From Streptococcus suis (lineage in GTDB: Bacteria; Bacillota; Bacilli; Lactobacillales; Streptococcaceae), in NCBI RefSeq assembly GCF_016743335.1, contig NZ_WCJE01000001.1:1-64000 (forward strand): DNA of 64,000 bases, given 5' to 3'. The translations under genes and the position numbers were made by a program. A model generated the notes under the pieces. That model worked only from the letters and a program-made list of their open reading frames with translations. It made no database searches and was not told the origin of the DNA. Shown one piece after another: positions 1 to 64,000 of this stretch; position 1 is the stretch's first letter; every line of letters starts with the position of its first letter.

Positions 1-20
1 TTTATTCAAATTTTAATTGG

Positions 21-114
21 TACTCAATGAAAATTAAAATCAGACTAGCTCCAATGGAGATTGACACTCATCAAATCAAGTCAACAACGTCTGGTTTTGA
101 TTTTCGAAGAGTAT
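21..114 (-). repeat. Short BOX-type intergenic repeat
   Basis: On the minus strand it begins ATACTCTTCGAAAATC and ends at a TTTTCATTGAGTA end, the same ends as the two longer copies at 10614-10821 and 60067-60274. The ends also match the known termini of pneumococcal BOX elements. This copy is about 94 bp and lacks the middle part. It lies just downstream of the aspartokinase gene. Function is unknown; BOX elements fold into RNA hairpins and can influence neighbouring transcripts. Confidence 0.7.
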
Positions 115-143
115 GAAGAGGGAACTGACCGACCTCGTTGTGA

Positions 144-1499
144 TTATTGCTCGTTAAAAAAAGCTTCATAGAGTGCGTGCAGAGCGCGTTTCTTTTCTTC
201 GGTTTTGACAACGAACATAACAGAAACTTCACTGGCTCCCTGTGAAATCATTGCCAAGTTGACATTTTGTTTAGAGAGGGCAGTGGTAGCGGTAGCTGTT
301 ACACCGACATGGCTCTTCATATTTTCACCAACAATCATGATAATAGATAAACCATGTTCGATTTCGGCCTTGTCAACTTCCATTTTCGTATTGAGTTGAC
401 GAAGGATCTCTTCTTCCTTGATAGGAGTCAATTCACGCTCACGGACTACGATGGATAAATCGTCAATACCGGTCGGCATGTGCTCCCAGCGAATATTGAG
501 ATCTTCGAGAATTTGCAAAACCTTGCGACCAAAACCAACTTCACGGTTCATCAAATATTTAGACAAGTTAATGCTGACAAAACCATCGTCTGCAGCAATA
601 CCGACAACAGGAACTGTTTGCTCGGTATGTTTGTGTACAATTCGGGTACCAGGGTGAGTTGGGTTATTGGTGTTTTTAATAACCAATGGAATCCGTCCGC
701 GATAGGCAGGAAGGAGGGCTTCATCGTGGAGGACGGAGAAACCTGCATAAGCTAATTCTCGCATTTCACGATAGGTCAATTCTTTGATTGAATGTGGATC
801 TTTAATGATGCCAGGATGGGCTGCAAAAATACCATCGACATCTGTAAAGTTTTCATAGAGGTCAGCCTTGACCCCGGCAGCAATGATGGAACCTGTAATA
901 TCCGATCCACCTCGTGAGAAGGTACAAATCTGGTTATCAACAGTTACACCGAAGAATCCTGGGATAATGAGTACTTCATCTGTATCACGAAGCTCTTCGA
1001 TTTTGTCATAACTTGAAGGCAAAATGCGAGCATTTCCTGGCTCGGAGCTGACAACAATACCAGCTTTTTTAGGATGGACATAGCGTGCAGGCAATCCTCT
1101 GTGGGTAAAATATTCGGCAATCAATTTGGCATTATTATCTTCACCAGCTGCTAAGAATGCGTCGTAAAGGAATTCGTTATCATCAATTGGTAGGCTGGCC
1201 AAAGAGATGATGCTGTCTGCGATTTTCTTCATGCTGTTAGCTGTGAAACCAAGTTCGTCAACCATTGCCTGATAACGGTTGATGATCCATTCTTGACTGG
1301 CAGTCACATCTTTTCCGTTAACATATTCTTTATAATATTTAATCAACGCATCAGTAACTTTAGTATCCTCGGCATTGCGTTTTCCAGGTGCAGACACCAC
1401 AACAAAGCGACGTTCTGAATCAGATTGAACAATATTGAAAACTTTTTCTAACTGTCCAGCTGAAGCAAGTGAGCTTCCCCCAAATTTAATAACTTTCAT
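144..1499 (-). CDS. lysC: Aspartate kinase
   Basis: Aspartokinase phosphorylates L-aspartate, the first step toward lysine, threonine and methionine. The 451-residue protein starts MKVIKFGGSS, the amino-acid-kinase family signature. It has a central SRGGSDITGSI segment typical of the substrate pocket (about residues 200-210) and C-terminal ACT-type regulatory sequence (IIMIVGENM, VGVTATATTAL). The length fits monofunctional aspartokinases. I chose the ATG at 1499 because AAGGAG lies 6 bases upstream; an ATG two codons earlier sits inside that ribosome-binding site. It is a single gene with its own promoter and no lysine or threonine pathway genes next to it. End-product feedback through the ACT domains is likely, but which amino acid acts cannot be read from the sequence. 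Confidence 0.93.
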   Translation of the reverse strand: MKVIKFGGSSLASAGQLEKVFNIVQSDSERRFVVVSAPGKRNAEDTKVTDALIKYYKEYVNGKDVTASQEWIINRYQAMVDELGFTANSMKKIADSIISLASLPIDDNEFLYDAFLAAGEDNNAKLIAEYFTHRGLPARYVHPKKAGIVVSSEPGNARILPSSYDKIEELRDTDEVLIIPGFFGVTVDNQICTFSRGGSDITGSIIAAGVKADLYENFTDVDGIFAAHPGIIKDPHSIKELTYREMRELAYAGFSVLHDEALLPAYRGRIPLVIKNTNNPTHPGTRIVHKHTEQTVPVVGIAADDGFVSINLSKYLMNREVGFGRKVLQILEDLNIRWEHMPTGIDDLSIVVRERELTPIKEEEILRQLNTKMEVDKAEIEHGLSIIMIVGENMKSHVGVTATATTALSKQNVNLAMISQGASEVSVMFVVKTEEKKRALHALYEAFFNEQ

Positions 1500-1525
1500 T
1501 CTCATCTCCTTGGATATTTTTTTCT

Positions 1526-1554
1526 ATTATAGCAGAATGATATGAAATTGTCAG
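1526..1554 (-). promoter_or_regulatory. lysC promoter
   Basis: On the minus strand CTGACA (1549-1554) and TATAAT (1526-1531) are 17 bases apart, a good sigma-A promoter 27 bases before the lysC start codon. No attenuator or riboswitch fits in the short leader. Confidence 0.65.
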
Positions 1555-1674
1555 TATGTTCAGACAAATCTTGCCAAGAATTTTATCGAAAAACGAACAA
1601 GAGACAAGTATGAAAATTTCAGAAAAATATTTTTTCTTTCAACTGTGTTACAATTAAAGGAATAGGAGGCGAGT

Positions 1675-2316
1675 ATGGTAAAAGCAATTATTTTCGACAT
1701 GGATGGTGTACTTTTTGACACAGAAACATTCTATTTTCAGCGTCGAGCGGATTTTTTAGCGACAAAAGGTTTATCGGTTGATCATTTGGATCCATCTATA
1801 TTTGTAGGTGGAAGGGCTAGTCAAATTTGGCAACGGATTTTAGGGGATGATTATGATAACTAGGATGTCCCTGCCTTGGAAGAAGAATATCGTGTATATA
1901 AAGAAAAGCGACCAACCCCTTATGCAGAGAGGATTTTTCCTGAAGTTAAAGCGGTATTGGAGAGACTAACTATCCAAGGTATTCCTGTAGTTTTGGCTTC
2001 AAATACCGACCGTTCAGAAATCGAACGTGCTCTACTAGATGCTGGTATACGCTCTCATTTTAGTCATATTTTCTCAGCGATGGATTGTGAGACTCCAAAA
2101 CCAGATCCCGCGGTTTATGTGAAAGCAGCTAGTGCAACAGGAGTAGCTAAATCGGACATTTTAGTATTTGAAGATAGTGCGAAGGGGATTGAAGCGGCTA
2201 AAAAAGCAGGTTTGACAGTTTGGGCTATTCGAGACCAGCATTATGGAATTGATCAGTCGAAAGCAGACAAATTGATAGACAATCTTGAAGATGCCTTTGA
2301 CTTATTGCGATTTTAA
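1675..2316 (+). pseudogene. HAD-family phosphatase, interrupted by an in-frame amber codon
   Basis: The reading frame encodes a beta-phosphoglucomutase-like HAD hydrolase of about 213 residues. Motif I is FDMDGVLFDTE, motif II is VVLASNT, and motifs III/IV are KPDPAVY and VFEDSAKGIEAAKKAG. A single TAG at 1861-1863 follows residue 62, in the cap domain. The frame continues without any other defect (DVPALEEEYRVYKEKRP onward), so the simplest explanation is a recent point mutation, perhaps TGG to TAG. The first fragment has a good ribosome site (AGGAGG) and a -10 like TACAAT at 1649. As written the product would be a 62-residue stub without the catalytic lysine or acidic loop. A sequencing error is possible. 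Confidence 0.85.
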
Positions 2317-2671
2317 GAAATATGATATTGTAGTCCAAGCATCAGTTCTCGTGAAAAATGGTATTTCTAGCTCAGAATCCAGTTAAATCTTCCAAAAGTA
2401 TTAACGTGAAAAAATGAAAGTTGTAAATTAATCTTAGATCCTATATTTACAGTTCAGACTTGCATATTGAGGTTGTTTTTTTCAAAATACAGTCAGTATT
2501 TCATACAGTCAGTATTTCCCGCAAAACCTACCTTGATGAGTGAAAAAGCCAAGGCGCTTTGCGTGTGAATATAGGTTCTTAGACACGTTATTTTCTAGCA
2601 TATCTAAATTTTATATTGCGATGATAGTCCCCATCTTTTTCGGACGTCACACTTTACTTGCTAGAAAAAAA
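2317..2671. other. Non-coding stretch between the HAD pseudogene and the fab cluster
   Basis: I find no gene here. It contains a 14-base direct repeat, TACAGTCAGTATTT, twice near 2490-2520 and a small hairpin (AAAGCC and GGCGCTTT) near 2545. The sequence is AT-rich and may be decayed. The fabM promoter follows it. Confidence 0.5.
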
Positions 2672-2733
2672 GTGACAATTATAAAAACTGTGTTACAATG
2701 GAAAACAAGAATTTGAAGTTTGATATTCAAATC
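2672..2733 (+). promoter_or_regulatory. fabM promoter and FabT operator
   Basis: GTGACA (2672-2677) and TACAAT (2694-2699) are 16 bases apart and form a plausible promoter. Downstream, AGTTTGATATTCAAATC (2717-2733) matches the FabT palindrome (consensus around TTTGATTATCAAA). A second, weaker half-match, TTAATTATCAAAC, lies at 2736-2749. FabT bound to acyl-ACP represses fab genes in streptococci; fabM is usually controlled this way or left less sensitive to repression. Confidence 0.6.
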
Positions 2734-2769
2734 TTTTAATTATCAAACTATTTTGAAAGGAGCAAGAGA

Positions 2770-3561
2770 ATGGCCTGCCAAACAATTCGTTATGAAGTAA
2801 TTGATTCCGTAGCGATTCTAACTTTAAACAGACCGGAAGTGGCAAATGGTTTTAATATTCCTATGTGTGAAGAAATCTTAGAAGCAATCCGCCTTGCAGA
2901 AGGGGATGCCTCCGTCAAAATTTTACAAATTCAAGCACAGGGTTCCATTTTCTCCGTGGGTGGAGATTTAGTTGAGATGAAGCGTGCAGTTGATGATGAT
3001 GATATTGCTTCTTTGGTAAAAATAGCAGAGCTGGTGAATGATATTTCGTTTGCGATGAAGAAATTGTCTAAAGTAGTCATTATGGTGACAGATGGGGCAG
3101 TGGCTGGAGCCGCGGCTAATATGGCAGTGGCAGCTGATTTTGTTATTGCCTCCAGCAAGACAAAATTCATCCAAGCCTTTGTAGGCGTTGGACTTGCGCC
3201 GGATGCGGGGGGACTCTTTCTACTGAGTCGTGCTATTGGGGCTAATCGTGCTAGTCACTTGGCGATGACAGGAGAGGGCTTATCAGCGGATAAGGCTTTA
3301 GAATATGGGATTGTTTATAAATTGGCAGAGCCAGAAAAACTAGAAAAGACAGTTGCCCAGGTCATAAAAAAACTCTTGCGAGGCTCAGTAAACTCTTATG
3401 CAGCAATCAAACGACTGACATGGGAAAGTCAATTTAAAGACTGGGAGTCTTATCGCCGATTGGAGCTGGATTTACAAGAAACATTGGCCTATAAAGAGGA
3501 TTTTAAAGAGGGAGTTAGAGCGCACGCAGAACGACGTAGACCAGTGTTTACGGGAGATTAA
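2770..3561 (+). CDS. fabM: trans-2-decenoyl-ACP isomerase / enoyl-CoA hydratase family
   Basis: FabM isomerises trans-2- to cis-3-decenoyl-ACP, the branch point for unsaturated fatty acids in streptococci. The 263-residue protein has the crotonase fold: [16 protein letters not shown] near the N-terminus, an oxyanion-hole segment SVGGDLVEM, and [20 protein letters not shown] in the middle. Its place directly before fabT and fabH is the standard streptococcal arrangement and separates it from catabolic enoyl-CoA hydratases. The start ATG follows GAAAGGAGCAAGAGA. The gene is separated from fabT by 80 bases that hold the fabT promoter. Confidence 0.93.
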
Positions 3562-3583
3562 TTTTTAAATTAGTAAAAAAATG

Positions 3584-3627
3584 TTTGACAATCAAAGTTT
3601 TATGGTTTATACTTTGACTATCAAAGT
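3584..3627 (+). promoter_or_regulatory. fabT promoter with two FabT boxes
   Basis: A -35 TTGACA (3585-3590) and -10 TATACT (3608-3613) are exactly 17 bases apart. The -35 lies inside a first FabT-like box, TTTGACAATCAAA (3584-3596). The -10 overlaps a second, near-perfect palindrome, ACTTTGACTATCAAAGT (3611-3627). This layout predicts direct autorepression of fabT and of the genes read from here. Confidence 0.8.
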
Positions 3628-3641
3628 AAAGGAGGCCTGTT

Positions 3642-4076
3642 TTGGAAGATCCAAAAGTAAATGAATATCTAACGGCCATTTTTAACAATGTGTTGGTGAT
3701 TGAAGAAACAAGTCTGCGTGGTAGCCGATTCAATGATATTTCGATTAAGGAAATGCACACGATTGATGTGATAGGAAGTATTGATGGAGCTACTCCGAGT
3801 GATGTTGCTCGGACTTTGATGGTAACCTTAGGTACTGTTACAACTAGCTTGAACAATTTGGAAAGAAAAGGATATGTTGAGCGTATTCGTTCGACCAAAG
3901 ATCGGCGAGTTGTTCATCTCTATCTGACCAAAAAAGGTCGACTGGTCTATCGTTTGCATCAACGATTTCACAATGAAATGGTGAAACAGATTACAGATGG
4001 TATGGATGATGCAGAGTATCAGGTAATGAAGAAAGGACTCATGAAACTCTATCACTTCTTGGAGGATTTGAAATGA
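3642..4076 (+). CDS. fabT: MarR-family fatty-acid regulator FabT
   Basis: FabT is the acyl-ACP-dependent repressor of streptococcal fatty-acid synthesis. The 144-residue protein has a MarR winged helix: [35 protein letters not shown] around residues 50-85, in which the recognition helix and wing are clear, followed by [13 protein letters not shown]. The start codon is TTG at 3642, placed 7 bases after AGGAGG; no ATG is better placed. The stop codon overlaps the fabH start (ATGA), so the two are translationally coupled. FabT boxes in its own promoter and before fabM and fabK support the assignment. Confidence 0.93.
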
Positions 4077-5050
4077 GAAACCATGCTAAAATCAGTCAGG
4101 TGGCCCACTATCTTCCGAAGAAGATTGTGACCAATGATGATTTGGCCCAGCAAATGGATACCAGTGATGAGTGGATTCGTAGCCGTACAGGTATCGGTCA
4201 ACGACACATTGTTACTGGAGAGACGACGAGTGATTTGGCTAGTCAAGTGGCTAGAAAATTACTGGAAAAGTCTCAGCTAGATGCTAGTGAAATTGATTTC
4301 ATCATCGTAGCAACGATTACTCCAGATGCTTCAATGCCATCTACGGCAGCTATGGTTCAAGCAGCAATTGGCGCAAAAAAGGCTTTCGCCTATGATCTCG
4401 TTGCAGCTTGTTCAGGATTTGTTTTTGCGCTATCAACAGCGGAAAAATTACTTGCTTCAGGAGTCTATAAGAGAGGACTTGTCATTGGTGCAGAGACCCT
4501 ATCTAGGTCTGTCGACTGGTCGGATCGATCAACGGCTGTTTTATTTGGAGATGGTGCTGGAGGAGTTTTGCTGGAAGCGTGTGAACAACCGACCTTTTTA
4601 GCAGAAATCTTGCGAACGGATGGCGGTCGAGGTGCTAGTCTGACAGCAGGGATAGACCAGAAAGAGACGCCATTCTCGACACAAAGCCGTCAACAACCCT
4701 TTATCCAAATGGAGGGTAGAGCTATATTTGAATTTGCGACGAGAGATGTTACGGCAACCATGGCAGAGCTGCTAGAACAAGCTGATATGACTGTGGATTG
4801 CGTTGATTATTTCTTGCTCCACCAAGCCAATATACGTATCCTGGATAAGATGGCTCGTAAATTGGGAGTGGCGCGTGAAAAATTTCCAGCAAATATGGAT
4901 AAATATGGTAATACCAGCGCAGCAAGTCTTCCTATTCTCTTATCAGAATGTGTAGAGAGCGGAATGTTGCGATTGGATGGAAGCCAGACTATTCTCATGG
5001 CTGGTTTCGGTGGAGGCCTCACATGGGGAACTCTACTCTTACAACTTTAG
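4073..5050 (+). CDS. fabH: 3-oxoacyl-ACP synthase III (KAS III)
   Basis: FabH condenses acetyl-CoA with malonyl-ACP to start fatty-acid synthesis in the cytosol. The 325-residue protein shows the Cys-His-Asn triad: Cys in [13 protein letters not shown] (about residue 112), His in [11 protein letters not shown] (about 251) and Asn in [10 protein letters not shown] (about 281). The N-terminal [11 protein letters not shown] segment is typical. The gene overlaps fabT by 4 bases and precedes acpP by 59 bases. The length is normal and no defects are visible. Confidence 0.96.
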
Positions 5051-5109
5051 TTAATTCCTTGCCCTAGGCAAGATTAAAATATTTTATTTTCCAAAAGGAG
5101 ACACATATC

Positions 5110-5334
5110 ATGGCAGTATTTGAAAAAGTACAGGAAATCATCGTTGAAGAATTGGGTAAGGATGCTGAAGAAGTAACTCTTACAACAACCTTTGAAGATT
5201 TGGACGCAGATTCATTGGATCTTTTCCAAGTTATCTCTGAAATCGAAGATGCATTCGACATCCAAATCGACACTGAAGAAGGTTTGACTACTGTAGGCGA
5301 TTTGGTTGCCTACGTTGAAGAAAAAACAAAATAA
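5110..5334 (+). CDS. acpP: Acyl carrier protein
   Basis: The 74-residue acidic protein carries growing acyl chains on a phosphopantetheine arm. The attachment serine is in DADSLDLF (Ser35), and the following helix II is acidic ([11 protein letters not shown]). The ribosome site AAAAGGAG precedes ATG 5110. A hairpin ending in a T-rich stretch lies right after the stop codon, which would allow acpP to be transcribed more than fabK. The position inside the fab cluster marks it as the fatty-acid ACP and not a carrier for teichoic-acid D-alanylation or polyketides. Confidence 0.96.
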
Positions 5335-5342
5335 TGACTGTT

Positions 5343-5371
5343 AAGGAAAGTGCTATTTAGCATTTTTCTTA
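5343..5371 (+). terminator. Hairpin after acpP (terminator or attenuator)
   Basis: AAGGAAAGTGCT and AGCATTTTTCTT pair around an ATTT loop. The descending arm is itself T-rich. It sits 8 bases after the acpP stop and before a separate fabK regulatory region, so it probably ends part of the fabM/fabT-acpP transcript. Confidence 0.55.
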
Positions 5372-5379
5372 AATTAAAT

Positions 5380-5477
5380 ACTTTGATAATCAAAACATTG
5401 AAATATCAAACTATTTTTGAGTGAGGGGGCAACCCTTCACTTGTTTACCTAATGATTTGATATTCAAATGATTAGGT
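5380..5477 (+). promoter_or_regulatory. fabK leader with FabT operators
   Basis: Two FabT-type sites are visible: ACTTTGATAATCAAAAC (5380-5396) and ATTTGATATTCAAAT (5455-5469). The second is the centre of a longer inverted repeat, 5447-5477, whose 14-base arms (ACCTAATGATTTGA and TCAAATGATTAGGT) differ at one position. It can therefore be a DNA operator or an RNA hairpin about 26 bases before the fabK start. Confidence 0.65.
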
Positions 5478-5503
5478 AAGCAAGAAAAAAAGATGAGGGA
5501 ATT

Positions 5504-6469
5504 ATGAAGACGAAAATAACAGAATTGCTCGATATTAAGTATCCAATTTTTCAAGGTGGTATGGCTTGGGTTGCTGACGGTGACTTGGCTGGTGCGGTTT
5601 CAAATGCTGGTGGTCTAGGGATTATCGGCGGAGGTAATGCTCCAAAAGAAGTCGTTAAGGCGAATATTGACAAGGTGAAGTCTATCACAGACAAGCCTTT
5701 CGGTGTCAATATCATGCTTTTGTCTCCTTTTGCGGATGACATTGTTGACTTGGTCATCGAAGAAGGTGTGAAAGTTGTTACCACAGGAGCAGGAAATCCA
5801 GGGAAGTATATGGAGCGTCTCCATGCTGCAGGGATTACAGTTATTCCTGTTGTACCAAGTGTGGCTCTTGCGAAACGCATGGAAAAATTAGGGGTAGATG
5901 CTGTTATTGCTGAAGGTATGGAAGCCGGAGGCCATGTTGGTAAATTGACCACCATGACCTTGGTTCGTCAGGTTGTTGAAGCTGTATCCATTCCTGTTAT
6001 CGCAGCAGGTGGTATTGCAGATGGTGCAGGTGCAGCGGCAGCCTTTATGTTGGGAGCAGAAGCGGTGCAAGTTGGAACTCGTTTTGTAGTAGCTACAGAG
6101 TCCAATGCCCATCAGGCTTATAAGGAAAAAGTTTTAAAAGCTAAGGATATTGATACAACTGTATCTGCTTCTATTGTTGGACATCCTGTGAGAGCTATCA
6201 AGAATAAGTTGTTATCTGCTTATGCAGCTGCAGAGAAAGATTTCTTGGCAGGTAAAATTTCGGCAGATGCTATTGAAGAACTTGGTGCGGGAGCACTCCG
6301 CAATGCAGTTGTTGATGGTGATGTAATAAATGGTTCCGTGATGGCTGGTCAAATTGCTGGTCTAGTTTCTAAAGAAGAATCTTGTGAAGATATTTTGAAA
6401 GACATCTATTATGGAGCAGCCAAAGTGATTAGAGATGAGGCAAGTCGTTGGGCTTCCGTTGGAGAATAA
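5504..6469 (+). CDS. fabK: Enoyl-ACP reductase II (FMN-dependent)
   Basis: FabK performs the last reduction of each elongation cycle and replaces FabI in streptococci, which explains their natural tolerance of triclosan. The 321-residue protein belongs to the nitronate-monooxygenase/FMN barrel family. It starts with a PIFQGGMAWVADGDLAGAVS segment, then GGLGIIGGGNAP, EGMEAGGHVG around residue 140 and IPVIAAGGIADGAG around 165, which form the flavin and phosphate sites. fabD starts one base after its stop codon. The ribosome site is GAGGGAATT before the ATG. Confidence 0.96.
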   Translation: MKTKITELLDIKYPIFQGGMAWVADGDLAGAVSNAGGLGIIGGGNAPKEVVKANIDKVKSITDKPFGVNIMLLSPFADDIVDLVIEEGVKVVTTGAGNPGKYMERLHAAGITVIPVVPSVALAKRMEKLGVDAVIAEGMEAGGHVGKLTTMTLVRQVVEAVSIPVIAAGGIADGAGAAAAFMLGAEAVQVGTRFVVATESNAHQAYKEKVLKAKDIDTTVSASIVGHPVRAIKNKLLSAYAAAEKDFLAGKISADAIEELGAGALRNAVVDGDVINGSVMAGQIAGLVSKEESCEDILKDIYYGAAKVIRDEASRWASVGE

Positions 6470-6470
6470 G

Positions 6471-7391
6471 ATGACAAAAACAGCCTTTTTATTTGTAGGT
6501 CAGGGGGCCCAGACACTTGGTATGGCCCGTGACCTCTATGAGACTTATCCCATTGTCAAGGAAACTTACGACCAGGCTAGTCAGATTCTGGGTTATGATG
6601 TGCGGGACTTGATTGACCATCGGGAAGACGAGCTCAACCAGACCCGCTATACCCAGCCTGCGATTTTGACAACCTCACTTGCCATTTATCGTTTGTTGGC
6701 AGAAAAAGGGATAAAACCCGACATGGTGGCTGGTTTGTCCTTGGGAGAATATGCAGCCTTGGTTGCCTCCGGTGCCTTGGCCTTTGAAGATGCCATTGCC
6801 TTGATTGCCAAACGGGGTGAGTTTATGGAAACGGCTGCGCCAGCAGGGACTGGTAAGATGGTCGCTGTCCTTAATGCAGATGTCAGCTTGATCGAAGAGG
6901 TCTGTTCATCTGTTACCTCTGGGATTGTTTCTCCAGCCAACTACAACACACCAGCCCAAATCGTTATCGGTGGCGAGGTGGCTGCAGTGGATGAGGCGGT
7001 TGAAGCCTTGAAGGTGACGGGAGTCAAACGCATGATTCCCCTCAATGTGTCGGGGCCTTTCCACACGGCTCTCTTGCGTCCAGCTTCGGAGCAATTGGCT
7101 CAGGCCTTGGAGCAGGTGGAATTTTCGGACTTCCAAGTAGAGTTGGTCGGTAATACGGAAGCCAAGGTCATGAAAAAAGAGGACATCAAGTCCCTCTTGA
7201 CCCGTCAAGTGATGGAACCAGTCCGTTTTTATGAGTCAATCGCAACCATGCAGGAAGCTGGTGTGACCAAATTTATCGAAATCGGTCCAGGAAAGGTCTT
7301 GGCAGGCTTTATCAAGAAAATTGATAAGACAGCTGAGGTGGTGACAGTAGAAGATGTGGCAAGTCTAGAAGGCTTGTTGACTAGCCAATAA
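6471..7391 (+). CDS. fabD: Malonyl-CoA:ACP transacylase
   Basis: FabD moves malonate from CoA to ACP. The 306-residue protein begins MTKTAFLFVGQGAQ; a start 12 codons upstream is possible but lies inside fabK and adds residues not expected for the family. The catalytic serine is in GLSLGEYAALVASGAL (about residue 90). The usual GHSxGE reads GLSLGE, a streptococcal variant I recall from homologues. Conserved GPFHTALL (His about 200) and the C-terminal EIGPGKVLAGFIKK are present. The gene follows fabK by one base and precedes fabG by 9 bases, so it is part of one operon. Confidence 0.95.
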   Translation: MTKTAFLFVGQGAQTLGMARDLYETYPIVKETYDQASQILGYDVRDLIDHREDELNQTRYTQPAILTTSLAIYRLLAEKGIKPDMVAGLSLGEYAALVASGALAFEDAIALIAKRGEFMETAAPAGTGKMVAVLNADVSLIEEVCSSVTSGIVSPANYNTPAQIVIGGEVAAVDEAVEALKVTGVKRMIPLNVSGPFHTALLRPASEQLAQALEQVEFSDFQVELVGNTEAKVMKKEDIKSLLTRQVMEPVRFYESIATMQEAGVTKFIEIGPGKVLAGFIKKIDKTAEVVTVEDVASLEGLLTSQ

Positions 7392-7400
7392 GGAGAAATC

Positions 7401-8135
7401 ATGGAACTTACCAAAAAAAATGTGTTTGTGACAGGTTCAAGTCGTGGAATCGGCTTGGCCATTGCCCATAAGTTTGCAAGCCTTGGTGCCAATGTGGTGC
7501 TGAATGGTCGTGGTCAGCTGGGGCAGGACTTGCTGGATAGCTTTTCAAGCTACGGTGTCAAAGTGGTGGCGATTTCAGGCGATATTTCCAGCTCGGCAGA
7601 TGCCAAACGAATGGTAGCTGAGGCAGTTGAGGCTCTTGGTAGCGTCGATATCTTGGTCAATAATGCAGGGATTACCAAAGACGGTATGGCCTTGCGAATG
7701 ACGGAAGAAGATTTCGAGAGCGTTTTGAGTATCAATCTAACAGGGACCTTTAACATGACCCAGGCTGTTTTGAAACCGATGACCAAGGCACGTGAAGGGG
7801 CTATTATCAACCTTTCCAGTGTGGTCGGTTTGACAGGGAATGCTGGGCAGGCCAACTATGCCGCTTCTAAGGCAGGTGTGATCGGCTTTACAAAATCTAT
7901 TGCCCGTGAAGTCGCTAGTCGCAATGTTCGTATCAATGCTATCGCACCAGGCTTTATTCAGTCCGACATGACAGATGTTCTGTCTGACAAAATCAAGGAT
8001 GCCATGTTGGGGCAAATTCCTATGAAACGCTTTGGACTGACGGAAGAAGTAGCAGATGTAGCTGTATTCTTAGCCAAGCAAGAATATCTGACAGGTCAGG
8101 TCATTGCGGTTGACGGCGGCTTGACCATGCAATAA
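7401..8135 (+). CDS. fabG: 3-oxoacyl-ACP reductase
   Basis: FabG is the NADPH-dependent ketoacyl-ACP reductase. The 244-residue short-chain dehydrogenase has the cofactor motif TGSSRGIGLAIA (residues about 10-21), NNAG at about 86, the catalytic serine in INLSSVVG and YAASKAGVIGF (Tyr and Lys about 151/155). The end AVDGGLTMQ is typical. The ribosome site AAGGAGAAATC precedes ATG 7401. It is followed by a 284-bp repeat element, which separates it from fabF. Confidence 0.96.
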   Translation: MELTKKNVFVTGSSRGIGLAIAHKFASLGANVVLNGRGQLGQDLLDSFSSYGVKVVAISGDISSSADAKRMVAEAVEALGSVDILVNNAGITKDGMALRMTEEDFESVLSINLTGTFNMTQAVLKPMTKAREGAIINLSSVVGLTGNAGQANYAASKAGVIGFTKSIAREVASRNVRINAIAPGFIQSDMTDVLSDKIKDAMLGQIPMKRFGLTEEVADVAVFLAKQEYLTGQVIAVDGGLTMQ

Positions 8136-8138
8136 TCC

Positions 8139-8422
8139 AGTCTTCCAGTTTATCTTTTATTACTTCGATGAGTGAAAAGCTCCAGTGGAGGTTTTCAGCC
8201 TACCACCTTTGAGTTAAAGAGTGGTAGTTTGAAACTACGTTTCCAGATTTCCAGCTTCAAACAATCTATTGGATTGTTTGAACTCGCTTTGCCGTACTAA
8301 CGGAGCGTTACTTACTATCGTAAGTACGATTTCCAATCTTCAATAGTCCACTGGACTATTGAAGCTGTCTGCAGCTTGTTGAAATGAACTTTGTTCGTAG
8401 TACTAAAAGCAAACTGAAAGAC
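8139..8422. repeat. MITE-like intergenic element (copy 1, 284 bp)
   Basis: It starts AGTCTTCCAGTTTATCTTTT and ends TAAAAGCAAACTGAAAGACT, which are imperfect terminal inverted repeats. The same ends occur at 12274-12483 and 54788-54886. The interior holds several hairpin-forming segments, such as CTTCAATAGTCC and GGACTATTGAAG, and CTTCAAACAATC and GATTGTTTGAA. No protein is encoded. It fills almost the whole fabG-fabF gap and starts 3 bases after the fabG stop codon. I do not recognise the family by name. Confidence 0.6.
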
Positions 8423-8482
8423 TGCAATAACGCACTGTAAATTCAATCTTGTTTTGTGTGTTATTTTAAGAGAGGTTTGAAA

Positions 8483-9718
8483 ATGACAAAATTAAATCGT
8501 GTAGTAGTGACAGGCTACGGTCTGACATCGCCAATTGGCAATACGCCAGAGGAATTCTGGGATAGCCTGGTCAATGGTAAGATTGGGATCGGAAAGATTA
8601 CCAAGTTTGATACCAGTGAATACTCGGTCCATAATGCTGCGGAAATCAAAGATTTTCCTTTTGCCAAATACTTCATTAAAAAAGATAGCAATCGCTATGA
8701 TAACTATTCCCTCTATGCTCTCTATGCGGCTCGTGAGGCAGTAACTAATGCTGGCCTGGATACAGAAGCGGTTGATAGTGATCGTTTTGGTGTTATCTTG
8801 TCAACTGGTATCGGTGGGATTTTGGAAATTGAAGAGCAGGTTGCTCGCATGAACGAAAAAGGACCAAAACGGATTCGTCCTATGGCACTTCCGAAGGCTT
8901 TGCCAAACATGGCGGCTGGAAATATTGCCATGCAGGTCGGTGCCAATGGTGTCTGCAAGTGTGTCATCACAGCCTGTGCTTCGTCAAATGATGCCTTAGG
9001 AGAAGCCTTCCGTGAAATCAAGTTTGGCTTCCAAGATGTCATGTTGGCAGGTGGAGCAGAGGCAGCCATTACTCCGTTTGCAATCGGTGGTTTCCAAGCT
9101 TTGACAGCTATGTCAACTACTGAGGATCCAGAACGTGCGTCTATTCCATTTGACAAAGACCGCAATGGTTTTGTCATGGGAGAAGGTGCTGCGGTCTTGG
9201 TCTTGGAAAATTTGGAGCACGCAGAAGCACGTGGGGCAACCATCTTGGCTGAAATCGTTGGTTATGGAAATACCTGCGATGCCCACCACATGACCTCTCC
9301 ACACCCAGAAGGTTTGGGTGCCATTAAAGCTATGAAGTTGGCCATTTCAGAAGCAGGTTTGGAGCCAGCTGACATTGACTACATCAATGCACACGGAACT
9401 TCGACACCGGCTAATGAAAAAGGGGAAAGTCAAGCTATCGTATCTGTCTTTGGCAAGAACACGCCAGTTTCTTCCACCAAGTCCTTCACGGGTCACTTGT
9501 TGGGGGCGGCGGGTGCCGTTGAAGCAGCGGCTGTTATTGAGGCTATGCGTCATTCTTACGCACCAAAGACAGCTGGTACGACAGAATTGTCTGACTACAT
9601 TGAGGCGGATGTTATCTTCGGTCAAGGTCGTGACATGGAAATCCGTCATGCCATTTCAAATACATTTGGCTTTGGTGGTCACAACTCGGTGATTGCCTTC
9701 AAGCGTTGGGAGGCTTAA
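8483..9718 (+). CDS. fabF: 3-oxoacyl-ACP synthase II
   Basis: FabF elongates acyl-ACP with malonyl-ACP. The 411-residue protein has the Cys-His-His triad: Cys in VITACASSNDALGEA (about 164), His in NAHGTSTPANE (about 302) and His in SFTGHLLGAAGAVEA (about 338). I chose ATG 8483 (MTKLNRVVVTGYG) because AGAGGTTTG precedes it; a start 9 codons upstream adds a non-homologous MCYFKRGLK. It follows the repeat at 8139-8422 and adjoins accB directly: accB's GTG starts immediately after its TAA. Confidence 0.96.
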   Translation: MTKLNRVVVTGYGLTSPIGNTPEEFWDSLVNGKIGIGKITKFDTSEYSVHNAAEIKDFPFAKYFIKKDSNRYDNYSLYALYAAREAVTNAGLDTEAVDSDRFGVILSTGIGGILEIEEQVARMNEKGPKRIRPMALPKALPNMAAGNIAMQVGANGVCKCVITACASSNDALGEAFREIKFGFQDVMLAGGAEAAITPFAIGGFQALTAMSTTEDPERASIPFDKDRNGFVMGEGAAVLVLENLEHAEARGATILAEIVGYGNTCDAHHMTSPHPEGLGAIKAMKLAISEAGLEPADIDYINAHGTSTPANEKGESQAIVSVFGKNTPVSSTKSFTGHLLGAAGAVEAAAVIEAMRHSYAPKTAGTTELSDYIEADVIFGQGRDMEIRHAISNTFGFGGHNSVIAFKRWEA

Positions 9719-10195
9719 GTGAATATTACAGAAATGAAGGACTTGATGAGTCAGTTTGACCAGTCAAGTTTGCGAGAATTTTCATATAGCAATGCTGGGG
9801 AAACCTTGCATTTCAGTAAAAACCAGCAGGCGACAGCGGCTCCGAGTCCAATCGTAGAAGCTCCGCTTGCTCCAGTAGTTGCAGCAAGTCCAGCCCCTGT
9901 ACAGGTAGTTGAAACGAGTGAGCAAGCTCCAGTAGAAGTTAGCTCAAGCTCTGTAGCAGAGGGTGCGGTAGTGGAAAGTCCACTTGTTGGTGTGGCCTAT
10001 TTGTCACCAGCTCCAGACAAGCCAGCATTTGTGACGGTTGGGGATACGGTCAAAAAAGGCCAGACCCTCATGATTATCGAGGCCATGAAGGTCATGAACG
10101 AAGTACCAGCAGACCGTGACGGCGTAGTTACAGAAATTTTGGTGGCCAACCAAGATGTTGTAGAATTTGGACAAGGATTGGTACGCATCAAATGA
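9719..10195 (+). CDS. accB: Biotin carboxyl carrier protein of acetyl-CoA carboxylase
   Basis: AccB carries carboxybiotin between AccC and AccAD. The 158-residue protein has an N-terminal [15 protein letters not shown] helix, an Ala/Pro/Val-rich flexible linker (residues about 40-85) and a C-terminal biotinyl domain with [11 protein letters not shown], whose Lys124 is the expected biotinylation site. The start is GTG at 9719, directly after the fabF stop, with the ribosome site GGGAGG inside the end of fabF. Its end overlaps the fabZ start by 4 bases. Confidence 0.95.
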
Positions 10196-10614
10196 TTGAT
10201 ATTTTGAAAATTAAAGAGGCTCTTCCTCATCGCTATCCTATGCTCTTGGTCGATCGTGTCCTTGAAGTATCAGAAGATGAGATTGTCGCCCTTAAAAATG
10301 TGACCATTAACGAGCCCTTCTTCAACGGGCATTTCCCAGACTATCCTGTCATGCCAGGTGTTCTCATCATGGAGGCTTTGGCACAAACCGCAGGTGTCTT
10401 GGAGTTGTCCAAGGAAGAAAACAAGGGCAAGCTGGTCTTTTATGCCGGCATGGACAAGGTCAAATTTAAGAAGCAAGTTGTACCTGGTGACCAGTTGATC
10501 ATGACAGCTAAATTTGTCAAACGCCGTGGAACCATTGCGGTCGTTGAGGCAAAGGCAGAGGTGGACGGAAAACTGGCTGCGTCGGGGGTGTTGACTTTTG
10601 CTATTGGAAAATAA
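10192..10614 (+). CDS. fabZ: 3-hydroxyacyl-ACP dehydratase
   Basis: FabZ removes water from 3-hydroxyacyl-ACP. The 140-residue hot-dog-fold protein has [15 protein letters not shown] at the N-terminus and the active-site helix [20 protein letters not shown], with His about 45 and Glu about 59. The ATG overlaps the accB stop (ATGA). Its own TAA stop shares its last A with the first base of a BOX element. Confidence 0.96.
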
Positions 10615-10821
10615 TACTCTTCGAAAATCAAACTCAGCCGTTGTTGACTTGATTTGATGAGTGTCAAGCTCCAGTGGAGCTTGACAGCCTGCTACCATAA
10701 GATAAGAAAGTAGCAGGAGTATATCTGCTTTTGGAGAAACGAACTTCGTTCGCTCTATCTCCAACCTCCAAAGGTTTCCCAAACCTTTGGAGCTAGCCTG
10801 ATTTTGATTTTCATTGAGTAT
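10614..10821 (+). repeat. BOX-type repeat between fabZ and accC
   Basis: It has the ends ATACTCTTCGAAAATCAAA and GATTTTCATTGAGTAT. The middle contains hairpins such as CAAGCTCCAGTGGAGCTTG and CCAAAGGTTT with AAACCTTTGG. Copies lie at 21-114 (short) and 60067-60274. The first base of the element is the last base of the fabZ stop codon. Nothing else is visible between it and accC apart from a ribosome site. Confidence 0.75.
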
Positions 10822-10907
10822 GAATCGGTCCGTTATTTTGCAAACTAGTTAAGGGCTGAGCTTGTGATAAACAATTATTCTATGTTAAAAAGGAGATAGG
10901 ATTCATC

Positions 10908-12275
10908 ATGTTTGAGAAGATTTTGATTGCCAATCGTGGTGAGATTGCGGTGCGGATTATTCGTGCGGCCAGGGAGCTGGGGATTGCGACGGTGGCTGTC
11001 TATTCAGAGGCTGACAAGGAAGCCCTCCACACCATGTTGGCAGATGAGGCTATCTGTATCGGACCTGCCCGTTCGACAGACTCCTATCTCAATATGCAGG
11101 CGGTCATCTCGGCGGCTGTTGTGACGGGTGCCCAGGCCATTCATCCCGGTTTTGGATTTTTGAGTGAAAACTCCAAATTCGCCACCCTCTGTGAAGAAGT
11201 TGGTATCAAGTTTATCGGACCTTCTGGGACGGTCATGGATACCATGGGCGATAAAATCAATGCTCGGACGGAGATGATTAAGGCTCAAGTGCCTGTCATT
11301 CCAGGCTCAGACGGTGAGGTTTTGACCAGCCAAGAAGCCCTTGAAATCGCTGAAAAGATTGGCTACCCTGTCATGCTTAAGGCATCGGCAGGTGGAGGCG
11401 GGAAGGGGATTCGTAAGGTGGAAAAAGCTGAAGACCTAGTGTCAGCCTTTGAATCGGCTTCCAGCGAAGCCAAGGCAGCTTTTGGCAACGGTGCCATGTA
11501 TATGGAGCGTGTCGTCTATCCAGCCCGCCACATCGAAGTACAGATTTTAGCAGACCAACAGGGTCATGTCATTCATCTGGGAGAACGGGACTGTTCCCTT
11601 CAACGCAACAACCAGAAGGTCTTGGAAGAAGCTCCGTCTATTGCTATCGGCCAGACCATGCGGGACCGTATCGGTCAAGCAGCGGTGCGGGCTGCCCAGT
11701 CAGTTGGCTATGAAAATGCAGGGACCATTGAGTTCCTTTTGGACGAAGCCAAGGGCGAATTTTACTTCATGGAAATGAACACACGGGTGCAGGTGGAACA
11801 TCCAGTTACCGAATTTGTCACCGGTGTGGATATTGTCAAGGAGCAAATCAAGATCGCGGCTGGTCAGGAACTCAGCGTCCGCCAAGAAGATGTGCGGATT
11901 ACAGGCCATGCTATTGAATGCCGTATCAATGCTGAAAATCCAGCCTTCAACTTCGCCCCAAGTCCAGGTAAGATTTCCAATCTCTACCTGCCAAGTGGTG
12001 GCGTTGGTTTGCGTGTAGATTCTGCAGTTTATCCAGGCTACACCATTCCGCCTTATTACGATTCCATGATTGCCAAGGTTATCGTGCATGGGGAAAATCG
12101 TTTTGAAGCCCTGATGAAGATGCAACGAGCTCTCTACGAATTGGAAATTGACGGAGTGGTGACCAATACCGACTTCCAGCTGGACTTGATTTCCGACAAG
12201 CGAGTGGTGGCTGGTGATTACGACACTGCCTATCTTATGGAAGAATTTTTACCCCGCTATCAAGCAGAATTATAG
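10908..12275 (+). CDS. accC: Biotin carboxylase subunit of acetyl-CoA carboxylase
   Basis: AccC carboxylates the biotin of AccB using ATP and bicarbonate. The 455-residue protein starts MFEKILIANRGEIAVRIIRA. It has the ATP-grasp glycine loop KASAGGGGKGIRKV (about 159-172), ERDCSLQRNNQKVLEEAPS and the metal/biotin site MEMNTRVQVEHPVTE (about 287-301). Length and motifs are standard. The ribosome site is AAAAGGAGATAGG. The TAG stop codon overlaps the first two bases (AG) of a MITE-like element that separates it from accD. Confidence 0.96.
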   Translation: MFEKILIANRGEIAVRIIRAARELGIATVAVYSEADKEALHTMLADEAICIGPARSTDSYLNMQAVISAAVVTGAQAIHPGFGFLSENSKFATLCEEVGIKFIGPSGTVMDTMGDKINARTEMIKAQVPVIPGSDGEVLTSQEALEIAEKIGYPVMLKASAGGGGKGIRKVEKAEDLVSAFESASSEAKAAFGNGAMYMERVVYPARHIEVQILADQQGHVIHLGERDCSLQRNNQKVLEEAPSIAIGQTMRDRIGQAAVRAAQSVGYENAGTIEFLLDEAKGEFYFMEMNTRVQVEHPVTEFVTGVDIVKEQIKIAAGQELSVRQEDVRITGHAIECRINAENPAFNFAPSPGKISNLYLPSGGVGLRVDSAVYPGYTIPPYYDSMIAKVIVHGENRFEALMKMQRALYELEIDGVVTNTDFQLDLISDKRVVAGDYDTAYLMEEFLPRYQAEL

Positions 12276-12483
12276 TCTTTTAGTTTACTTTTAGTACTAG
12301 CTTCAAAGGTTCGGGGAACCTTTGAAGGTTGGAGATGAAACAAACGAAGTTTGTGTCAACAGCTGCAGGCTGTACTGGAGTACGGCAAAGCGATTTCAAA
12401 CAATCCAGTGGAGTGTTTGAAGTTGGAAATAAGGAAACGAAGTTTCCTCTTACGTCGAAGTAATAAAAGAAAAACTAAATGAC
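12274..12483. repeat. MITE-like intergenic element (copy 2, 210 bp)
   Basis: It begins AGTCTTTTAGTTTACTTTTA and ends in TAATAAAAGAAAAACTAAATGAC, imperfect inverted repeats shared with 8139-8422 and 54788-54886. Internal hairpins include CTTCAAAGGTTC and GAACCTTTGAAG, and GAAACGAAGTTTC. It starts inside the accC stop codon and ends 27 bases before accD. It encodes no protein. Confidence 0.6.
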
Positions 12484-12501
12484 GATAAAAAAGTAAACTA
12501 G

Positions 12502-14139
<1,638 letters not shown>

Positions 14140-14147
<8 letters not shown>

Positions 14148-14167
14148 GAAGACCTAGTATTTTTTTG
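14140..14167 (+). terminator. Terminator of the fab/acc cluster
   Basis: AATACTAGG and CCTAGTATT pair around AAGA and are followed by a run of T. The accA TAG stop is part of the ascending arm. Confidence 0.85.
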
Positions 14168-14210
14168 ATAGATTTGATACAATGGATAAAATAATTTCAG
14201 GAGGTTTTCC

Positions 14211-14690
14211 ATGTTAGTAAAAGCAGATCTATCAAACGCAGAAGAATTGCTACCTATTCAGCACCGAGCATTTGCGGCTTTATATGAAACCTATCAGGAC
14301 CAGTACAACCCAGCCATTGAAACCATGGACTATTTCCAGTCACGCTTTGCACGACCAAATTGCAGCTACTACAAGATTGTCGAGGAAGGGCACACAGTCG
14401 GACTAGTACGAACAACGGTCGCTGAAGATGCTGACCAGGGCTAGGGCTGGCTAGGCTTGATTGGCATTGATCCAGACCATAGGGGAAAAGGCCATGGTCA
14501 TAAGGCTATGTTAGAGTTAGAACAACTTTATCCAACGGTTAAGAGGTGGGTGCTCTGCACGGTCTTACAGGAAGCAAAGTTAGTTACTTTCTATGAGAGT
14601 CTAGGCTACAAGGTCATTAAAACCGAGCCTGAGCAGGAGGATATGGATATGGTCTATATGGAGAAGTGGATAGGAGATTCAGATGCTTGA
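14211..14690 (+). pseudogene. GNAT-family N-acetyltransferase, interrupted by an in-frame amber codon
   Basis: The frame encodes a GNAT acetyltransferase of about 159 residues. The acetyl-CoA loop is DPDHRGKGHGHKAMLELE (R/QxxGxG) and the C-terminal part is LVTFYESLGYKV. A TAG at 14442-14444 follows residue 77, between YKIVEEGHTVGLVRTTVAEDADQG and GWLGLIGIDP. The local sequence GGCTAGGGCTGG contains a repeated AGGGCT, so a 6-base duplication could have introduced the stop; a substitution is also possible. The start has a strong ribosome site (CAGGAGG). The downstream half has an acetyl-CoA site but lacks the N-terminal strands. A sequencing error cannot be excluded. Confidence 0.85.
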
Positions 14691-15315
14691 ACAGTGTCGC
14701 AGATACCTGGATTATCAAGGAGTTCATTATTGCAAGCCTGAAAAAGCAGGAGCTTCGGCAAGCGACATGACAGCCTTAAGAAGCTTAGCACAGGCAGCAC
14801 GTAAGGAGTTTCAGACATTAAGTTTAGCCTTAGCTGAGCAAGTCGGTCCCTTGGTGCCAGAGAGAGTCAGTCAATGGATGAACCAAGCCCAGATTTGCAG
14901 ACCGCATTTTTGGACCTATTACCGCCTTCCCTCTGCTAGTCCATCGGCCCCAGCTTTCGCCATTCGTCTGTATGGTAAGGGAGTTGAAGCGGGGATTTCA
15001 GTAGAAGTTAGCTTCATTGAGCGAAAGAAGGTAGAGACCTCTCTGCTTCAGCAAAACCGTGTGCTGAACTGTCCGATTCAGGCACCGCTTTATTACTGGG
15101 TACAGGAGGGACAGGTATTTTATCGCCTGGATGGAACGGAGGAGAATAGGCAGATTTTACTAGAAGCTGTTGAAGCAGAGCGGGTTCGAAAAGTACTGGT
15201 CAAATATGACGTACCATTTGAAACGGTTGAGTCCGAAGAGGAACTGCTGGAACGCTTGATTCAGGGCTTTTCTCTACTAGAACCCTACTTGAAGATAACA
15301 CACCCCGCTGAATAA
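14683..15315 (+). CDS. Conserved protein of unknown function, about 210 residues
   Basis: This cytosolic protein starts MLEQCRRYLDYQGVHYCK and overlaps the end of the GNAT pseudogene frame by 8 bases, which suggests co-transcription. It has no signal peptide, membrane segment or clear catalytic motif. Notable segments are RPHFWTYYRLP, FAIRLYGKGVEAGISVEVSFIERK and a C-terminal acidic LLERLIQGFSLLEPYLKI. The overall look resembles the HI_0552-type family (annotated in some databases as a glucose-6-phosphate dehydrogenase-like family on weak grounds), but I only recall this resemblance and cannot confirm it. A double hairpin terminator follows. The function should be treated as unknown. Confidence 0.75.
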   Translation: MLEQCRRYLDYQGVHYCKPEKAGASASDMTALRSLAQAARKEFQTLSLALAEQVGPLVPERVSQWMNQAQICRPHFWTYYRLPSASPSAPAFAIRLYGKGVEAGISVEVSFIERKKVETSLLQQNRVLNCPIQAPLYYWVQEGQVFYRLDGTEENRQILLEAVEAERVRKVLVKYDVPFETVESEEELLERLIQGFSLLEPYLKITHPAE

Positions 15316-15360
15316 TCAGTGGGGTGATGGCAACAAACATCGTAAGGGTGTTTGTTTTTT
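15301..15360 (+). terminator. Tandem hairpins with T run
   Basis: A first hairpin pairs CACCCC with GGGGTG (15301-15326). A second pairs AACAAACA with TGTTTGTT (15332-15356) and ends in a T run. Together they end the GNAT/unknown-protein transcript. Confidence 0.75.
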
Positions 15361-15492
15361 AGTGTATATTGACAAATTCATTGAACTTTTGTAAAATTGT
15401 ATCACAACAACAGAACAGCTTGATTGACATTACGTGAAATCCTATAATAGATTGAAGGCACTCTATATGATGGAGCGGAAGAGGAGAAGAGT

Positions 15493-16158
15493 ATGGAGAA
15501 ACTAAGTCAAGGTTTGGAATGGATTGGTCGGAAGATTTGGTTATTATTAAGGATTTTTGGTCTCTTAGTGCTTGCTGTCCTTCCAAATCTGATTTTGGAA
15601 GAGTCCAAGTCACAAACTGCCTTGGTAATGGCTGGACTGGTGACACTGGGTCTTCTGGTCTTTTTCTGGTGGCGGGCTGAGAAAAATAATCTACCAGTCT
15701 GGGACAAAAACGTTCTTTCTTGGGACGGTCTGGCAATAGTCATACTAGCCTTTGCTACCATGCAACTGACAGATATGCTTGGTTTCTATTTGTTGGAATT
15801 GCAGGGGGCTACAACGACAGCTAACGACGCCTCCATCATCGAATCTTTGAAGGGAGTTCCTTTTGGGCTGGCACTCTTGACAACAGCATTTTTGCCAGCA
15901 ATTGCAGAAGAGATTATATTGCGGGGTTATTTCTTTAAGAAATTGTTTGGGTCGCAAGCAGTTGTTGGAATCATTGTTTCAAGCCTGCTTTTCGGAGCCC
16001 TTCATGGACCGACCGATCTTGCCTCTTGGCTGATTTATGGAGGTAGCGGTCTTATCTTTTGTGTTCTCTATCATAAGACGGGCTACTTGATTTATCCTAT
16101 TGCTGTTCATTTTATCAATAATGCCTGGTCGGTAGTGGCACTCTACTATTTTCAATAA
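15493..16158 (+). CDS. CPBP-family intramembrane glutamic protease
   Basis: The 221-residue membrane protein belongs to the CPBP (Abi) family of CAAX-type proteases. Diagnostic motifs are EEIILRGYFFKK (about residues 139-150), FGALHG (about 172) and HFINNAW near the C-terminus; they supply the glutamate and histidines of the active site. Several hydrophobic segments flank them. In Gram-positive bacteria such proteins act in bacteriocin self-immunity, surface protein processing or signalling, but no bacteriocin genes are visible here, so the substrate is unknown. The ribosome site GAGGAGAAGAGT precedes the ATG. It is a single gene between two terminators and borders the restriction island. Confidence 0.88.
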   Translation: MEKLSQGLEWIGRKIWLLLRIFGLLVLAVLPNLILEESKSQTALVMAGLVTLGLLVFFWWRAEKNNLPVWDKNVLSWDGLAIVILAFATMQLTDMLGFYLLELQGATTTANDASIIESLKGVPFGLALLTTAFLPAIAEEIILRGYFFKKLFGSQAVVGIIVSSLLFGALHGPTDLASWLIYGGSGLIFCVLYHKTGYLIYPIAVHFINNAWSVVALYYFQ

Positions 16159-16163
16159 GCAAC

Positions 16164-16196
16164 AGAAAAGACGATTCCAAGTGGAGTCGTCTTTTG
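16164..16196. terminator. Bidirectional terminator between the CPBP and recombinase genes
   Basis: AAAAGACGATTCCA and TGGAGTCGTCTTTT form a long hairpin with A and T runs at its sides. It can end both the CPBP gene (plus) and the convergent recombinase gene (minus). Confidence 0.75.
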
Positions 16197-16237
16197 CTAT
16201 TGTCAGTACAAGCCTTGTCACGATAGAGATAGGAATG

Positions 16238-17164
16238 TCAACAAAGTCCTGATAGTGACCGCATAATTAAATCAACATCTTGGTTTTCCAACTCACGAAT
16301 GATATGAAGATAGGTTTTTTGGGTCGTTGTTATGCTTGCATGACCAAGTCGTCTAGCAACACTTGCGATAGAAACCCCGGCAAATAATAAAATAGATGCA
16401 TGGGTGTGTCGCAGGGCGTGAATGGTGATGACAGGAAGATTTGCACTTAGGCAACGCTTTTCAAGAATGGCATTGATGGTAGAGTTGTAAATCCGCTCTT
16501 TCTTCACGAAAAGTAGGTCATCGGGTTGGGTGTGCTGCAATAAGTTGGCGAATTGGGTGCTGGTTTGCCAGTCGAGTTGGATTTTTCGAATTGAAGATTT
16601 ATTTTTTGTAGGTAAAAATCCGCCGTCTCCTTTATAATTCCATGTTTTATCAATGGTCAATAGCTGTCTATGAAAATCAAAATCTTGAGTAGTGAGAGCA
16701 AGGGCTTCTGAGAATCGAATACCTGTTTTAGCAATTAATAAGATGAGCCAATCCCAATTCAGCTCCTCTCCGAGACGTAATTCTTGTATCAACTGATGAA
16801 GCTCAAATTGGTTGAGGTATTTTGTCTTTTTCTTTCGAGGAAGTCTTCCTTTGATAATCACCTTACGTGTCGGGTCTCGTTCAATAATTCCTTCATCTAC
16901 AGCATCTAAAATAGCTCCTTTCAACTGGTGATGAAAATCCATGGTTGTCTGTCGTTCATGTGTTTTAGCATAGCTGTTAATCAATTCTTGGTAACGAACC
17001 CGATTCAAATCTTCCAACAACAGACTAGGAGCTAGTCTGATAAGCCACTGCAATGTCATTCTATATTTCTTGAGAGTGACTTCTCGAATGGCTCCTTCCT
17101 TGTAAATCCGTAGCCAATTTGCATAATAGTGATGGAAAAGCTGTTTTTCTTTTGATAAGTTCAT
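16238..17164 (-). CDS. Tyrosine recombinase / integrase of the restriction island
   Basis: The 308-residue protein is a phage-integrase-family recombinase. It has an N-terminal core-binding domain (LFHHYYANWLRIYKEG onward) and a catalytic domain with the conserved residues Arg150 (TGIRFSEAL), His249 and Arg252 (HALRHTHAS), His275 (RRLGHASITTT) and nucleophile Tyr285 (KTYLHI). The ATG at 17164 has a perfect AGGAGGT ribosome site. It is transcribed away from the hsd genes. No other phage gene is present and no attachment-site duplication was found, so I infer that it serves the hsd locus, as recombinases beside shuffling hsdS genes do in Streptococcus. Its target sites are unknown. Confidence 0.9.
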   Translation of the reverse strand: MNLSKEKQLFHHYYANWLRIYKEGAIREVTLKKYRMTLQWLIRLAPSLLLEDLNRVRYQELINSYAKTHERQTTMDFHHQLKGAILDAVDEGIIERDPTRKVIIKGRLPRKKKTKYLNQFELHQLIQELRLGEELNWDWLILLIAKTGIRFSEALALTTQDFDFHRQLLTIDKTWNYKGDGGFLPTKNKSSIRKIQLDWQTSTQFANLLQHTQPDDLLFVKKERIYNSTINAILEKRCLSANLPVITIHALRHTHASILLFAGVSIASVARRLGHASITTTQKTYLHIIRELENQDVDLIMRSLSGLC

Positions 17165-17180
17165 GGCAGAACCTCCTTTT

Positions 17181-17234
17181 TAATTTTTAAAAATTACATA
17201 ATTTATTGACAGATTTCCGAGGAGATGCTATACT
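17181..17234 (+). promoter_or_regulatory. hsd promoter and palindrome between recombinase and hsd genes
   Basis: TTGACA (17206-17211) and TATACT (17229-17234) are 17 bases apart and should drive the S-like/hsdR genes. A perfect 16-base palindrome, TAATTTTTAAAAATTA, lies at 17181-17196, between this promoter and the divergent recombinase start. It may be an operator or a recombinase core site. Confidence 0.6.
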
Positions 17235-17284
17235 TATTTTAGCGAAAAAATGTAATTATGAAAAATTTCAAAGAAAGGAAAATT

Positions 17285-17860
17285 ATGAAACTAGAAGAAT
17301 TGGCTCACTTTACGGGAGGTAGTTTACAGGTTCGCTTGGATACTACCAGCTGGGAAGATGCTAGAGACTATATCCTCTACAATCAGCAACATCATCAATT
17401 GGATGGTTATGAGGTGATAGAAGAAGTGATAGATAGTCGGACCGTGACGACAGATAGAGAAGTGACCTTGCTCGAGGAGGGAGACTTACTCTTTAGTTTA
17501 CTATCGGGGAAGGCTGTTTTAGTGAGAGCGGAGCACGCAGGCTTACTCTATACCCAGAACTATATCAAAATTGAGCCCATTGCAAAGCTGGATAAGGTCT
17601 TCTTGCTGTATCTGATCAATGAATCCTCGGCTATTAGACGGCAGTTTTACCAAAGCTTACAGGGGAGTGAGGTAATGAAATATACAGTCAAGCAACTGAA
17701 AAGTTTACAGCTAGGCGCCTTGCCTCCTTTAGATAGTCAGCAGAAACTAGGAAAGATTTATTTAGATGGATTAGTCTTACGGCAGAAGCGGCAAGCTTAT
17801 GCGCAAGGAGATTTTTTACGGCTAACATATTTGTTAAAGGAGGTTTACGCACATGAATGA
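17285..17860 (+). CDS. Small HsdS-like protein (single recognition-domain type)
   Basis: The 191-residue protein resembles one half of a type I specificity subunit. A recognition-domain-like region ends in SEVMKYTVKQLKSLQLGALPPLDSQQKLGKIYLDGLVLRQKRQAYA, which has the form of the HsdS conserved helix (PL..Q..LG..Y...L) seen after each recognition domain. I chose ATG 17285 because AAAGGAAA precedes it; ATG 17258 has no ribosome site. The gene overlaps hsdR by 8 bases, so it is translated with hsdR. It has no second domain and its sequence is unlike the recognition domain of the main hsdS. It could be a half-subunit, a regulator or a remnant. Confidence in the HsdS relationship is moderate. Confidence 0.65.
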   Translation: MKLEELAHFTGGSLQVRLDTTSWEDARDYILYNQQHHQLDGYEVIEEVIDSRTVTTDREVTLLEEGDLLFSLLSGKAVLVRAEHAGLLYTQNYIKIEPIAKLDKVFLLYLINESSAIRRQFYQSLQGSEVMKYTVKQLKSLQLGALPPLDSQQKLGKIYLDGLVLRQKRQAYAQGDFLRLTYLLKEVYAHE

Positions 17861-20800
17861 ATTAGCATTTGAAACAGAATTGATTCAATATATTACGACA
17901 GGGACTATTACACAGCCGGAGCACCTAGAAGGTCTAGAATGGTCTGTTAGTGATTCTTCGACCCTGTATGCAGTCAAATCTAAACTGTGGACTTATGAGC
18001 CGAGTATCAAGACAACGGAGCAATTATGGGAAAATTTTCGTAATATTCTCTGGCAACACAACCAACATCGATTGGACAAACCCTTGAGCGATACCGAGTT
18101 TGCTCAGGTCAAGCAGATTATTTCAGATCTGAAAACACCTTATGAGGCTGGTCAGTTTTTATATGGAATTAGCGGTGTTTCCGAATTGGAAATTACACTT
18201 GATGATGGACGGCATACATTTTTGACAGTATTCGACCAACGTAAGATAGGCGGTGGGGACACTGTCTACCAAGTGGTGAACCAAATTCGTAGGGCTCCTA
18301 AAATCCCTGGACGACGAGAATGTATATTCGATACAACCTTGTTGATTAATGGCTTACCTATTATTCAGATTGAAGAGAAAAAGGATACGATAGATGTGGA
18401 CAAGGCATTGAACCAAATGCATCAATATATCCAGGAACGGCAATATACGGATATTTTTTCTACCTTGCAGATTCTAGTCGCTATCGCCCCCAACAATGTT
18501 CGCTATATGGCCAATACCACTGCGGAGAAATTTAATAAGGACTTTGCTTTCCACTGGCAGCGTAAATCTGACGGTAGTAAAGTTCGGAATTGGAAAGAAT
18601 TTGCGGATTCCATGCTCAGCATTCCTATGGCCCATCAGATGGCGACCAACTACATGATCTTAGACGGGACACCGCAGAAACAAATGCTGAAAGTCATGCG
18701 TCCCTATCAAGTTTACGCCACTCAGGCGGTCATTGAGGGGATAAAAAAAGTCGATTTTGAATTAGGCTGTAACAAGGTTGGCTACATCTGGCATACGACA
18801 GGCTCAGGGAAGACGATCACTAGTTTTAAAACAGCTTGGCTGGCAAGTCGAATGCCCAAGGTAGACAAGGTTGTCTTTCTAGTGGATCGTATTGCTTTGA
18901 CCAATCAGACTAAGGATGATTATCTGGCTTATGATCCAGAAGCTGGGGAGAACAGTTTTGGTAGTATTCGAGAAACTCAAAATACCACAGCCTTGGCACG
19001 GCAGTTGACTAGTAAGGATAGTGGGATTATCGTTACTTCTGTGCAAAAATTGGATACACTGGTGAAGAGAAAATCTTTCAAATCACCAGATAAGCATATC
19101 GTGTTTATCGTTGACGAAGCTCATCGCTCAACTGGTGGAGATAGTTTTGCAGGGATTCAAAAGGCTTTTAAGAAAGCGGCTTGGATTGGCTATACAGGAA
19201 CTCCCAACTTAGATGATACAGGTGCTAGTCTGCGGACGCAAGATATTTTTGGCCCTCTTCTTCATGCCTACACTATTAAAAATGCCATTAGTGACCGCAA
19301 TGTGCTAGGGTTTAAGGTGGATTTTGAGACAACCATCGATCAGGAAAAACTAAAAACAACTTACTTACCAGATTTTTATCGGCAAAAATATCCGAAGTGG
19401 ACAAGTGCACAGATTGAAGAAAAGATTGCCAATCTAAGTCCAGATGATATGGATGATGCGGTGACTTCTAGCATCTATGACGAAAATCCAGAGCATGTTC
19501 GATTGGTAGTCGAAGATGTCTTCAAACACTGGGCAAATCGCTCTGGCAGTGGCCGTTACAATGCCTTGTTCACCACCCACGTAGGTGGAGGCAGGGCCTC
19601 CACACCCATGGCTATGATGTATTTCCGAGAGTTTCAACGAATCAACCAACTGCATCGAGAGCAAGGAGGTCTGGTCTTGAAGGTGGGAGTGACCTTTGCC
19701 TTGAATACTCAAAATAATGATAGCATGGTCGAGTCAAATACTGGTTTGCTTGAAGCTATTACGATCTATAACACAGAATTTGGGACGTCCTTTGGCTTGT
19801 CAGATGTTGCTTCTTATACAGAGGACTTGGTTAGTCGCCTCAATAGAACAGCCAAGGACAAGAACTACTTAGATTTGGTGATTGTAGTGGATCAGTTGTT
19901 GACAGGTTTCAATGCTCCTGAGCTCAATACTCTTTATGTTGACCGAACCTTAAAAGGAGCTAGTCTTATCCAGGCCTATTCTCGCACCAATCGTGTGGAG
20001 GATATGGATAAAAAACCTTTTGGACGGGTGGTCAATTACCGCTGGCCAGCCCATAATGAGAAATTGATGAATCAGGCCTTGGCCATCTATGCAGATGATA
20101 GTGCTGCCGATTTATCAGATGCGGAACAAAAAAATAACAATGAAAAAAATGGACTGGTGGCTAAGCCTTTCAAGGATGTATTTGCTGAAGTCAAACAAAC
20201 GGTCGACCAATTGAGAGAGTTGACGGGTGATTTCAATGATATTCCGAAGTCTGAGAAAAAGCGTGAGGCTATGTTAGAATTGCTCCGTGCTTACAATCAA
20301 GGATTGTCTAAGCTGAAACAGTATCAGCCAGAGGAGGTTGATGGGGTGATTGAAGGATTTGATTACAATCAGCCGGACCGCTTTATTGAAAGTTTGGGAA
20401 TGTCTGTAGAGGAAGAAAAACTTTTGACGACAGTCTTAGCCAACGAATTGAAACGAACCTTGGCGAAAGAACAAAAAGTTAGCATTCACCAAATTGAACT
20501 CAAGATGACTCACATCAAGGAAGTGACAATTGACTACGATAAATTGACCGAACTGGTTGAGCTCTTGCTGAATCAGGTTCACGAAGAGAAGATGGTAGAA
20601 GCCGCAGCTACCAGGGATGAATTGGATAGATTTGCAAGCGGTTTGGAAGACCTCAACTATGCTGACCAGATCCGTCAAACAGGGGATGCAATCTATCGAG
20701 GTGATTTTCCGACACAAGATATGAACTTTGCTTATCCAGTCAAGGGGATTGATAGTCAGAAGATTATCCAAGAAGCCTCGCATGTTTACATTGACAAGAA

Positions 20801-21059
20801 GCTCTTTGCTTTCCGAATCCAATGGGGCTTGACGGAGCATATCCGCAACCAAGAACTACGAGAGTTGTTGGCGAGACATCGATATGGTCAGAATGACTTG
20901 GATGATACCGGACACTTACGTACCTTGATAAAAGAAGCTAGTCGCGATTACCAGACCTGGGCAGAAGGTGATGCTGTTAAAGGCTTGAGTAAGATTCAGT
21001 ACCGTAATCAGTTGAGACAAGCACTATATGATTTGGCTGATGACTTGGTTGGTCAATAG
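17853..21059 (+). CDS. hsdR: Type I restriction enzyme subunit R (helicase-nuclease)
   Basis: HsdR is the ATP-driven DNA translocase and nuclease of the complex. The 1068-residue protein has an N-terminal nuclease domain with LPIIQIEEKKD (E-x-K, about residue 172), Walker A HTTGSGKT (about 314), the DEAH box IVDEAHRS (about 422), YTGTP (about 448) and a C-terminal helicase motif SRTNRVEDM (about 711). Length and order are those of a complete R subunit with no frameshift. It overlaps the small S-like gene upstream by 8 bases and is followed by a 107-base gap to hsdS that includes a new ribosome site. Confidence 0.95.
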   Translation: MNELAFETELIQYITTGTITQPEHLEGLEWSVSDSSTLYAVKSKLWTYEPSIKTTEQLWENFRNILWQHNQHRLDKPLSDTEFAQVKQIISDLKTPYEAGQFLYGISGVSELEITLDDGRHTFLTVFDQRKIGGGDTVYQVVNQIRRAPKIPGRRECIFDTTLLINGLPIIQIEEKKDTIDVDKALNQMHQYIQERQYTDIFSTLQILVAIAPNNVRYMANTTAEKFNKDFAFHWQRKSDGSKVRNWKEFADSMLSIPMAHQMATNYMILDGTPQKQMLKVMRPYQVYATQAVIEGIKKVDFELGCNKVGYIWHTTGSGKTITSFKTAWLASRMPKVDKVVFLVDRIALTNQTKDDYLAYDPEAGENSFGSIRETQNTTALARQLTSKDSGIIVTSVQKLDTLVKRKSFKSPDKHIVFIVDEAHRSTGGDSFAGIQKAFKKAAWIGYTGTPNLDDTGASLRTQDIFGPLLHAYTIKNAISDRNVLGFKVDFETTIDQEKLKTTYLPDFYRQKYPKWTSAQIEEKIANLSPDDMDDAVTSSIYDENPEHVRLVVEDVFKHWANRSGSGRYNALFTTHVGGGRASTPMAMMYFREFQRINQLHREQGGLVLKVGVTFALNTQNNDSMVESNTGLLEAITIYNTEFGTSFGLSDVASYTEDLVSRLNRTAKDKNYLDLVIVVDQLLTGFNAPELNTLYVDRTLKGASLIQAYSRTNRVEDMDKKPFGRVVNYRWPAHNEKLMNQALAIYADDSAADLSDAEQKNNNEKNGLVAKPFKDVFAEVKQTVDQLRELTGDFNDIPKSEKKREAMLELLRAYNQGLSKLKQYQPEEVDGVIEGFDYNQPDRFIESLGMSVEEEKLLTTVLANELKRTLAKEQKVSIHQIELKMTHIKEVTIDYDKLTELVELLLNQVHEEKMVEAAATRDELDRFASGLEDLNYADQIRQTGDAIYRGDFPTQDMNFAYPVKGIDSQKIIQEASHVYIDKKLFAFRIQWGLTEHIRNQELRELLARHRYGQNDLDDTGHLRTLIKEASRDYQTWAEGDAVKGLSKIQYRNQLRQALYDLADDLVGQ

Positions 21060-21166
21060 GTTGCGATTTTGTTGGATGATAGCGTATAATAGAATGGAAA
21101 TCGTCCGAAAAATTGCAAAAATAACTTTCAAAAATGAAACAAAAAGAAAGTAGAAAAGGAGGGACT

Positions 21167-22330
21167 ATGACAAAAGAAAAATCAACAGTACCACGATTGC
21201 GCTTCCCCGGATTCACGGACGCTTGGAAACAGCGTAAGTTGGGGGAGGTGGCGGTGGTAGTGATGGGACAATCTCCAGATTCAAAAAACTATACTAATAA
21301 TCCTTTAGACAATATTTTAGTTCAAGGAAATGCCGATTTAAAAAATGGGAATGTTGAACCAAGAGTTTGGACAACGCAAATTACAAAGATTGCAGAAAAA
21401 GGAGACATCATTGTATCGGTCAGAGCCCCTGTTGGAGATGTTGCCAAAACTAGATATAAGGTTGTTCTTGGGCGTGGAGTTGCAGGTATTAAGGGAAATG
21501 ATTTTATCTATCAGACTTTAATAAGAATGAAGCAGTTTGGTTATTGGATGAAGTTGAGTACTGGTTCCACTTTTGAATCAATAAATTCTGGTGATATTAA
21601 AAGTTCATTGATTCCCCTCCCCACCCTCCCCGAACAAGAAGTCATCGGCAACTTCTTCTCCGACCTAGATCAGCTTATTACTCTTCATCAGCGAAAATTA
21701 GATGATGTTAAAGAATTGAAGAAGGCTTTGTTACAGAAAATGTTTCCGAAAGGGAATGGAAACGATTTTCCTGAGCTAAGATTCCCAGAATTTACGGACG
21801 CTTGGAAACAGCGTAAGTTGGGGGAGGTGGCGGTGGTAGTGATGGGACAATCTCCAGATTCAAAAAACTATACTAATAATCCTTTAGACAATATTTTAGT
21901 TCAAGGAAATGCCGATTTAAAAAATGGGAATGTTGAACCAAGAGTTTGGACAACGCAAATTACAAAGATTGCAGAAAAAGGAGACATCATTGTATCGGTC
22001 AGAGCCCCTGTTGGAGATGTTGCCAAAACTAGATATAAGGTTGTTCTTGGGCGTGGAGTTGCAGGTATTAAGGGAAATGATTTTATCTATCAGACTTTAA
22101 TAAGAATGAAGCAGTTTGGTTATTGGATGAAGTTGAGTACTGGTTCCACTTTTGAATCAATAAATTCTGGTGATATTAAAAGTTCATTGATTCCCCTCCC
22201 CACCCTCCCCGAACAAGAAGCCATCGGCAGCTTCTTCTCCGACCTAGATCAGCTTATTACTCTTCATCAGCGTCAGTTGGATCATCTGAAACTGTTGAAA
22301 AAGGCGCTGTTACAGCAGATGTTTATATAG
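21167..22330 (+). CDS. hsdS: Type I specificity subunit with two identical recognition domains
   Basis: HsdS chooses the DNA target for restriction and methylation. The 388-residue protein has two recognition domains (about residues 17-159 and 210-352), each followed by a conserved helix (FFSDLDQLITLHQR...). The two domains are the same at the DNA level: 21215-21641 equals 21794-22220. Normal HsdS proteins carry two different domains, one for each half of an asymmetric bipartite target. This one should therefore read the same half-site twice, giving a symmetric (palindromic) target. I chose ATG 21167 for its GGAGGG ribosome site; an ATG 11 codons earlier lacks one. fic starts 12 bases after the stop codon. 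The frame is intact. Confidence 0.93.
   Translation: MTKEKSTVPRLRFPGFTDAWKQRKLGEVAVVVMGQSPDSKNYTNNPLDNILVQGNADLKNGNVEPRVWTTQITKIAEKGDIIVSVRAPVGDVAKTRYKVVLGRGVAGIKGNDFIYQTLIRMKQFGYWMKLSTGSTFESINSGDIKSSLIPLPTLPEQEVIGNFFSDLDQLITLHQRKLDDVKELKKALLQKMFPKGNGNDFPELRFPEFTDAWKQRKLGEVAVVVMGQSPDSKNYTNNPLDNILVQGNADLKNGNVEPRVWTTQITKIAEKGDIIVSVRAPVGDVAKTRYKVVLGRGVAGIKGNDFIYQTLIRMKQFGYWMKLSTGSTFESINSGDIKSSLIPLPTLPEQEAIGSFFSDLDQLITLHQRQLDHLKLLKKALLQQMFI
21215..22220 (+). repeat. 427-bp identical direct repeat encoding the recognition domain
   Basis: Copies at 21215-21641 and 21794-22220 are identical, at a 579-base offset. Similarity continues about 50 bases further with two substitutions (GTC/GCC and AAC/AGC). 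Perfect identity over 427 bp indicates recent gene conversion or duplication within hsdS. Confidence 0.9.
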
Positions 22331-22342
22331 AAAGAGGTCAGT

Positions 22343-23011
22343 ATGACATATTCGCAGGATTATTTAGATGACCTTCTGGTACGAATGGCCTATCATTCCA
22401 GCGGGATTGAGGGGAATACCATTTCTCTGCCTGAGACGGTTTCGATTATTTTGGAAAGCACGCTACCTGGCAAGCACAAGAGTATCCGTGAATTTTACGA
22501 GATTGAAAATCACAAACAAGCCTTCCAAGCTCTGCTATTTGCCTTAGATAATGGGGAAGAGCTGAGTTTGGGACTGGTTAAGGATATTCATGCCTTGTTG
22601 ATGGACCGCCTCCAGCATGATCGGGGGCAGTTTAAGTCGGTGCAAAACGCTATTATTGGTGCGACCTTCAAGACTGCATCGCCAGAGGAAACGCCTTTTC
22701 TTATGCAACAGTGGGTGGACAATGCCAACTATCGCTTGGGGTTGCCTTTGGAAATAGCTGAGCTGTTAGAGGTGTTGGCAGATGTGCATATTCAGTTCGA
22801 GCGTATTCACCCATTTAGTGATGGGAACGGTCGGACAGGACGGCTGATTTTGATGTTTCAAAGTATGCTCAAGTTGGGAGCGCCCGTACTGATTAGTAAG
22901 GAAGATCGAGCTCTTTATATGGAGTTGTTAGCGGAACAAGATGTGACTGGATTATCCCAATTACTCAAACGCTCCTTGGAGTTTGAACAAGAACGAAAAA
23001 AACAGTTTTAA
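22343..23011 (+). CDS. Fic-domain protein (AMPylase family)
   Basis: Fic enzymes move AMP or other nucleotide groups onto target proteins. The 222-residue protein has a complete core motif HPFSDGNGRTGR (about 155-166) and an N-terminal self-inhibition motif SSGIEGN (residues 19-25, of the S/TxxxE-G/N type), so it is a self-inhibited, intact class. It starts 12 bases after hsdS behind AAAGAGGTC and separates hsdS from the spare cassette. No antitoxin-like partner is seen; inhibition is built in. Its target is unknown. Fic genes inside hsd loci are seen elsewhere, but a functional link is not established. Confidence 0.9.
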   Translation: MTYSQDYLDDLLVRMAYHSSGIEGNTISLPETVSIILESTLPGKHKSIREFYEIENHKQAFQALLFALDNGEELSLGLVKDIHALLMDRLQHDRGQFKSVQNAIIGATFKTASPEETPFLMQQWVDNANYRLGLPLEIAELLEVLADVHIQFERIHPFSDGNGRTGRLILMFQSMLKLGAPVLISKEDRALYMELLAEQDVTGLSQLLKRSLEFEQERKKQF

Positions 23012-23092
23012 GTCGAGTTTTCAGAAAGCGGCTTTCAATCGGAACTATTATTTTTGCCTGAAAATACAATGAAAACCTTACTTTCACAACTA

Positions 23093-23619
23093 CTTGGAAA
23101 CAGCGTAAGTTGGGGGAGGTGGCTACTTTTGCCAAAGGAAACGGTTATTCGAAGAAAGATTTAGTTATTGAAGGTTCCCCGATTATTTTATATGGTCGTC
23201 TATATACGAAGTATGAAACGGTTATCTCAGAAGTTGATACTTTTGTATCTGTTGAAGATAATAAAAATAGTGTAGTGTATAGTGAAGGTGGTGAGGTGTT
23301 AGTACCTGCTTCGGGTGAAAGTTCACTAGATATTGCTAGGGCTTCCGTTGTTGCAAAAAAAGGCATAATCTTAGGTGGAGATATAAATATAATTCGATTA
23401 CATTCGGAGATTTTTCCTGTATTTTTAGCACTTACTATATCTAATGGAAAACAACAAAAAGGCTTGAGTAAACGTGCTCAGGGAAAATCTGTAGTACATC
23501 TTCATAATTCAGATCTGAAAAAGGTGGACTTGGATTTCCCCACCCTCCCCGAACAAGAAGCCATCGGCAGCTTCTTCTCCGACCTAGATCAGCTTATTAC
23601 TCTTCATCAGCGAAAATGA
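23093..23619 (+). pseudogene. Spare hsdS recognition-domain cassette without a start
   Basis: The frame reads TTWKQRKLGEVATFAKGNGYSKKDL and ends FFSDLDQLITLHQRK then a stop. Its first 31 bases (23093-23123) equal those at 21222 and 21801 in hsdS, and its last part (23538-23612) equals the hsdS sequence after each domain. The domain between these repeats differs from that in hsdS, so it encodes another specificity. No ribosome site or start codon precedes the frame, and the preceding bases do not match hsdS. The extra CGAAAAT after the 3' repeat matches the first hsdS copy, so the cassette came from, or fits, the first domain position. It has the same orientation as hsdS, with fic in between. 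Confidence 0.85.
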
Positions 23620-23663
23620 GATTTCGAGTAAAAAATGAAACAACATGAAAGGATTACAAAAAC

Positions 23664-25253
23664 ATGTCAAAAACTATTCAAGCCATTACCAATCAGATTT
23701 GGTCCATGGCCAATGAATTGCGAGGAAACATGGATGCTTCGGAATATAAGAACTATATCCTGGCCTTCATGTTCTATCGCTACCTATCTGAGCATCAAGA
23801 GCGTTTCTTGGTGGAAGATGAAATTATCAGTCCTGCTCCAGGGGAAACTGTTCAGGATGCCTATGCGCGAGAAGCAGTTGGGAATGACTTGGTGGAGTAT
23901 TTGGAAAATACAGCTTCTCACCTTGGATACGCGATTGCACCAGAAGATACCTGGGCAAGACTGGTAGCCAAAATTGATAACAGTGAGATTGTAGCGAGTG
24001 ACTACCAGACGATTTTCGATCATTTTAACGCCAATGTAGAACTCAATCAGGATGCTATGGAAGATTTCAGAGGCGTCTTTAATGACATCAATCTAGGTGA
24101 CTCTCGTTTGGGCAATTCAACGGTTGCGCGTGCAAAATCCTTGAACAGTATTGTGAAGCTGATTGACAGCATTGAGTATAAAAATGATGAAGGAAAGGAT
24201 ATTCTGGGAGAAATCTATGAGTATCTTATTGGACAGTTTGCCGCTTCGGCAGGTAAAAAAGGTGGAGAATTTTATACCCCGCATCAAGTGAGTAAGATTT
24301 TAGCCAAGATTGTTACTTTAGGTTTGGAAAAATCAGATACTAGCTTCTCTGTTTACGATCCAACCATGGGTTCAGGGTCTTTGCTACTAACAGTGCGTAA
24401 TGAACTACCTCAGGGCCAGCATATCAAATTCTATGGCCAAGAAATGAACACAACTACTTATAACTTGGCGCGGATGAACCTGATGATGCATCAGGTCGGC
24501 TACAGCAATATGATTTTGAATAATGCTGATACCTTAGAAAGTGACTGGCCGGACGGGGTCGATGAACTTGGAATCGATCAGCCACGTAGTTTTGATGCGG
24601 TCGTCGCAAACCCACCCTACTCTGCTAAATGGGACAATCGTGAGTCCAAATTGAAGGATCCACGGTTTATGGAATACGGTAAGTTAGCACCAGCTTCTAA
24701 AGCGGACTTTGCCTTTATCTTACACAGTCTTTATCATCTGAATAATACAGGGACCATGGCCATTGTTTTACCACACGGAGTGCTCTTTAGGGGAGCAGCA
24801 GAAGGTCATATTCGCAAACTGATTATTGAGAAAAATTACCTGGATGCAGTTATTGGCTTGCCAGCTAACCTGTTTTATGGCACAGGCATTCCAACCACTA
24901 TTCTAGTCTTCAAAAAAAATCGTCAGACCAAGGATGTATTCTTTATCGATGCGAGCAAGGAGTTTGAAAAAGGGAAGAACCAGAATCACCTTTCCGATGA
25001 CATGGTAGAAAAAATTGTAGAGACCTATCATAATCGTCAGTCTCTTGACAAATATGCTCATTTGGCATCAATAGAAGAAATTGTAGAAAACGACTACAAT
25101 CTAAATATTCCTCGTTACGTCGATACTTTTGAGGAAGAGGAAGAGATTGATCTCGGGCAAGTAACGCAGCAACTAGAACAAGATAGACTAGAGATTCGGG
25201 CACTAGAAGATAAGATTCGTCAACAATTAAAGACTTTGGGAGTAGATTTTTAG
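23664..25253 (+). CDS. hsdM: Type I modification methyltransferase subunit M
   Basis: HsdM methylates adenine at N6 in the target sequence. The 529-residue protein has the N-terminal HsdM helix domain, the AdoMet motif DPTMGSGSLLL (about residue 231) and the catalytic motif NPPY (about 315, in AVVANPPYSAKW). The C-terminus is helical and charged (VTQQLEQDRLEIRALEDKI), as needed to contact HsdS. The start ATG 23664 follows GAAAGGATTAC. Having hsdM last, after the spare cassette, means that deletion between the direct repeats would leave hsdM intact. It shares a terminator with convergent serS. Confidence 0.95.
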   Translation: MSKTIQAITNQIWSMANELRGNMDASEYKNYILAFMFYRYLSEHQERFLVEDEIISPAPGETVQDAYAREAVGNDLVEYLENTASHLGYAIAPEDTWARLVAKIDNSEIVASDYQTIFDHFNANVELNQDAMEDFRGVFNDINLGDSRLGNSTVARAKSLNSIVKLIDSIEYKNDEGKDILGEIYEYLIGQFAASAGKKGGEFYTPHQVSKILAKIVTLGLEKSDTSFSVYDPTMGSGSLLLTVRNELPQGQHIKFYGQEMNTTTYNLARMNLMMHQVGYSNMILNNADTLESDWPDGVDELGIDQPRSFDAVVANPPYSAKWDNRESKLKDPRFMEYGKLAPASKADFAFILHSLYHLNNTGTMAIVLPHGVLFRGAAEGHIRKLIIEKNYLDAVIGLPANLFYGTGIPTTILVFKKNRQTKDVFFIDASKEFEKGKNQNHLSDDMVEKIVETYHNRQSLDKYAHLASIEEIVENDYNLNIPRYVDTFEEEEEIDLGQVTQQLEQDRLEIRALEDKIRQQLKTLGVDF

Positions 25254-25261
25254 ATAAATGA

Positions 25262-25292
25262 AAAGAGCGAGTAGAATTTTCCTCGCTCTTTC
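25262..25292. terminator. Bidirectional terminator between hsdM and serS
   Basis: AAAGAGCGAG and CTCGCTCTTT pair around a 10-base loop, with T-rich sequence on both strands. Confidence 0.8.
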
Positions 25293-25302
25293 TTTGTATA
25301 TC

Positions 25303-26792
<1,490 letters not shown>

Positions 26793-26806
<14 letters not shown>

Positions 26807-27164
26807 ATAGATTCGAAATTTTTCTGCCGATTGTTTGCATAAGAGTCGGTAATTTCACAACTTTTTCATTGCCGATATGCTCACGGGCAATTTTTAGGAT
26901 TTTACCAGAATCTTTGGAGGCAAATAAGAAGCGACTTTTTTCTGTATAGATTTCAAAATGCCGACTGATTTTATTGTGATGTACATTGGCTCCGATGGAT
27001 TGAATCGAATCCCAAGGAATCTGGATATAGCGCTCGACATTATTGTCTGGGTAGAATTCAAGTGCTTTGTCCCCAATGAGAAATTTACCAACCTTACCAC
27101 CAAAGCCCATGTAGGAAACTCCTGTGGTTTGTAGTTCAACGCTTGTATTTTGTGATTGTGCCAT
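26793..27164 (-). CDS. manO: DUF956 protein of the mannose PTS locus
   Basis: The 123-residue protein belongs to the DUF956 family, which is found next to mannose PTS genes in streptococci and lactococci and is named ManO there. It is soluble with a basic C-terminus (TIGRKISNLFAKK) and a central WDSIQSIGANVHHNK segment. A regulatory role on PTS uptake has been proposed for the family; nothing in the sequence proves it. It lies downstream of manN after a terminator, so it is transcribed by read-through. Its 3' end contains the serS -35 element. Confidence 0.85.
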
Positions 27165-27194
27165 AGTGCTCCTTTCCTAGATGTTCATTATATC

Positions 27195-27216
27195 ATAAAA
27201 CCCCGCAAGAGCGGGG
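27195..27216 (-). terminator. Terminator after manN
   Basis: CCCCGC and GCGGGG pair around AAGA. On the minus strand the hairpin is followed by TTTTAT. It lies between manN and the DUF956 gene. Confidence 0.75.
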
Positions 27217-27223
27217 TCCTTGA

Positions 27224-28135
27224 TTACATAATGTTGAAGAAACGAGCAAGAATACCTACGATGAAGAGACCGATAATCATTGTGATTGGTGTTACTTTCT
27301 TCTTAAGCAAGTGCATGCAGAGGAAAGTAAGGAGAAGTCCCATCAAACCAGGAATCAAGCTGTCCAACTGACCTTGTAATGTTTGAGCTTGAGTTGGTTC
27401 AAGGCTAAGTCCGCTAAGAGCTTGACCAAGAATACCTTTCAACTCAGCACCAGTAACAGTACCTTCTGGGAAGACGATGTAAGCACCTTCTGACAATTGT
27501 TTAGCAGGAAGATTTACAGCGAAAGTAATTGATACCCAACGTTGAACTAGAACAGCGAGGATGAACATACCAAGGATGGATGCACCTTTAGTGATGTCTT
27601 GAAGGATACCACCAGACATGTCTTTAGTGATTTCGCTACCAGCCTTGTAACCAAATTCTTGAGTATACCATAGGAAGGCCATACGGATTGCGTTCCAACC
27701 AAAGAAGAAGATGATTGGTCCCATGATATTTCCAGATAGTGCAAGTGAAGCACCCAGAGCACCAAGGATTGGACGAACAGTAAACCAGAAAACTGGGTCA
27801 CCGATACCAGCAAGAGGTCCCATCATACCGATTTTCACACCTTGGATAGCTGTGTCATCGATAGCAGCACCGTTTGCGCGCTCTTCTTCAAGGGCAAGAG
27901 TTACACCAAGGATTGGTGAAGCAACGTATGGGTGAGTGTTGAAGAATTCCAAGTGGCGCTCAAGAGCAGCAGCTTGATCTTCTTTTTTCGTGTAAAGTTT
28001 TTTGATAGCTGGGATCATTGCATAAGCCCAACCTAAGTTTTGCATACGCTCGTAGTTCCAAGAACCTTGAAGGAAGGTTGAACGCCACCAAACTTTTTTA
28101 CGATCGCTTACGGAAAGTTGAATTTTTTCTGACAT
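27224..28135 (-). CDS. manN: Mannose-type PTS component IID
   Basis: IID and IIC form the membrane channel for glucose, mannose and related sugars. The 303-residue protein shows the IID family start (VWWRSTFLQGSWNYERMQNLGWAYAMIPAIKKLY) and C-terminal hydrophobic segments (GLMGLLLTFLCMHLLKKK, ITMIIGLFIVGILARFF). It is the last gene of manLMN, 17 bases after manM, and is followed by the terminator at 27195. The ribosome site is AAGGGAGATTC. Confidence 0.95.
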   Translation of the reverse strand: MSEKIQLSVSDRKKVWWRSTFLQGSWNYERMQNLGWAYAMIPAIKKLYTKKEDQAAALERHLEFFNTHPYVASPILGVTLALEEERANGAAIDDTAIQGVKIGMMGPLAGIGDPVFWFTVRPILGALGASLALSGNIMGPIIFFFGWNAIRMAFLWYTQEFGYKAGSEITKDMSGGILQDITKGASILGMFILAVLVQRWVSITFAVNLPAKQLSEGAYIVFPEGTVTGAELKGILGQALSGLSLEPTQAQTLQGQLDSLIPGLMGLLLTFLCMHLLKKKVTPITMIIGLFIVGILARFFNIM

Positions 28136-28152
28136 GATGAATCTCCCTTCTC

Positions 28153-28965
28153 TTAGTAGTCTTCAAGAATGTCGCCGATTGGGTCATTTGAACCAGCGTT
28201 ACCACCGTTACCTGATCCGCCTTGTTTAGAGAGGTTGAGGTAAATGAAAGCAATAGCAACACCGATGGTTCCAAGTGCAATCAGTGTCAATTGGCTGATA
28301 GCTGCAAGGGCAAAACCGATTGCGAAGAATGGCCATACTTCACGAGTCGCCATCATGTTGATAACCATAGCATAACCTACGGCAACAACCATACCACCAC
28401 CGACTGCCATACCGCCTTTGAGCCATTCAGGCATTGCTTCAAGGACACCTTGAACAGCTTCAGCTGGCATTGCAAGTAGAAGAGCTGCAGGAATGGCAAT
28501 ACGCAAACCTTGAAGGAGAAGAGCGAACAAGTGGTAACGTTCTACCGCAGCGAAGTTAGCATCTTTAGCAGCCTTGTCTGCACCGTGGACCAAACCAACT
28601 GAGATAGTACGAACGATCATTGTAAGGAAAAGACCAGCTACGGCAAGAGGGATAGCAGTTGTTGTTGCAACGGCAATACCTTCTGCTGAGAAGTCGCCAC
28701 CTTTGATCATGATGATTGCAGCAGCTACAGAAGCAAGAGCAGCGTCAGGAGCAACAGCTGCACCAATGTTTGCCCAACCAAGTGCAATCATTTGTAGAGA
28801 ACCACCAAGCATAACACCTGCAGCCAAGTTACCAGTCACAAGACCGATAAGGGTACAAGCTACCAATGGTTGATGGAATTGGAATTCGTCAAGGATACCT
28901 TCAAGACCTGCGAAGAAGGCAACGATGACAACGAGAATTGCAGAAATAAGTGTAATATCTGACAT
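28153..28965 (-). CDS. manM: Mannose-type PTS component IIC
   Basis: The 270-residue protein is the polytopic IIC channel subunit. It starts MSDITLISAILVVIVAFFAGLEGILDEFQFHQP and has the typical GLVTGNLAAGVMLGGSLQMIALGWANIGAAVAPDAALAS region (about residues 40-80). It also serves as receptor for some class II bacteriocins in related bacteria. It ends with a Gly/Asn-rich tail (SKQGGSGNGGNAGS). The ribosome site AAAGGATTACAAC precedes ATG 28965. It is the middle gene of manLMN. Confidence 0.95.
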   Translation of the reverse strand: MSDITLISAILVVIVAFFAGLEGILDEFQFHQPLVACTLIGLVTGNLAAGVMLGGSLQMIALGWANIGAAVAPDAALASVAAAIIMIKGGDFSAEGIAVATTTAIPLAVAGLFLTMIVRTISVGLVHGADKAAKDANFAAVERYHLFALLLQGLRIAIPAALLLAMPAEAVQGVLEAMPEWLKGGMAVGGGMVVAVGYAMVINMMATREVWPFFAIGFALAAISQLTLIALGTIGVAIAFIYLNLSKQGGSGNGGNAGSNDPIGDILEDY

Positions 28966-28996
28966 GTTGTAATCCTTTCTATACTAACAAACCGAT

Positions 28997-29989
28997 TTAT
29001 TGAACGTTTGCCTTGTTGATAAGTTCAAACAAGTCTTTCTTCGAATCGTTTGGTACTTTACGCACATCAAATTCAACGCCAAGGTCACGCAATTTTTCAA
29101 AGGTTGCAACGTCATCTTTGTCCATTGACAATACATTGTTAACCATTGTTTTACCAGTTGAGTGAGCCATAGAACCAACGTTCAATTCTTTGATTTCTAC
29201 GCCACCTTCGATTGCTTCAAGAGCTTCTTGTGGTGTTTCAAAGAGAATCAAGGCATGTGTGTTACCAAAGCGAGGGTCTTTAGAAACCTCAATCAATTTC
29301 TTGATTGGGACAACGTTCGCTTTCACGTTACCAGGAGCAGCCTGTTTGATGAGTTGTTTGCGCAATTCATCTTTCGCAACTGTATCTGAAGCAACGATGA
29401 TACGATCTGCCTTAGAAGCAGGAGTCCAACCAGTCGCCACTTGACCGTGCAAGAGACGAGTATCGATACGAGCCAAGTTGATTTTCAACTTGCCATCTCC
29501 GATAACAGTCCCTGGAGGGATTGCACCTTGTGGAGCGGCTGGTACTGCATCAGCTACTGGAGCAGCTTCTGCGGGTTGAAGTTCTTCTGGAAGAACCTTC
29601 ACACCATCCTTGGCTTCCTTGATAATGTTTGCCGCAACTTCTTCCACGCCAGCAGCAGCGTTAATCATACGCTCTGTGTAAGCTTGGATCAGCATTGGCA
29701 AGTTTAGACCGGTGATGATAGCAAACTTACGATCTGGATTTTCACCAGCTACACGGCTTGCTTGGTTGAATGGTGAACCACTCCAAAGGTCAGCCAAAAC
29801 CAAAACTTCATCATCGGCATCGAATGCGTCCACGGCAGCATTTAGCTTAGCGTATAAATCATCTGGACCTTCACTTGGCATAAAAGTAACAACTTGTACT
29901 TTTTCTTGTTCGCCAAAGATCATTGAACCTGATTGATGAATACCAGCAGCAAATTCGCCATGACTTGCAATAATGATTCCAATACTCAT
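28997..29989 (-). CDS. manL: Mannose-type PTS component IIAB
   Basis: The cytosolic IIAB protein passes phosphate from HPr to sugar. In 330 residues it has a IIA domain with the phosphorylation histidine His10 ([12 protein letters not shown]), a Pro/Ala-rich linker (about residues 138-160) and a IIB domain with His181 in [14 protein letters not shown]. The ribosome site AGGAGGAAC precedes ATG 29989. Its promoter carries a CcpA-type site. In streptococci ManL also takes part in carbon catabolite control. Confidence 0.95.
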
Positions 29990-30066
29990 TATTGTTCCTC
30001 CTAAATTTTTTCTAGTTCCTTTGAAATGTAAAACTATGAATAGGCTTACATTTTTTGAACTTGTCT

Positions 30067-30096
30067 ATTATAAAACGTTTTCAGTGCATTTGTCAA
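30067..30096 (-). promoter_or_regulatory. manL promoter with internal cre site
   Basis: On the minus strand TTGACA (30091-30096) and TATAAT (30067-30072) are consensus elements 18 bases apart. Between them lies TGAAAACGTTTT (30073-30084), which fits the core of the CcpA cre consensus. A bound CcpA would overlap RNA polymerase, so repression or tight tuning by glucose is likely. Confidence 0.75.
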
Positions 30097-30184
30097 GAGG
30101 AATTATGTTAAAAGTGCAAAATGTTTCCGAAACTTTTCATAATCGTATTTCAGAAAAGTGATAAAAATATGCAACGAATATGAC

Positions 30185-30212
30185 AAAAACCTGACAGTTT
30201 ATCAGGTTTTTT
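30185..30212. terminator. Terminator after the Cof-type phosphatase
   Basis: AACCTGA and TCAGGTT pair around CAGTTTA, with A and T runs on both sides, so it can act on either strand. It ends the minus-strand gene at 30218. Confidence 0.75.
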
Positions 30213-30217
30213 GATGT

Positions 30218-31030
30218 CTATAAAAATAGGTTTTCTAGTTCACGTGCGACACCATCTTCAAAATTAGCAAATGCTGTCAATCTGTCGGCATGTGGACGAA
30301 GTGTATCGCTACAATTTTTCATGGCATAGGCTGTTCCTGCTAGGTCTAGCATCTCAACATCGTTGTGCTCATCGCCGAAGGCAATTAAGTCGCTAGGAGT
30401 GGCTTGGTAGAGGTTAAGAACATAGCTCAGAGCGGTTGCCTTATTGACACCTTTTGCACAAGTTTCGAGGATATTTAATGGTCCTCCCCACGTATTGATT
30501 TCTAACTCATCTTTGAAATAGGCATTCATTTCTTTTGCAAGTTCATACTTATCAGTTGCACGAGTCTGCATAAGGATGGAATGAGGATCACTAGTGATTA
30601 ATTCAGGTTTGATGAGTGTATCTGGAGTAATCTGTTTAACTCCCATCAGAGCAGGATCAATCTTGTCTAAGTTCTTTTGAGTGATGTAGAATTTATTCTT
30701 GTATTCACCAGCAATAAAATCTGCCTCGAATGTTTCTTCTTCTTTTAGAAATTCGAGTAGGTATTTTTTGTCGATTAAAATATTTTGTTCCCATTGCCAT
30801 TTCTTTCCAGGGATGTGAACTAAAGAACCGTTGAAATTAATCATGGGAGTATCCAGTTCTAGTTGTTGGTAAAATTTTTCAGCCATTCGATAGGGGCGAC
30901 CTGTGGCGATAAGAACGGTGTGTCCTGCTTGGCGGACCTTCTTTATAGTTGAGATGGTATAATCAGATAATTGGCTATCATTATTGAGCAATGTGCCGTC
31001 CAAATCGATAGCTATAATTTTTTTCTTCAT
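30218..31030 (-). CDS. Cof-type HAD-IIB sugar/nucleotide phosphatase
   Basis: The 270-residue cytosolic protein is a Cof-subfamily HAD phosphatase. Motif I is IIAIDLDGTLLNNDSQLSD, motif II is VLIATGRPY, Lys in NKATALSYVL is motif III, and DLIAFGDEHNDVEMLDLAG is motif IV. Such enzymes remove phosphate from sugar phosphates or flavin precursors; the substrate cannot be read from the sequence. I chose ATG 31030 (MKKKIIAIDLDGT) because AGAAAGGA lies 12 bases before it; an ATG four codons upstream abuts that site. It is a single gene between the man operon and a divergent purine permease. Confidence 0.88.
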   Translation of the reverse strand: MKKKIIAIDLDGTLLNNDSQLSDYTISTIKKVRQAGHTVLIATGRPYRMAEKFYQQLELDTPMINFNGSLVHIPGKKWQWEQNILIDKKYLLEFLKEEETFEADFIAGEYKNKFYITQKNLDKIDPALMGVKQITPDTLIKPELITSDPHSILMQTRATDKYELAKEMNAYFKDELEINTWGGPLNILETCAKGVNKATALSYVLNLYQATPSDLIAFGDEHNDVEMLDLAGTAYAMKNCSDTLRPHADRLTAFANFEDGVARELENLFL

Positions 31031-31240
31031 ATTTAATAGCATTCCTTTCTAGATTCGTTATACTAGTTTTTAATAGTGAATAGTATTTAGGTAGTAGCTA
31101 GACTGCTGAGAAATTATTTTATGCGTCAAAGAATAGTACTTGTAGGTAGCCACATCTTGAACTAATAATTTCCAGTATAACAAAAGGAGATAATAAAAGC
31201 AAAGAAGCGATAAATTTTGTATAGATTTTTGCAAGCCTGC

Positions 31241-31355
31241 AACGTTCGGGATTTACGGATGTTTTAAGTTGAAAATCAATAAAATAATGTTTTCGAGATT
31301 AAAAAACTTGAAATTAGAATGTTTTTTGATTATAATGTTTTTATCGTTCGTAAAT
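31241..31355 (+). promoter_or_regulatory. Purine permease promoter region with PurBox-like sites
   Basis: A promoter TTGAAA (31308-31313) and TATAAT (31331-31336) has 17 bases between its elements. AACGTTCGGGATTT at 31241-31254 is, on the other strand, AAATCCCGAACGTT, close to the PurBox core CCGAAC used by PurR of lactic acid bacteria. A weaker copy (CGTTCG) lies at 31345-31350 near the start of transcription. The rest of the 343-base gap (31031-31373) shows nothing further, and no guanine or adenine riboswitch fold is evident. Confidence 0.4.
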
Positions 31356-31373
31356 TAAAGGAGAAATGAAAAA

Positions 31374-32834
31374 ATGGATCAATTTTTTAAATTGAAAGAA
31401 CAAGGAACGACTGTTTCTACGGAAATTATGGCAGGACTTACAACTTTCTTTGCCATGTCCTATATTTTGTTCGTTAACCCGAGCGTATTGAGTGTGGCAG
31501 GTATGCCAACTCAAGCAGTATTTTTAGCGACTATTATTGCGAGTGCTGTATCAACGCTTGTTATGGGATTATTTGCTAACGTACCTTACGCCTTGGCACC
31601 AGGTATGGGGTTAAATGCCTTCTTTACCTATACAGTGGTTATTGGTCTTGGTTTTACTTGGCAGGAAGCCTTGGCAATGGTTTTCCTCTGCGGTTTGTTT
31701 AACGTTTTTATCACCGTTACAAAGGTTCGTAAGAGCATTATCAAGGCGATTCCGATTAGCTTGCAACATGCCATCGGTGGAGGTATCGGGGTTTTCGTTG
31801 CCTATCTTGGTTTTAAAAATTCAAACCTGATTACTTTCCTGACTTCTGGCTCAGACATTATCACTGTCAATGGTGTTGCACCTGCTGAAGCGACAGCAGA
31901 AACTTTTTCAAATGGTGTCTTCTCTGTTTTGGCGGGAGGTGGTGTAGTCCCATCTATCTCAACATTTACAGATCCAAGCGTCCTTCTGACGGTTTTCGGA
32001 TTGCTACTAACAGCAGTACTTGTGATTAAAAATGTTCGTGGCGGTATCCTAATTGGTATCGTGGTGACTACTCTCGCAGGTATTCCTGCCGGTGTTGTAG
32101 ATGTATCATCTATCAATCTTGCTTCAAACAACATTGGGTCAGCCTTTGGTGAGTTGGGAACAACCTTCCTCGCAGCCTTTGATGGTATGGCATCACTCTT
32201 TAGCGACACTAGCCGTCTCCCGCTCGTATTAATGACTATCTTTGCCTTCAGCTTGTCAGACACCTTTGATACACTTGGTACCTTTATCGGTACAGGTCGT
32301 AAGACTGGTATTTTCTCAGAAGAAGATGAGAAAGCTCTCGAAAATGGTACAGGATTTAACTCTAAGATGGACAAGGCGCTATTTGCAGATGCGATTGGTA
32401 CCTCTATCGGTGCACTATTTGGTACTTCAAACACGACAACCTATGTGGAGTCGGCAGCGGGTATCTCAGCGGGAGGTCGTACTGGTCTGACAGCTGTTAC
32501 AACTGCCGTTCTCTTCTTGCTATCAATTTTGATTTTACCATTCATTGGAATTGTGCCAAATGCTGCAACAGCTCCAGCCTTGATTATCGTCGGTGTCATG
32601 ATGGTTTCATCCTTCCTTGATGTTGATTGGAGCCAGTTTGAAGACGCTCTTCCAGCCTTCTTTGCAGCCTTCTTCATGGCGCTTTGCTTCTCTATCTCTT
32701 ACGGTATTGCAGCAGCATTTATCTTCTATTGCCTAGTAAAAGTTTCAACTGGTAAGGCTAAAGAAATTCATCCAATCCTTTGGGGTGCTACAGCTCTATT
32801 TATTCTGAATTTCATCATTCTAGCTATCTTGTAA
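31374..32834 (+). CDS. AzgA-type purine base permease (NCS2 superfamily)
   Basis: The 486-residue membrane protein takes up purine bases, probably hypoxanthine, guanine or adenine. It has the AzgA/PbuG start MDQFFKLKEQGTTVSTEIMAGLTTFFAMSYILFVNP, the conserved PYALAPGMGLNAFFTY segment (about residues 70-85), SLSDTFDTLGTFIGTGRKTG (about 290-310) and GTSNTTTYVESAAGISAGGRTG (about 350-371). About 12 membrane segments are expected. The ribosome site AAAGGAGAAATG is good. It is a single gene ending in a terminator. The exact base transported is not determined. Confidence 0.9.
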   Translation: MDQFFKLKEQGTTVSTEIMAGLTTFFAMSYILFVNPSVLSVAGMPTQAVFLATIIASAVSTLVMGLFANVPYALAPGMGLNAFFTYTVVIGLGFTWQEALAMVFLCGLFNVFITVTKVRKSIIKAIPISLQHAIGGGIGVFVAYLGFKNSNLITFLTSGSDIITVNGVAPAEATAETFSNGVFSVLAGGGVVPSISTFTDPSVLLTVFGLLLTAVLVIKNVRGGILIGIVVTTLAGIPAGVVDVSSINLASNNIGSAFGELGTTFLAAFDGMASLFSDTSRLPLVLMTIFAFSLSDTFDTLGTFIGTGRKTGIFSEEDEKALENGTGFNSKMDKALFADAIGTSIGALFGTSNTTTYVESAAGISAGGRTGLTAVTTAVLFLLSILILPFIGIVPNAATAPALIIVGVMMVSSFLDVDWSQFEDALPAFFAAFFMALCFSISYGIAAAFIFYCLVKVSTGKAKEIHPILWGATALFILNFIILAIL

Positions 32835-32851
32835 TCTGTTTATTATCCTTG

Positions 32852-32882
32852 AACTGATCTTCATTTGAAGGTCAGTTTTTTT
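32852..32882 (+). terminator. Terminator after the purine permease
   Basis: AACTGATCTTC and GAAGGTCAGTT pair around ATTT and are followed by a run of T. Confidence 0.85.
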
Positions 32883-33151
32883 ATTTACGATTAAAATATA
32901 TGGGAATCAATGTGATTTATTCAGCAGAATGCTGTATTGAATATTGTAAATTGTAAACGGATGGAGTTTATTTTTCCATTTCATCGCTTCTCTGTCTCCT
33001 TTTAGTGCCATTTTTACTCCTTGTGACTGTATTTTAAATGGCTGTTCGTTATTGTAAGCAAGATGTCACATACCTAGACATCTGCTGGATTAATGTCATG
33101 ATGGGGTGAAAAAATTATCATGTAGTCTTTGGGAGTCACAGGGCATAGAAT
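32883..33151. other. Gap between convergent permease and metF genes
   Basis: I see no gene, promoter or repeat of note here. The sequence is AT-rich with stop codons in all frames and could be a decayed gene. With the terminators at both ends the gap is about 345 bases. Confidence 0.5.
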
Positions 33152-33178
33152 AACCCCTGAGCTTGGGCTCAGGGGAGT
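33152..33178 (-). terminator. Terminator after metF
   Basis: CCCCTGAGC and GCTCAGGGG pair around a short loop (33154-33175). The T tract on the minus strand is weak (GGTTATT). Confidence 0.6.
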
Positions 33179-33181
33179 TTT

Positions 33182-34042
33182 CTAACTATAATGTTTGAAT
33201 AGCGAATGAGTTGCTTGATGGATGGTGCGGGCCGTTTCGGCATTGTTCATGGTATAAAGATGAACACCTGCGACATCATTGGTCACTAAGTCAACAATCT
33301 GATCTACAGCATAGGCCAGACCTGCTGCGCGAAGAGATTCAGGATTGTGCTCGTATTTTTCCAAGATGGCCTTGAATTTACGAGGGAGGCGGATATTCTC
33401 ACAGGTTTTCAAGAGTCGAAGTGCCTGATTCCTGTTGATGATAGGCATAATACCTGCGATAATAGGCACTTCGATGTCTGCTAGAGAACATTTCTCCTGA
33501 AAGTTATAAAATGCTTCGTTATCGAAGAAGAGTTGAGTTACCAAGGTTGAGCAACCGGCATCAACTTTCTTTTTCAAATTTTTGATGTCTGAGACAGAAT
33601 TTGGTGATTCTGGATGTACTTCTGGATAACAGGCTCCAATAATGTCAAAATGTGGGGCTTCTTCCTTGATAAAGGAAATCAAGTCAGTTGCATATTGGAA
33701 GTCCTCTTTAGGGGGAAGACCTTCAATAATATCGCCACGAAGTGCTAAAATCTGATGCACACCAATTTCATCGAGAGAATGAAGAACGGATCGGACCTTT
33801 TCTTTTGTCAAGTAAGCAGCTGGCAAATGTGCGATAGTTGGAATATGCAATTCATTGCGAACATGGTTAGCCAACTTGACAGTCGTCTCTTCTACGTTCA
33901 AATTGTTATTGCTGCATGTAACACTGATAAAATGAGGGGCCAAACCTTGCATCTCATCGAGAGTTTGGATAATTTTTTCATTGCCTACTTCTGGTTTTGG
34001 AGGAAAAATTTCAAATGAGAGACTTGGGGTTTGACCAATCAT
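33182..34042 (-). CDS. metF: 5,10-methylenetetrahydrofolate reductase
   Basis: MetF makes 5-methyl-tetrahydrofolate, the methyl donor for MetE. The 286-residue FAD enzyme starts with SLSFEIFPPKPEVGNE, the family signature with the catalytic Glu. It has SVTCSNNN (about residue 40), ALRGDI (about 100) and VTQLFFDNEAFYNF (about 185). It follows metE by 3 bases on the same strand, so the two are one operon, and both should follow the operator before metE. Confidence 0.95.
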   Translation of the reverse strand: MIGQTPSLSFEIFPPKPEVGNEKIIQTLDEMQGLAPHFISVTCSNNNLNVEETTVKLANHVRNELHIPTIAHLPAAYLTKEKVRSVLHSLDEIGVHQILALRGDIIEGLPPKEDFQYATDLISFIKEEAPHFDIIGACYPEVHPESPNSVSDIKNLKKKVDAGCSTLVTQLFFDNEAFYNFQEKCSLADIEVPIIAGIMPIINRNQALRLLKTCENIRLPRKFKAILEKYEHNPESLRAAGLAYAVDQIVDLVTNDVAGVHLYTMNNAETARTIHQATHSLFKHYS

Positions 34043-34045
34043 AAA

Positions 34046-36295
34046 TTAGAGTTCCTTTCTGGCTGCCTTAGCTGCTTGGGTCAAGTGGATAAGGCTAGCT
34101 TTTGTTTCTGATTCGCCACGAGTCTTGAGTCCGCAGTCTGGGTTAATCCAAACTTTTTCTTTCGGTACTTTTGCAAGGATGGCTTGGATCGTGTGTGCAA
34201 TTTCATCAACGGCAGGGACACGTGGAGAGTGGATGTCATAGACACCAGGACCTACCTGAGTTTGGAAATTCTTAGCCTTGAGTTCATCTAGGATAACGAG
34301 ATTTGAACGACTGGCTTCAAAGGAGATAACGTCCGCATCCATATTGTCGATGGCAGGAATGATGTCAGTAAATTCGCTATAGCACATGTGAGTGTGAATT
34401 TGTGTATCTGGTGCAACAGTTGAGTGTACTAAACGGAAGGCAGGGATTGCCCAATCAAGATACTCGCTGTACCAGTCGCTACGACGGAGTGGTAGTTTTT
34501 CACGAAGGGCTGCTTCGTCGATTTGGATGATCTTGATACCCGCTGCTTCAAGGTTGAGAACTTCTTCCTTGATAGCAAGGGCAATTTGAAGAGTTGATTC
34601 TTTGATAGAAATATCTTCACGTGGGAATGACCAGTTGAGGATGGTTACAGGACCTGTCAACATACCTTTAACTGGTTTGTTGGTACGGCTTTGAGCGTAG
34701 CTAGACCATTTGACAGTAATTGGGTTCAAGCGTGTTACATCACCCCAGATGATTGGTGGTTTTACCCCACGCATACCGTATGATTGTACCCAACCGTTTT
34801 TACTGAAGAGGTAGCCAGACAGGTTTTCGCCGAAGTACTCTACCATGTCGTTTCGTTCAAACTCACCGTGAACTAAGACATCGAAGTCAACTTCTTCCTG
34901 CCACTTGATCCACTCATCCGTACGAGCTTCTACAAAGGCATCATACTCAGCTTCGGTAATATCTCCACGGCGGAAGGCCAAGCGTGTGCTGCGAATTTCT
35001 TTTGTTTGAGGGAAAGATCCAATCGTTGTTGTCGGAAGAAGTGGTAAGTTTAGCTTCTCGCGTTGAATGACTTCACGCTCTGCAAAGACTGGTAGACGTG
35101 TATAGTCAGCGTCTGTCAAACTTGCAAGACGATCGGCAAGCGCTGTGTCACGCCCTACACGTTCAAGGGCAAAGAGGTCTTTGTTAGCTTTGAGAGCAAC
35201 TTCGCCTTGACCGTTACGGATGGCATCCAAATCACGTAATTCGTTCAATTTTTCAACTGCAAAGGCAAAGTGGTTGAGAATTGCGGGTTCAAACTCTTCA
35301 TTTGCTGTTGTGAAAGGCACGTGAAGAAGGGAGCAAGAAGTTGTTAGGACGACATTTTCAGCTGGAATAGCATTCAAAACAGCTAGGCTCTTCTCGTAGT
35401 TGTTGCGCCAGATATTTTTACCGTTGACGATACCAGCGTAGAGCGTTTTATCAGCTGGGAAGCCTGTCGCAACAAGTGCAGCAGTTTCTTTACCTTCTAC
35501 AAAGTCAAGACCGATGGCATCAACTGGTAGGCTGGTCAATTCTGTGTAAATATCACGAACATCACCGAAGTAGGTTTGGATGAGGACTTGCAAACCTTTC
35601 TTATCTGCCAAGAGTGTTTGGTAGATACGTAGGAAAAGGGCTTTTTCTTCTGCAGTCAAGTCCTTGACCAAGCTCGGTTCGTCCAGCTGGATTTTTTCAG
35701 CACCAAGCTCTGCCAATTTCTCAAAGACTTGTCCGTAGGCAGCGACTAAGCTATCAGCGAAATCAGTAGCAGTTAAACCTTCTTCAAAATCAGTTAATTG
35801 TAAGAGTGTGAATGGACCAATCAAAACTGGACGAGTTGTGATGCCCAAGTTCTTTGCTTCTTGGAATTCATCGAAAATCTTATGACCAGCTAGTTTAATC
35901 TCTGTATCTTTTTCGATGGCAGGAACGATATAGTGGTAGTTGGTGTTGAACCATTTTTTCATGGGTCTAGCACGAACATCACCTTTTTCACCTTGATAGC
36001 CACGCGCAAGGGCAAAGTATTTTTCAAGGTCTGTCAATTCAAGCTCCTGAACAGCTTTTGGTACGATGTTGAAGAGAACAGCTGCATCCAAAACATTGTC
36101 ATAGTGGGAGAAGTCGTTGCTTGGGATTTCAGTAATGCCAGCTTCTTTGACAATAGTCCAGTGCTTGGCACGCAAGTCTTTAGCTGCCGTCAAAAGTTCT
36201 TCTTGTGGAATTTCATTTCTAAAGTATTTTTCAGTAATAAATTTTAACTCACGGTGTTCGCCGATACGTGGGAAGCCGATAATAGTAGTAGTCAT
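34046..36295 (-). CDS. metE: Cobalamin-independent methionine synthase
   Basis: MetE transfers a methyl group from 5-methyl-tetrahydropteroyl-triglutamate to homocysteine. The 749-residue protein has the duplicated barrel design: an N-terminal half starting [17 protein letters not shown] and a C-terminal half with [14 protein letters not shown]. The zinc site is formed by THMCYSEF (His and Cys about residues 640-642) and [11 protein letters not shown] (Cys near 727). The length is standard. The ribosome site TGGAGGAACAACC precedes ATG 36295. It is co-transcribed with metF and preceded by an inverted repeat shared with metQ. Confidence 0.96.
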
Positions 36296-36372
36296 GGTTG
36301 TTCCTCCAAAATATTTCTATGCTCTTATCCTAACAGAAAAAATACCACTTGTATAATTGTAAAAAATTAGAT

Positions 36373-36399
36373 GTTGTTATAGTTTTTAGTTATAACAAC
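36373..36399 (-). promoter_or_regulatory. Operator-like inverted repeat before metE
   Basis: Arms GTTGTTATA and TATAACAAC are separated by 9 bases. Inside it, GTTATAG (36376) and GTTATAAC (36389) start 13 bases apart; the metQ upstream region has GTTATAAC twice at the same 13-base spacing. This fits a LysR-type methionine regulator such as streptococcal MtaR, which is inference. The remaining gap up to 36586 is AT-rich with no further feature. Confidence 0.6.
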
Positions 36400-36586
36400 C
36401 TTGGTATGGATTTTGTGTTTAGAATGTCTACTATATAATACAACTATTTTATTTTTCAACACTTCATAATACAGAGTAGATAGTATCGCTATAGTTTTTC
36501 TTAATGAGTTGATAAATATTATATATTTGTCAAAATTTTATATCCTTGGTAGACTAGTACTACTTTTTGAAATTGGAGGAAGTTCT

Positions 36587-38158
36587 ATGAAAAAGAAGTG
36601 GCTAACAGGCTTATTATCTACAGTAGCAGTACTAACCTTGGCAGCTTGTGCTAGTAGCGGTTCATCAACTGCATCATCAAGCTCAAACTCAGTTGCCGAT
36701 TCGGAAACTTTTACTTATGCAATTAATGGAGATCCTAGTTCGACAAACCCAATCAATACTAGTGATCGTTGGGGCTTGACCTTAACTAATTTTATTTACT
36801 CTCCACTTATTCGTGTTGAAGCAGATGGTACCTATGTAAATGAATTGGCTGATTCTTATGAAGTTGCCGAAGATGGTCTAAGTATCACCGTTAAACTTCG
36901 TCAAGATGTCAAGTGGTCTGATGGGGAAAGTTTCAATGCTGATGATGTCATCTTTACTTATGAACAAAAGCTTAAAAAGGAAAATGGTGGTTCAGATGGT
37001 CTTTATATAAATGACCAACCAGTTAAGCTTGAAAAGTTGGATGATTACACGGTTAAATTCGTTCTTCCAGCTGTTTCTGCACCAGCCTTGGACAATATTG
37101 TTACGGAAACATACATTATTCCGCAACACATTTTCAAGGATGAGGCAGACTTCTCAGCAAGCCAATTGACAGCGACACCAGTGGGAACTGGTCCGTACAA
37201 GTTTGTAGAATACAAGCATGGTGAATATATCAAACTTGCTGCTAATGAGTACTACTACAAGGGAGAGGCTGAAATTGATAACCTCGTTTTGAGGATTATT
37301 GAAAGTGCTGATACGACTAAAGTAGCCTTACAAACAGGTGAAGTGGACGCGGCATTTGTCCTTCCTTCTGATATTCAAGATTTGAGTACGGATACCATCA
37401 CGACCTATGCCTATAGTGAGAATCGTGTCGGTTATCTTGGGCTCAATACTTCGACTGAAGAATTGAAGGATGTAAAAGTTCGTCAAGCCTTGCTATATGC
37501 CTTGAACAAAGAAGAGTTCAACCAAGCTGCTTACTTGGATAAAAAATACTATGAAAATCCATATTCATTCTTGCCTGTTGCCAATCCATATGTGACGGAA
37601 GATGTTGAGAAATATGAGCAGAATTTGGAAAAAGCAAAACAACTCTTAACTGAAGCAGGTGTCAGCAATCTGACTTTAAATCTTGGTTATGCAGGTTCTG
37701 ATGCAGCTCAAACTTTACAGGCTACCTTAATTCAACAACAATTGTCAGCTATTGGTGTGACAGTTGAATTGGCAGGTGGGGACTCTACAGCACTCTTTAC
37801 AGAGTTGAAAAAAGAAGGTTCAACAGCTTATGACCTTTTCTTGGGTGGCTATATTATGGGAAATGACCCTGATCAATATGCTCGCCTATTTAAAACAGGT
37901 GGAGCTTCAAACTACTTCAAATTGTCTTCAAACGAAGTGGATAGCCTCTTTGAGCAAGGAGCTGTTGAATTGGATCAAACGAAACGCGAACAAATCTATG
38001 ATGATTTGCAAGCGACACTGGCTGACCAAGCTGCTATTTATCCAATCGTAGATAACAAGAAAGTGTTGGCGGTGAACAACCGTGTGAAAAATGTAGAAGA
38101 AGCGGGTTTGATTCCAATTTATACATTTGAAGATCCGTCGAAGTTAACAATTGAATAG
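36587..38158 (+). CDS. Peptide-type ABC transporter substrate-binding lipoprotein
   Basis: The 523-residue lipoprotein binds peptide (or a similar ligand) outside the membrane. A signal peptide MKKKWLTGLLSTVAVLTLAAC ends in a lipobox whose Cys becomes lipidated, followed by a Ser/Ala-rich linker. The mature part is SBP family 5 (DppA/OppA): LADSYEVAEDGLSITVKLRQDVKWSDG near residue 90 and VRQALLYALNKEEF near 310. I chose ATG 36587 because of GGAGGAAG; a longer frame upstream lacks a ribosome site. It is the first gene of a five-gene importer. A hairpin follows it before the permease genes. Confidence 0.92.
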   Translation: MKKKWLTGLLSTVAVLTLAACASSGSSTASSSSNSVADSETFTYAINGDPSSTNPINTSDRWGLTLTNFIYSPLIRVEADGTYVNELADSYEVAEDGLSITVKLRQDVKWSDGESFNADDVIFTYEQKLKKENGGSDGLYINDQPVKLEKLDDYTVKFVLPAVSAPALDNIVTETYIIPQHIFKDEADFSASQLTATPVGTGPYKFVEYKHGEYIKLAANEYYYKGEAEIDNLVLRIIESADTTKVALQTGEVDAAFVLPSDIQDLSTDTITTYAYSENRVGYLGLNTSTEELKDVKVRQALLYALNKEEFNQAAYLDKKYYENPYSFLPVANPYVTEDVEKYEQNLEKAKQLLTEAGVSNLTLNLGYAGSDAAQTLQATLIQQQLSAIGVTVELAGGDSTALFTELKKEGSTAYDLFLGGYIMGNDPDQYARLFKTGGASNYFKLSSNEVDSLFEQGAVELDQTKREQIYDDLQATLADQAAIYPIVDNKKVLAVNNRVKNVEEAGLIPIYTFEDPSKLTIE

Positions 38159-38182
38159 TCTTTGTATGCTGGTATGACCAGC

Positions 38183-38229
38183 AAAGAGGAGAAGGAGTGG
38201 TAAAAAGTGGAAACTCCTCCCCTCTTTTT
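38183..38229 (+). terminator. Attenuator hairpin between binding-protein and permease genes
   Basis: AAAGAGG and CCTCTTT, with AAGGAGT and ACTCCT inside, form a long hairpin followed by TT. It would lower transcription of the permeases relative to the binding protein, a common design in binding-protein importers. Confidence 0.6.
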
Positions 38230-38247
38230 CGTGTTTTTGGAGGATAT

Positions 38248-39210
38248 ATGTTTCGATATATTGTCAAAAGAATCTTGCAGGCAATTCCTCTCTTGCTGCT
38301 GATTTCTTTTATTGTCTTTTCTTTGATTCAATTGGCACCGTTTGATGTCATAGATTCGATGACAACGCCAAATATGAGTCAAGAACAAATTGATTTATTA
38401 AAGGTAAAATATGGTTTGGATCAACCGTTTCTCGTTCAATACGCTGTCTGGCTGAAGGGGTTACTGACTGGAGATTTAGGTTTTTCACTGATGACTCAAC
38501 ACTCGATTGGGGTTGATTTGGCTGAAAAAATACCCAATACCATTTCATTGGTCTTGCCTGCATATGTGACGGCCCTAGTCTTAGCGATTACATTGGGTTT
38601 GCTTGCTGCATCCCAAAAGGGTAAATGGGTAGACAAGATTATTGATGCCTTTGCTTCTGTAGGAATTGCAGTCCCGACTTTCTGGTTTGCCATGATTTTA
38701 ATTTACTTTTTTGGATATAAATGGCAGGTCTTCCCATTTATTGGGATGTATACCTTGGGAAAAGAAGGAAACCTTCTTGATTTTCTGGCACATTTTACCT
38801 TACCCTATGTGACCTTGACAATGGCATTCTTACCAGAATTGATTCGGTTTATTCGAGCCTCAGCAATTGTCGAAGTTGAGAAAGATTATGTGACCGTTCA
38901 AGAGGCTTTCAAAGCCAGCCGATTTGAGATATTTGGGAAACATGTGGCCCGCAATGTTTTGATTCCTATTGTGACTCAAATTGGGATGGCCTTGCCGATG
39001 CTAGTAACAGGTGCTATCATTACAGAAACCATTTTTGCATGGCCGGGAGTTGGTCCTTATTTGACAGCAGCTACAAAGAGCTTAGATTATCCGGTTATAA
39101 TGGCAGTCATGCTCTTGTCAGCTACCTTGGTAATTCTTGGGAATCTCTTATCAGATATTCTCTATGCTGTGGTGGATCCGCGTATTTGGAAAGGAGGAGA
39201 AGGTCAATGA
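38248..39210 (+). CDS. Peptide-type ABC transporter permease (DppB/OppB type)
   Basis: The 320-residue membrane protein starts MFRYIVKRILQAIPLLLLISFIVFSLIQLAPFD, typical of DppB-type permeases, and has the cytosolic EAA loop ASAIVEVEKDYVTVQEAFKASRFEIFGKHVARN (about 210-243). About six membrane segments are expected. I chose ATG 38248 because TTGGAGGATAT precedes it. The stop overlaps the second permease start by 4 bases. Confidence 0.93.
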   Translation: MFRYIVKRILQAIPLLLLISFIVFSLIQLAPFDVIDSMTTPNMSQEQIDLLKVKYGLDQPFLVQYAVWLKGLLTGDLGFSLMTQHSIGVDLAEKIPNTISLVLPAYVTALVLAITLGLLAASQKGKWVDKIIDAFASVGIAVPTFWFAMILIYFFGYKWQVFPFIGMYTLGKEGNLLDFLAHFTLPYVTLTMAFLPELIRFIRASAIVEVEKDYVTVQEAFKASRFEIFGKHVARNVLIPIVTQIGMALPMLVTGAIITETIFAWPGVGPYLTAATKSLDYPVIMAVMLLSATLVILGNLLSDILYAVVDPRIWKGGEGQ

Positions 39211-40037
39211 TTTTGAAGCAATTTAAGGAGACTGTAAAGAGTTCGCCACTCTATTTATTCTCGATTTTGTTCATTCTTTTTCTACTATTTTTATCCTTGA
39301 TTGCACCACTGATCCCGATAGATCCAAATGTGACCAACGTAAGTCAGATGAACCAGGGTCCTAGTGCAGCGCATTGGTTTGGTACAGATCAGGTGGGACG
39401 TGATTACTTCATTCGAGTGATTTATGGTGGTCGCATCTCACTCTTAGTTGGTTTATTGGCAATGACTGCATCAGTTACGATTGGAAGTCTTGTTGGTATT
39501 ACAGCAGGCTATCTTGGAGGAAAATGGGATAATGCTATTATGCGGTTTGTCGATGTCCTATCATCCATACCTTGGTTGGTTTTAGTTATCGTCCTCAGCG
39601 TCTTTCTGAAACCAGGTTTGACTACGATTATCATTGTAATAGGTGGTTTTTCTTGGATGAGTATTGCTCGGATGTTGCGTGCTGAAACATTGAAAGCTAA
39701 AGTGGCGGATTATGTTGGGTATGCTGCCTTTATTGGTTTAAAGAAACCAGTGATTGTCTGGCGGCATATCTTTCCAGCAATCCTTCCGACTTTGATTGTG
39801 ACCGCTTCAACTAGTATTTCCTCAGCTATTATGACGGAATCAGCCCTCAGCTTCTTAGGAATGGGGATTCAACAACCTCTAGCATCCTGGGGAAGTCTCT
39901 TGCAAAATGCCCAGTCTACCTTGCAGAGTGCTCCTCATATGGCAATATTGCCTGGACTTTTTATCCTATTGACCATTTATTCATTTAACAATATCGGTGA
40001 TCTGATACGGGATTGCCTTGAAAGAGAGGTCTACTAA
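39207..40037 (+). CDS. Peptide-type ABC transporter permease (DppC/OppC type)
   Basis: The 276-residue partner permease starts MILKQFKETVKSSPLYLFSILFI and has the DppC signature HWFGTDQVGRDYFIRVIYGGRISLLVG (about 55-80) and an EAA loop AETLKAKVADYVGYAAFIGLKKPVIVWRHIFP (about 155-187). I chose ATG 39207, which overlaps the preceding stop and has GGAGAAGGTC; an upstream extension inside the other gene is spurious. Its stop overlaps the ATPase start (TAATG). Confidence 0.93.
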   Translation: MILKQFKETVKSSPLYLFSILFILFLLFLSLIAPLIPIDPNVTNVSQMNQGPSAAHWFGTDQVGRDYFIRVIYGGRISLLVGLLAMTASVTIGSLVGITAGYLGGKWDNAIMRFVDVLSSIPWLVLVIVLSVFLKPGLTTIIIVIGGFSWMSIARMLRAETLKAKVADYVGYAAFIGLKKPVIVWRHIFPAILPTLIVTASTSISSAIMTESALSFLGMGIQQPLASWGSLLQNAQSTLQSAPHMAILPGLFILLTIYSFNNIGDLIRDCLEREVY

Positions 40038-40897
40038 TGTCAAAACAGCTAGTCGAAATAAGTAACCTCACCATTATCAACAAAAAGAGAAATGGACAAT
40101 CGATACTGGTGAAGGGGATTGACCTGTCTATTCCCAAAGGAAAAATTGTAGGTATTGTTGGAGAATCTGGTTCGGGTAAGAGTTTGTCGATGAAGTCTCT
40201 GATGGGCATTTTACCAAAAAGTTTGGAAGCAAGCTATGATCGATTTGAAATGAATGGAAAGCAAGTACATAATCCAAAGGTTTTGCCTTTGTCCATGATT
40301 TTTCAAGATCCAATGACCTCTCTTAATCCCTTGCGGACAGTAGGTTATCATTTACAGGAAGTTCTAAGACGTTTTCAACCCAAGTTGACTAAGGAAGAAC
40401 GGGACAGAACTATCCATGAAATGTTGGAAAAGGTGGGAATTGAACATCCAGAACTGCGTCTCAAACAGTTTCCTTTTGAATTTTCAGGTGGTATGCGTCA
40501 AAGGATCATGATTGCCATGGCCTTATTGACCAAGCCAGATATGCTCATTGCAGACGAGCCAACAACTGCATTAGATGTAACTATTCAGGCCCAAATCTTG
40601 GCCTTGCTCAAAGAATTACAGGAACAGTTGGGGTTGACAGTTGTGATAGTGAGTCATGATTTCAGTGTTATTGCTGGAATCTGTGACTTGGTTTATGTCA
40701 TGAGGAATGGATTGATTGTGGAACACGGAACGGTTGATTCTATCTTTTCACAACCCTTACACGCATATACCCAGTCACTATTAAGAGCAGCTCGTTTGGA
40801 AGCCAGTCTTGGAGCGGTTTTAGCCGACTCCGAAGATAGTCAGTTAATTCAAGTTAGTCCAGGACATTGGGTTAGAAAGGAGGAGAAGAATGGATAA
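40037..40897 (+). CDS. Peptide-type ABC transporter ATPase (DppD/OppD type)
   Basis: The 286-residue ATPase has Walker A GESGSGKS (about residue 42), a Q-loop MIFQDPMTSLNPL (about 93-105), the signature FSGGMRQR (about 152), Walker B MLIADEPTTALD (about 175) and the switch SHD. It is shorter than typical OppD and does not keep the C-terminal zinc/FeS cysteine cluster of some DppD proteins. It overlaps the next ATPase gene by 8 bases. Confidence 0.93.
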   Translation: MSKQLVEISNLTIINKKRNGQSILVKGIDLSIPKGKIVGIVGESGSGKSLSMKSLMGILPKSLEASYDRFEMNGKQVHNPKVLPLSMIFQDPMTSLNPLRTVGYHLQEVLRRFQPKLTKEERDRTIHEMLEKVGIEHPELRLKQFPFEFSGGMRQRIMIAMALLTKPDMLIADEPTTALDVTIQAQILALLKELQEQLGLTVVIVSHDFSVIAGICDLVYVMRNGLIVEHGTVDSIFSQPLHAYTQSLLRAARLEASLGAVLADSEDSQLIQVSPGHWVRKEEKNG

Positions 40898-41771
40898 GGA
40901 AGTTCTAGTACAGGTTTCGGATGTGAGCAAAACTTACTCTAAGAAGAATTGGTTTGGGCAAGAGCAACGTGTCGATGCTTTGACCGGTGTAAATGTGTCT
41001 ATTTATAAAGGTGAGACACTTGGTCTGGTTGGTGAATCTGGCAGTGGCAAATCGACACTTTCTAAAATTGTCTTAGGATTGGAAAAGGCTAGTCAAGGCC
41101 GGGTTGATTTTCCAGGTTTGACATCAGAAGAATTAAATAATCAAGCCCTGCAAGTGATTTATCAAGACCCCTATTCTTCTCTCAATCCCTACCTGTCGGC
41201 CTTAGAACTGGTCAAAGAACCTCTCTACTCACTTCCTAAGAAGGAGGCGGAAGAGAAGGCTCTAGCTATGTTGAAACGGGTGGGTATAGAGGGGGATGCT
41301 GTACACAAACGCCCTAAATCTTTTAGTGGTGGTCAACGCCAGCGAATTGGCATCGCTCGTGCAGTCGTTTCTCATCCCCAATTTATTGTTTGTGATGAAC
41401 CGACCTCGGCTCTTGATGTGTCGATACAGGCGACCATACTGGATTTGTTGAACCAGTTGCAAGAGGATTTAGGACTGACCTATCTCTTCATTTCTCATGA
41501 TCTAAACTTGGTGCACCAATTCGCAGATCGTATTGCGGTCATGTACAAGGGAAGCTTGGTTGAAATTGGTCCAGCACAGGATATTTTTCAAAATCCCCAA
41601 CATCCCTATACCAGCTACCTCTTGCAATCCAATCTGAGCCTTGATCCGCTGGAGGCACGTGCTCAGTTGCAAGAGCTATCTCAAACTGGGCTTATAAAGG
41701 ATTTTGTAACAGATGGTGTGTGGACTCAGGTGGATAAGGAACATTTTGTACTAAAGGCAACTGATAAATAA
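40890..41771 (+). CDS. Peptide-type ABC transporter ATPase (DppF/OppF type)
   Basis: The 293-residue second ATPase has Walker A GESGSGKST (about 51), YQDPYSSLNP (about 90), FSGGQRQRIGIARA (about 146) and FIVCDEPTSALD (about 168). The C-terminal NPQHPYTSYLLQSNLSLDP is the Opp/Dpp-type extension. It forms the heterodimer with the preceding ATPase. Whether the ligand is a peptide, nickel or something else cannot be decided from the sequence. Confidence 0.93.
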   Translation: MDKEVLVQVSDVSKTYSKKNWFGQEQRVDALTGVNVSIYKGETLGLVGESGSGKSTLSKIVLGLEKASQGRVDFPGLTSEELNNQALQVIYQDPYSSLNPYLSALELVKEPLYSLPKKEAEEKALAMLKRVGIEGDAVHKRPKSFSGGQRQRIGIARAVVSHPQFIVCDEPTSALDVSIQATILDLLNQLQEDLGLTYLFISHDLNLVHQFADRIAVMYKGSLVEIGPAQDIFQNPQHPYTSYLLQSNLSLDPLEARAQLQELSQTGLIKDFVTDGVWTQVDKEHFVLKATDK

Positions 41772-41855
41772 TTTTTATCAGCCCATAAAACTTCTATATT
41801 AGACAGGGCTAGTCCATCGTGTTACAATATATAAAATCGCAGAAAGGAGTTTCTT

Positions 41856-42545
41856 ATGGGAAAGGTGATTATTGGAATTTCAGGAAATGAGCAAGAATTT
41901 CCAACTAAATCTGGTCGCGTATATGTAACGGTAGCGCGTGAATTGGCAGACAGCGTTCGTCAGGCAGGTGGTGTGCCAATGGTTATTCTTATGGGAACTC
42001 CTGACTTAGCCAAGGATTATATCGATATGATTGACAAGTTGATCTTGTCAGGTGGTCAGCATGTGGATCCAAGTTTGTATGGTCAAAAACGTTTGATAGA
42101 TAGTGATGACTACCTCTTGGAACGGGATGAATTTGAACTGGCTTTGATTGAGGAAGCCCTTCGTCAAGGGAAGCCCATTTTTGCGGTCTGCCGAGGGATG
42201 CAGTTGCTGAATGTTGCTCTAGGTGGTAGTTTAGAGCAGGAAGTGGCTGATCATTGGCAAGAGGGTATCGAGGGAACATCTCATCGTTTACAGGTTAAAC
42301 CAAAGAGTCGTGTCAGTCAGTTGTTCTCTCAAGGTAGCTCCATTAATTCCTTCCATCATCAGCGTATTAAAGATTTGGCACCAGGTTTGGTGGCAACTGG
42401 ACTAGATCCACGAGATGGAACCATTGAGGCCTACGAAGGCAAAGGGAACCAAGCTTTATTTGGTATCCAATGGCATCCAGAATTTTTATACAATGATTGT
42501 AAACAACATCGAGACCTGTTTCAGTATTTGGTGGATGTGTTTTAG
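41856..42545 (+). CDS. Class I glutamine-amidotransferase-like gamma-glutamyl hydrolase (PuuD type)
   Basis: The 229-residue cytosolic protein has a complete Cys-His-Glu triad: Cys in PIFAVCRGMQLLNVALGG (about 108), and His and Glu in FGIQWHPEF (about 213-215). A PVNxxxYG-like SGGQHVDPSLYG segment lies near residue 66. The family (peptidase C26) cleaves gamma-glutamyl bonds, such as in gamma-glutamyl-GABA or glutamyl peptides. No putrescine genes are nearby, so the name of the substrate is open. It follows the ABC importer by 84 bases behind its own AGAAAGGAG site and ends in a terminator. Confidence 0.85.
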   Translation: MGKVIIGISGNEQEFPTKSGRVYVTVARELADSVRQAGGVPMVILMGTPDLAKDYIDMIDKLILSGGQHVDPSLYGQKRLIDSDDYLLERDEFELALIEEALRQGKPIFAVCRGMQLLNVALGGSLEQEVADHWQEGIEGTSHRLQVKPKSRVSQLFSQGSSINSFHHQRIKDLAPGLVATGLDPRDGTIEAYEGKGNQALFGIQWHPEFLYNDCKQHRDLFQYLVDVF

Positions 42546-42557
42546 TCATATTCTTTG

Positions 42558-42582
42558 CACTCAAGTAATTGAGTGTTTTTTG
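42558..42582 (+). terminator. Terminator after the gamma-glutamyl hydrolase
   Basis: CACTCAA and TTGAGTG pair around GTAA and are followed by TTTTTTG. Confidence 0.85.
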
Positions 42583-42655
42583 TAATAATTTGCCAGTAAA
42601 TACTTTATAAATCAGATAAAATTGTATATACTAACAGTAGTTAAAGGAGGATTAT

Positions 42656-45600
42656 ATGTCAAAGAAATGCCAAGAATCCAAAGGTTATGGAAGTATTAGA
42701 AAAGGAATCCATGGGGCAGTAGGAGTGTTGACTCTAGGTTTGCTGTTTTCTACTACGGATGTTGTCTTTGCTGATGAAGTGAGTGAGAATACTCCCACTA
42801 TAGCAAGTTCTGAACAAGTCATAAATACTTCAGAAACTCTTAAATTAACTGCAGAAAATGATGTCGCAATATCAACCGAAATTGTAGGAAACGAGGGGAC
42901 TTCAGATGTTGAAACCACGACAGGTACAAATTCTTCGATAGTAGAAGCTGTTCCTTCAACTGATGTAGAAGTAAGTAATATAAGCGGAGAGTCAATTTCA
43001 ACTACACCAGAATCAAATACGAATTTAGAGGCTAATGTTTCATCGACCAGCTCTCCAGCAACAGATAGAGCATCAGTGGTGTTGGAAGACCGTACAGCAC
43101 CAAAACTTGTCTCTTATACATTAGATAAAACAGAGTATCAGGCTGGAGAAACTATTACTTTGACAGTTGAAGTTTCAGATGACAGTGATTTACTCGATGC
43201 TAGTGCAAGCTTAGGCACTTATTCTGAATCAGGTGTTCGTTCTCTCAGTTTAAGTGCAGATTCCTCTAGTTTGGAGTTTCTTTCCAATGGTCACTTTCGT
43301 ATTAATCTTACAGGAGTTATCCCTTCTAACCGCCCCAGCGATGAGTATAGATTAGACTATATCGGTTTAGGTGACTCGATTGGTAATAGCAGTTCATATT
43401 TTCTTTTTGAACAAGGAGAGAAAGGGCTAGTTCCACTAACAGTCAAAGTAAGTGGGACGGTTACAGATCGTATAGCTCCTAAATTAATTTCTTATCATTT
43501 TGATAAAGCCGAGTATCAGGCTGGAGAAACTATTACTTTGACAGTTGAAGTTTCAGATGACAGTGATTTACTCGATGCTAGTGCAAGCTTAGGCACTTAT
43601 TCTGAATCAGGTGTTCGTTCTCTCAGTTTAAGTGCAGATTCCTCTAGTTTGGAGTTTCTTTCCAATGGTCACTTTCGTATTAATCTTACAGGAGTTATCC
43701 CTTCTAACCGCCCCAGCGATGAGTATAGATTAGACTATATCGGTTTAGGTGACTCGATTGGTAATAGCAGTTCATATTTTCTTTTTGAACAAGGAGAGAA
43801 AGGGCTAGTTCCACTAACAGTCAAAGTAAGTGGGACGGTTACAGATCGTATAGCTCCTAAATTAATTTCTTATCATTTTGATAAAGCCGAGTATCAGGCT
43901 GGAGAAACTATTACTTTGACAGTTGAAGTTTCAGATGACAGTGATTTACTCGATGCTAGTGCAAGCTTAGGCACTTATTCTGAATCAGGTGTTCGTTCTC
44001 TCAGTTTAAGTGCAGATTCCTCTAGTTTGGAGTTTCTTTCCAATGGTCACTTTCGTATTAATCTTACAGGAGTTATCCCTTCTAACCGCCCCAGCGATGA
44101 GTATAGATTAGACTATATCGGTTTAGGTGACTCGATTGGTAATAGCAGTTCATATTTTCTTTTTGAACAAGGAGAGAAAGGCCTTATTCCACTCTCGATA
44201 ACGGTTAATAGTATTACTTCGGGTTCAGTCTTGATTCATTATCAACTTGAAGATGGGACTACCATAGCTGAAGACAAGAGAATTTCAGGCGTGGTGTCGA
44301 CGTTAGCATTTGGTTCGGAGGCACCAGTTGCGACAGGGATTACATACGATACTAGTAGTGAAGCTCCATTGTTTCTGAATGGTATGGATGGTAGGCAGTA
44401 TTATAAGGTTAAAGTAGACGGTGTAGAGCAGGGGCTTTTGAAAGCAGGTTTGACGGAAGTAACCTATACCTACACACCTTATTTGGTATCCACAGAGCAG
44501 GTCGAAAAGAAAATAGGCAAGGTGATTGTTCAGTATCAAACAAGGTCAGGGCAAACTCTTAAAGAATCAGTTGAAGCCGTTCCAGAAACATTAATTAGTT
44601 ATCGGGAAAAAACAATTTATGCTGATGGATCAGAGAGCTTATCTGAACCAATTCAAAGCTATCCAGATTTCAATGTCTATGATTATCAAGTGCGGACAAT
44701 TGAGCAAGATGGAAAAATTTATAGATTATCATATGAGAACCAACCTTCTCTTTACGGTGAACTTGTAGAAGGTGATACGGTATTGACTCTACAGTATATT
44801 CCTGTTCCTAAATTGGAATCCCTGACATTTGATAAAGAGTCTTACCAGCCTGGAGACAAACTAACTGCTAGTTTTGTGGTTTCGTCAGAAGAGGAAATGG
44901 AGAGTATTTTCTTTGGATTATCTGATCAAAATTTGACAAGTCAGTATGTGCTTATAGGAGAGAGTAGCAGCCCAATCAAGCTAGCGGATAGACTATATCG
45001 CTTTGATGTTACTGTACCAATAGCAAGTGATTATCCTAAGTCAGACCTATCTTTGGACTTTATTTATTTGAATGCTAAAAACGAAAGTTCATCAAATAGC
45101 CTTTCAGAACCTGAAATTATTCAAAATATTGCTACCCAGGCTATCATCAACTCACCTAATATCGTTACTGATTTTTCAGCACCTAAGTTTATTGAGTTAG
45201 AAACTAGTCGAAATGAAGCTAAACAAGGCGAGACAGTTGAAGTGGTACTTTTAGTGGAAGACGATTCGAATATCGCATCTGTTATTCTTGGATTTGAAAG
45301 TGAGTCAGGAACGCTCCGATTTGGCGAAAATATTACGAATATTGAGCAATTGGAGGGAAATCGAAAAAGACTGACTTTATCTGAAACAATTCACTATTCT
45401 TATTTACCAGGACAATATGATCTGAGATATTTATATCTGACAGATATTTATGGCAATACGAGTTACTTATCCACTGTTGATAGTTTGCCTGCGAAAACCA
45501 TTGTTGTCAATCAGGCTAATGATGTAGAAAATTTAAATCCGGTTGTTGAAACGACAATAGTAACCAATATTGAGGTTGTTGAAAAATCAAGTGGGCGAGT

Positions 45601-46489
45601 ACTGATTCGCACAAATTTCCATGGTGAAGACCTTGAAGCAATGAAACAAGTGATTCGTGAGGCAATTTCAGCATATGAAAATGAACATGGTGTAACATTT
45701 GATTTACTTGGTACTGGTGAGAGTCAAATCTCTTCAAGGTCAGTTACTGTTGGAAATCGGACTCAAACAGAGGTAATACGTTCATACCAGCAACTAGTTG
45801 TAAATACATCGGATAACCCTCTGCCTGAAATTGAGAAAAAACTTCTACCAGAAGGTGTGATCTATGATAATTCAACTATCAGGCAAGCCTTATATACTAT
45901 TCAATTTAAAGATGGTGAATCAGTAGTTAAAGAGAGTCGTCGAGTTGCAAACTCCACAATTGATAATGTCATTCGTGATGAAAGTAATGGTATTGATGAA
46001 AGGGCATATTATTTTGAATCTGTTGAGGTAAGTCAAGGTTTCACTACAATTTTTAGTAGCGATTTGAATTATAATGGTCCCTTTTATGAAATTGTTGTCA
46101 ATTTGAAATCAAGCTCGAAAGTAGAAAATATAGAAGTAGACTCACCAGTCGAAGAAATGTCGCCATCTCGAACAGAAGTCGATCCGCCAGTCATAGAAAC
46201 ACCTGTTGCACTAATCAAAGGAGTATCAGCAGTTACTGAATCTTCAAGTACCCTAACTAATCTAGTATATCCAGTTATCGAAGTATCGACCCAATTGACA
46301 ATGGGAAATACTAATAAAGAGGCTTTATATTCAGCAACTACCGTTTCGAGACAGAAAGTAGAATCTGAAAAATCATCGGCCTCTATCTTACCTAGAACAA
46401 ATGGACATCAGTCAAAGCTACCAATTTTGGTGGGACTCGCACTTCTTAGCTTAACTGTAGCTAAAAGGAAAAAAGATTTCTTAGGCTAG
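42656..46489 (+). CDS. Wall-anchored surface protein with YSIRK-type signal and tandem repeats
   Basis: The 1277-residue protein is secreted and linked to the cell wall. The N-terminus has a YSIRK-like signal (GYGSIRKGIHGAVGVLTLGL) ending near ADE (about residue 41). A Ser/Thr/Glu-rich region (about 41-140) precedes three repeat units of 126 residues (about 145-510) with an Ig-like look (KLISYHFDKAEYQAGETI...). Then come MucBP-like segments (GSVLIHYQLEDGTTIAED, GKVIVQYQTRSGQTLKES), further Ig-like units and a C-terminal SILPRTNG motif followed by a hydrophobic stretch and KRKK. The sorting motif is LPRTN, not LPxTG. Ligand and role (adhesion is likely) are unknown. The ribosome site is AAAGGAGGAT. 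Confidence 0.9.
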   Translation: MSKKCQESKGYGSIRKGIHGAVGVLTLGLLFSTTDVVFADEVSENTPTIASSEQVINTSETLKLTAENDVAISTEIVGNEGTSDVETTTGTNSSIVEAVPSTDVEVSNISGESISTTPESNTNLEANVSSTSSPATDRASVVLEDRTAPKLVSYTLDKTEYQAGETITLTVEVSDDSDLLDASASLGTYSESGVRSLSLSADSSSLEFLSNGHFRINLTGVIPSNRPSDEYRLDYIGLGDSIGNSSSYFLFEQGEKGLVPLTVKVSGTVTDRIAPKLISYHFDKAEYQAGETITLTVEVSDDSDLLDASASLGTYSESGVRSLSLSADSSSLEFLSNGHFRINLTGVIPSNRPSDEYRLDYIGLGDSIGNSSSYFLFEQGEKGLVPLTVKVSGTVTDRIAPKLISYHFDKAEYQAGETITLTVEVSDDSDLLDASASLGTYSESGVRSLSLSADSSSLEFLSNGHFRINLTGVIPSNRPSDEYRLDYIGLGDSIGNSSSYFLFEQGEKGLIPLSITVNSITSGSVLIHYQLEDGTTIAEDKRISGVVSTLAFGSEAPVATGITYDTSSEAPLFLNGMDGRQYYKVKVDGVEQGLLKAGLTEVTYTYTPYLVSTEQVEKKIGKVIVQYQTRSGQTLKESVEAVPETLISYREKTIYADGSESLSEPIQSYPDFNVYDYQVRTIEQDGKIYRLSYENQPSLYGELVEGDTVLTLQYIPVPKLESLTFDKESYQPGDKLTASFVVSSEEEMESIFFGLSDQNLTSQYVLIGESSSPIKLADRLYRFDVTVPIASDYPKSDLSLDFIYLNAKNESSSNSLSEPEIIQNIATQAIINSPNIVTDFSAPKFIELETSRNEAKQGETVEVVLLVEDDSNIASVILGFESESGTLRFGENITNIEQLEGNRKRLTLSETIHYSYLPGQYDLRYLYLTDIYGNTSYLSTVDSLPAKTIVVNQANDVENLNPVVETTIVTNIEVVEKSSGRVLIRTNFHGEDLEAMKQVIREAISAYENEHGVTFDLLGTGESQISSRSVTVGNRTQTEVIRSYQQLVVNTSDNPLPEIEKKLLPEGVIYDNSTIRQALYTIQFKDGESVVKESRRVANSTIDNVIRDESNGIDERAYYFESVEVSQGFTTIFSSDLNYNGPFYEIVVNLKSSSKVENIEVDSPVEEMSPSRTEVDPPVIETPVALIKGVSAVTESSSTLTNLVYPVIEVSTQLTMGNTNKEALYSATTVSRQKVESEKSSASILPRTNGHQSKLPILVGLALLSLTVAKRKKDFLG
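43133..44181 (+). repeat. 378-bp tandem repeats, nearly three copies
   Basis: Copies start at 43133, 43511 and 43889, each 378 bases (126 codons), identical over the parts compared; the third ends early at about 44181. Perfect DNA identity suggests recent expansion and predicts copy-number variation among strains. Confidence 0.9.
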
Positions 46490-46509
46490 CAAACTGGGAA
46501 ATTATTACG

Positions 46510-46536
46510 AAAGAGGGAATGGTATCCCTCTTTTTA
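46510..46536 (+). terminator. Terminator after the surface protein gene
   Basis: AAAGAGGGA and TCCCTCTTT pair around a short loop and are followed by TTTATT. Confidence 0.85.
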
Positions 46537-46566
46537 TTATCAACGCTTATAATTGCAAGGGTATTT

Positions 46567-46587
46567 GTTATAACGAAAAGTTATAAC
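46567..46587 (+). promoter_or_regulatory. Operator-like repeat before metQ
   Basis: GTTATAAC occurs at 46567-46574 and at 46580-46587, 13 bases apart, the same spacing as in the metE upstream region. It lies about 80 bases before the metQ start. A methionine regulator (MtaR/MetR type) is the likely reader; this is inference. Confidence 0.6.
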
Positions 46588-46667
46588 TTTCTATAAAAAA
46601 AGTCAATTAGTCAGAAAGAAAATTCTGTGTTAAGATAGATACAGTTTTAATTTAAGGAGATCATTTT

Positions 46668-47525
46668 ATGAAATTAAAAAAATTGTTTAGTTTGGCAACA
46701 GCTGCTTTATCAGTAGGTGTACTTGCTGCATGTGGTAGCTCGTCTTCTAGCTCTTCATCCGATTCTTCAGCAACAACTGTTCGTGTGGGTGTGATGAGCT
46801 TGAGCGATTCTGAGCAAGCCCGTTGGGATAAAGTTCAAGAAATTCTCGGGGACGAAGTGAAATTGGAGTTCACTCAATTTACAGATTACTCACAGCCAAA
46901 CAAGGCAGTAGCTGAAAATGAGGTAGACATCAACGCCTTCCAGCACTATAACTTCTTGAATAACTGGAATGAAGAAAATGGTGAAGACTTGGTTGCTATT
47001 GCGGATACTTATATCGCACCAATCCGTCTTTACTCAGGTACAGCTGATGGAAAAAACAAGTACACTAAAGTGGAAGAAATTCCAGATGGTGCAGAAATTG
47101 CGGTTCCAAACGACCCAACAAACGAAAGTCGTGCTCTCTACCTTCTTCAAGCAGCTGGTTTGATCAAGGTTGGTGTATCTGGTACAGAATTGGCAACTAT
47201 TGCTGACATTACTGAAAACAAGAAAAACTTGAAGATCACTGAGTTGGATGCAAGCCAAACAGCAAGCTCACTTAGCTCAGTTGATGCAGCAGTTGTAAAC
47301 AACACATTTGTGTTGGAAGCTGGTTTGGATTACAAGAACGCTCTTTATAAAGAACAAAAAGATGAAAATTCAAAACAGTGGTACAACTTGATTGCAGCTC
47401 GTAGCGATTGGGAAAAATCAGAGCAAGCAGCAGCGATTAAGAAAATTATCGAAGCCTACCACACGGATGAAGTGAAAAAAGTTATTGAAGAGACTTCAGA
47501 CGGTATGGATGAGCCAGTTTGGTAA
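46668..47525 (+). CDS. metQ: Methionine-binding lipoprotein
   Basis: MetQ binds methionine outside the cell for import by MetNI. The 285-residue NlpA-family lipoprotein has a signal peptide ending in the lipobox LAAC (Cys about 23), then a Ser-rich linker and the family segments FTDYSQPNKAVAENEVDINAFQHYNFL (about 70-96) and IAVPNDPTNESRALYLLQAAGLI (about 140-165). The ribosome site is AAGGAGATC. It is followed by a weak terminator at about 47537-47580 and then by the M20 peptidase, metN and metI. Confidence 0.95.
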   Translation: MKLKKLFSLATAALSVGVLAACGSSSSSSSSDSSATTVRVGVMSLSDSEQARWDKVQEILGDEVKLEFTQFTDYSQPNKAVAENEVDINAFQHYNFLNNWNEENGEDLVAIADTYIAPIRLYSGTADGKNKYTKVEEIPDGAEIAVPNDPTNESRALYLLQAAGLIKVGVSGTELATIADITENKKNLKITELDASQTASSLSSVDAAVVNNTFVLEAGLDYKNALYKEQKDENSKQWYNLIAARSDWEKSEQAAAIKKIIEAYHTDEVKKVIEETSDGMDEPVW

Positions 47526-47536
47526 AATGTAAATAG

Positions 47537-47580
47537 GTTGAGGACTGGGCAGAATTGTTCAGCCCTCTATCTGTTTTTAT
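47537..47580 (+). terminator. Weak terminator after metQ
   Basis: GAGGACTG and CAGCCCTC form an imperfect hairpin with a discontinuous T stretch (CTGTTTTTAT). It may reduce read-through from metQ into the peptidase and importer genes. A remnant of a BOX end (TTTTCATTGAGTATGAGG) follows at 47657. Confidence 0.45.
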
Positions 47581-47681
47581 AGAGATAAGAAAAAATCTCT
47601 TAACCAAAGTCAGAAATGCGGGAGAATATTTGATTTTGGTTAGTAGATTTAATTGGTTTTCATTGAGTATGAGGAGGAAGT

Positions 47682-49049
47682 ATGGCAGATAGTAAAGTTC
47701 AATTATTTGAAAATGATGCGATTATTCAAAATTATTTTGAAAAGTTGAAGGTCTTGATTTCAAAGAAATCTATTTTTGCTCAGCAGATTGGTTTGTTGGA
47801 TGTGGCGACTTATTTGAAAGATATGTTTGAAGAAGCTGGTGCAGCTGTTGTTTTAGACGACAGCTATGCAGCACCATTTGTCATGGCTACGTTTAAGGCT
47901 TCGGTGCCAAATGCTAAGACCTTGATTTTTTACAATCACTATGACACGGTTCCTGCTGATGCCGATCAGGTCTGGGAGAAGGGCAACCCCTTCGAATTGA
48001 CTATTTCTGAAGGTTATATCTATGGTCGCGGGGTGGACGATGACAAGGGCCATATCACAGCTCGTCTGTCGGCCTTGAAAAAATATCAGGCTAGACAGAA
48101 TGGCCATTTACCAGTCAATGTGATTTTTATTATGGAAGGGGCAGAAGAGTCAGCTTCTGTCGACTTGGATAAGTACCTTTCAAAATATAAAGAACATTTG
48201 ATTGGTGCTGATTTGCTTGTCTGGGAGCAGGGGCATCGCAATAGCCTACATCAGCTAGAAATTGCTGGGGGAAATAAGGGAATTGTGACCTTCGATCTTC
48301 AGGTTAAATCAGCTGATTTGGATATTCATTCTTCCTATGGTGGTGTCATTGATTCGGCAAGCTGGTATTTATTATCAGCTCTTCAATCCATGAGAGCGGC
48401 TGATGGGCAAATTCTGGTAGATGGTATTTACGAACAAGTGCAAGAGCCAAATGAGCGTGAATTGGCCTTAGTGGAAGAATTTGCACTGGCTACCAGTCAG
48501 TCTATGACGGATATTTATGGACTAACCCTTCCAACCTTGGTAGAAGATCGTCGTGAGTTTCTCAAGCGTTTGTATTTTGAGCCATCGATTACCATTGAAG
48601 GCTTGTCAACTGGCTATCTTGGTCAAGGTGTCAAGACCATCATACCAGCTCAGGCTTCTGCTAAGATGGAAGTTCGTCTGGTACCTGGGTTGGAGCCGCA
48701 TGATGTATTAGATAAGATTCGCCAGCATTTGGACAAACATGGTTTTGACAAAGTTGAGGTTGTCTTCACTCTAGGAGAGATGAGTTACCGAAGTGATATG
48801 TCCCACCCTGCCATTGTCAATGTGATTGAATTGGCCCAAAAATTGACACCAGAAGGAGTTGCTGTCTTGCCAACGTCCCCGGGGACAGGCCCTATGCACA
48901 CAGTCTTTCATGCTCTAGGTGTACCGATTGCGGGCTTTGGTCTAGGAAATGCCAACAGTCGCGACCATGCCGGTGATGAAAATGTCAGCATCGCTGACTA
49001 CTATAGCCATGTTGAATTAGTAGAGGAGTTAATAGCAAGTTATGAGTAA
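47682..49049 (+). CDS. M20-family dipeptidase in the methionine importer locus
   Basis: The 455-residue zinc peptidase has [13 protein letters not shown] with metal-binding His and catalytic Asp (about residues 88-92), [10 protein letters not shown] with bridging Asp (about 113), and MEGAEESAS with the catalytic Glu pair (about 152). A dimerisation domain lies at about 200-330. Streptococci commonly place such a dipeptidase between metQ and metN, which suggests it releases methionine from peptides, but direct proof is not visible here. It overlaps metN by 8 bases. Confidence 0.92.
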
Positions 49050-50106
49050 GGAAATGATTAAGCTAGATAATATTGATGTAACTTTCCAGCAGAAAAAACG
49101 TACGATTGAAGCGGTAAAGGATGTGACTATCCATATCAATCAAGGGGATATTTACGGTATCGTAGGTTATTCTGGAGCTGGTAAATCTACCCTTGTCCGC
49201 GTCATCAATTTGTTGCAGGTTCCGTCTGCGGGTAAAATTACTATCGATGAGGATGTAATTTACGAGGGAGAAAAGGTCACACTTACCCCAGCTCAATTGC
49301 GAAGCAAACGCCGTGAAATCGGCATGATTTTCCAGCATTTCAATCTGATGGCTCAAATGACGGCAGAAGAAAACGTAGCCTTTGCCCTTAAGCATTCGGG
49401 TTTGAGCAAGGAAGAGAAGAAAGAAAAAGTTGCTAAGTTGTTGGACTTGGTTGGGCTTTCTGACCGTGCTGAAAACTATCCAGCTCAGTTGTCTGGTGGT
49501 CAAAAACAACGTGTTGCCATTGCCCGTGCCTTAGCAAATGACCCTAAAATCTTGATCTCAGATGAGTCTACTTCTGCCTTGGATCCGAAAACAACTAAGC
49601 AGATTTTGGCACTCTTGCAGGAATTGAATAAAAAATTGGGCTTGACCATTGTTATGATTACCCACGAGATGCAGATTGTAAAAGACATTTGTAACCGTGT
49701 GGCTGTTATGCAGGATGGTCGCTTGATTGAAGAGGGTTCAGTATTGGAAATTTTCTCTCATCCAAAAGAAGAATTGACCCAGGATTTCATCAAAACAGCA
49801 ACAGGAATTGATGAGGCCTTGGTGAAAATTTATCAGCAGGATATTGTTCAGAATTTGCCTGAGAATAGCCTCTTAGTTCAATTGAAATATGCTGGTTCCA
49901 ATACGGATACGGCGATTGTCAATGATTTGTATAAATTCTATCAAGTATCTGCCAATATTCTTTATGGCAATATTGAAATATTGGACCATACACCAGTCGG
50001 TGAGATGGTAGTGATCTTATCAGGAGAACCTGGTCAGTTGCACCGTGCGATTGAGGCGGTGACGGAGGCGCGTGTGGAAGTGACGATTTTGAAAGGAGCA
50101 AATTAG
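49042..50106 (+). CDS. metN: Methionine ABC importer ATPase
   Basis: The 354-residue ATPase has Walker [10 protein letters not shown] (about residue 41), [11 protein letters not shown] (about 94), [14 protein letters not shown] (about 151) and [16 protein letters not shown] (about 173). The C-terminal NIL domain (about 265-354) binds methionine and shuts transport off when the cell has enough. It lies between the peptidase and metI with overlap or direct adjacency: metI starts right after its stop codon. Confidence 0.96.
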
Positions 50107-50799
50107 ATGTTAGAATGGATTCAAACGAATTTTCCAGATATTTATAAATTGGGCTGGGATGGTCAGACAGGTTGGTTAACACATTTTAATTTGACCCTCT
50201 ATATGACCTTTGTTTCCTTTGCTTTCGGTGGATTTATGGGCTTGGTGTCTGGTTTATTCTTGGTTTTGACAGGTCCACGTGGGGTTATTGCCAATAAGAC
50301 GGTTTATTGGATTTTGGATAAGGTAGCTTCTATCTTCCGTGCCATTCCTTTCATTATTTTGTTGGCGGCCATTGCTCCTTTGACGAAAATTATTGTTGGA
50401 AAAACAATTGGTACAGAGGCGGCTTTGGTGCCGCTCGCTCTTTCAGTCTTTCCGTTTTTTGCACGTCAGGTTGAAGTGGTCTTGTCAGAATTGGACCGTG
50501 GTGTCATTGAGGCGGCTCAGGCATCAGGTGCGACTTTCTGGGATATTGTCCTTGTCTATCTGCGTGAGGGTCTGCCTGACTTGATTCGTGTGACGACTTT
50601 TGCTTTGGTTTCATTGGTTGGCTATACAGCCATGGCAGGAGCTATCGGAGCAGGTGGTTTGGGACAGGTTGCGCTATCATACGGCTACCTACGGTATAAT
50701 AATGATGTGACCTTTTTAGCAACTCTTTTGATTTTAGTTATCATCTTCGTAATCCAGTTTATTGGAGATTTCTTGACGAGGAAGATTAGTCATAGATAA
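50107..50799 (+). CDS. metI: Methionine ABC importer permease
   Basis: The 230-residue membrane protein forms the channel with MetN. It has about five membrane segments and the EAA loop VIEAAQASGATFWDIVLVYLREGLPDLIR (about 137-165), then VSLVGYTAMAGAIGAGGLG. It starts one base after the metN stop codon behind GAAAGGAGC. A strong terminator follows. Confidence 0.95.
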   Translation: MLEWIQTNFPDIYKLGWDGQTGWLTHFNLTLYMTFVSFAFGGFMGLVSGLFLVLTGPRGVIANKTVYWILDKVASIFRAIPFIILLAAIAPLTKIIVGKTIGTEAALVPLALSVFPFFARQVEVVLSELDRGVIEAAQASGATFWDIVLVYLREGLPDLIRVTTFALVSLVGYTAMAGAIGAGGLGQVALSYGYLRYNNDVTFLATLLILVIIFVIQFIGDFLTRKISHR

Positions 50800-50810
50800 G
50801 TTATGTTTTG

Positions 50811-50834
50811 AGAGGACAGTTGGTCCTCTTTTTT
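50811..50834 (+). terminator. Terminator of the metQNI locus
   Basis: AGAGGAC and GTCCTCT pair around AGTTG and end in TTTTT. Confidence 0.85.
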
Positions 50835-50846
50835 GATGCAAAATAC

Positions 50847-50907
50847 TTGACAAATTTCTTGTTATACTAGTATAACAAGGCTTGACTTTACAGCCAAGCC
50901 TTTCTAA
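50847..50907 (+). promoter_or_regulatory. Promoter with perfect palindromic operator and hairpin leader
   Basis: TTGACA (50847-50852) and TATAAC (50871-50876) are 18 bases apart. A perfect 22-base palindrome covers 50858-50879 (arms CTTGTTATACT and AGTATAACAAG) and overlaps the -10, a typical repressor site of GntR/TetR style. Downstream AAGGCTTG and CAAGCCTT (about 50877-50903) form a hairpin that could act as an attenuator before the small gene at 50929. Confidence 0.6.
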
Positions 50908-50928
50908 AAAGCAAATTAGGGGGAATAT

Positions 50929-50997
50929 ATGTGTCCGAAATGTGGAAGTCATCAGGTTATTAAAATTGGTGATAATCATTTAGGTTTGCCATTTTAA
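50929..50997 (+). CDS. 22-codon small ORF with a CxxC motif
   Basis: The ATG follows a strong TTAGGGGGA ribosome site. The product starts MCPKCGSHQVIK, with one Cys-x2-Cys knuckle of a zinc ribbon, and ends after 22 codons. It may be the remnant of a longer zinc-ribbon protein cut short, or a true small protein of the regulated unit that includes the next two membrane-protein genes. Evidence for translation is only the ribosome site and the promoter. Confidence 0.35.
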   Translation: MCPKCGSHQVIKIGDNHLGLPF

Positions 50998-51093
50998 AGT
51001 AGTATATAGATTGAGACATATTTATAAAAGCAAAAATACTCTCATAAAATGGATTGAAAAGAGATAGATTAGAGATAGATTTTGGAGGTAAAA

Positions 51094-52005
51094 ATGGCAA
51101 AGTTTTTAGATCAAGAGGATTTGCAACTAATCGAACAATTTAAGGCAGAGAATTTGCAAAAGAAAAACAGGATTATTGAAGAGTATCGTTATTACGATAT
51201 TCCCGATGGTTACAAGAGTGAAGCAGCTAAAGATGCCCCAACTTATGAGCATTACTTAATGAATAAAATAGTATTCTCGCCGGAAGATGAGAAAGCTGTT
51301 GATAAATTAGGCGAGAGCGCAGGAACTCTTGAAAGGGTTCGGCATCTGACTAGTCAAGTAATGACCTCTGAGGAATGGTACCGTTCGGTATATGGAATAG
51401 GTTTCTTTGAAAAATTCAATGTGAATGAATTGAGGTGGTATCTTTATGATGCAGTGATTTTGATGAGTAGATGGGAATCAACTCTGCATTGGGAAAATGA
51501 GGTGCTTATTGCCTGGTCTAACAGGGAAAAAAAGGGGAATTGGATTTGGTGGCTTCTTGGTTTGACCCTCTTCTTGGCTATTGGAGAATTGCTCTTCGGT
51601 AATGATAGGGCTGGCTATTTTCAAAGGAGTTTGACATTCTTTTTCTTATCAGCTATTATCGGTATTTTTGCAAAGAGAAAACATCAGAAAAAGCAAGAAG
51701 ATATTGCAGTGATTAAACAAAGGCTTGAGGAAGTAAAAGAGTGTAAAAGTTGGCACTATCATAAAGCTCAGGAGCATCCATTGATTATGCAACAGGGGCA
51801 ACATAGTTCATCATTCTTTTTTGAAACAATGCTTGGTTATGTCAATGAGGGGCGTGTCAATACCTTACAGGAAGCTCTAAATCTGTATCATCAAGAAAGT
51901 CAATATGACCAACTGTTGCGCCAACAAGCTGCCACACTACAGCGAGCGGAACAAATCCAACAGATGGCTACATTTAATACAATTTACAATGTATTAAAAA
52001 AATAG
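51094..52005 (+). CDS. Unknown membrane protein, about 303 residues
   Basis: I do not recognise the family. The N-terminal 150 residues are charged and soluble (MAKFLDQEDLQLIEQFKAEN...). Two membrane segments follow (WIWWLLGLTLFLAIGELLF and SLTFFFLSAIIGIFA), then a helical, Gln-rich tail likely to form a coiled coil (LLRQQAATLQRAEQIQQM). I chose ATG 51094 for its GGAGGTAAAA site; an upstream TTG is less likely. It precedes another unknown membrane protein by 18 bases, so they probably act together. Confidence 0.75.
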   Translation: MAKFLDQEDLQLIEQFKAENLQKKNRIIEEYRYYDIPDGYKSEAAKDAPTYEHYLMNKIVFSPEDEKAVDKLGESAGTLERVRHLTSQVMTSEEWYRSVYGIGFFEKFNVNELRWYLYDAVILMSRWESTLHWENEVLIAWSNREKKGNWIWWLLGLTLFLAIGELLFGNDRAGYFQRSLTFFFLSAIIGIFAKRKHQKKQEDIAVIKQRLEEVKECKSWHYHKAQEHPLIMQQGQHSSSFFFETMLGYVNEGRVNTLQEALNLYHQESQYDQLLRQQAATLQRAEQIQQMATFNTIYNVLKK

Positions 52006-52023
52006 AAATTGAGGTAGGCAAAT

Positions 52024-52653
52024 ATGGTATTTCGTAAAACAGCAAATGAATATGTTAAGAAAAATGTGGGTGAACTTCACCCCTATAAAGAAGGAACCTA
52101 TATTGATTTGAATAATAATGTCTATCATTACGATGGCTTAGAGTATATAAAAATTGGATATGATAATCCTAATTTAGATACATGGGTCAGTCTTGTTCCG
52201 CAAATAGGAGTGGGAGTTATCTTGGCGAATTTGTTTGCGCCAAAAAGTCGTAAGGAGGATAGTTTTGATATTTGGACCTGGCTAATTGGTGTCCTTCTTG
52301 CCTTTGTTTTTCTATGGTGGTATCGCTTACTTGCTTTTGTTGGATACAAGTTGCTGACACTATTTATTCGACCAATTTTAGGATCTACAGAGAGAGCAAA
52401 ATGGCTTCGTTTATTTTTACCATTTGTTTGGTTTGTTGAGGACCCTGACAAAGATTTAGTAGATGTTGCTGCAGGGTCAACCATGTTACTTCCCTACATT
52501 ATTTTAAGTGTTCCTGTATTAGCATTGGCAAATTATGATGTTCCAGAATTGAAACCAGTTGGAATCGTTTTGATTTTGTGTACGCTCCTATCGGCATTTT
52601 ATATGTTCTTAAACGTTCGCATCAATAGAGATAATTTTGTAGATAAATTTTAA
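52024..52653 (+). CDS. Unknown membrane protein, about 209 residues
   Basis: I do not recognise the family. The N-terminus is soluble with a SH3-like look (LHPYKEGTYIDLNNNVYHYDGLEYIKIGYD). Hydrophobic segments follow (VPQIGVGVILANLFA, IWTWLIGVLLAFVFLWW, MLLPYIILSVPVLALANY, VGIVLILCTLLSAFYMFL), giving about four membrane passes. It is 18 bases downstream of the preceding unknown membrane protein behind TTGAGGTAGGC and is probably its partner. Confidence 0.75.
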   Translation: MVFRKTANEYVKKNVGELHPYKEGTYIDLNNNVYHYDGLEYIKIGYDNPNLDTWVSLVPQIGVGVILANLFAPKSRKEDSFDIWTWLIGVLLAFVFLWWYRLLAFVGYKLLTLFIRPILGSTERAKWLRLFLPFVWFVEDPDKDLVDVAAGSTMLLPYIILSVPVLALANYDVPELKPVGIVLILCTLLSAFYMFLNVRINRDNFVDKF

Positions 52654-52704
52654 TTTTCTTGTGGCTAACCTCAGAGTATGTTTCCCCATATTCTGAGATA
52701 ATGT

Positions 52705-52830
52705 TTGACATTCTCACTGTGATTTTATACAATAATGTTAATTAAATAAACACTGCCACCGGGTAGTCATGCAACAGCATTTTATGAACGTCGTTAGGTC
52801 TTAGAAGATGTTCATAGGGTGCTGATTTTT
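52705..52830 (+). promoter_or_regulatory. Promoter and attenuator-like leader RNA of the B3/B4 gene
   Basis: TTGACA (52705-52710) and TACAAT (52728-52733) are 17 bases apart, so transcription should start near 52740, about 110 bases before the start codon. The leader has a short hairpin CTGCC-ACCG-GGTAG (52753-52766) and a long one: CAGCATTTTATGAAC pairs with GTTCATAGGGTGCTG through 15 pairs including three U-G pairs (52775-52824), followed by ATTTTT. That is an intrinsic terminator inside the leader, so a regulated read-through device is likely. I do not recognise a known riboswitch class. Confidence 0.6.
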
Positions 52831-52849
52831 CTATAAAAGGAGTGAGAAT

Positions 52850-53554
52850 ATGTCACAATTTGTTATTGATTCAACTTTTTGGAGTCTATTTCCAGATGCA
52901 AAAATCGGAGTTCTTTTATTGAAAGATTATAAAACGCCGACGCAATCACCTGATGAATTAGTGAAATTACTGGAAGAAAGCAACGGAATTGCCCAGAAAT
53001 TTCTTACGGAAGATACCTTTAGTGAGAACGAGGTCATTCGTACATATCGTCAAGCCTATCAAAAATTTAAAACAAAAAAAGGCGCTCGTTCGAGTATCGA
53101 AGCGCTTTTGAAGCGTTCTGCTAGTGACCGTCCAGTTTCAACCATTTCACCGCTAGTGGATATCTATAATGCGGCAAGTTTGCGTTTCGGTCTTCCATGT
53201 GGTGCTGAAGATTTAGATACATTTGTAGGCAATCTTCAACTAACGGTCACTGAGGGAGGGGATGAATTCTATCTCATTGGTGATGAAACCAATAACCCAA
53301 CTCTACCAGGTGAAGTTTGCTATAAGGATGATAAAGGCGCGGTCTGTCGTTGTTTCAACTGGCGAGATGGTGAGCGGACCATGATTACAGATAGCACGAA
53401 GAATGCTTTCTTGGTCATGGAGCTGGTCAATTCTGATAGAGTAGAAGATTTGGAAAATGCCCTAGATTTTATCAGTCAACAGGCAGAAAAATTCTTGGGA
53501 GTAGTACCAGAAAAATATCTATTAGATTGCGATAGGCCTGCAATAGCCTTGTAG
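52850..53554 (+). CDS. B3/B4-domain protein (PheT-editing-domain-like)
   Basis: The 234-residue cytosolic protein resembles the stand-alone B3/B4 domain of the phenylalanyl-tRNA synthetase beta chain. Typical parts are IGVLLLKDY near the N-terminus, YRQAYQKFKTKKGARSSIEALLKR (about 65-90), ISPLVDIYNAASLRFGLPCGAEDLD (about 100-125) and GEVCYKDDKGAVCRCFNWRDGERTMIT (about 160-185). In the synthetase the domain removes mischarged tyrosine; in the free form the job is unproven, and trans-editing or amino-acid sensing are possible. The start follows AAAAGGAGTGAGAAT. A long hairpin in the leader may regulate it. Confidence 0.85.
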   Translation: MSQFVIDSTFWSLFPDAKIGVLLLKDYKTPTQSPDELVKLLEESNGIAQKFLTEDTFSENEVIRTYRQAYQKFKTKKGARSSIEALLKRSASDRPVSTISPLVDIYNAASLRFGLPCGAEDLDTFVGNLQLTVTEGGDEFYLIGDETNNPTLPGEVCYKDDKGAVCRCFNWRDGERTMITDSTKNAFLVMELVNSDRVEDLENALDFISQQAEKFLGVVPEKYLLDCDRPAIAL

Positions 53555-53596
53555 GATTTGTCAGTGAGATTGTGTTCGGATAAATAGTGGTCTTTC

Positions 53597-53834
53597 TAGA
53601 CAAATGCTGATTTTTCTGCTACAATACTAAGCATGAAAGAAGGTTATTTCAAAAGCCTGTTTAGCGAGCTTGGGAGAGTGAAAGCCAAGCCAGTCTTGAA
53701 ATAATTGGCGCTTTCCCAGTCGTGACTCTGTCCGACTCAATCAGAATCATACAAATGAAGTAATAAATTAGGGTGGAACCGCGTTCTTAACGCCCCTATG
53801 TCTGTTGACAGGGGAAGAGAATGTGGTTCTTTTT
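53597..53834 (+). promoter_or_regulatory. Glycine T-box leader
   Basis: The promoter is TAGACA (53597-53602) and TACAAT (53620-53625) with 17 bases between. Stem I is closed by GAAAG (53635) and CTTTC (53711), with an upper stem GGTTATTTCAA/TTGAAATAATT. The bases GGC (53707-53709) sit in the loop between them, so the specifier is glycine. The T-box core GGTGGAACCGCG is at 53772-53783. The alternative terminator pairs GAACC with GGTTC and CCCCT with AGGGG and ends in TTTTT (53777-53834). It has the short stem I of glyQS-type T-boxes. Confidence 0.88.
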
Positions 53835-53862
53835 CTGTTTTACCAGAGATGAAAGAGAGAAT

Positions 53863-54624
53863 ATGAAGAATTTTTATCTAGTGGATAGCCAAGAACAGCT
53901 GTTTAACTATCAGCAATTTGTCTCAAAATACGAGGCAAAATGGCATGACTATATCCATTTTCTAAGGAAGGAATATCAAGTTCGTGATTTGCCCCAAGCC
54001 CTTATCTGGGTAAATGAAGAAGCCGCAAGAAAATTACTTGGCCAAAGTCCCGTACCAGCCTACACTAATGATATCCGCATGGTCATGACACCAGACTTAG
54101 CAGTTTGGAAAAAGATTTACCAGCATCAACTAGATAGCTACGAGAACAGCCCAGACTTGCAGACATTGAGTGCTCACTACAAAGGTTTGTCGGAAAATCA
54201 TCTGTTGCAAATTATCGGTCATGAGCTGGCGCATTGGTCAGACCTTTTTCTGGATGACTTTGCGGACTATGATGCAAACATCTGGTTTGAAGAGGGCATG
54301 GTCGAGTACATCAGCAGACAGTATTTTTTGACAGAAGAAGAGTTTGCTCAAGAGCGGTTCTGTAATCAGCTCTTGGTTGACCTCTTTCAAGAAAAATACG
54401 GCTGGCATTCCTTGGATGCTTTTGGAAAATCCACTTACGAAGGAGATTACGCGAGTATTTTTTACGAGTACTGGCGAAGTTTTCTCACCATTGACCAGTT
54501 AGTAGAGAAAGTAGGTTCGGTCCAAGCACTTTTTGAAACCTATCATAAATGGGCGCAGTCAGACCAAAGCATTTCGCTACTCAACTGGTTTGTGCAGGAA
54601 GAATTATTAGAAAAAGAAATTTAA
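53863..54624 (+). CDS. HExxH-type metalloprotease-like protein
   Basis: The 253-residue soluble protein has IIGHELAHWSD (about residues 115-125), a zinc-binding HExxH site, followed by WFEEGMVEYISRQYFL with a possible third ligand Glu (about 148), as in gluzincin-like peptidases. No signal peptide is seen. I chose ATG 53863 (MKNFYLVDSQEQ) over an upstream ATG inside the T-box terminator. It is the first gene after the glycine T-box, before glyQS. The family is not one I can name, and its activity is inferred from the motif only. Confidence 0.75.
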   Translation: MKNFYLVDSQEQLFNYQQFVSKYEAKWHDYIHFLRKEYQVRDLPQALIWVNEEAARKLLGQSPVPAYTNDIRMVMTPDLAVWKKIYQHQLDSYENSPDLQTLSAHYKGLSENHLLQIIGHELAHWSDLFLDDFADYDANIWFEEGMVEYISRQYFLTEEEFAQERFCNQLLVDLFQEKYGWHSLDAFGKSTYEGDYASIFYEYWRSFLTIDQLVEKVGSVQALFETYHKWAQSDQSISLLNWFVQEELLEKEI

Positions 54625-54643
54625 AAAGAAACAGGAGTAACTT

Positions 54644-54724
54644 ATGTCTAAAAAACTTACCTTTCACAGCGTCAGTGGCATAATCTCCTTTGCCACACGC
54701 TCATCGCTAGGGCGACTGAGCTAG
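54644..54724 (+). pseudogene. Duplicated 5' end of glyQ
   Basis: After a good ribosome site (ACAGGAGTAACTT) the frame reads MSKKLTFH, the same as the first seven residues of glyQ (MSKKLTFQ), then runs into unrelated sequence and stops after 26 codons. The surrounding bases also resemble the region just before glyQ at 54891. It looks like the old glyQ start left behind when the repeat-rich segment 54668-54890 was inserted, with a second start now used downstream. It could also act as a leader peptide. Confidence 0.7.
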
Positions 54725-54787
54725 ACGCTGTACTAGTTCGCCTTTCCTAGCAATATCGGCTAGGAAGGCTCACGTCGCAAGAACATC
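54668..54787. repeat. Structured segment inserted before glyQ
   Basis: The segment contains inverted repeats: ACAGCGTC near 54666 with GACGCTGT near 54725, and CTTTCCTAGC with GCTAGGAAGG. No gene is present. It is the part of the 287-base gap between the metalloprotease-like gene and glyQ that does not match the MITE-like element that follows. Confidence 0.45.
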
Positions 54788-54886
54788 GTCATTTGGTTTA
54801 TCTTTTATTACGTCGTTAACTCGCCTTGCCTAACTCCAGTTATGCCTACGCCTCGTTGCCTAGTACTAAAAGTAAACTAAAAGACT
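54788..54886. repeat. MITE-like intergenic element (copy 3, short)
   Basis: It starts GTCATTTGGTTTATCTTTTA and ends TACTAAAAGTAAACTAAAAG plus ACT, the terminal repeats of the copies at 8139 and 12274. At about 99 bp it lacks most of the middle part. It ends 25 bases before the glyQ start codon. Confidence 0.55.
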
Positions 54887-54911
54887 TATAATTAAAGAAA
54901 GAAGGAAATAT

Positions 54912-55829
54912 ATGTCAAAAAAACTTACATTTCAAGAGATTATCCTGACCTTACAACAATTTTGGAATGAGCAGGGGTGCTTGCTCATGCAGGCTTATGA
55001 TACGGAAAAAGGGGCGGGGACTATGAGTCCATACACTTTCTTGCGTGCCATCGGTCCTGAGCCTTGGAATGCGGCTTATGTAGAGCCAAGTCGTCGTCCT
55101 GCGGACGGTCGTTACGGGGAAAATCCAAACCGCCTTTATCAGCACCACCAATTCCAAGTGGTTATGAAACCATCTCCATCTAATATCCAAGAACTCTACT
55201 TGGAGTCTTTGGAGCGTTTGGGCATCAATCCTTTGGAACATGACATTCGTTTCGTTGAGGACAACTGGGAAAACCCGTCAACAGGATCAGCTGGTCTAGG
55301 CTGGGAAGTTTGGTTGGACGGTATGGAAATCACACAGTTTACCTATTTCCAACAAGTTGGTGGTTTGGCAACAGGTCCAGTCACAGCCGAAGTAACCTAT
55401 GGTTTGGAGCGTTTGGCTTCCTATATCCAAGAGGTTGACTCCGTTTACGATATCGAATGGGCTGACGGTGTTAAATACGGTGAAATCTTTATCCAGCCAG
55501 AGTACGAGCATTCCAAATATTCCTTTGAGGTATCAGACCAGGACATGCTCCTTGAAAACTTTACTAAGTTTGAGAAAGAAGCAGAGCGGGCTTTGGAAGA
55601 AGGTTTGGTTCACCCAGCCTTTGACTATGTACTCAAATGCTCTCATACCTTTAACTTGTTGGATGCCCGTGGAGCTGTGTCTGTAACCGAGCGTGCAGGC
55701 TACATTGCCCGTATCCGTAATCTTGCCCGTGTCGTTGCCAAGACCTTTGTGGCAGAGCGGAAGAAACTCGGTTTCCCACTTTTGGATGAAGCAACACGAG
55801 CAGAATTGTTGAAGGAGGACGCAGAATAA
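54912..55829 (+). CDS. glyQ: Glycyl-tRNA synthetase alpha subunit
   Basis: GlyQ is the catalytic subunit of the bacterial tetrameric glycyl-tRNA synthetase. The 305-residue protein has [41 protein letters not shown] near the N-terminus and [16 protein letters not shown] (about 75-90), class II features. The ribosome site AAGAAGGAAATAT precedes ATG 54912. Its stop overlaps the glyS start (TAATG). It should follow the glycine T-box together with the gene at 53863. Confidence 0.96.
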
Positions 55830-57865
55830 TGACAAAGAATTTACTTGTTGAACTTGGTTTGGAAGAAATTCCTGCCTACATCGTAACCCCAGCCATGCAC
55901 CAGTTGCGTGATCGCATGGCAACCTTTTTGACAGACAATCGCTTGGCTTTTGACAGCATTGATGTCTTTTCAACGCCACGCCGTTTGGCTGTTCGTGTCC
56001 GTGGTTTGGCAGACCAGCAGACTGATCTTACAGAAGATTTCAAGGGTCCTGCTAAGAAGATTGCCTTGGATGCAGACGGGAACTTCACTAAAGCTGCAGA
56101 AGGCTTTGTCCGTGGCAAAGGCTTGACGACAGCGGACATCGAATTCCGCGAAATCAAGGGCGAAGAGTATGTCTATGTGACCAAGCATGAAGCGGGTCAG
56201 CCAGCTAAGACCGTTCTGGCGGCCATTCCAGAGGTCTTGAAGGCTATGACCTTCCCTGTCAGCATGAACTGGGCTTCCAACAAATTCGCCTACATCCGCC
56301 CTGTCCACACCCTGACCGTTCTCTTGGACGACGAAGCATTGGATATGGATTTCTTGGACATTTCGTCAGCTCGCATCAGCCGTGGTCATCGTTTCCTTGG
56401 AAATGAAACCGAGATTGCAAGTGCAGATTCTTACGAGGCTGACTTGCGTGCACAGTTTGTCATTACAGACCCCGCAGAGCGTCAAAATATGATTGTTGAG
56501 CAAATCAAGGCGATCGAGGACAAACACAATGTGACTGTTGAGATTGACCAAGACCTGCTCAATGAAGTTCTCAACTTGGTCGAGTACCCAACCGCCTTTA
56601 TGGGCTCTTTTGATACCAAGTATTTGGAAGTACCAGAAGAAGTATTGGTGACTTCAATGAAAAACCACCAACGTTACTTCGTGGTGCGTGATAAGGCTGG
56701 CAAACTCTTGCCAAACTTCATCTCCGTCCGCAATGGTAATGACCAGTACATTGATAATGTCATCAAAGGAAATGAAAAAGTTTTGGTGGCTCGTCTGGAA
56801 GATGGTGAGTTCTTCTGGCGTGAAGACCAAAAACTTAAGATTGCTGACTTGGTAGAACGCCTAAAAGTCGTGACCTTCCATGAGAAAATCGGCTCGCTTT
56901 ACGAGCACATGGCACGCACAAAAGTCATCGCAGAAAAACTGGCTGACTTGGCAGGCTTGTCTGCGGATGAAAAAGCAGATGTGGCACGTGCGGCGGACAT
57001 CTACAAGTTTGACCTCTTGACAGGCATGGTCGGCGAGTTTGATGAATTACAAGGGATTATGGGTGAGAAGTATGCCCTTCTTGCAGGGGAAAAACCTGCG
57101 GTGGCAGCGGCAATCCGTGAGCACTATCTTCCTAACTCAGCAGAAGGCGAATTGCCTGAGAGCAAGGTCGGTGCGGTCTTGGCACTGGCTGACAAGTTTG
57201 ACACCCTCCTATCCTTCTTCTCAGTAGGCTTGATTCCTTCTGGCTCAAACGACCCTTACGCTCTTCGTCGTGCAACACAGGGTATCGTACGGATCTTGGA
57301 AGCATTTGGTTGGGAAATTCCATTGGATCAGTTGATTGCGGAGCTCTACAGCTTGAACTTTTCTAGCTTGACCTATGACAACCAGCCAGCTGTGATGGAC
57401 TTTATCCGTGCCCGTGTAGAGAAGATGATGGATAAGGCCATTCCGAAAGACATCCGCGAGGCTGTACTGGCTAGCTCAACCTTTGTGGTCAGACTGCAAC
57501 TAGCAGCTAGCTCTGCTATTTTCCAAAAATCAAAAGAGGCTGACTACAAGGAAGCCGTGGAAAACTTGTCACGGGTCTTCAACTTGGCTGAAAAGGCGGA
57601 GGCGACTGCGATTGACGAGGCTCTCTTTGAAAACGACCAGGAGAAAGCCCTTGCTGCTGCAGTGACAGGTTTGGAGTTGACAGAAGACATGGCGGGCAAC
57701 TTGGACAAGCTCTTTGCTCTCAGCCCAGTCATCGCGGCCTTCTTCGACAATACCATGGTTATGGTAGATGACGCAGCAGTCAAAGCCAACCGCTTGGCTC
57801 TCTTGAAAGCCTTGGCGGATAAGGCAAGTGCTGTGGCGGTCTTCAATCTCTTGAATAGCAAGTAG
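55829..57865 (+). CDS. glyS: Glycyl-tRNA synthetase beta subunit
   Basis: GlyS supplies tRNA recognition for the tetramer. The 678-residue protein starts [22 protein letters not shown] and has [14 protein letters not shown] (about 50-63), [23 protein letters not shown] (about 148-170) and a C-terminal DALR-like region ending [18 protein letters not shown]. Length and segments are standard. The overlap with glyQ gives equal synthesis. A small DUF896 gene follows 9 bases after. Confidence 0.96.
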
Positions 57866-57874
57866 GAGGTATTC

Positions 57875-58132
57875 ATGGAACAAGCAAAAATCGATCGCAT
57901 CAATGAATTGGCTAAAAAGAAAAAAGCTGGTACCTTGACACCAGAGGAAAAAGTTGAACAGGCTCAGCTCAGGGAAGAATACATCGAGGGGTATCGTCGA
58001 GCAATCCGTCATCATATTGAGGGGATTAAGCTGGTTGATGAGGACGGCAATGATGTGACGCCAGAGAAACTCCGTCAAGTCCAACGTGAAAAAGGCTTGC
58101 ATGGCCGTAGTTTGGATGATCCAAATTCCTAA
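57875..58132 (+). CDS. DUF896 family protein (YnzC-like)
   Basis: The 85-residue basic, helical protein has the full DUF896 pattern: [36 protein letters not shown] and a C-terminal [12 protein letters not shown]. The B. subtilis member YnzC is small and helical, with no settled function. The AGGAGGTATTC site precedes the ATG. It is 9 bases after glyS and ends in a terminator, so it is part of the glyQS transcript. Confidence 0.92.
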
Positions 58133-58146
58133 GAGTAAAAATAAGC

Positions 58147-58173
58147 AAAGACTAGGTTTCCTAGTCTTTTTTT
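58147..58173 (+). terminator. Terminator of the glyQS transcript
   Basis: AAAGACTAGG and CCTAGTCTTT pair around TTT and continue into a run of T. Confidence 0.9.
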
Positions 58174-58260
58174 GTGCTTTTGAGAACATATATTTACTTG
58201 TTCATTCGATTCATAAATGATAAAATGTATATAGATAAATAGGCTCAGGAGGGCTTTGTC

Positions 58261-58597
58261 ATGAAAAAACTACTCTATTTTCTCTTGTTTCTTACTGCCT
58301 TTTATGTACTTTTCTGGAATTGTTGAGGCAACAGGAGTTGGTCTGGGCCTAAGCTATTCCCTACATCAAGAAGTCAAAAAGTATCCTGAAAAACAATTGT
58401 CAGAGTATTTACCGTGGGGATCTAAGAGGGACAAGATTATGGTAGTAACCATTCTACTTTTCTCCATTTTGGTCAGTTTCATTCCAGATGTGAATTGGCA
58501 TAGAGGCCTGGCAATCCTCTTAGGTATCAGCTATGTACTCCTTTGGCAAGCTATGCTTATCCAATTCCTACGAAAATACTATTTTAAAAACGCATGA
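58261..58597 (+). pseudogene. Small membrane protein gene with a frameshift
   Basis: An ATG with a very good ribosome site (CAGGAGGGCTTTGTC) starts MKKLLYFLLFLTAFYVLFW and stops after 22 codons. The +1 frame from about 58304 continues YFSGIVEATGVGLGLSYSLHQEV and two membrane segments (VVTILLFSILVSFIPDV, LAILLGISYVLLWQAMLI). Joined at TTTTATGTAC the two give one protein of about 110 residues. The 58304 ATG has no ribosome site. A single-base indel is the likely reason; a sequencing error is possible. Function unknown. Confidence 0.7.
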
Positions 58598-58614
58598 GAG
58601 TTTCATGCGTTTTC
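58586..58614. terminator. Bidirectional terminator before the MATE gene
   Basis: AAAACGCATGA and TCATGCGTTTT pair around a short loop, with T-rich ends on both strands. It separates convergent genes. Confidence 0.85.
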
Positions 58615-58615
58615 T

Positions 58616-59953
58616 TTATATACTTTGTCCAGCTTTTAATTTTTTCATAAAGATGATGGAACTTGGAATCAGGACGATGATGCTTCCGATCCAGGCGGCA
58701 GGGTTAGCGGCGGCGGTCCCATAAAAACCGAAATACTGCATACCGATGATGGCGACTGCTGCTCGGAAAATCAATTCTCCAAAGCCTGCTAGTGTTGGGA
58801 TAAAGCCCTTGCCAAGTCCCTGAATAAAGCTACGAAGAATAAAGAGGGAAGCAACAATCCAGTAACAAGAGCCGTTAATGATGTAGTAAACAAGAGCCAA
58901 GTCCAGCACTGTTTGACTGGCATTTGGCAGAAAGAGACCAGAGAAGAAGCGATTGCCCAAGATGAGAATGACCGCAAATACAATGGCCCAAGCAATGCTG
59001 AGGAGTAATGAGTGGCGCACTCCTTCTCGAATACGGTCATAGAGTTTGGCACCGTAGTTCTGAGCAGTAAAGGTTGCGATAGCCAAGCCCAGATTGACCA
59101 TGGGCAGCATAGCCAGCTGGTCAGTACGAAGGGCAATGGCCTGGGCGGCGATTGCGTCTGTCCCTAGTTGGTTGACCATAAACTGCAAGGTCATGGCTCC
59201 GATGGCGATAATACTGGCTTGAAATCCCATTGGAAAAGCAAGCTGGGCATGTTTCTTGAGATTACCTCTATCCAATTTTAAATCAGCTAGTCCGATATGA
59301 TAGTGAGGTACCTTGTGGATAATGTAAAAAATAAGAAAGAGGACCGAACAGGCTTGGGCAAGGATAGTTGCAAAGCCAGCTCCGAAAACGCCCCAGTTCA
59401 TAACTAAGATAAAGAAAAAATCCAGACCGATATTGATAAAACAAGCGATAACTAGAGCCAGTAGAGGTGTTTTAGAGTTTCCGAGACTGCGTAGGGTTGA
59501 AGACAGGAAATTATAAAAAATAGTAAAGGTCAATCCTCCAAACATGGCCGTTAGAAAGGCATGGGAGTGGTCGATGATACTCACAGGCGTTTGCATTAAG
59601 ACCAAGATAGGTTTCAAAAAAGCTAAGGCTGAGACTGTTAGTAAAAGGCTGATGAGGGAAGCGTAGAAGAGTCCGTGGACAAAAGATTTTTTAAGCCCCT
59701 CTAAGTCGCCAGCTCCAAAGCGTTGGGCAGAAATAATGGTTAATCCATTGGTAACACCTTGGGCAAAACCGATGATTAAAAAAATCAGGCTGGCAGTTGA
59801 GCCGACACTGGCAAAGGCATCCTTTCCCAAAGTATGCCCCACAATCATGGAATCAGCAAAATTATAGGCCAGTTGAAAAAAAGATCCAATCAACAAGGGA
59901 ATAGCGAATTGTAAGATGACCGCAATCGGCTTTCCTTTGGTTAAATCATTCAT
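58616..59953 (-). CDS. MATE-family multidrug/metabolite exporter
   Basis: The 445-residue membrane protein has about 12 segments and the MATE pattern: IAVILQFAIPLLIGSFFQLAYNFADSMIVG at the N-terminus, a mirrored FPMGFQASIIAIGAMTLQFMVNQLGTDAIAAQAIA in the second half (about residues 235-270) and GLAIATFTAQNYGAK. Such proteins export drugs or metabolites with sodium or protons; the substrate is not known. A ribosome site (AAAGGAGAGATT) precedes ATG 59953. An inverted repeat lies in its leader. Confidence 0.92.
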   Translation of the reverse strand: MNDLTKGKPIAVILQFAIPLLIGSFFQLAYNFADSMIVGHTLGKDAFASVGSTASLIFLIIGFAQGVTNGLTIISAQRFGAGDLEGLKKSFVHGLFYASLISLLLTVSALAFLKPILVLMQTPVSIIDHSHAFLTAMFGGLTFTIFYNFLSSTLRSLGNSKTPLLALVIACFINIGLDFFFILVMNWGVFGAGFATILAQACSVLFLIFYIIHKVPHYHIGLADLKLDRGNLKKHAQLAFPMGFQASIIAIGAMTLQFMVNQLGTDAIAAQAIALRTDQLAMLPMVNLGLAIATFTAQNYGAKLYDRIREGVRHSLLLSIAWAIVFAVILILGNRFFSGLFLPNASQTVLDLALVYYIINGSCYWIVASLFILRSFIQGLGKGFIPTLAGFGELIFRAAVAIIGMQYFGFYGTAAANPAAWIGSIIVLIPSSIIFMKKLKAGQSI

Positions 59954-59976
59954 AATCTCTCCTTTTGACAGATGAT

Positions 59977-60010
59977 AAGCCCACTAGAAAAATGATAGTC
60001 TAGTAGGCTT
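59977..60010 (-). promoter_or_regulatory. Inverted repeat in the MATE leader
   Basis: Plus-strand AAGCCCACTAGA (59977-59988) and TCTAGTAGGCTT (59999-60010) pair with one wobble. There is no T run, so it is more likely an operator or a ribosome-access hairpin than a terminator. It lies 24 bases before the start codon. Confidence 0.4.
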
Positions 60011-60066
60011 TCTAGGGATAAAATATTTCTCCTGAAAACGGAGTATAGGGCGTAAATTTGTTATTT

Positions 60067-60274
60067 ATACTCTTCGAAAATCAAAATAAGACGTTGTTGA
60101 CTTGATTTGATGAGTGAAAGGCTCCAGTGGAGCCTTTCAGCCTGTTACCTTGAAACAAAATAGTAACAGGGTTCTATCTGCGTAAGTAGTAACGAACTAC
60201 GTTCGCCCTATCTCCAACCTCCAAAGGTTCCCCAAAACTTTGGAGCTAGTCTGTTTTTGATTTTCATTGAGTAT
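60067..60274 (+). repeat. BOX-type repeat downstream of ktrA
   Basis: It has the same ends (ATACTCTTCGAAAATCAAA and GATTTTCATTGAGTAT) and the same hairpins (GGCTCCAGTGGAGCC) as the copy at 10614-10821, with about the same length (208 bp). Its right end supplies the last base of the ktrA stop codon on the minus strand. Confidence 0.75.
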
Positions 60275-60939
60275 TAATTTGTCAGCTCTTCAAAATGATC
60301 GACAGTATTATGGTCTGTTACTGCTAAGATGAGTTCGTCAGATTTGAAGACATAGTCAGGAGTTAGTTGGATGTTTAATTCCTGATTTTTGCCACTTCGG
60401 TAACCGATAATATTGAGTTTATAGTGTTGGCGGAGTTTTAATTCGCCGAGTGTTTTGCCAATCCATTTTACTGGCGGGTGAAACTCAACAATGGAAACAT
60501 TACCGTCAAGCTCAAAAAGGCTGGTTGTGTCTCGGTGGAGTAATTGTTTTGCTAGGGAAATACCTGTTTCGCGTTCGGGGGAAATAACCTTGTCAGCACC
60601 AACTCTGAGAAGGACTTCTTTCGCAGTTGTTCCTTTGACTTTAGCAATGACCATAGGAACGCCTAGGACCTTGCTATGCATAACAGCAAGAACACTGGAT
60701 TCCAAGTTTTCGCCAGTAGCTACAACAACAGCATCGCAGTTACCGATTCCTGCTGCACGTAGGAGCGAGCGATCGGTGATGTCTCCGACAATACCGCGCG
60801 TGAGAATAGGTTCTAGATGATTGATACGTTGCTCATGATTATCAATAGCAATGATATTGCAATCGTAATTGTGTAATGTTTTTGCAATGGTAGTACCAAA
60901 AACTCCCAGACCGAGAATTCCGATAGTATAGTTTGGCAT
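60274..60939 (-). CDS. ktrA: Potassium uptake regulatory protein (KtrA/TrkA type)
   Basis: The 221-residue cytosolic RCK protein gates the potassium channel subunit encoded upstream. The N-terminal Rossmann domain has IGILGLGVFGTTIAKTLHN (about 6-24) and AIDNHEQRINHLE; VATGENLESSVLAV is near residue 75. A C-terminal RCK_C domain (about 140-221) follows. In relatives ATP, ADP or c-di-AMP control it. It lies 11 bases after ktrB. The first base of a BOX element is the last base of its stop codon. Confidence 0.93.
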   Translation of the reverse strand: MPNYTIGILGLGVFGTTIAKTLHNYDCNIIAIDNHEQRINHLEPILTRGIVGDITDRSLLRAAGIGNCDAVVVATGENLESSVLAVMHSKVLGVPMVIAKVKGTTAKEVLLRVGADKVISPERETGISLAKQLLHRDTTSLFELDGNVSIVEFHPPVKWIGKTLGELKLRQHYKLNIIGYRSGKNQELNIQLTPDYVFKSDELILAVTDHNTVDHFEELTN

Positions 60940-60950
60940 GATTTCTCCTT

Positions 60951-62300
60951 TTAAACAAGCATAGATGATTTTGCGTATTGAAGACTTTCGGTTTTAGATA
61001 ATTTTCGAACAGAAAGGCTTGCGAGAATAGAAAGTGGACCGATACGGCCGAAGAACATGAGCGCCATAATGACTGCTTGACCGGCCATGGTTAGACTTGG
61101 TGTCTGATTGGCAGTAACACCTACAGTGGCTAGTGCTGACATGACCTCGAACATTAAAAATAGAAGTGGTTGTCGGTCATCTGTTAAGGCAAGTGCGAAG
61201 AGTCCTATGATAAACATAAGCAGGAAGACGGAGAATGTCGCAAAAGCTTTGCGGATGCTGAGGTTATCAATGGTTCGTCCCATAAAGTTGGTATGAGGGA
61301 GGCCGAGAATTTCACTACGAGCATAGAGTACTAAGGTTAGGAAGGCGGTTATTTTAATACCGCCGGCTGTTCCACCTGGGGCCCCGCCAAGCATCATCTG
61401 AAAGATATAGAGCAAGAGGGTGATTGGTTCAGCTTTCGTGTAGTCGATACTGGCAAAACCAGCGGTTCGCATGGTAACCGTCTGGAAAAAGCTGGCTAAT
61501 AATTTATGACCAAATGATAGTTGCCCGATAGTAGAAGGGTTGTTCCATTCGGTGAGTAAGGTTGTCAGAGTTCCGAGGGTTAGTATAGTAGCTGTTAGAC
61601 CTAGAACAATCTTTGTATGGAACCCTAGTTTTCGTAGGCTACGTTTTTGCCCGATTTGTGTCTGAAGGTCAAACCAAACCGAGAATCCAAGACCTCCCAT
61701 AATAATGAGACTGGCTAATGTTATGTTGATCAGAGGATTATCCACATAGCGCATGATGCTAGTTGAGCCAAAATTATCAAAACCAGCATTACAAAAGGCT
61801 GATATAGCTACGAAAATCGAGGTAAATAAACCTCTCGCCCATCCAAATTCAGGTACAAAATGAAAGGACAGTAAGAGGGCTCCAAAGGCTTCGACCGCCA
61901 AGGTAAAACCAAAAGCCGATTTGAGGAAGTTACGAAAATATTTTGTGTCAGATCGGTTTAGAGCCTCTTGTAAGGTCGCCATATTGATGAAATTCATTTT
62001 ACGACCACCGCGTAGAGCGAAGAGACCGATGAATCCTATCAAGCTCAAACCACCAATTTGGATTAGCATCATACAGATAATCTGTCCAAAAGTAGAATAG
62101 GTTTCAGCAACGGCTTTGGTAAATAGCCCTGTCACACAAACCATGGAGACAGATGTGAAGAGATGATCCCAATAACTTGCTGTAGAGGTGCTAATTTGTG
62201 AGATGGGAAGACTTAGTAAAATTGATCCAGTCAGAATCACGAATAAGAAACTGATAATGATTCGCTGACTGGGAGAAAGTTTGATCCTAAATGGTGACAT
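60951..62300 (-). CDS. ktrB: Potassium uptake channel subunit (KtrB/TrkH type)
   Basis: The 449-residue membrane protein forms the potassium pathway. It has four pore-loop-like repeats: ITSVSMVCVTGLF-like sequence (HLFTSVSMVCVTGLFTK, about residue 50), ISAFCNAGFDNFG (about 165), TVTMRTAGFASID (about 275) and a fourth near MSALATVGVTANQTP (about 385). I chose ATG 62300 (MSPFRIKLSPS) because AAAGGTAGAATT precedes it; a TTG six codons upstream is possible. It is the first gene of the ktrB-ktrA operon. Confidence 0.93.
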   Translation of the reverse strand: MSPFRIKLSPSQRIIISFLFVILTGSILLSLPISQISTSTASYWDHLFTSVSMVCVTGLFTKAVAETYSTFGQIICMMLIQIGGLSLIGFIGLFALRGGRKMNFINMATLQEALNRSDTKYFRNFLKSAFGFTLAVEAFGALLLSFHFVPEFGWARGLFTSIFVAISAFCNAGFDNFGSTSIMRYVDNPLINITLASLIIMGGLGFSVWFDLQTQIGQKRSLRKLGFHTKIVLGLTATILTLGTLTTLLTEWNNPSTIGQLSFGHKLLASFFQTVTMRTAGFASIDYTKAEPITLLLYIFQMMLGGAPGGTAGGIKITAFLTLVLYARSEILGLPHTNFMGRTIDNLSIRKAFATFSVFLLMFIIGLFALALTDDRQPLLFLMFEVMSALATVGVTANQTPSLTMAGQAVIMALMFFGRIGPLSILASLSVRKLSKTESLQYAKSSMLV

Positions 62301-62528
62301 AATTCTACCTTTTCTCAAAAAAATAAAAGATGAAGATATTGTAGCACAAAAGAAAGAAAATGTACGACTAAAACACGCAAAGAACCTGATTTTTTCTCTT
62401 CTTGAAAGCTTCCTTGTTTTTTATTACCATGGATTTTATAAGTGGTGTTTATATGAGGTGGCTCATTTTACTTGTGACACCAGGATTATGGGGAAATTAT
62501 TATGGATAATGAAAAAGTGGTGCGGACC

Positions 62529-62562
62529 ATAAAAAGAATCTCCTTAGTTGACCTAGGGAGAT
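62529..62562 (-). terminator. Terminator after the Gx-transporter gene
   Basis: AATCTCC and GGAGATT, with TAG and CTA inside, form a hairpin; on the minus strand it is followed by CTTTTTAT. Confidence 0.7.
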
Positions 62563-63102
62563 TTATTTCCATTCTGCTAAGACTTGTTGATGATAGTGAC
62601 GTAAAGGTCCGACCTTTTGGAGGAGGTAGGTAGCAGCCAGTCCGACCAATAAGCCTGATAGAATTCCAGTAAAAGCGAGGATTGGCAGGTAGTTCAGTAC
62701 ATAGAAAGAACGGGCGATGGTAGCAAAAACAAGAAGCTGACCAAGATTGTGCAACATCCCACCCAGAATAGAAATTCCAATAGGACTGACACGGTTTGGA
62801 CCGAGCTGCTTGGCAGAGAGCATTCCTACATAACTCAAAGTAGTTCCGGCAAAGCCATAGAGGAATGTGGAAAAGGTGCCTCCCAGAAAGGTTGAGATGA
62901 GCAAGCGTAGTGCGACAACCTTTAGGCTATCCTTTGTAGGGAGGGTAAAGATAGCGATCAAGCTAATTAAATTTCCCAGTCCTAGCTTGGCACCTGGAGC
63001 AAAGGCAAATGGGGGGGTGATGAGTCGTTCAATCAAAGAAATGACAACTGCCTGAGCTGCCAGCATCGTAATAAAGTTAAGTGTTTGACGTTTAGAATTC
63101 AT
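62563..63102 (-). CDS. Gx-transporter family membrane protein (HepS1-like)
   Basis: The 179-residue membrane protein has a start MNSKRQTLNFITMLAAQAVVISLIERLI and the segments PGAKLGLGNLISLIAIF (about 40-56) and GILGGMLHNLGQLLV-like ISILGGMLHNLGQLLVF (about 110-127), typical of the Gx transporter / heptaprenyl-diphosphate-synthase-component-I-like family. About five membrane passes are expected. It may be an ECF-type substrate subunit, but no partner gene is nearby. Several such proteins sit near NADH dehydrogenase or menaquinone genes, and the divergent neighbour here is one. The substrate is unknown. Confidence 0.8.
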   Translation of the reverse strand: MNSKRQTLNFITMLAAQAVVISLIERLITPPFAFAPGAKLGLGNLISLIAIFTLPTKDSLKVVALRLLISTFLGGTFSTFLYGFAGTTLSYVGMLSAKQLGPNRVSPIGISILGGMLHNLGQLLVFATIARSFYVLNYLPILAFTGILSGLLVGLAATYLLQKVGPLRHYHQQVLAEWK

Positions 63103-63284
63103 GGGTGTAGAGAAAAAACTCTTTCTAGTCGATTATCTATTTTACTATCATACTTGTTTTTGTTCACTATGGCAAGTTTTGTTTGTGTATATTACTAATT
63201 ATTGAAATTCGCTTGTCAACTATCTTGGAATACGATATAATGGGAACATGTCATTTGTTGTGAATTTCACAAGGAGGTAAAATT

Positions 63285-64000
63285 GTGACGAAAAATATTG
63301 TGATTGTCGGTGCTGGTTATGCAGGGATTGCAGCAGCTCGATTGCTAGGAAAAACCTTTAAAAAGGATCAAGATGTAACAGTTACCTTGATTGATAAGAA
63401 CTCTTTCCATACCTATATGACAGAGTTGCATGAAGTTGCGGCTGGGCGTGTGGAAGCAAGTGCAATCAAGTATGACCTTCAACGTATCTTCAAAAAATAT
63501 CCAAAGGTTCAATTAGTAACAGACAAGGTTGTGGAGATTGACTATGATAAGAAACAAGTCGTAGCAGAGCACCAAACCCTGGATTTTGATTATCTGCTTC
63601 TTGCAATGGGAGGTGAAGCTAATGACTTTGGTGTGAAAGGTGTTAAGGAACACGGTTTTACACTTTGGTCTATCGAGGCAGCAGAACGTTTGCATGACCA
63701 CATGATTGATGCTTGCTATCGTGCCATGCGTGAGCATGATGAAGCCAAACGTCGCGCTCTTTTAACCTTTACCGTTATCGGTGCTGGCTTCACAGGTATT
63801 GAGATGATCGGTGAGTTGATTGACTGGGTACCAATTTTGGCGCGTGAGTTCAAGTTGGATCCAAAAGAATTCTCTCTCAAGGTTGTCGAAGCAACGCCAA
63901 ATATCTTGGCTATGGTTACTGAAAAAGAGCAAGTCAAGGCACGTAAATACCTTGAGAAAAAAGGTGTTGAATTGGTACTTGGCGATGGTGTAGCAAGTGT
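63285..64000 (+). CDS. ndh: Type II NADH dehydrogenase, 5' part (runs past the window end)
   Basis: The first 238 codons of a FAD-dependent NADH:quinone-type oxidoreductase are present, with no stop codon before position 64000. The start is GTG at 63285 behind AAGGAGGTAAAATT. It has the FAD motif IVIVGAGYAGIAAARLLG (about residues 5-22), LIDKNSFHTYMTELHEVAAG and a second dinucleotide motif TVIGAGFTGIEMIGEL (about 162-177). It oxidises NADH at the membrane surface without pumping protons. Its neighbours downstream are not visible. Confidence 0.93.
   Translation, partial: MTKNIVIVGAGYAGIAAARLLGKTFKKDQDVTVTLIDKNSFHTYMTELHEVAAGRVEASAIKYDLQRIFKKYPKVQLVTDKVVEIDYDKKQVVAEHQTLDFDYLLLAMGGEANDFGVKGVKEHGFTLWSIEAAERLHDHMIDACYRAMREHDEAKRRALLTFTVIGAGFTGIEMIGELIDWVPILAREFKLDPKEFSLKVVEATPNILAMVTEKEQVKARKYLEKKGVELVLGDGVAS

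Follow-up and report, generated by a model that had tools for sequence, protein, structure and literature searches.

Two identical recognition domains in a single Type I HsdS of Streptococcus suis, at a locus with three recognition cassettes

A Type I specificity gene (hsdS) containing the same recognition domain twice was found in a 64,000-nucleotide stretch of Streptococcus suis DNA (positions 1 to 64,000 of contig NZ_WCJE01000001.1, assembly GCF_016743335.1; hereafter the window). The gene lies in a locus with three cassette slots, two of them expressed in hsdS and one silent downstream, which share direct repeats, and recognition domains of this locus have moved between slots from one genome to another. 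The best explanation, which we hold with fair confidence, is that domains are exchanged among the three slots, that the slot-1 domain was copied onto slot 2 and that the resulting HsdS would recognize a symmetric target.

The genes of the cluster lie on the plus strand in the order short S-like gene, hsdR, hsdS, fic, recognition cassette without a start codon and hsdM, and the cluster is flanked on the minus strand by the gene for an Xer-like integrase on one side and that for a seryl-tRNA synthetase on the other:

16238 to 17164, minus strand: tyrosine recombinase/integrase, XerC/XerD-like, 308 aa (Pfam Phage_integrase, E 2.7e-23; NCBIfam Xer models below their cut-offs)
17258 to 17860, plus strand: short S-like protein, 200 aa, with one weak recognition domain (Methylase_S, 23.2 bits, cut-off 22; PADLOC Specificity_I, E 3e-11)
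17853 to 21059, plus strand: hsdR, restriction subunit, 1068 aa, open (TIGR00348, 315 bits, cut-off 284.55)
21167 to 22330, plus strand: hsdS, specificity subunit with two identical recognition domains, 387 aa from the ATG at 21167 or 398 aa from the ATG at 21134 (Foldseek matches 1yf2, 5ybb and 3okg)
22343 to 23011, plus strand: Fic-domain protein, 222 aa, between hsdS and the silent cassette (Pfam Fic, E 6.2e-21; PADLOC PDC-S04, E 3.8e-113)
23664 to 25253, plus strand: hsdM, methyltransferase subunit, 529 aa, open (TIGR00497, 421 bits, cut-off 242.75)
25303 to 26655, minus strand: seryl-tRNA synthetase gene, long open reading frame with an approximate start (Pfam tRNA-synt_2b and Seryl_tRNA_N)

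HsdR, HsdM and a two-domain HsdS are encoded together and all three frames are open; judged by this gene content, the Type I restriction-modification locus is complete. The short S-like gene overlaps the start of hsdR by 8 bp, and its product may be a functional half-S because the gene was found in all 12 loci compared. The best PADLOC match of the Fic gene, PDC-S04, is a candidate defence gene. A second Type I locus was present in the same genome (L159, contig C34, 44244-53525), comprising hsdM, a RhuM-family gene, hsdR and a two-domain hsdS frame (399 aa) that overlaps a one-domain S frame (219 aa).

Self-comparison of the window showed the same 427 bp at positions 21215-21641 and 21794-22220, with zero mismatches at an offset of 579 and the nearest flanking mismatches at 21214 and 21642. 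Being divisible by 3, the offset keeps the reading frame, and a single open hsdS frame (ORF 21134-22330) contains both copies; in it the ATG at 21167 is preceded by the ribosome-binding-site-like motif AGGAGGG. Only two mismatches (21642 and 21651) separate the copies between 21641 and 21693, since the domain is followed by the conserved inter-domain helix. Pfam Methylase_S matched both copies (E 1.4e-20 and 2.1e-20), and the two halves of HsdS were 95% identical across 185 residues. Chance is no concern at 427 identical bases. The results bear out the claim of an initial annotation, made from the letters of the window, that this HsdS has two identical domains: one recognition domain occurs twice in the active S unit, without mismatch, in frame and in one gene.

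The silent third cassette, which the initial annotation did not mention, is central to the likely mechanism. The slots and their repeats are as follows:

21215 to 21641, plus strand: slot 1, recognition domain copy 1 with flanking repeats, identical to slot 2 (offset-579 comparison)
21794 to 22220, plus strand: slot 2, recognition domain copy 2, identical to slot 1 (offset-579 comparison)
23093 to 23639, plus strand: slot 3, silent recognition cassette with a different domain (Methylase_S, E 1.5e-11)
21222 to 21252, plus strand: 5' direct repeat of slot 1, 31 bp, identical to those of slots 2 and 3
21801 to 21831, plus strand: 5' direct repeat of slot 2, 31 bp, identical to those of slots 1 and 3
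23093 to 23123, plus strand: 5' direct repeat of slot 3, 31 bp, identical to those of slots 1 and 2
21618 to 21720, plus strand: 3' direct repeat of slot 1, 103 bp, also at 22197-22299 (88%) and 23537-23639 (89%)

The 3' repeat is exact over 76 bp between slots 2 and 3. Slot 3 has no start codon: no ATG, GTG or TTG was found from the in-frame stop at 23059-23061 to an internal TTG at 23110. An inverting phase-variable switch of the SpnIII/ivr or SsuCC20p type was considered and rejected, as the cassettes have the same orientation and no exact inverted repeat of at least 14 nt joins them. The search for inverted pairs of at least 25 nt found none in 14000-32000, that for pairs of at least 14 nt found 12 in 16100-25300 (the best 93% complementary), none of them linking two cassettes, and the SsuCC20p repeat was absent with up to 2 mismatches allowed.

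The locus was then compared with its relatives, as the initial annotation had proposed. A search for HsdM covered 279 genomes of the genus, themselves a subset of a larger group, and found it at 96-100% identity in seven besides the window's own. The integrase, short S, hsdR, hsdM and seryl-tRNA synthetase genes were in the same order in all seven orthologous loci, and fic and the third cassette were present in six of them, the remaining one (G247) having neither. Among five more distant loci (HsdM 71-75%), the integrase was found in four, the short S and hsdR in five and fic in none. The alignment showed that the seven orthologous loci carry other domains. Twenty-three cassettes were extracted from the eight loci (the window and the seven with HsdM at least 96% identical), and all of them, silent ones included, translated without a stop. 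Outer flanks were slot-specific, the 5' 25-mer was identical in 22 of the 23 cassettes and the 3' 20-mer in all 23; presence of these motifs is partly by construction because the cassettes were located by fuzzy match to them, which is not true of the domain identities or of the slot-specific flanks. The flanking motifs were still conserved in two genomes whose hsdR and hsdM differ from the window's by ~12-13%.

Six domain families had at least two copies among the 23 cassettes, and five of the six were present in more than one slot. The window domain occupies slots 1 and 2 in the window and slot 1 in G252 (99.2%). The EKI and SKR domains each occur in slots 1 and 2, and their order is reversed between G255 and G257 (99.3-99.5% identity), a clean TRD1/TRD2 swap. 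Exchange between silent and expressed positions was seen for LKER (slots 2 and 3; slot 2 of G259 equals slot 3 of G258 over 418 bp) and for FSIK (slots 1 and 3; 98.9%). The window's slot-3 domain was found in slot 3 only (also in G259, 92%) among the eight genomes. A mobile core between slot-specific flanks points to repeat-mediated movement of domains. In G247, slot 2 has the 3' flank of slot 3, and fic and slot 3 are missing, as expected if a crossover between direct repeats had occurred. The HsdS of this genome (L163) is 401 aa long and stops partway through the last helix, after the repeat-mediated deletion.

The window genome was the only one of the eight with one domain in both hsdS slots: none of the seven orthologous hsdS genes held the same domain in slots 1 and 2, and no other same-genome pair of cassettes reached 62% nucleotide identity. 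Because only one of the eight loci is symmetric, the symmetric state may be transient. The suggestion of the initial annotation that the duplicate is one of several switching states stands in part, as a difference between genomes over the seven orthologous loci.

The sequence flanking the two copies bears on how the duplicate arose. Among the eight slot-1 copies, the variant GGCAAC just downstream of the domain was found in two, those of the window and G252, suggesting that slot 1 was probably the source of the slot-2 copy; in slot 2 of the window the downstream motif is GGCAGC and the left flank is slot 2's own. The two window copies show 0/427 differences, and the window and G252 differ at 3/391 positions in the domain and by ~1.4% in hsdR and hsdM. 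A duplication dating back to the split from G252 should by now show 3.3 to 6.0 differences (P 0.038 to 0.0025), values that assume no ongoing homogenisation, as conversion could keep erasing differences. The proposal of recent copying between the two positions is therefore supported by the occurrence of the same domains in different slots, by the slot-specific flanks and by complete identity within the window against 99.2% to G252.

In the proposed mechanism, the recognition domains would be exchangeable cassettes in an intact hsdR-hsdS-fic-silent cassette-hsdM system. Each of the three slots would keep its own outer flank and share the 5' and 3' direct repeats, at which recombination would move or copy domains between slots. 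The slot-1 domain would recently have been copied onto slot 2 in a tract bounded by the repeats, leaving the slot 2 flanks in place; the copied DNA may have come from the same chromosome, from a sister or from a different cell. From these comparisons we infer slot 1 to slot 2 copying, with homologous recombination as the agent.

Another candidate agent is the adjacent tyrosine recombinase, which might have made the duplicate by site-specific shuffling, as in the pneumococcal tvr (SpnIV) locus. An Xer-like recombinase is indeed present in all seven orthologous loci, the window repeats are direct, and tvr, in the accessible text of its description, works through a recombinase, direct repeats and circular intermediates (PMC6265443). 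However, excision and reintegration would move or insert a domain and would not, on their own, overwrite one domain with a duplicate of another, no recombinase site was recognized at the window locus, and the parts available of a study of the S. suis locus report no demonstrated role for its integrase (PMC5198162). We regard the recombinase as an unlikely agent. The window and tvr are alike in direct repeats, a recombinase, same-orientation domains and a nearby Doc/Fic-family gene (PMC6265443, in part); they differ in that tvr excises and reintegrates domains, whereas movement at the window locus is seen as differences between genomes. A Doc-Phd pair lies beside the shuffling domains of tvr, and the window's Fic gene lies between hsdS and the silent cassette.

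It is possible, although we think it rather doubtful, that active shuffling among three slots makes the S. suis core locus a switch with symmetric states as part of its regular output. If so, any domain copied into both expressed slots would give a palindromic methylome and change the marking of genes and of incoming DNA.

Symmetric hsdS genes were also looked for more widely. The survey started from 124 S-like frames in the first 80 loci plus the window; the 45 frames shorter than 330 aa were set aside, and in each of the remaining 79, which came from 76 loci, one half of the protein was compared with the other. Besides the window, 2 of 78 frames had halves at least 60% alike, L047 from Veillonella (96%, 517 bp exact) and L031 (72%), in a sample that is biased because the query itself is symmetric. 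The window domain family was found at E <1e-50 in 14 Streptococcus genomes of 284 searched, and among these the window, G154 (L154) and G209 (L155) had it twice in one hsdS frame. Similarity between the halves is 60-61% in G154 and G209, and the domain segments share 93 and 88 of 125 residues, suggesting a likely long-lived symmetric or near-symmetric specificity; they are not independent cases because their second domains are nearly identical (123/125). A 567-aa frame of a two-contig genome (G082; L152, ~10018-11646) contains three exact tandem copies of a same-family domain with a period of 576 bp, and was excluded as a symmetric HsdS because it does not have the usual S N-terminus. Taken over the frames surveyed, these comparisons indicate that symmetric HsdS by duplication is recurrent but rare. 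The plasmid search with the single domain as query gave 127 records. With full-length HsdS it gave 998 records, in which symmetric genes were not separable because both query halves align to one target domain; one plasmid record (H8) with two matched places had one S gene under the match. A literature search, with subscription journals outside its reach, found no Type I hsdS with two identical domains, which is no proof of absence.

The duplicate might instead reflect an assembly artefact or a mixed culture: with several slot arrangements in the population, an assembler working from short reads could have run the same domain into both positions. The assembly is a draft in 110 contigs, the 427-bp copies are longer than typical short reads, and the swapping of domains between slots among relatives makes a mixed culture plausible; moreover, the 12 contigs inspected were all at least 810 bp, and a small orphan contig with an alternative domain may have been dropped. 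Against this, the assembly contains no orphan recognition domain, all six Methylase_S hits fall in two loci (on C1 and C34), and the 5' repeat (up to 2 mismatches) was found at the three known sites only. Exact in-frame duplications also occur elsewhere, in L047 (on a draft contig) and in the three tandem copies of the two-contig genome. We consider an artefact quite improbable.

The two domains of an S subunit lie in opposite orientation, and dimers of half-subunits read palindromes. The AlphaFold2 model of the window HsdS, built from a 22-sequence alignment, had a pLDDT of 88.4 and a pTM of 0.67, and with a pTM of only 0.67 the placement of the domains is uncertain. The model showed two alike domains and two helices (154-192 and 347-385) of 39 residues each. 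Foldseek matched the model to solved S subunits (14 matches with E of 0.001 or less; 5ybb, 1yf2 and 3okg at the top), and the recognition domain resembles that of the solved S subunit in 5ybb/3okg. A symmetric bipartite target is the best prediction for this HsdS, on the strength of the half-subunit and NgoAV/BstXI precedents and of a model with two equal 39-residue helices. The product would be a covalent near-homodimer, and its target would be of the type XYZ-Nn-Z'Y'X', with each strand methylated through recognition of the same half-site.

Several precedents are described in the accessible portions of earlier reports. Symmetric targets are given for truncated EcoR124I and EcoDXXI, NgoAV and BstXI (PMC3874165), GAAN7TTC for EcoR124INT (PMC3320862) and ACCN5GGT for a half-S of CC398 (PMC6158711), and a Helicobacter pylori strain has a palindromic Type I-like motif with no enzyme assigned (PMC3983042). 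NgoAV and the EcoR124I and EcoDXXI truncations are like the window HsdS in using the same domain twice for a symmetric target, in our case a predicted one (PMC3874165, in part), but they consist of two separate one-domain chains, whereas both window copies are in one chain. The BstXI S subunit comes closer in having one chain and two domains that read the same half-site of a symmetric target, again predicted in our case (PMC3874165, in part); its two domains are similar, not identical.

The symmetric state could alternatively be a dead or idle allele, with hsdS expressed and a complex that neither assembles nor methylates. This would accord with S. suis 861160, in which the same system has single-domain hsdS genes and, in the text available, was judged probably inactive on account of them (PMC10790761). 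However, all subunit genes of the window are open, HsdM and HsdR score above their family cut-offs, both inter-domain helices of the model are intact and of equal length, and engineered symmetric enzymes are described as active in the accessible part of the report (PMC3320862). An idle allele is unlikely in our estimation, and a functional HsdS with a symmetric target is the reading we prefer.

By synteny, the locus corresponds to the S. suis "core" Type I system SsuPORF1588P. That system is described, in the portion of the report available, as present in 110 of 116 S. suis isolates, beside the seryl-tRNA ligase gene and with an integrase and an extra S (PMC5198162); the window locus likewise adjoins the seryl-tRNA ligase gene and has an integrase and an additional short S. 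It differs from the published descriptions found, whose accessible text contains no silent third cassette, slot movement or duplicated domain. The locus also resembles the domain movement (DOMO) type of hsdS in H. pylori, in which direct repeats flank each domain and domains occur in both slots (PMC3077401, in part): direct repeats flank both recognition domains of the window hsdS, and three families (the window/G252 domain, EKI and SKR) are common to slots 1 and 2 among the relatives. DOMO involves another family and other repeats, whereas the window has a Type I hsdS with a silent cassette as third slot. The same report, in the part available, describes an H. pylori allele with the same domain in both slots, HPV225_1544 (PMC3077401), which is a Type IIG allele and not a Type I hsdS.

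This natural HsdS, a full-length Type I subunit whose two domains are identical, offers a clean test of the inverted half-site rule, so that one motif determination would yield the half-site of the domain directly. In addition, a core Type I locus of S. suis that was judged probably non-functional in one strain has a silent third cassette and slot exchange. The locus also bears on SSU1589, a disease-associated PCR marker of S. suis with published primers and a product listed as 347 in the accessible table (PMC6595460). These primers match the orthologous hsdS of G247 exactly, spanning 346 bp from slot 1 into slot 2, which adds to the likeness between the locus and SsuPORF1588P. In G262 the forward primer alone matched, in the silent slot and with one mismatch, and the remaining six loci, among them that of the window, had no fit for either primer even when 4 mismatches were allowed. 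The primer matches indicate that the SSU1589 marker reports one particular hsdS domain pair, so the marker sits on a movable combination. The domain that carries the forward-primer site in G247 is also found in the silent slot of G262.
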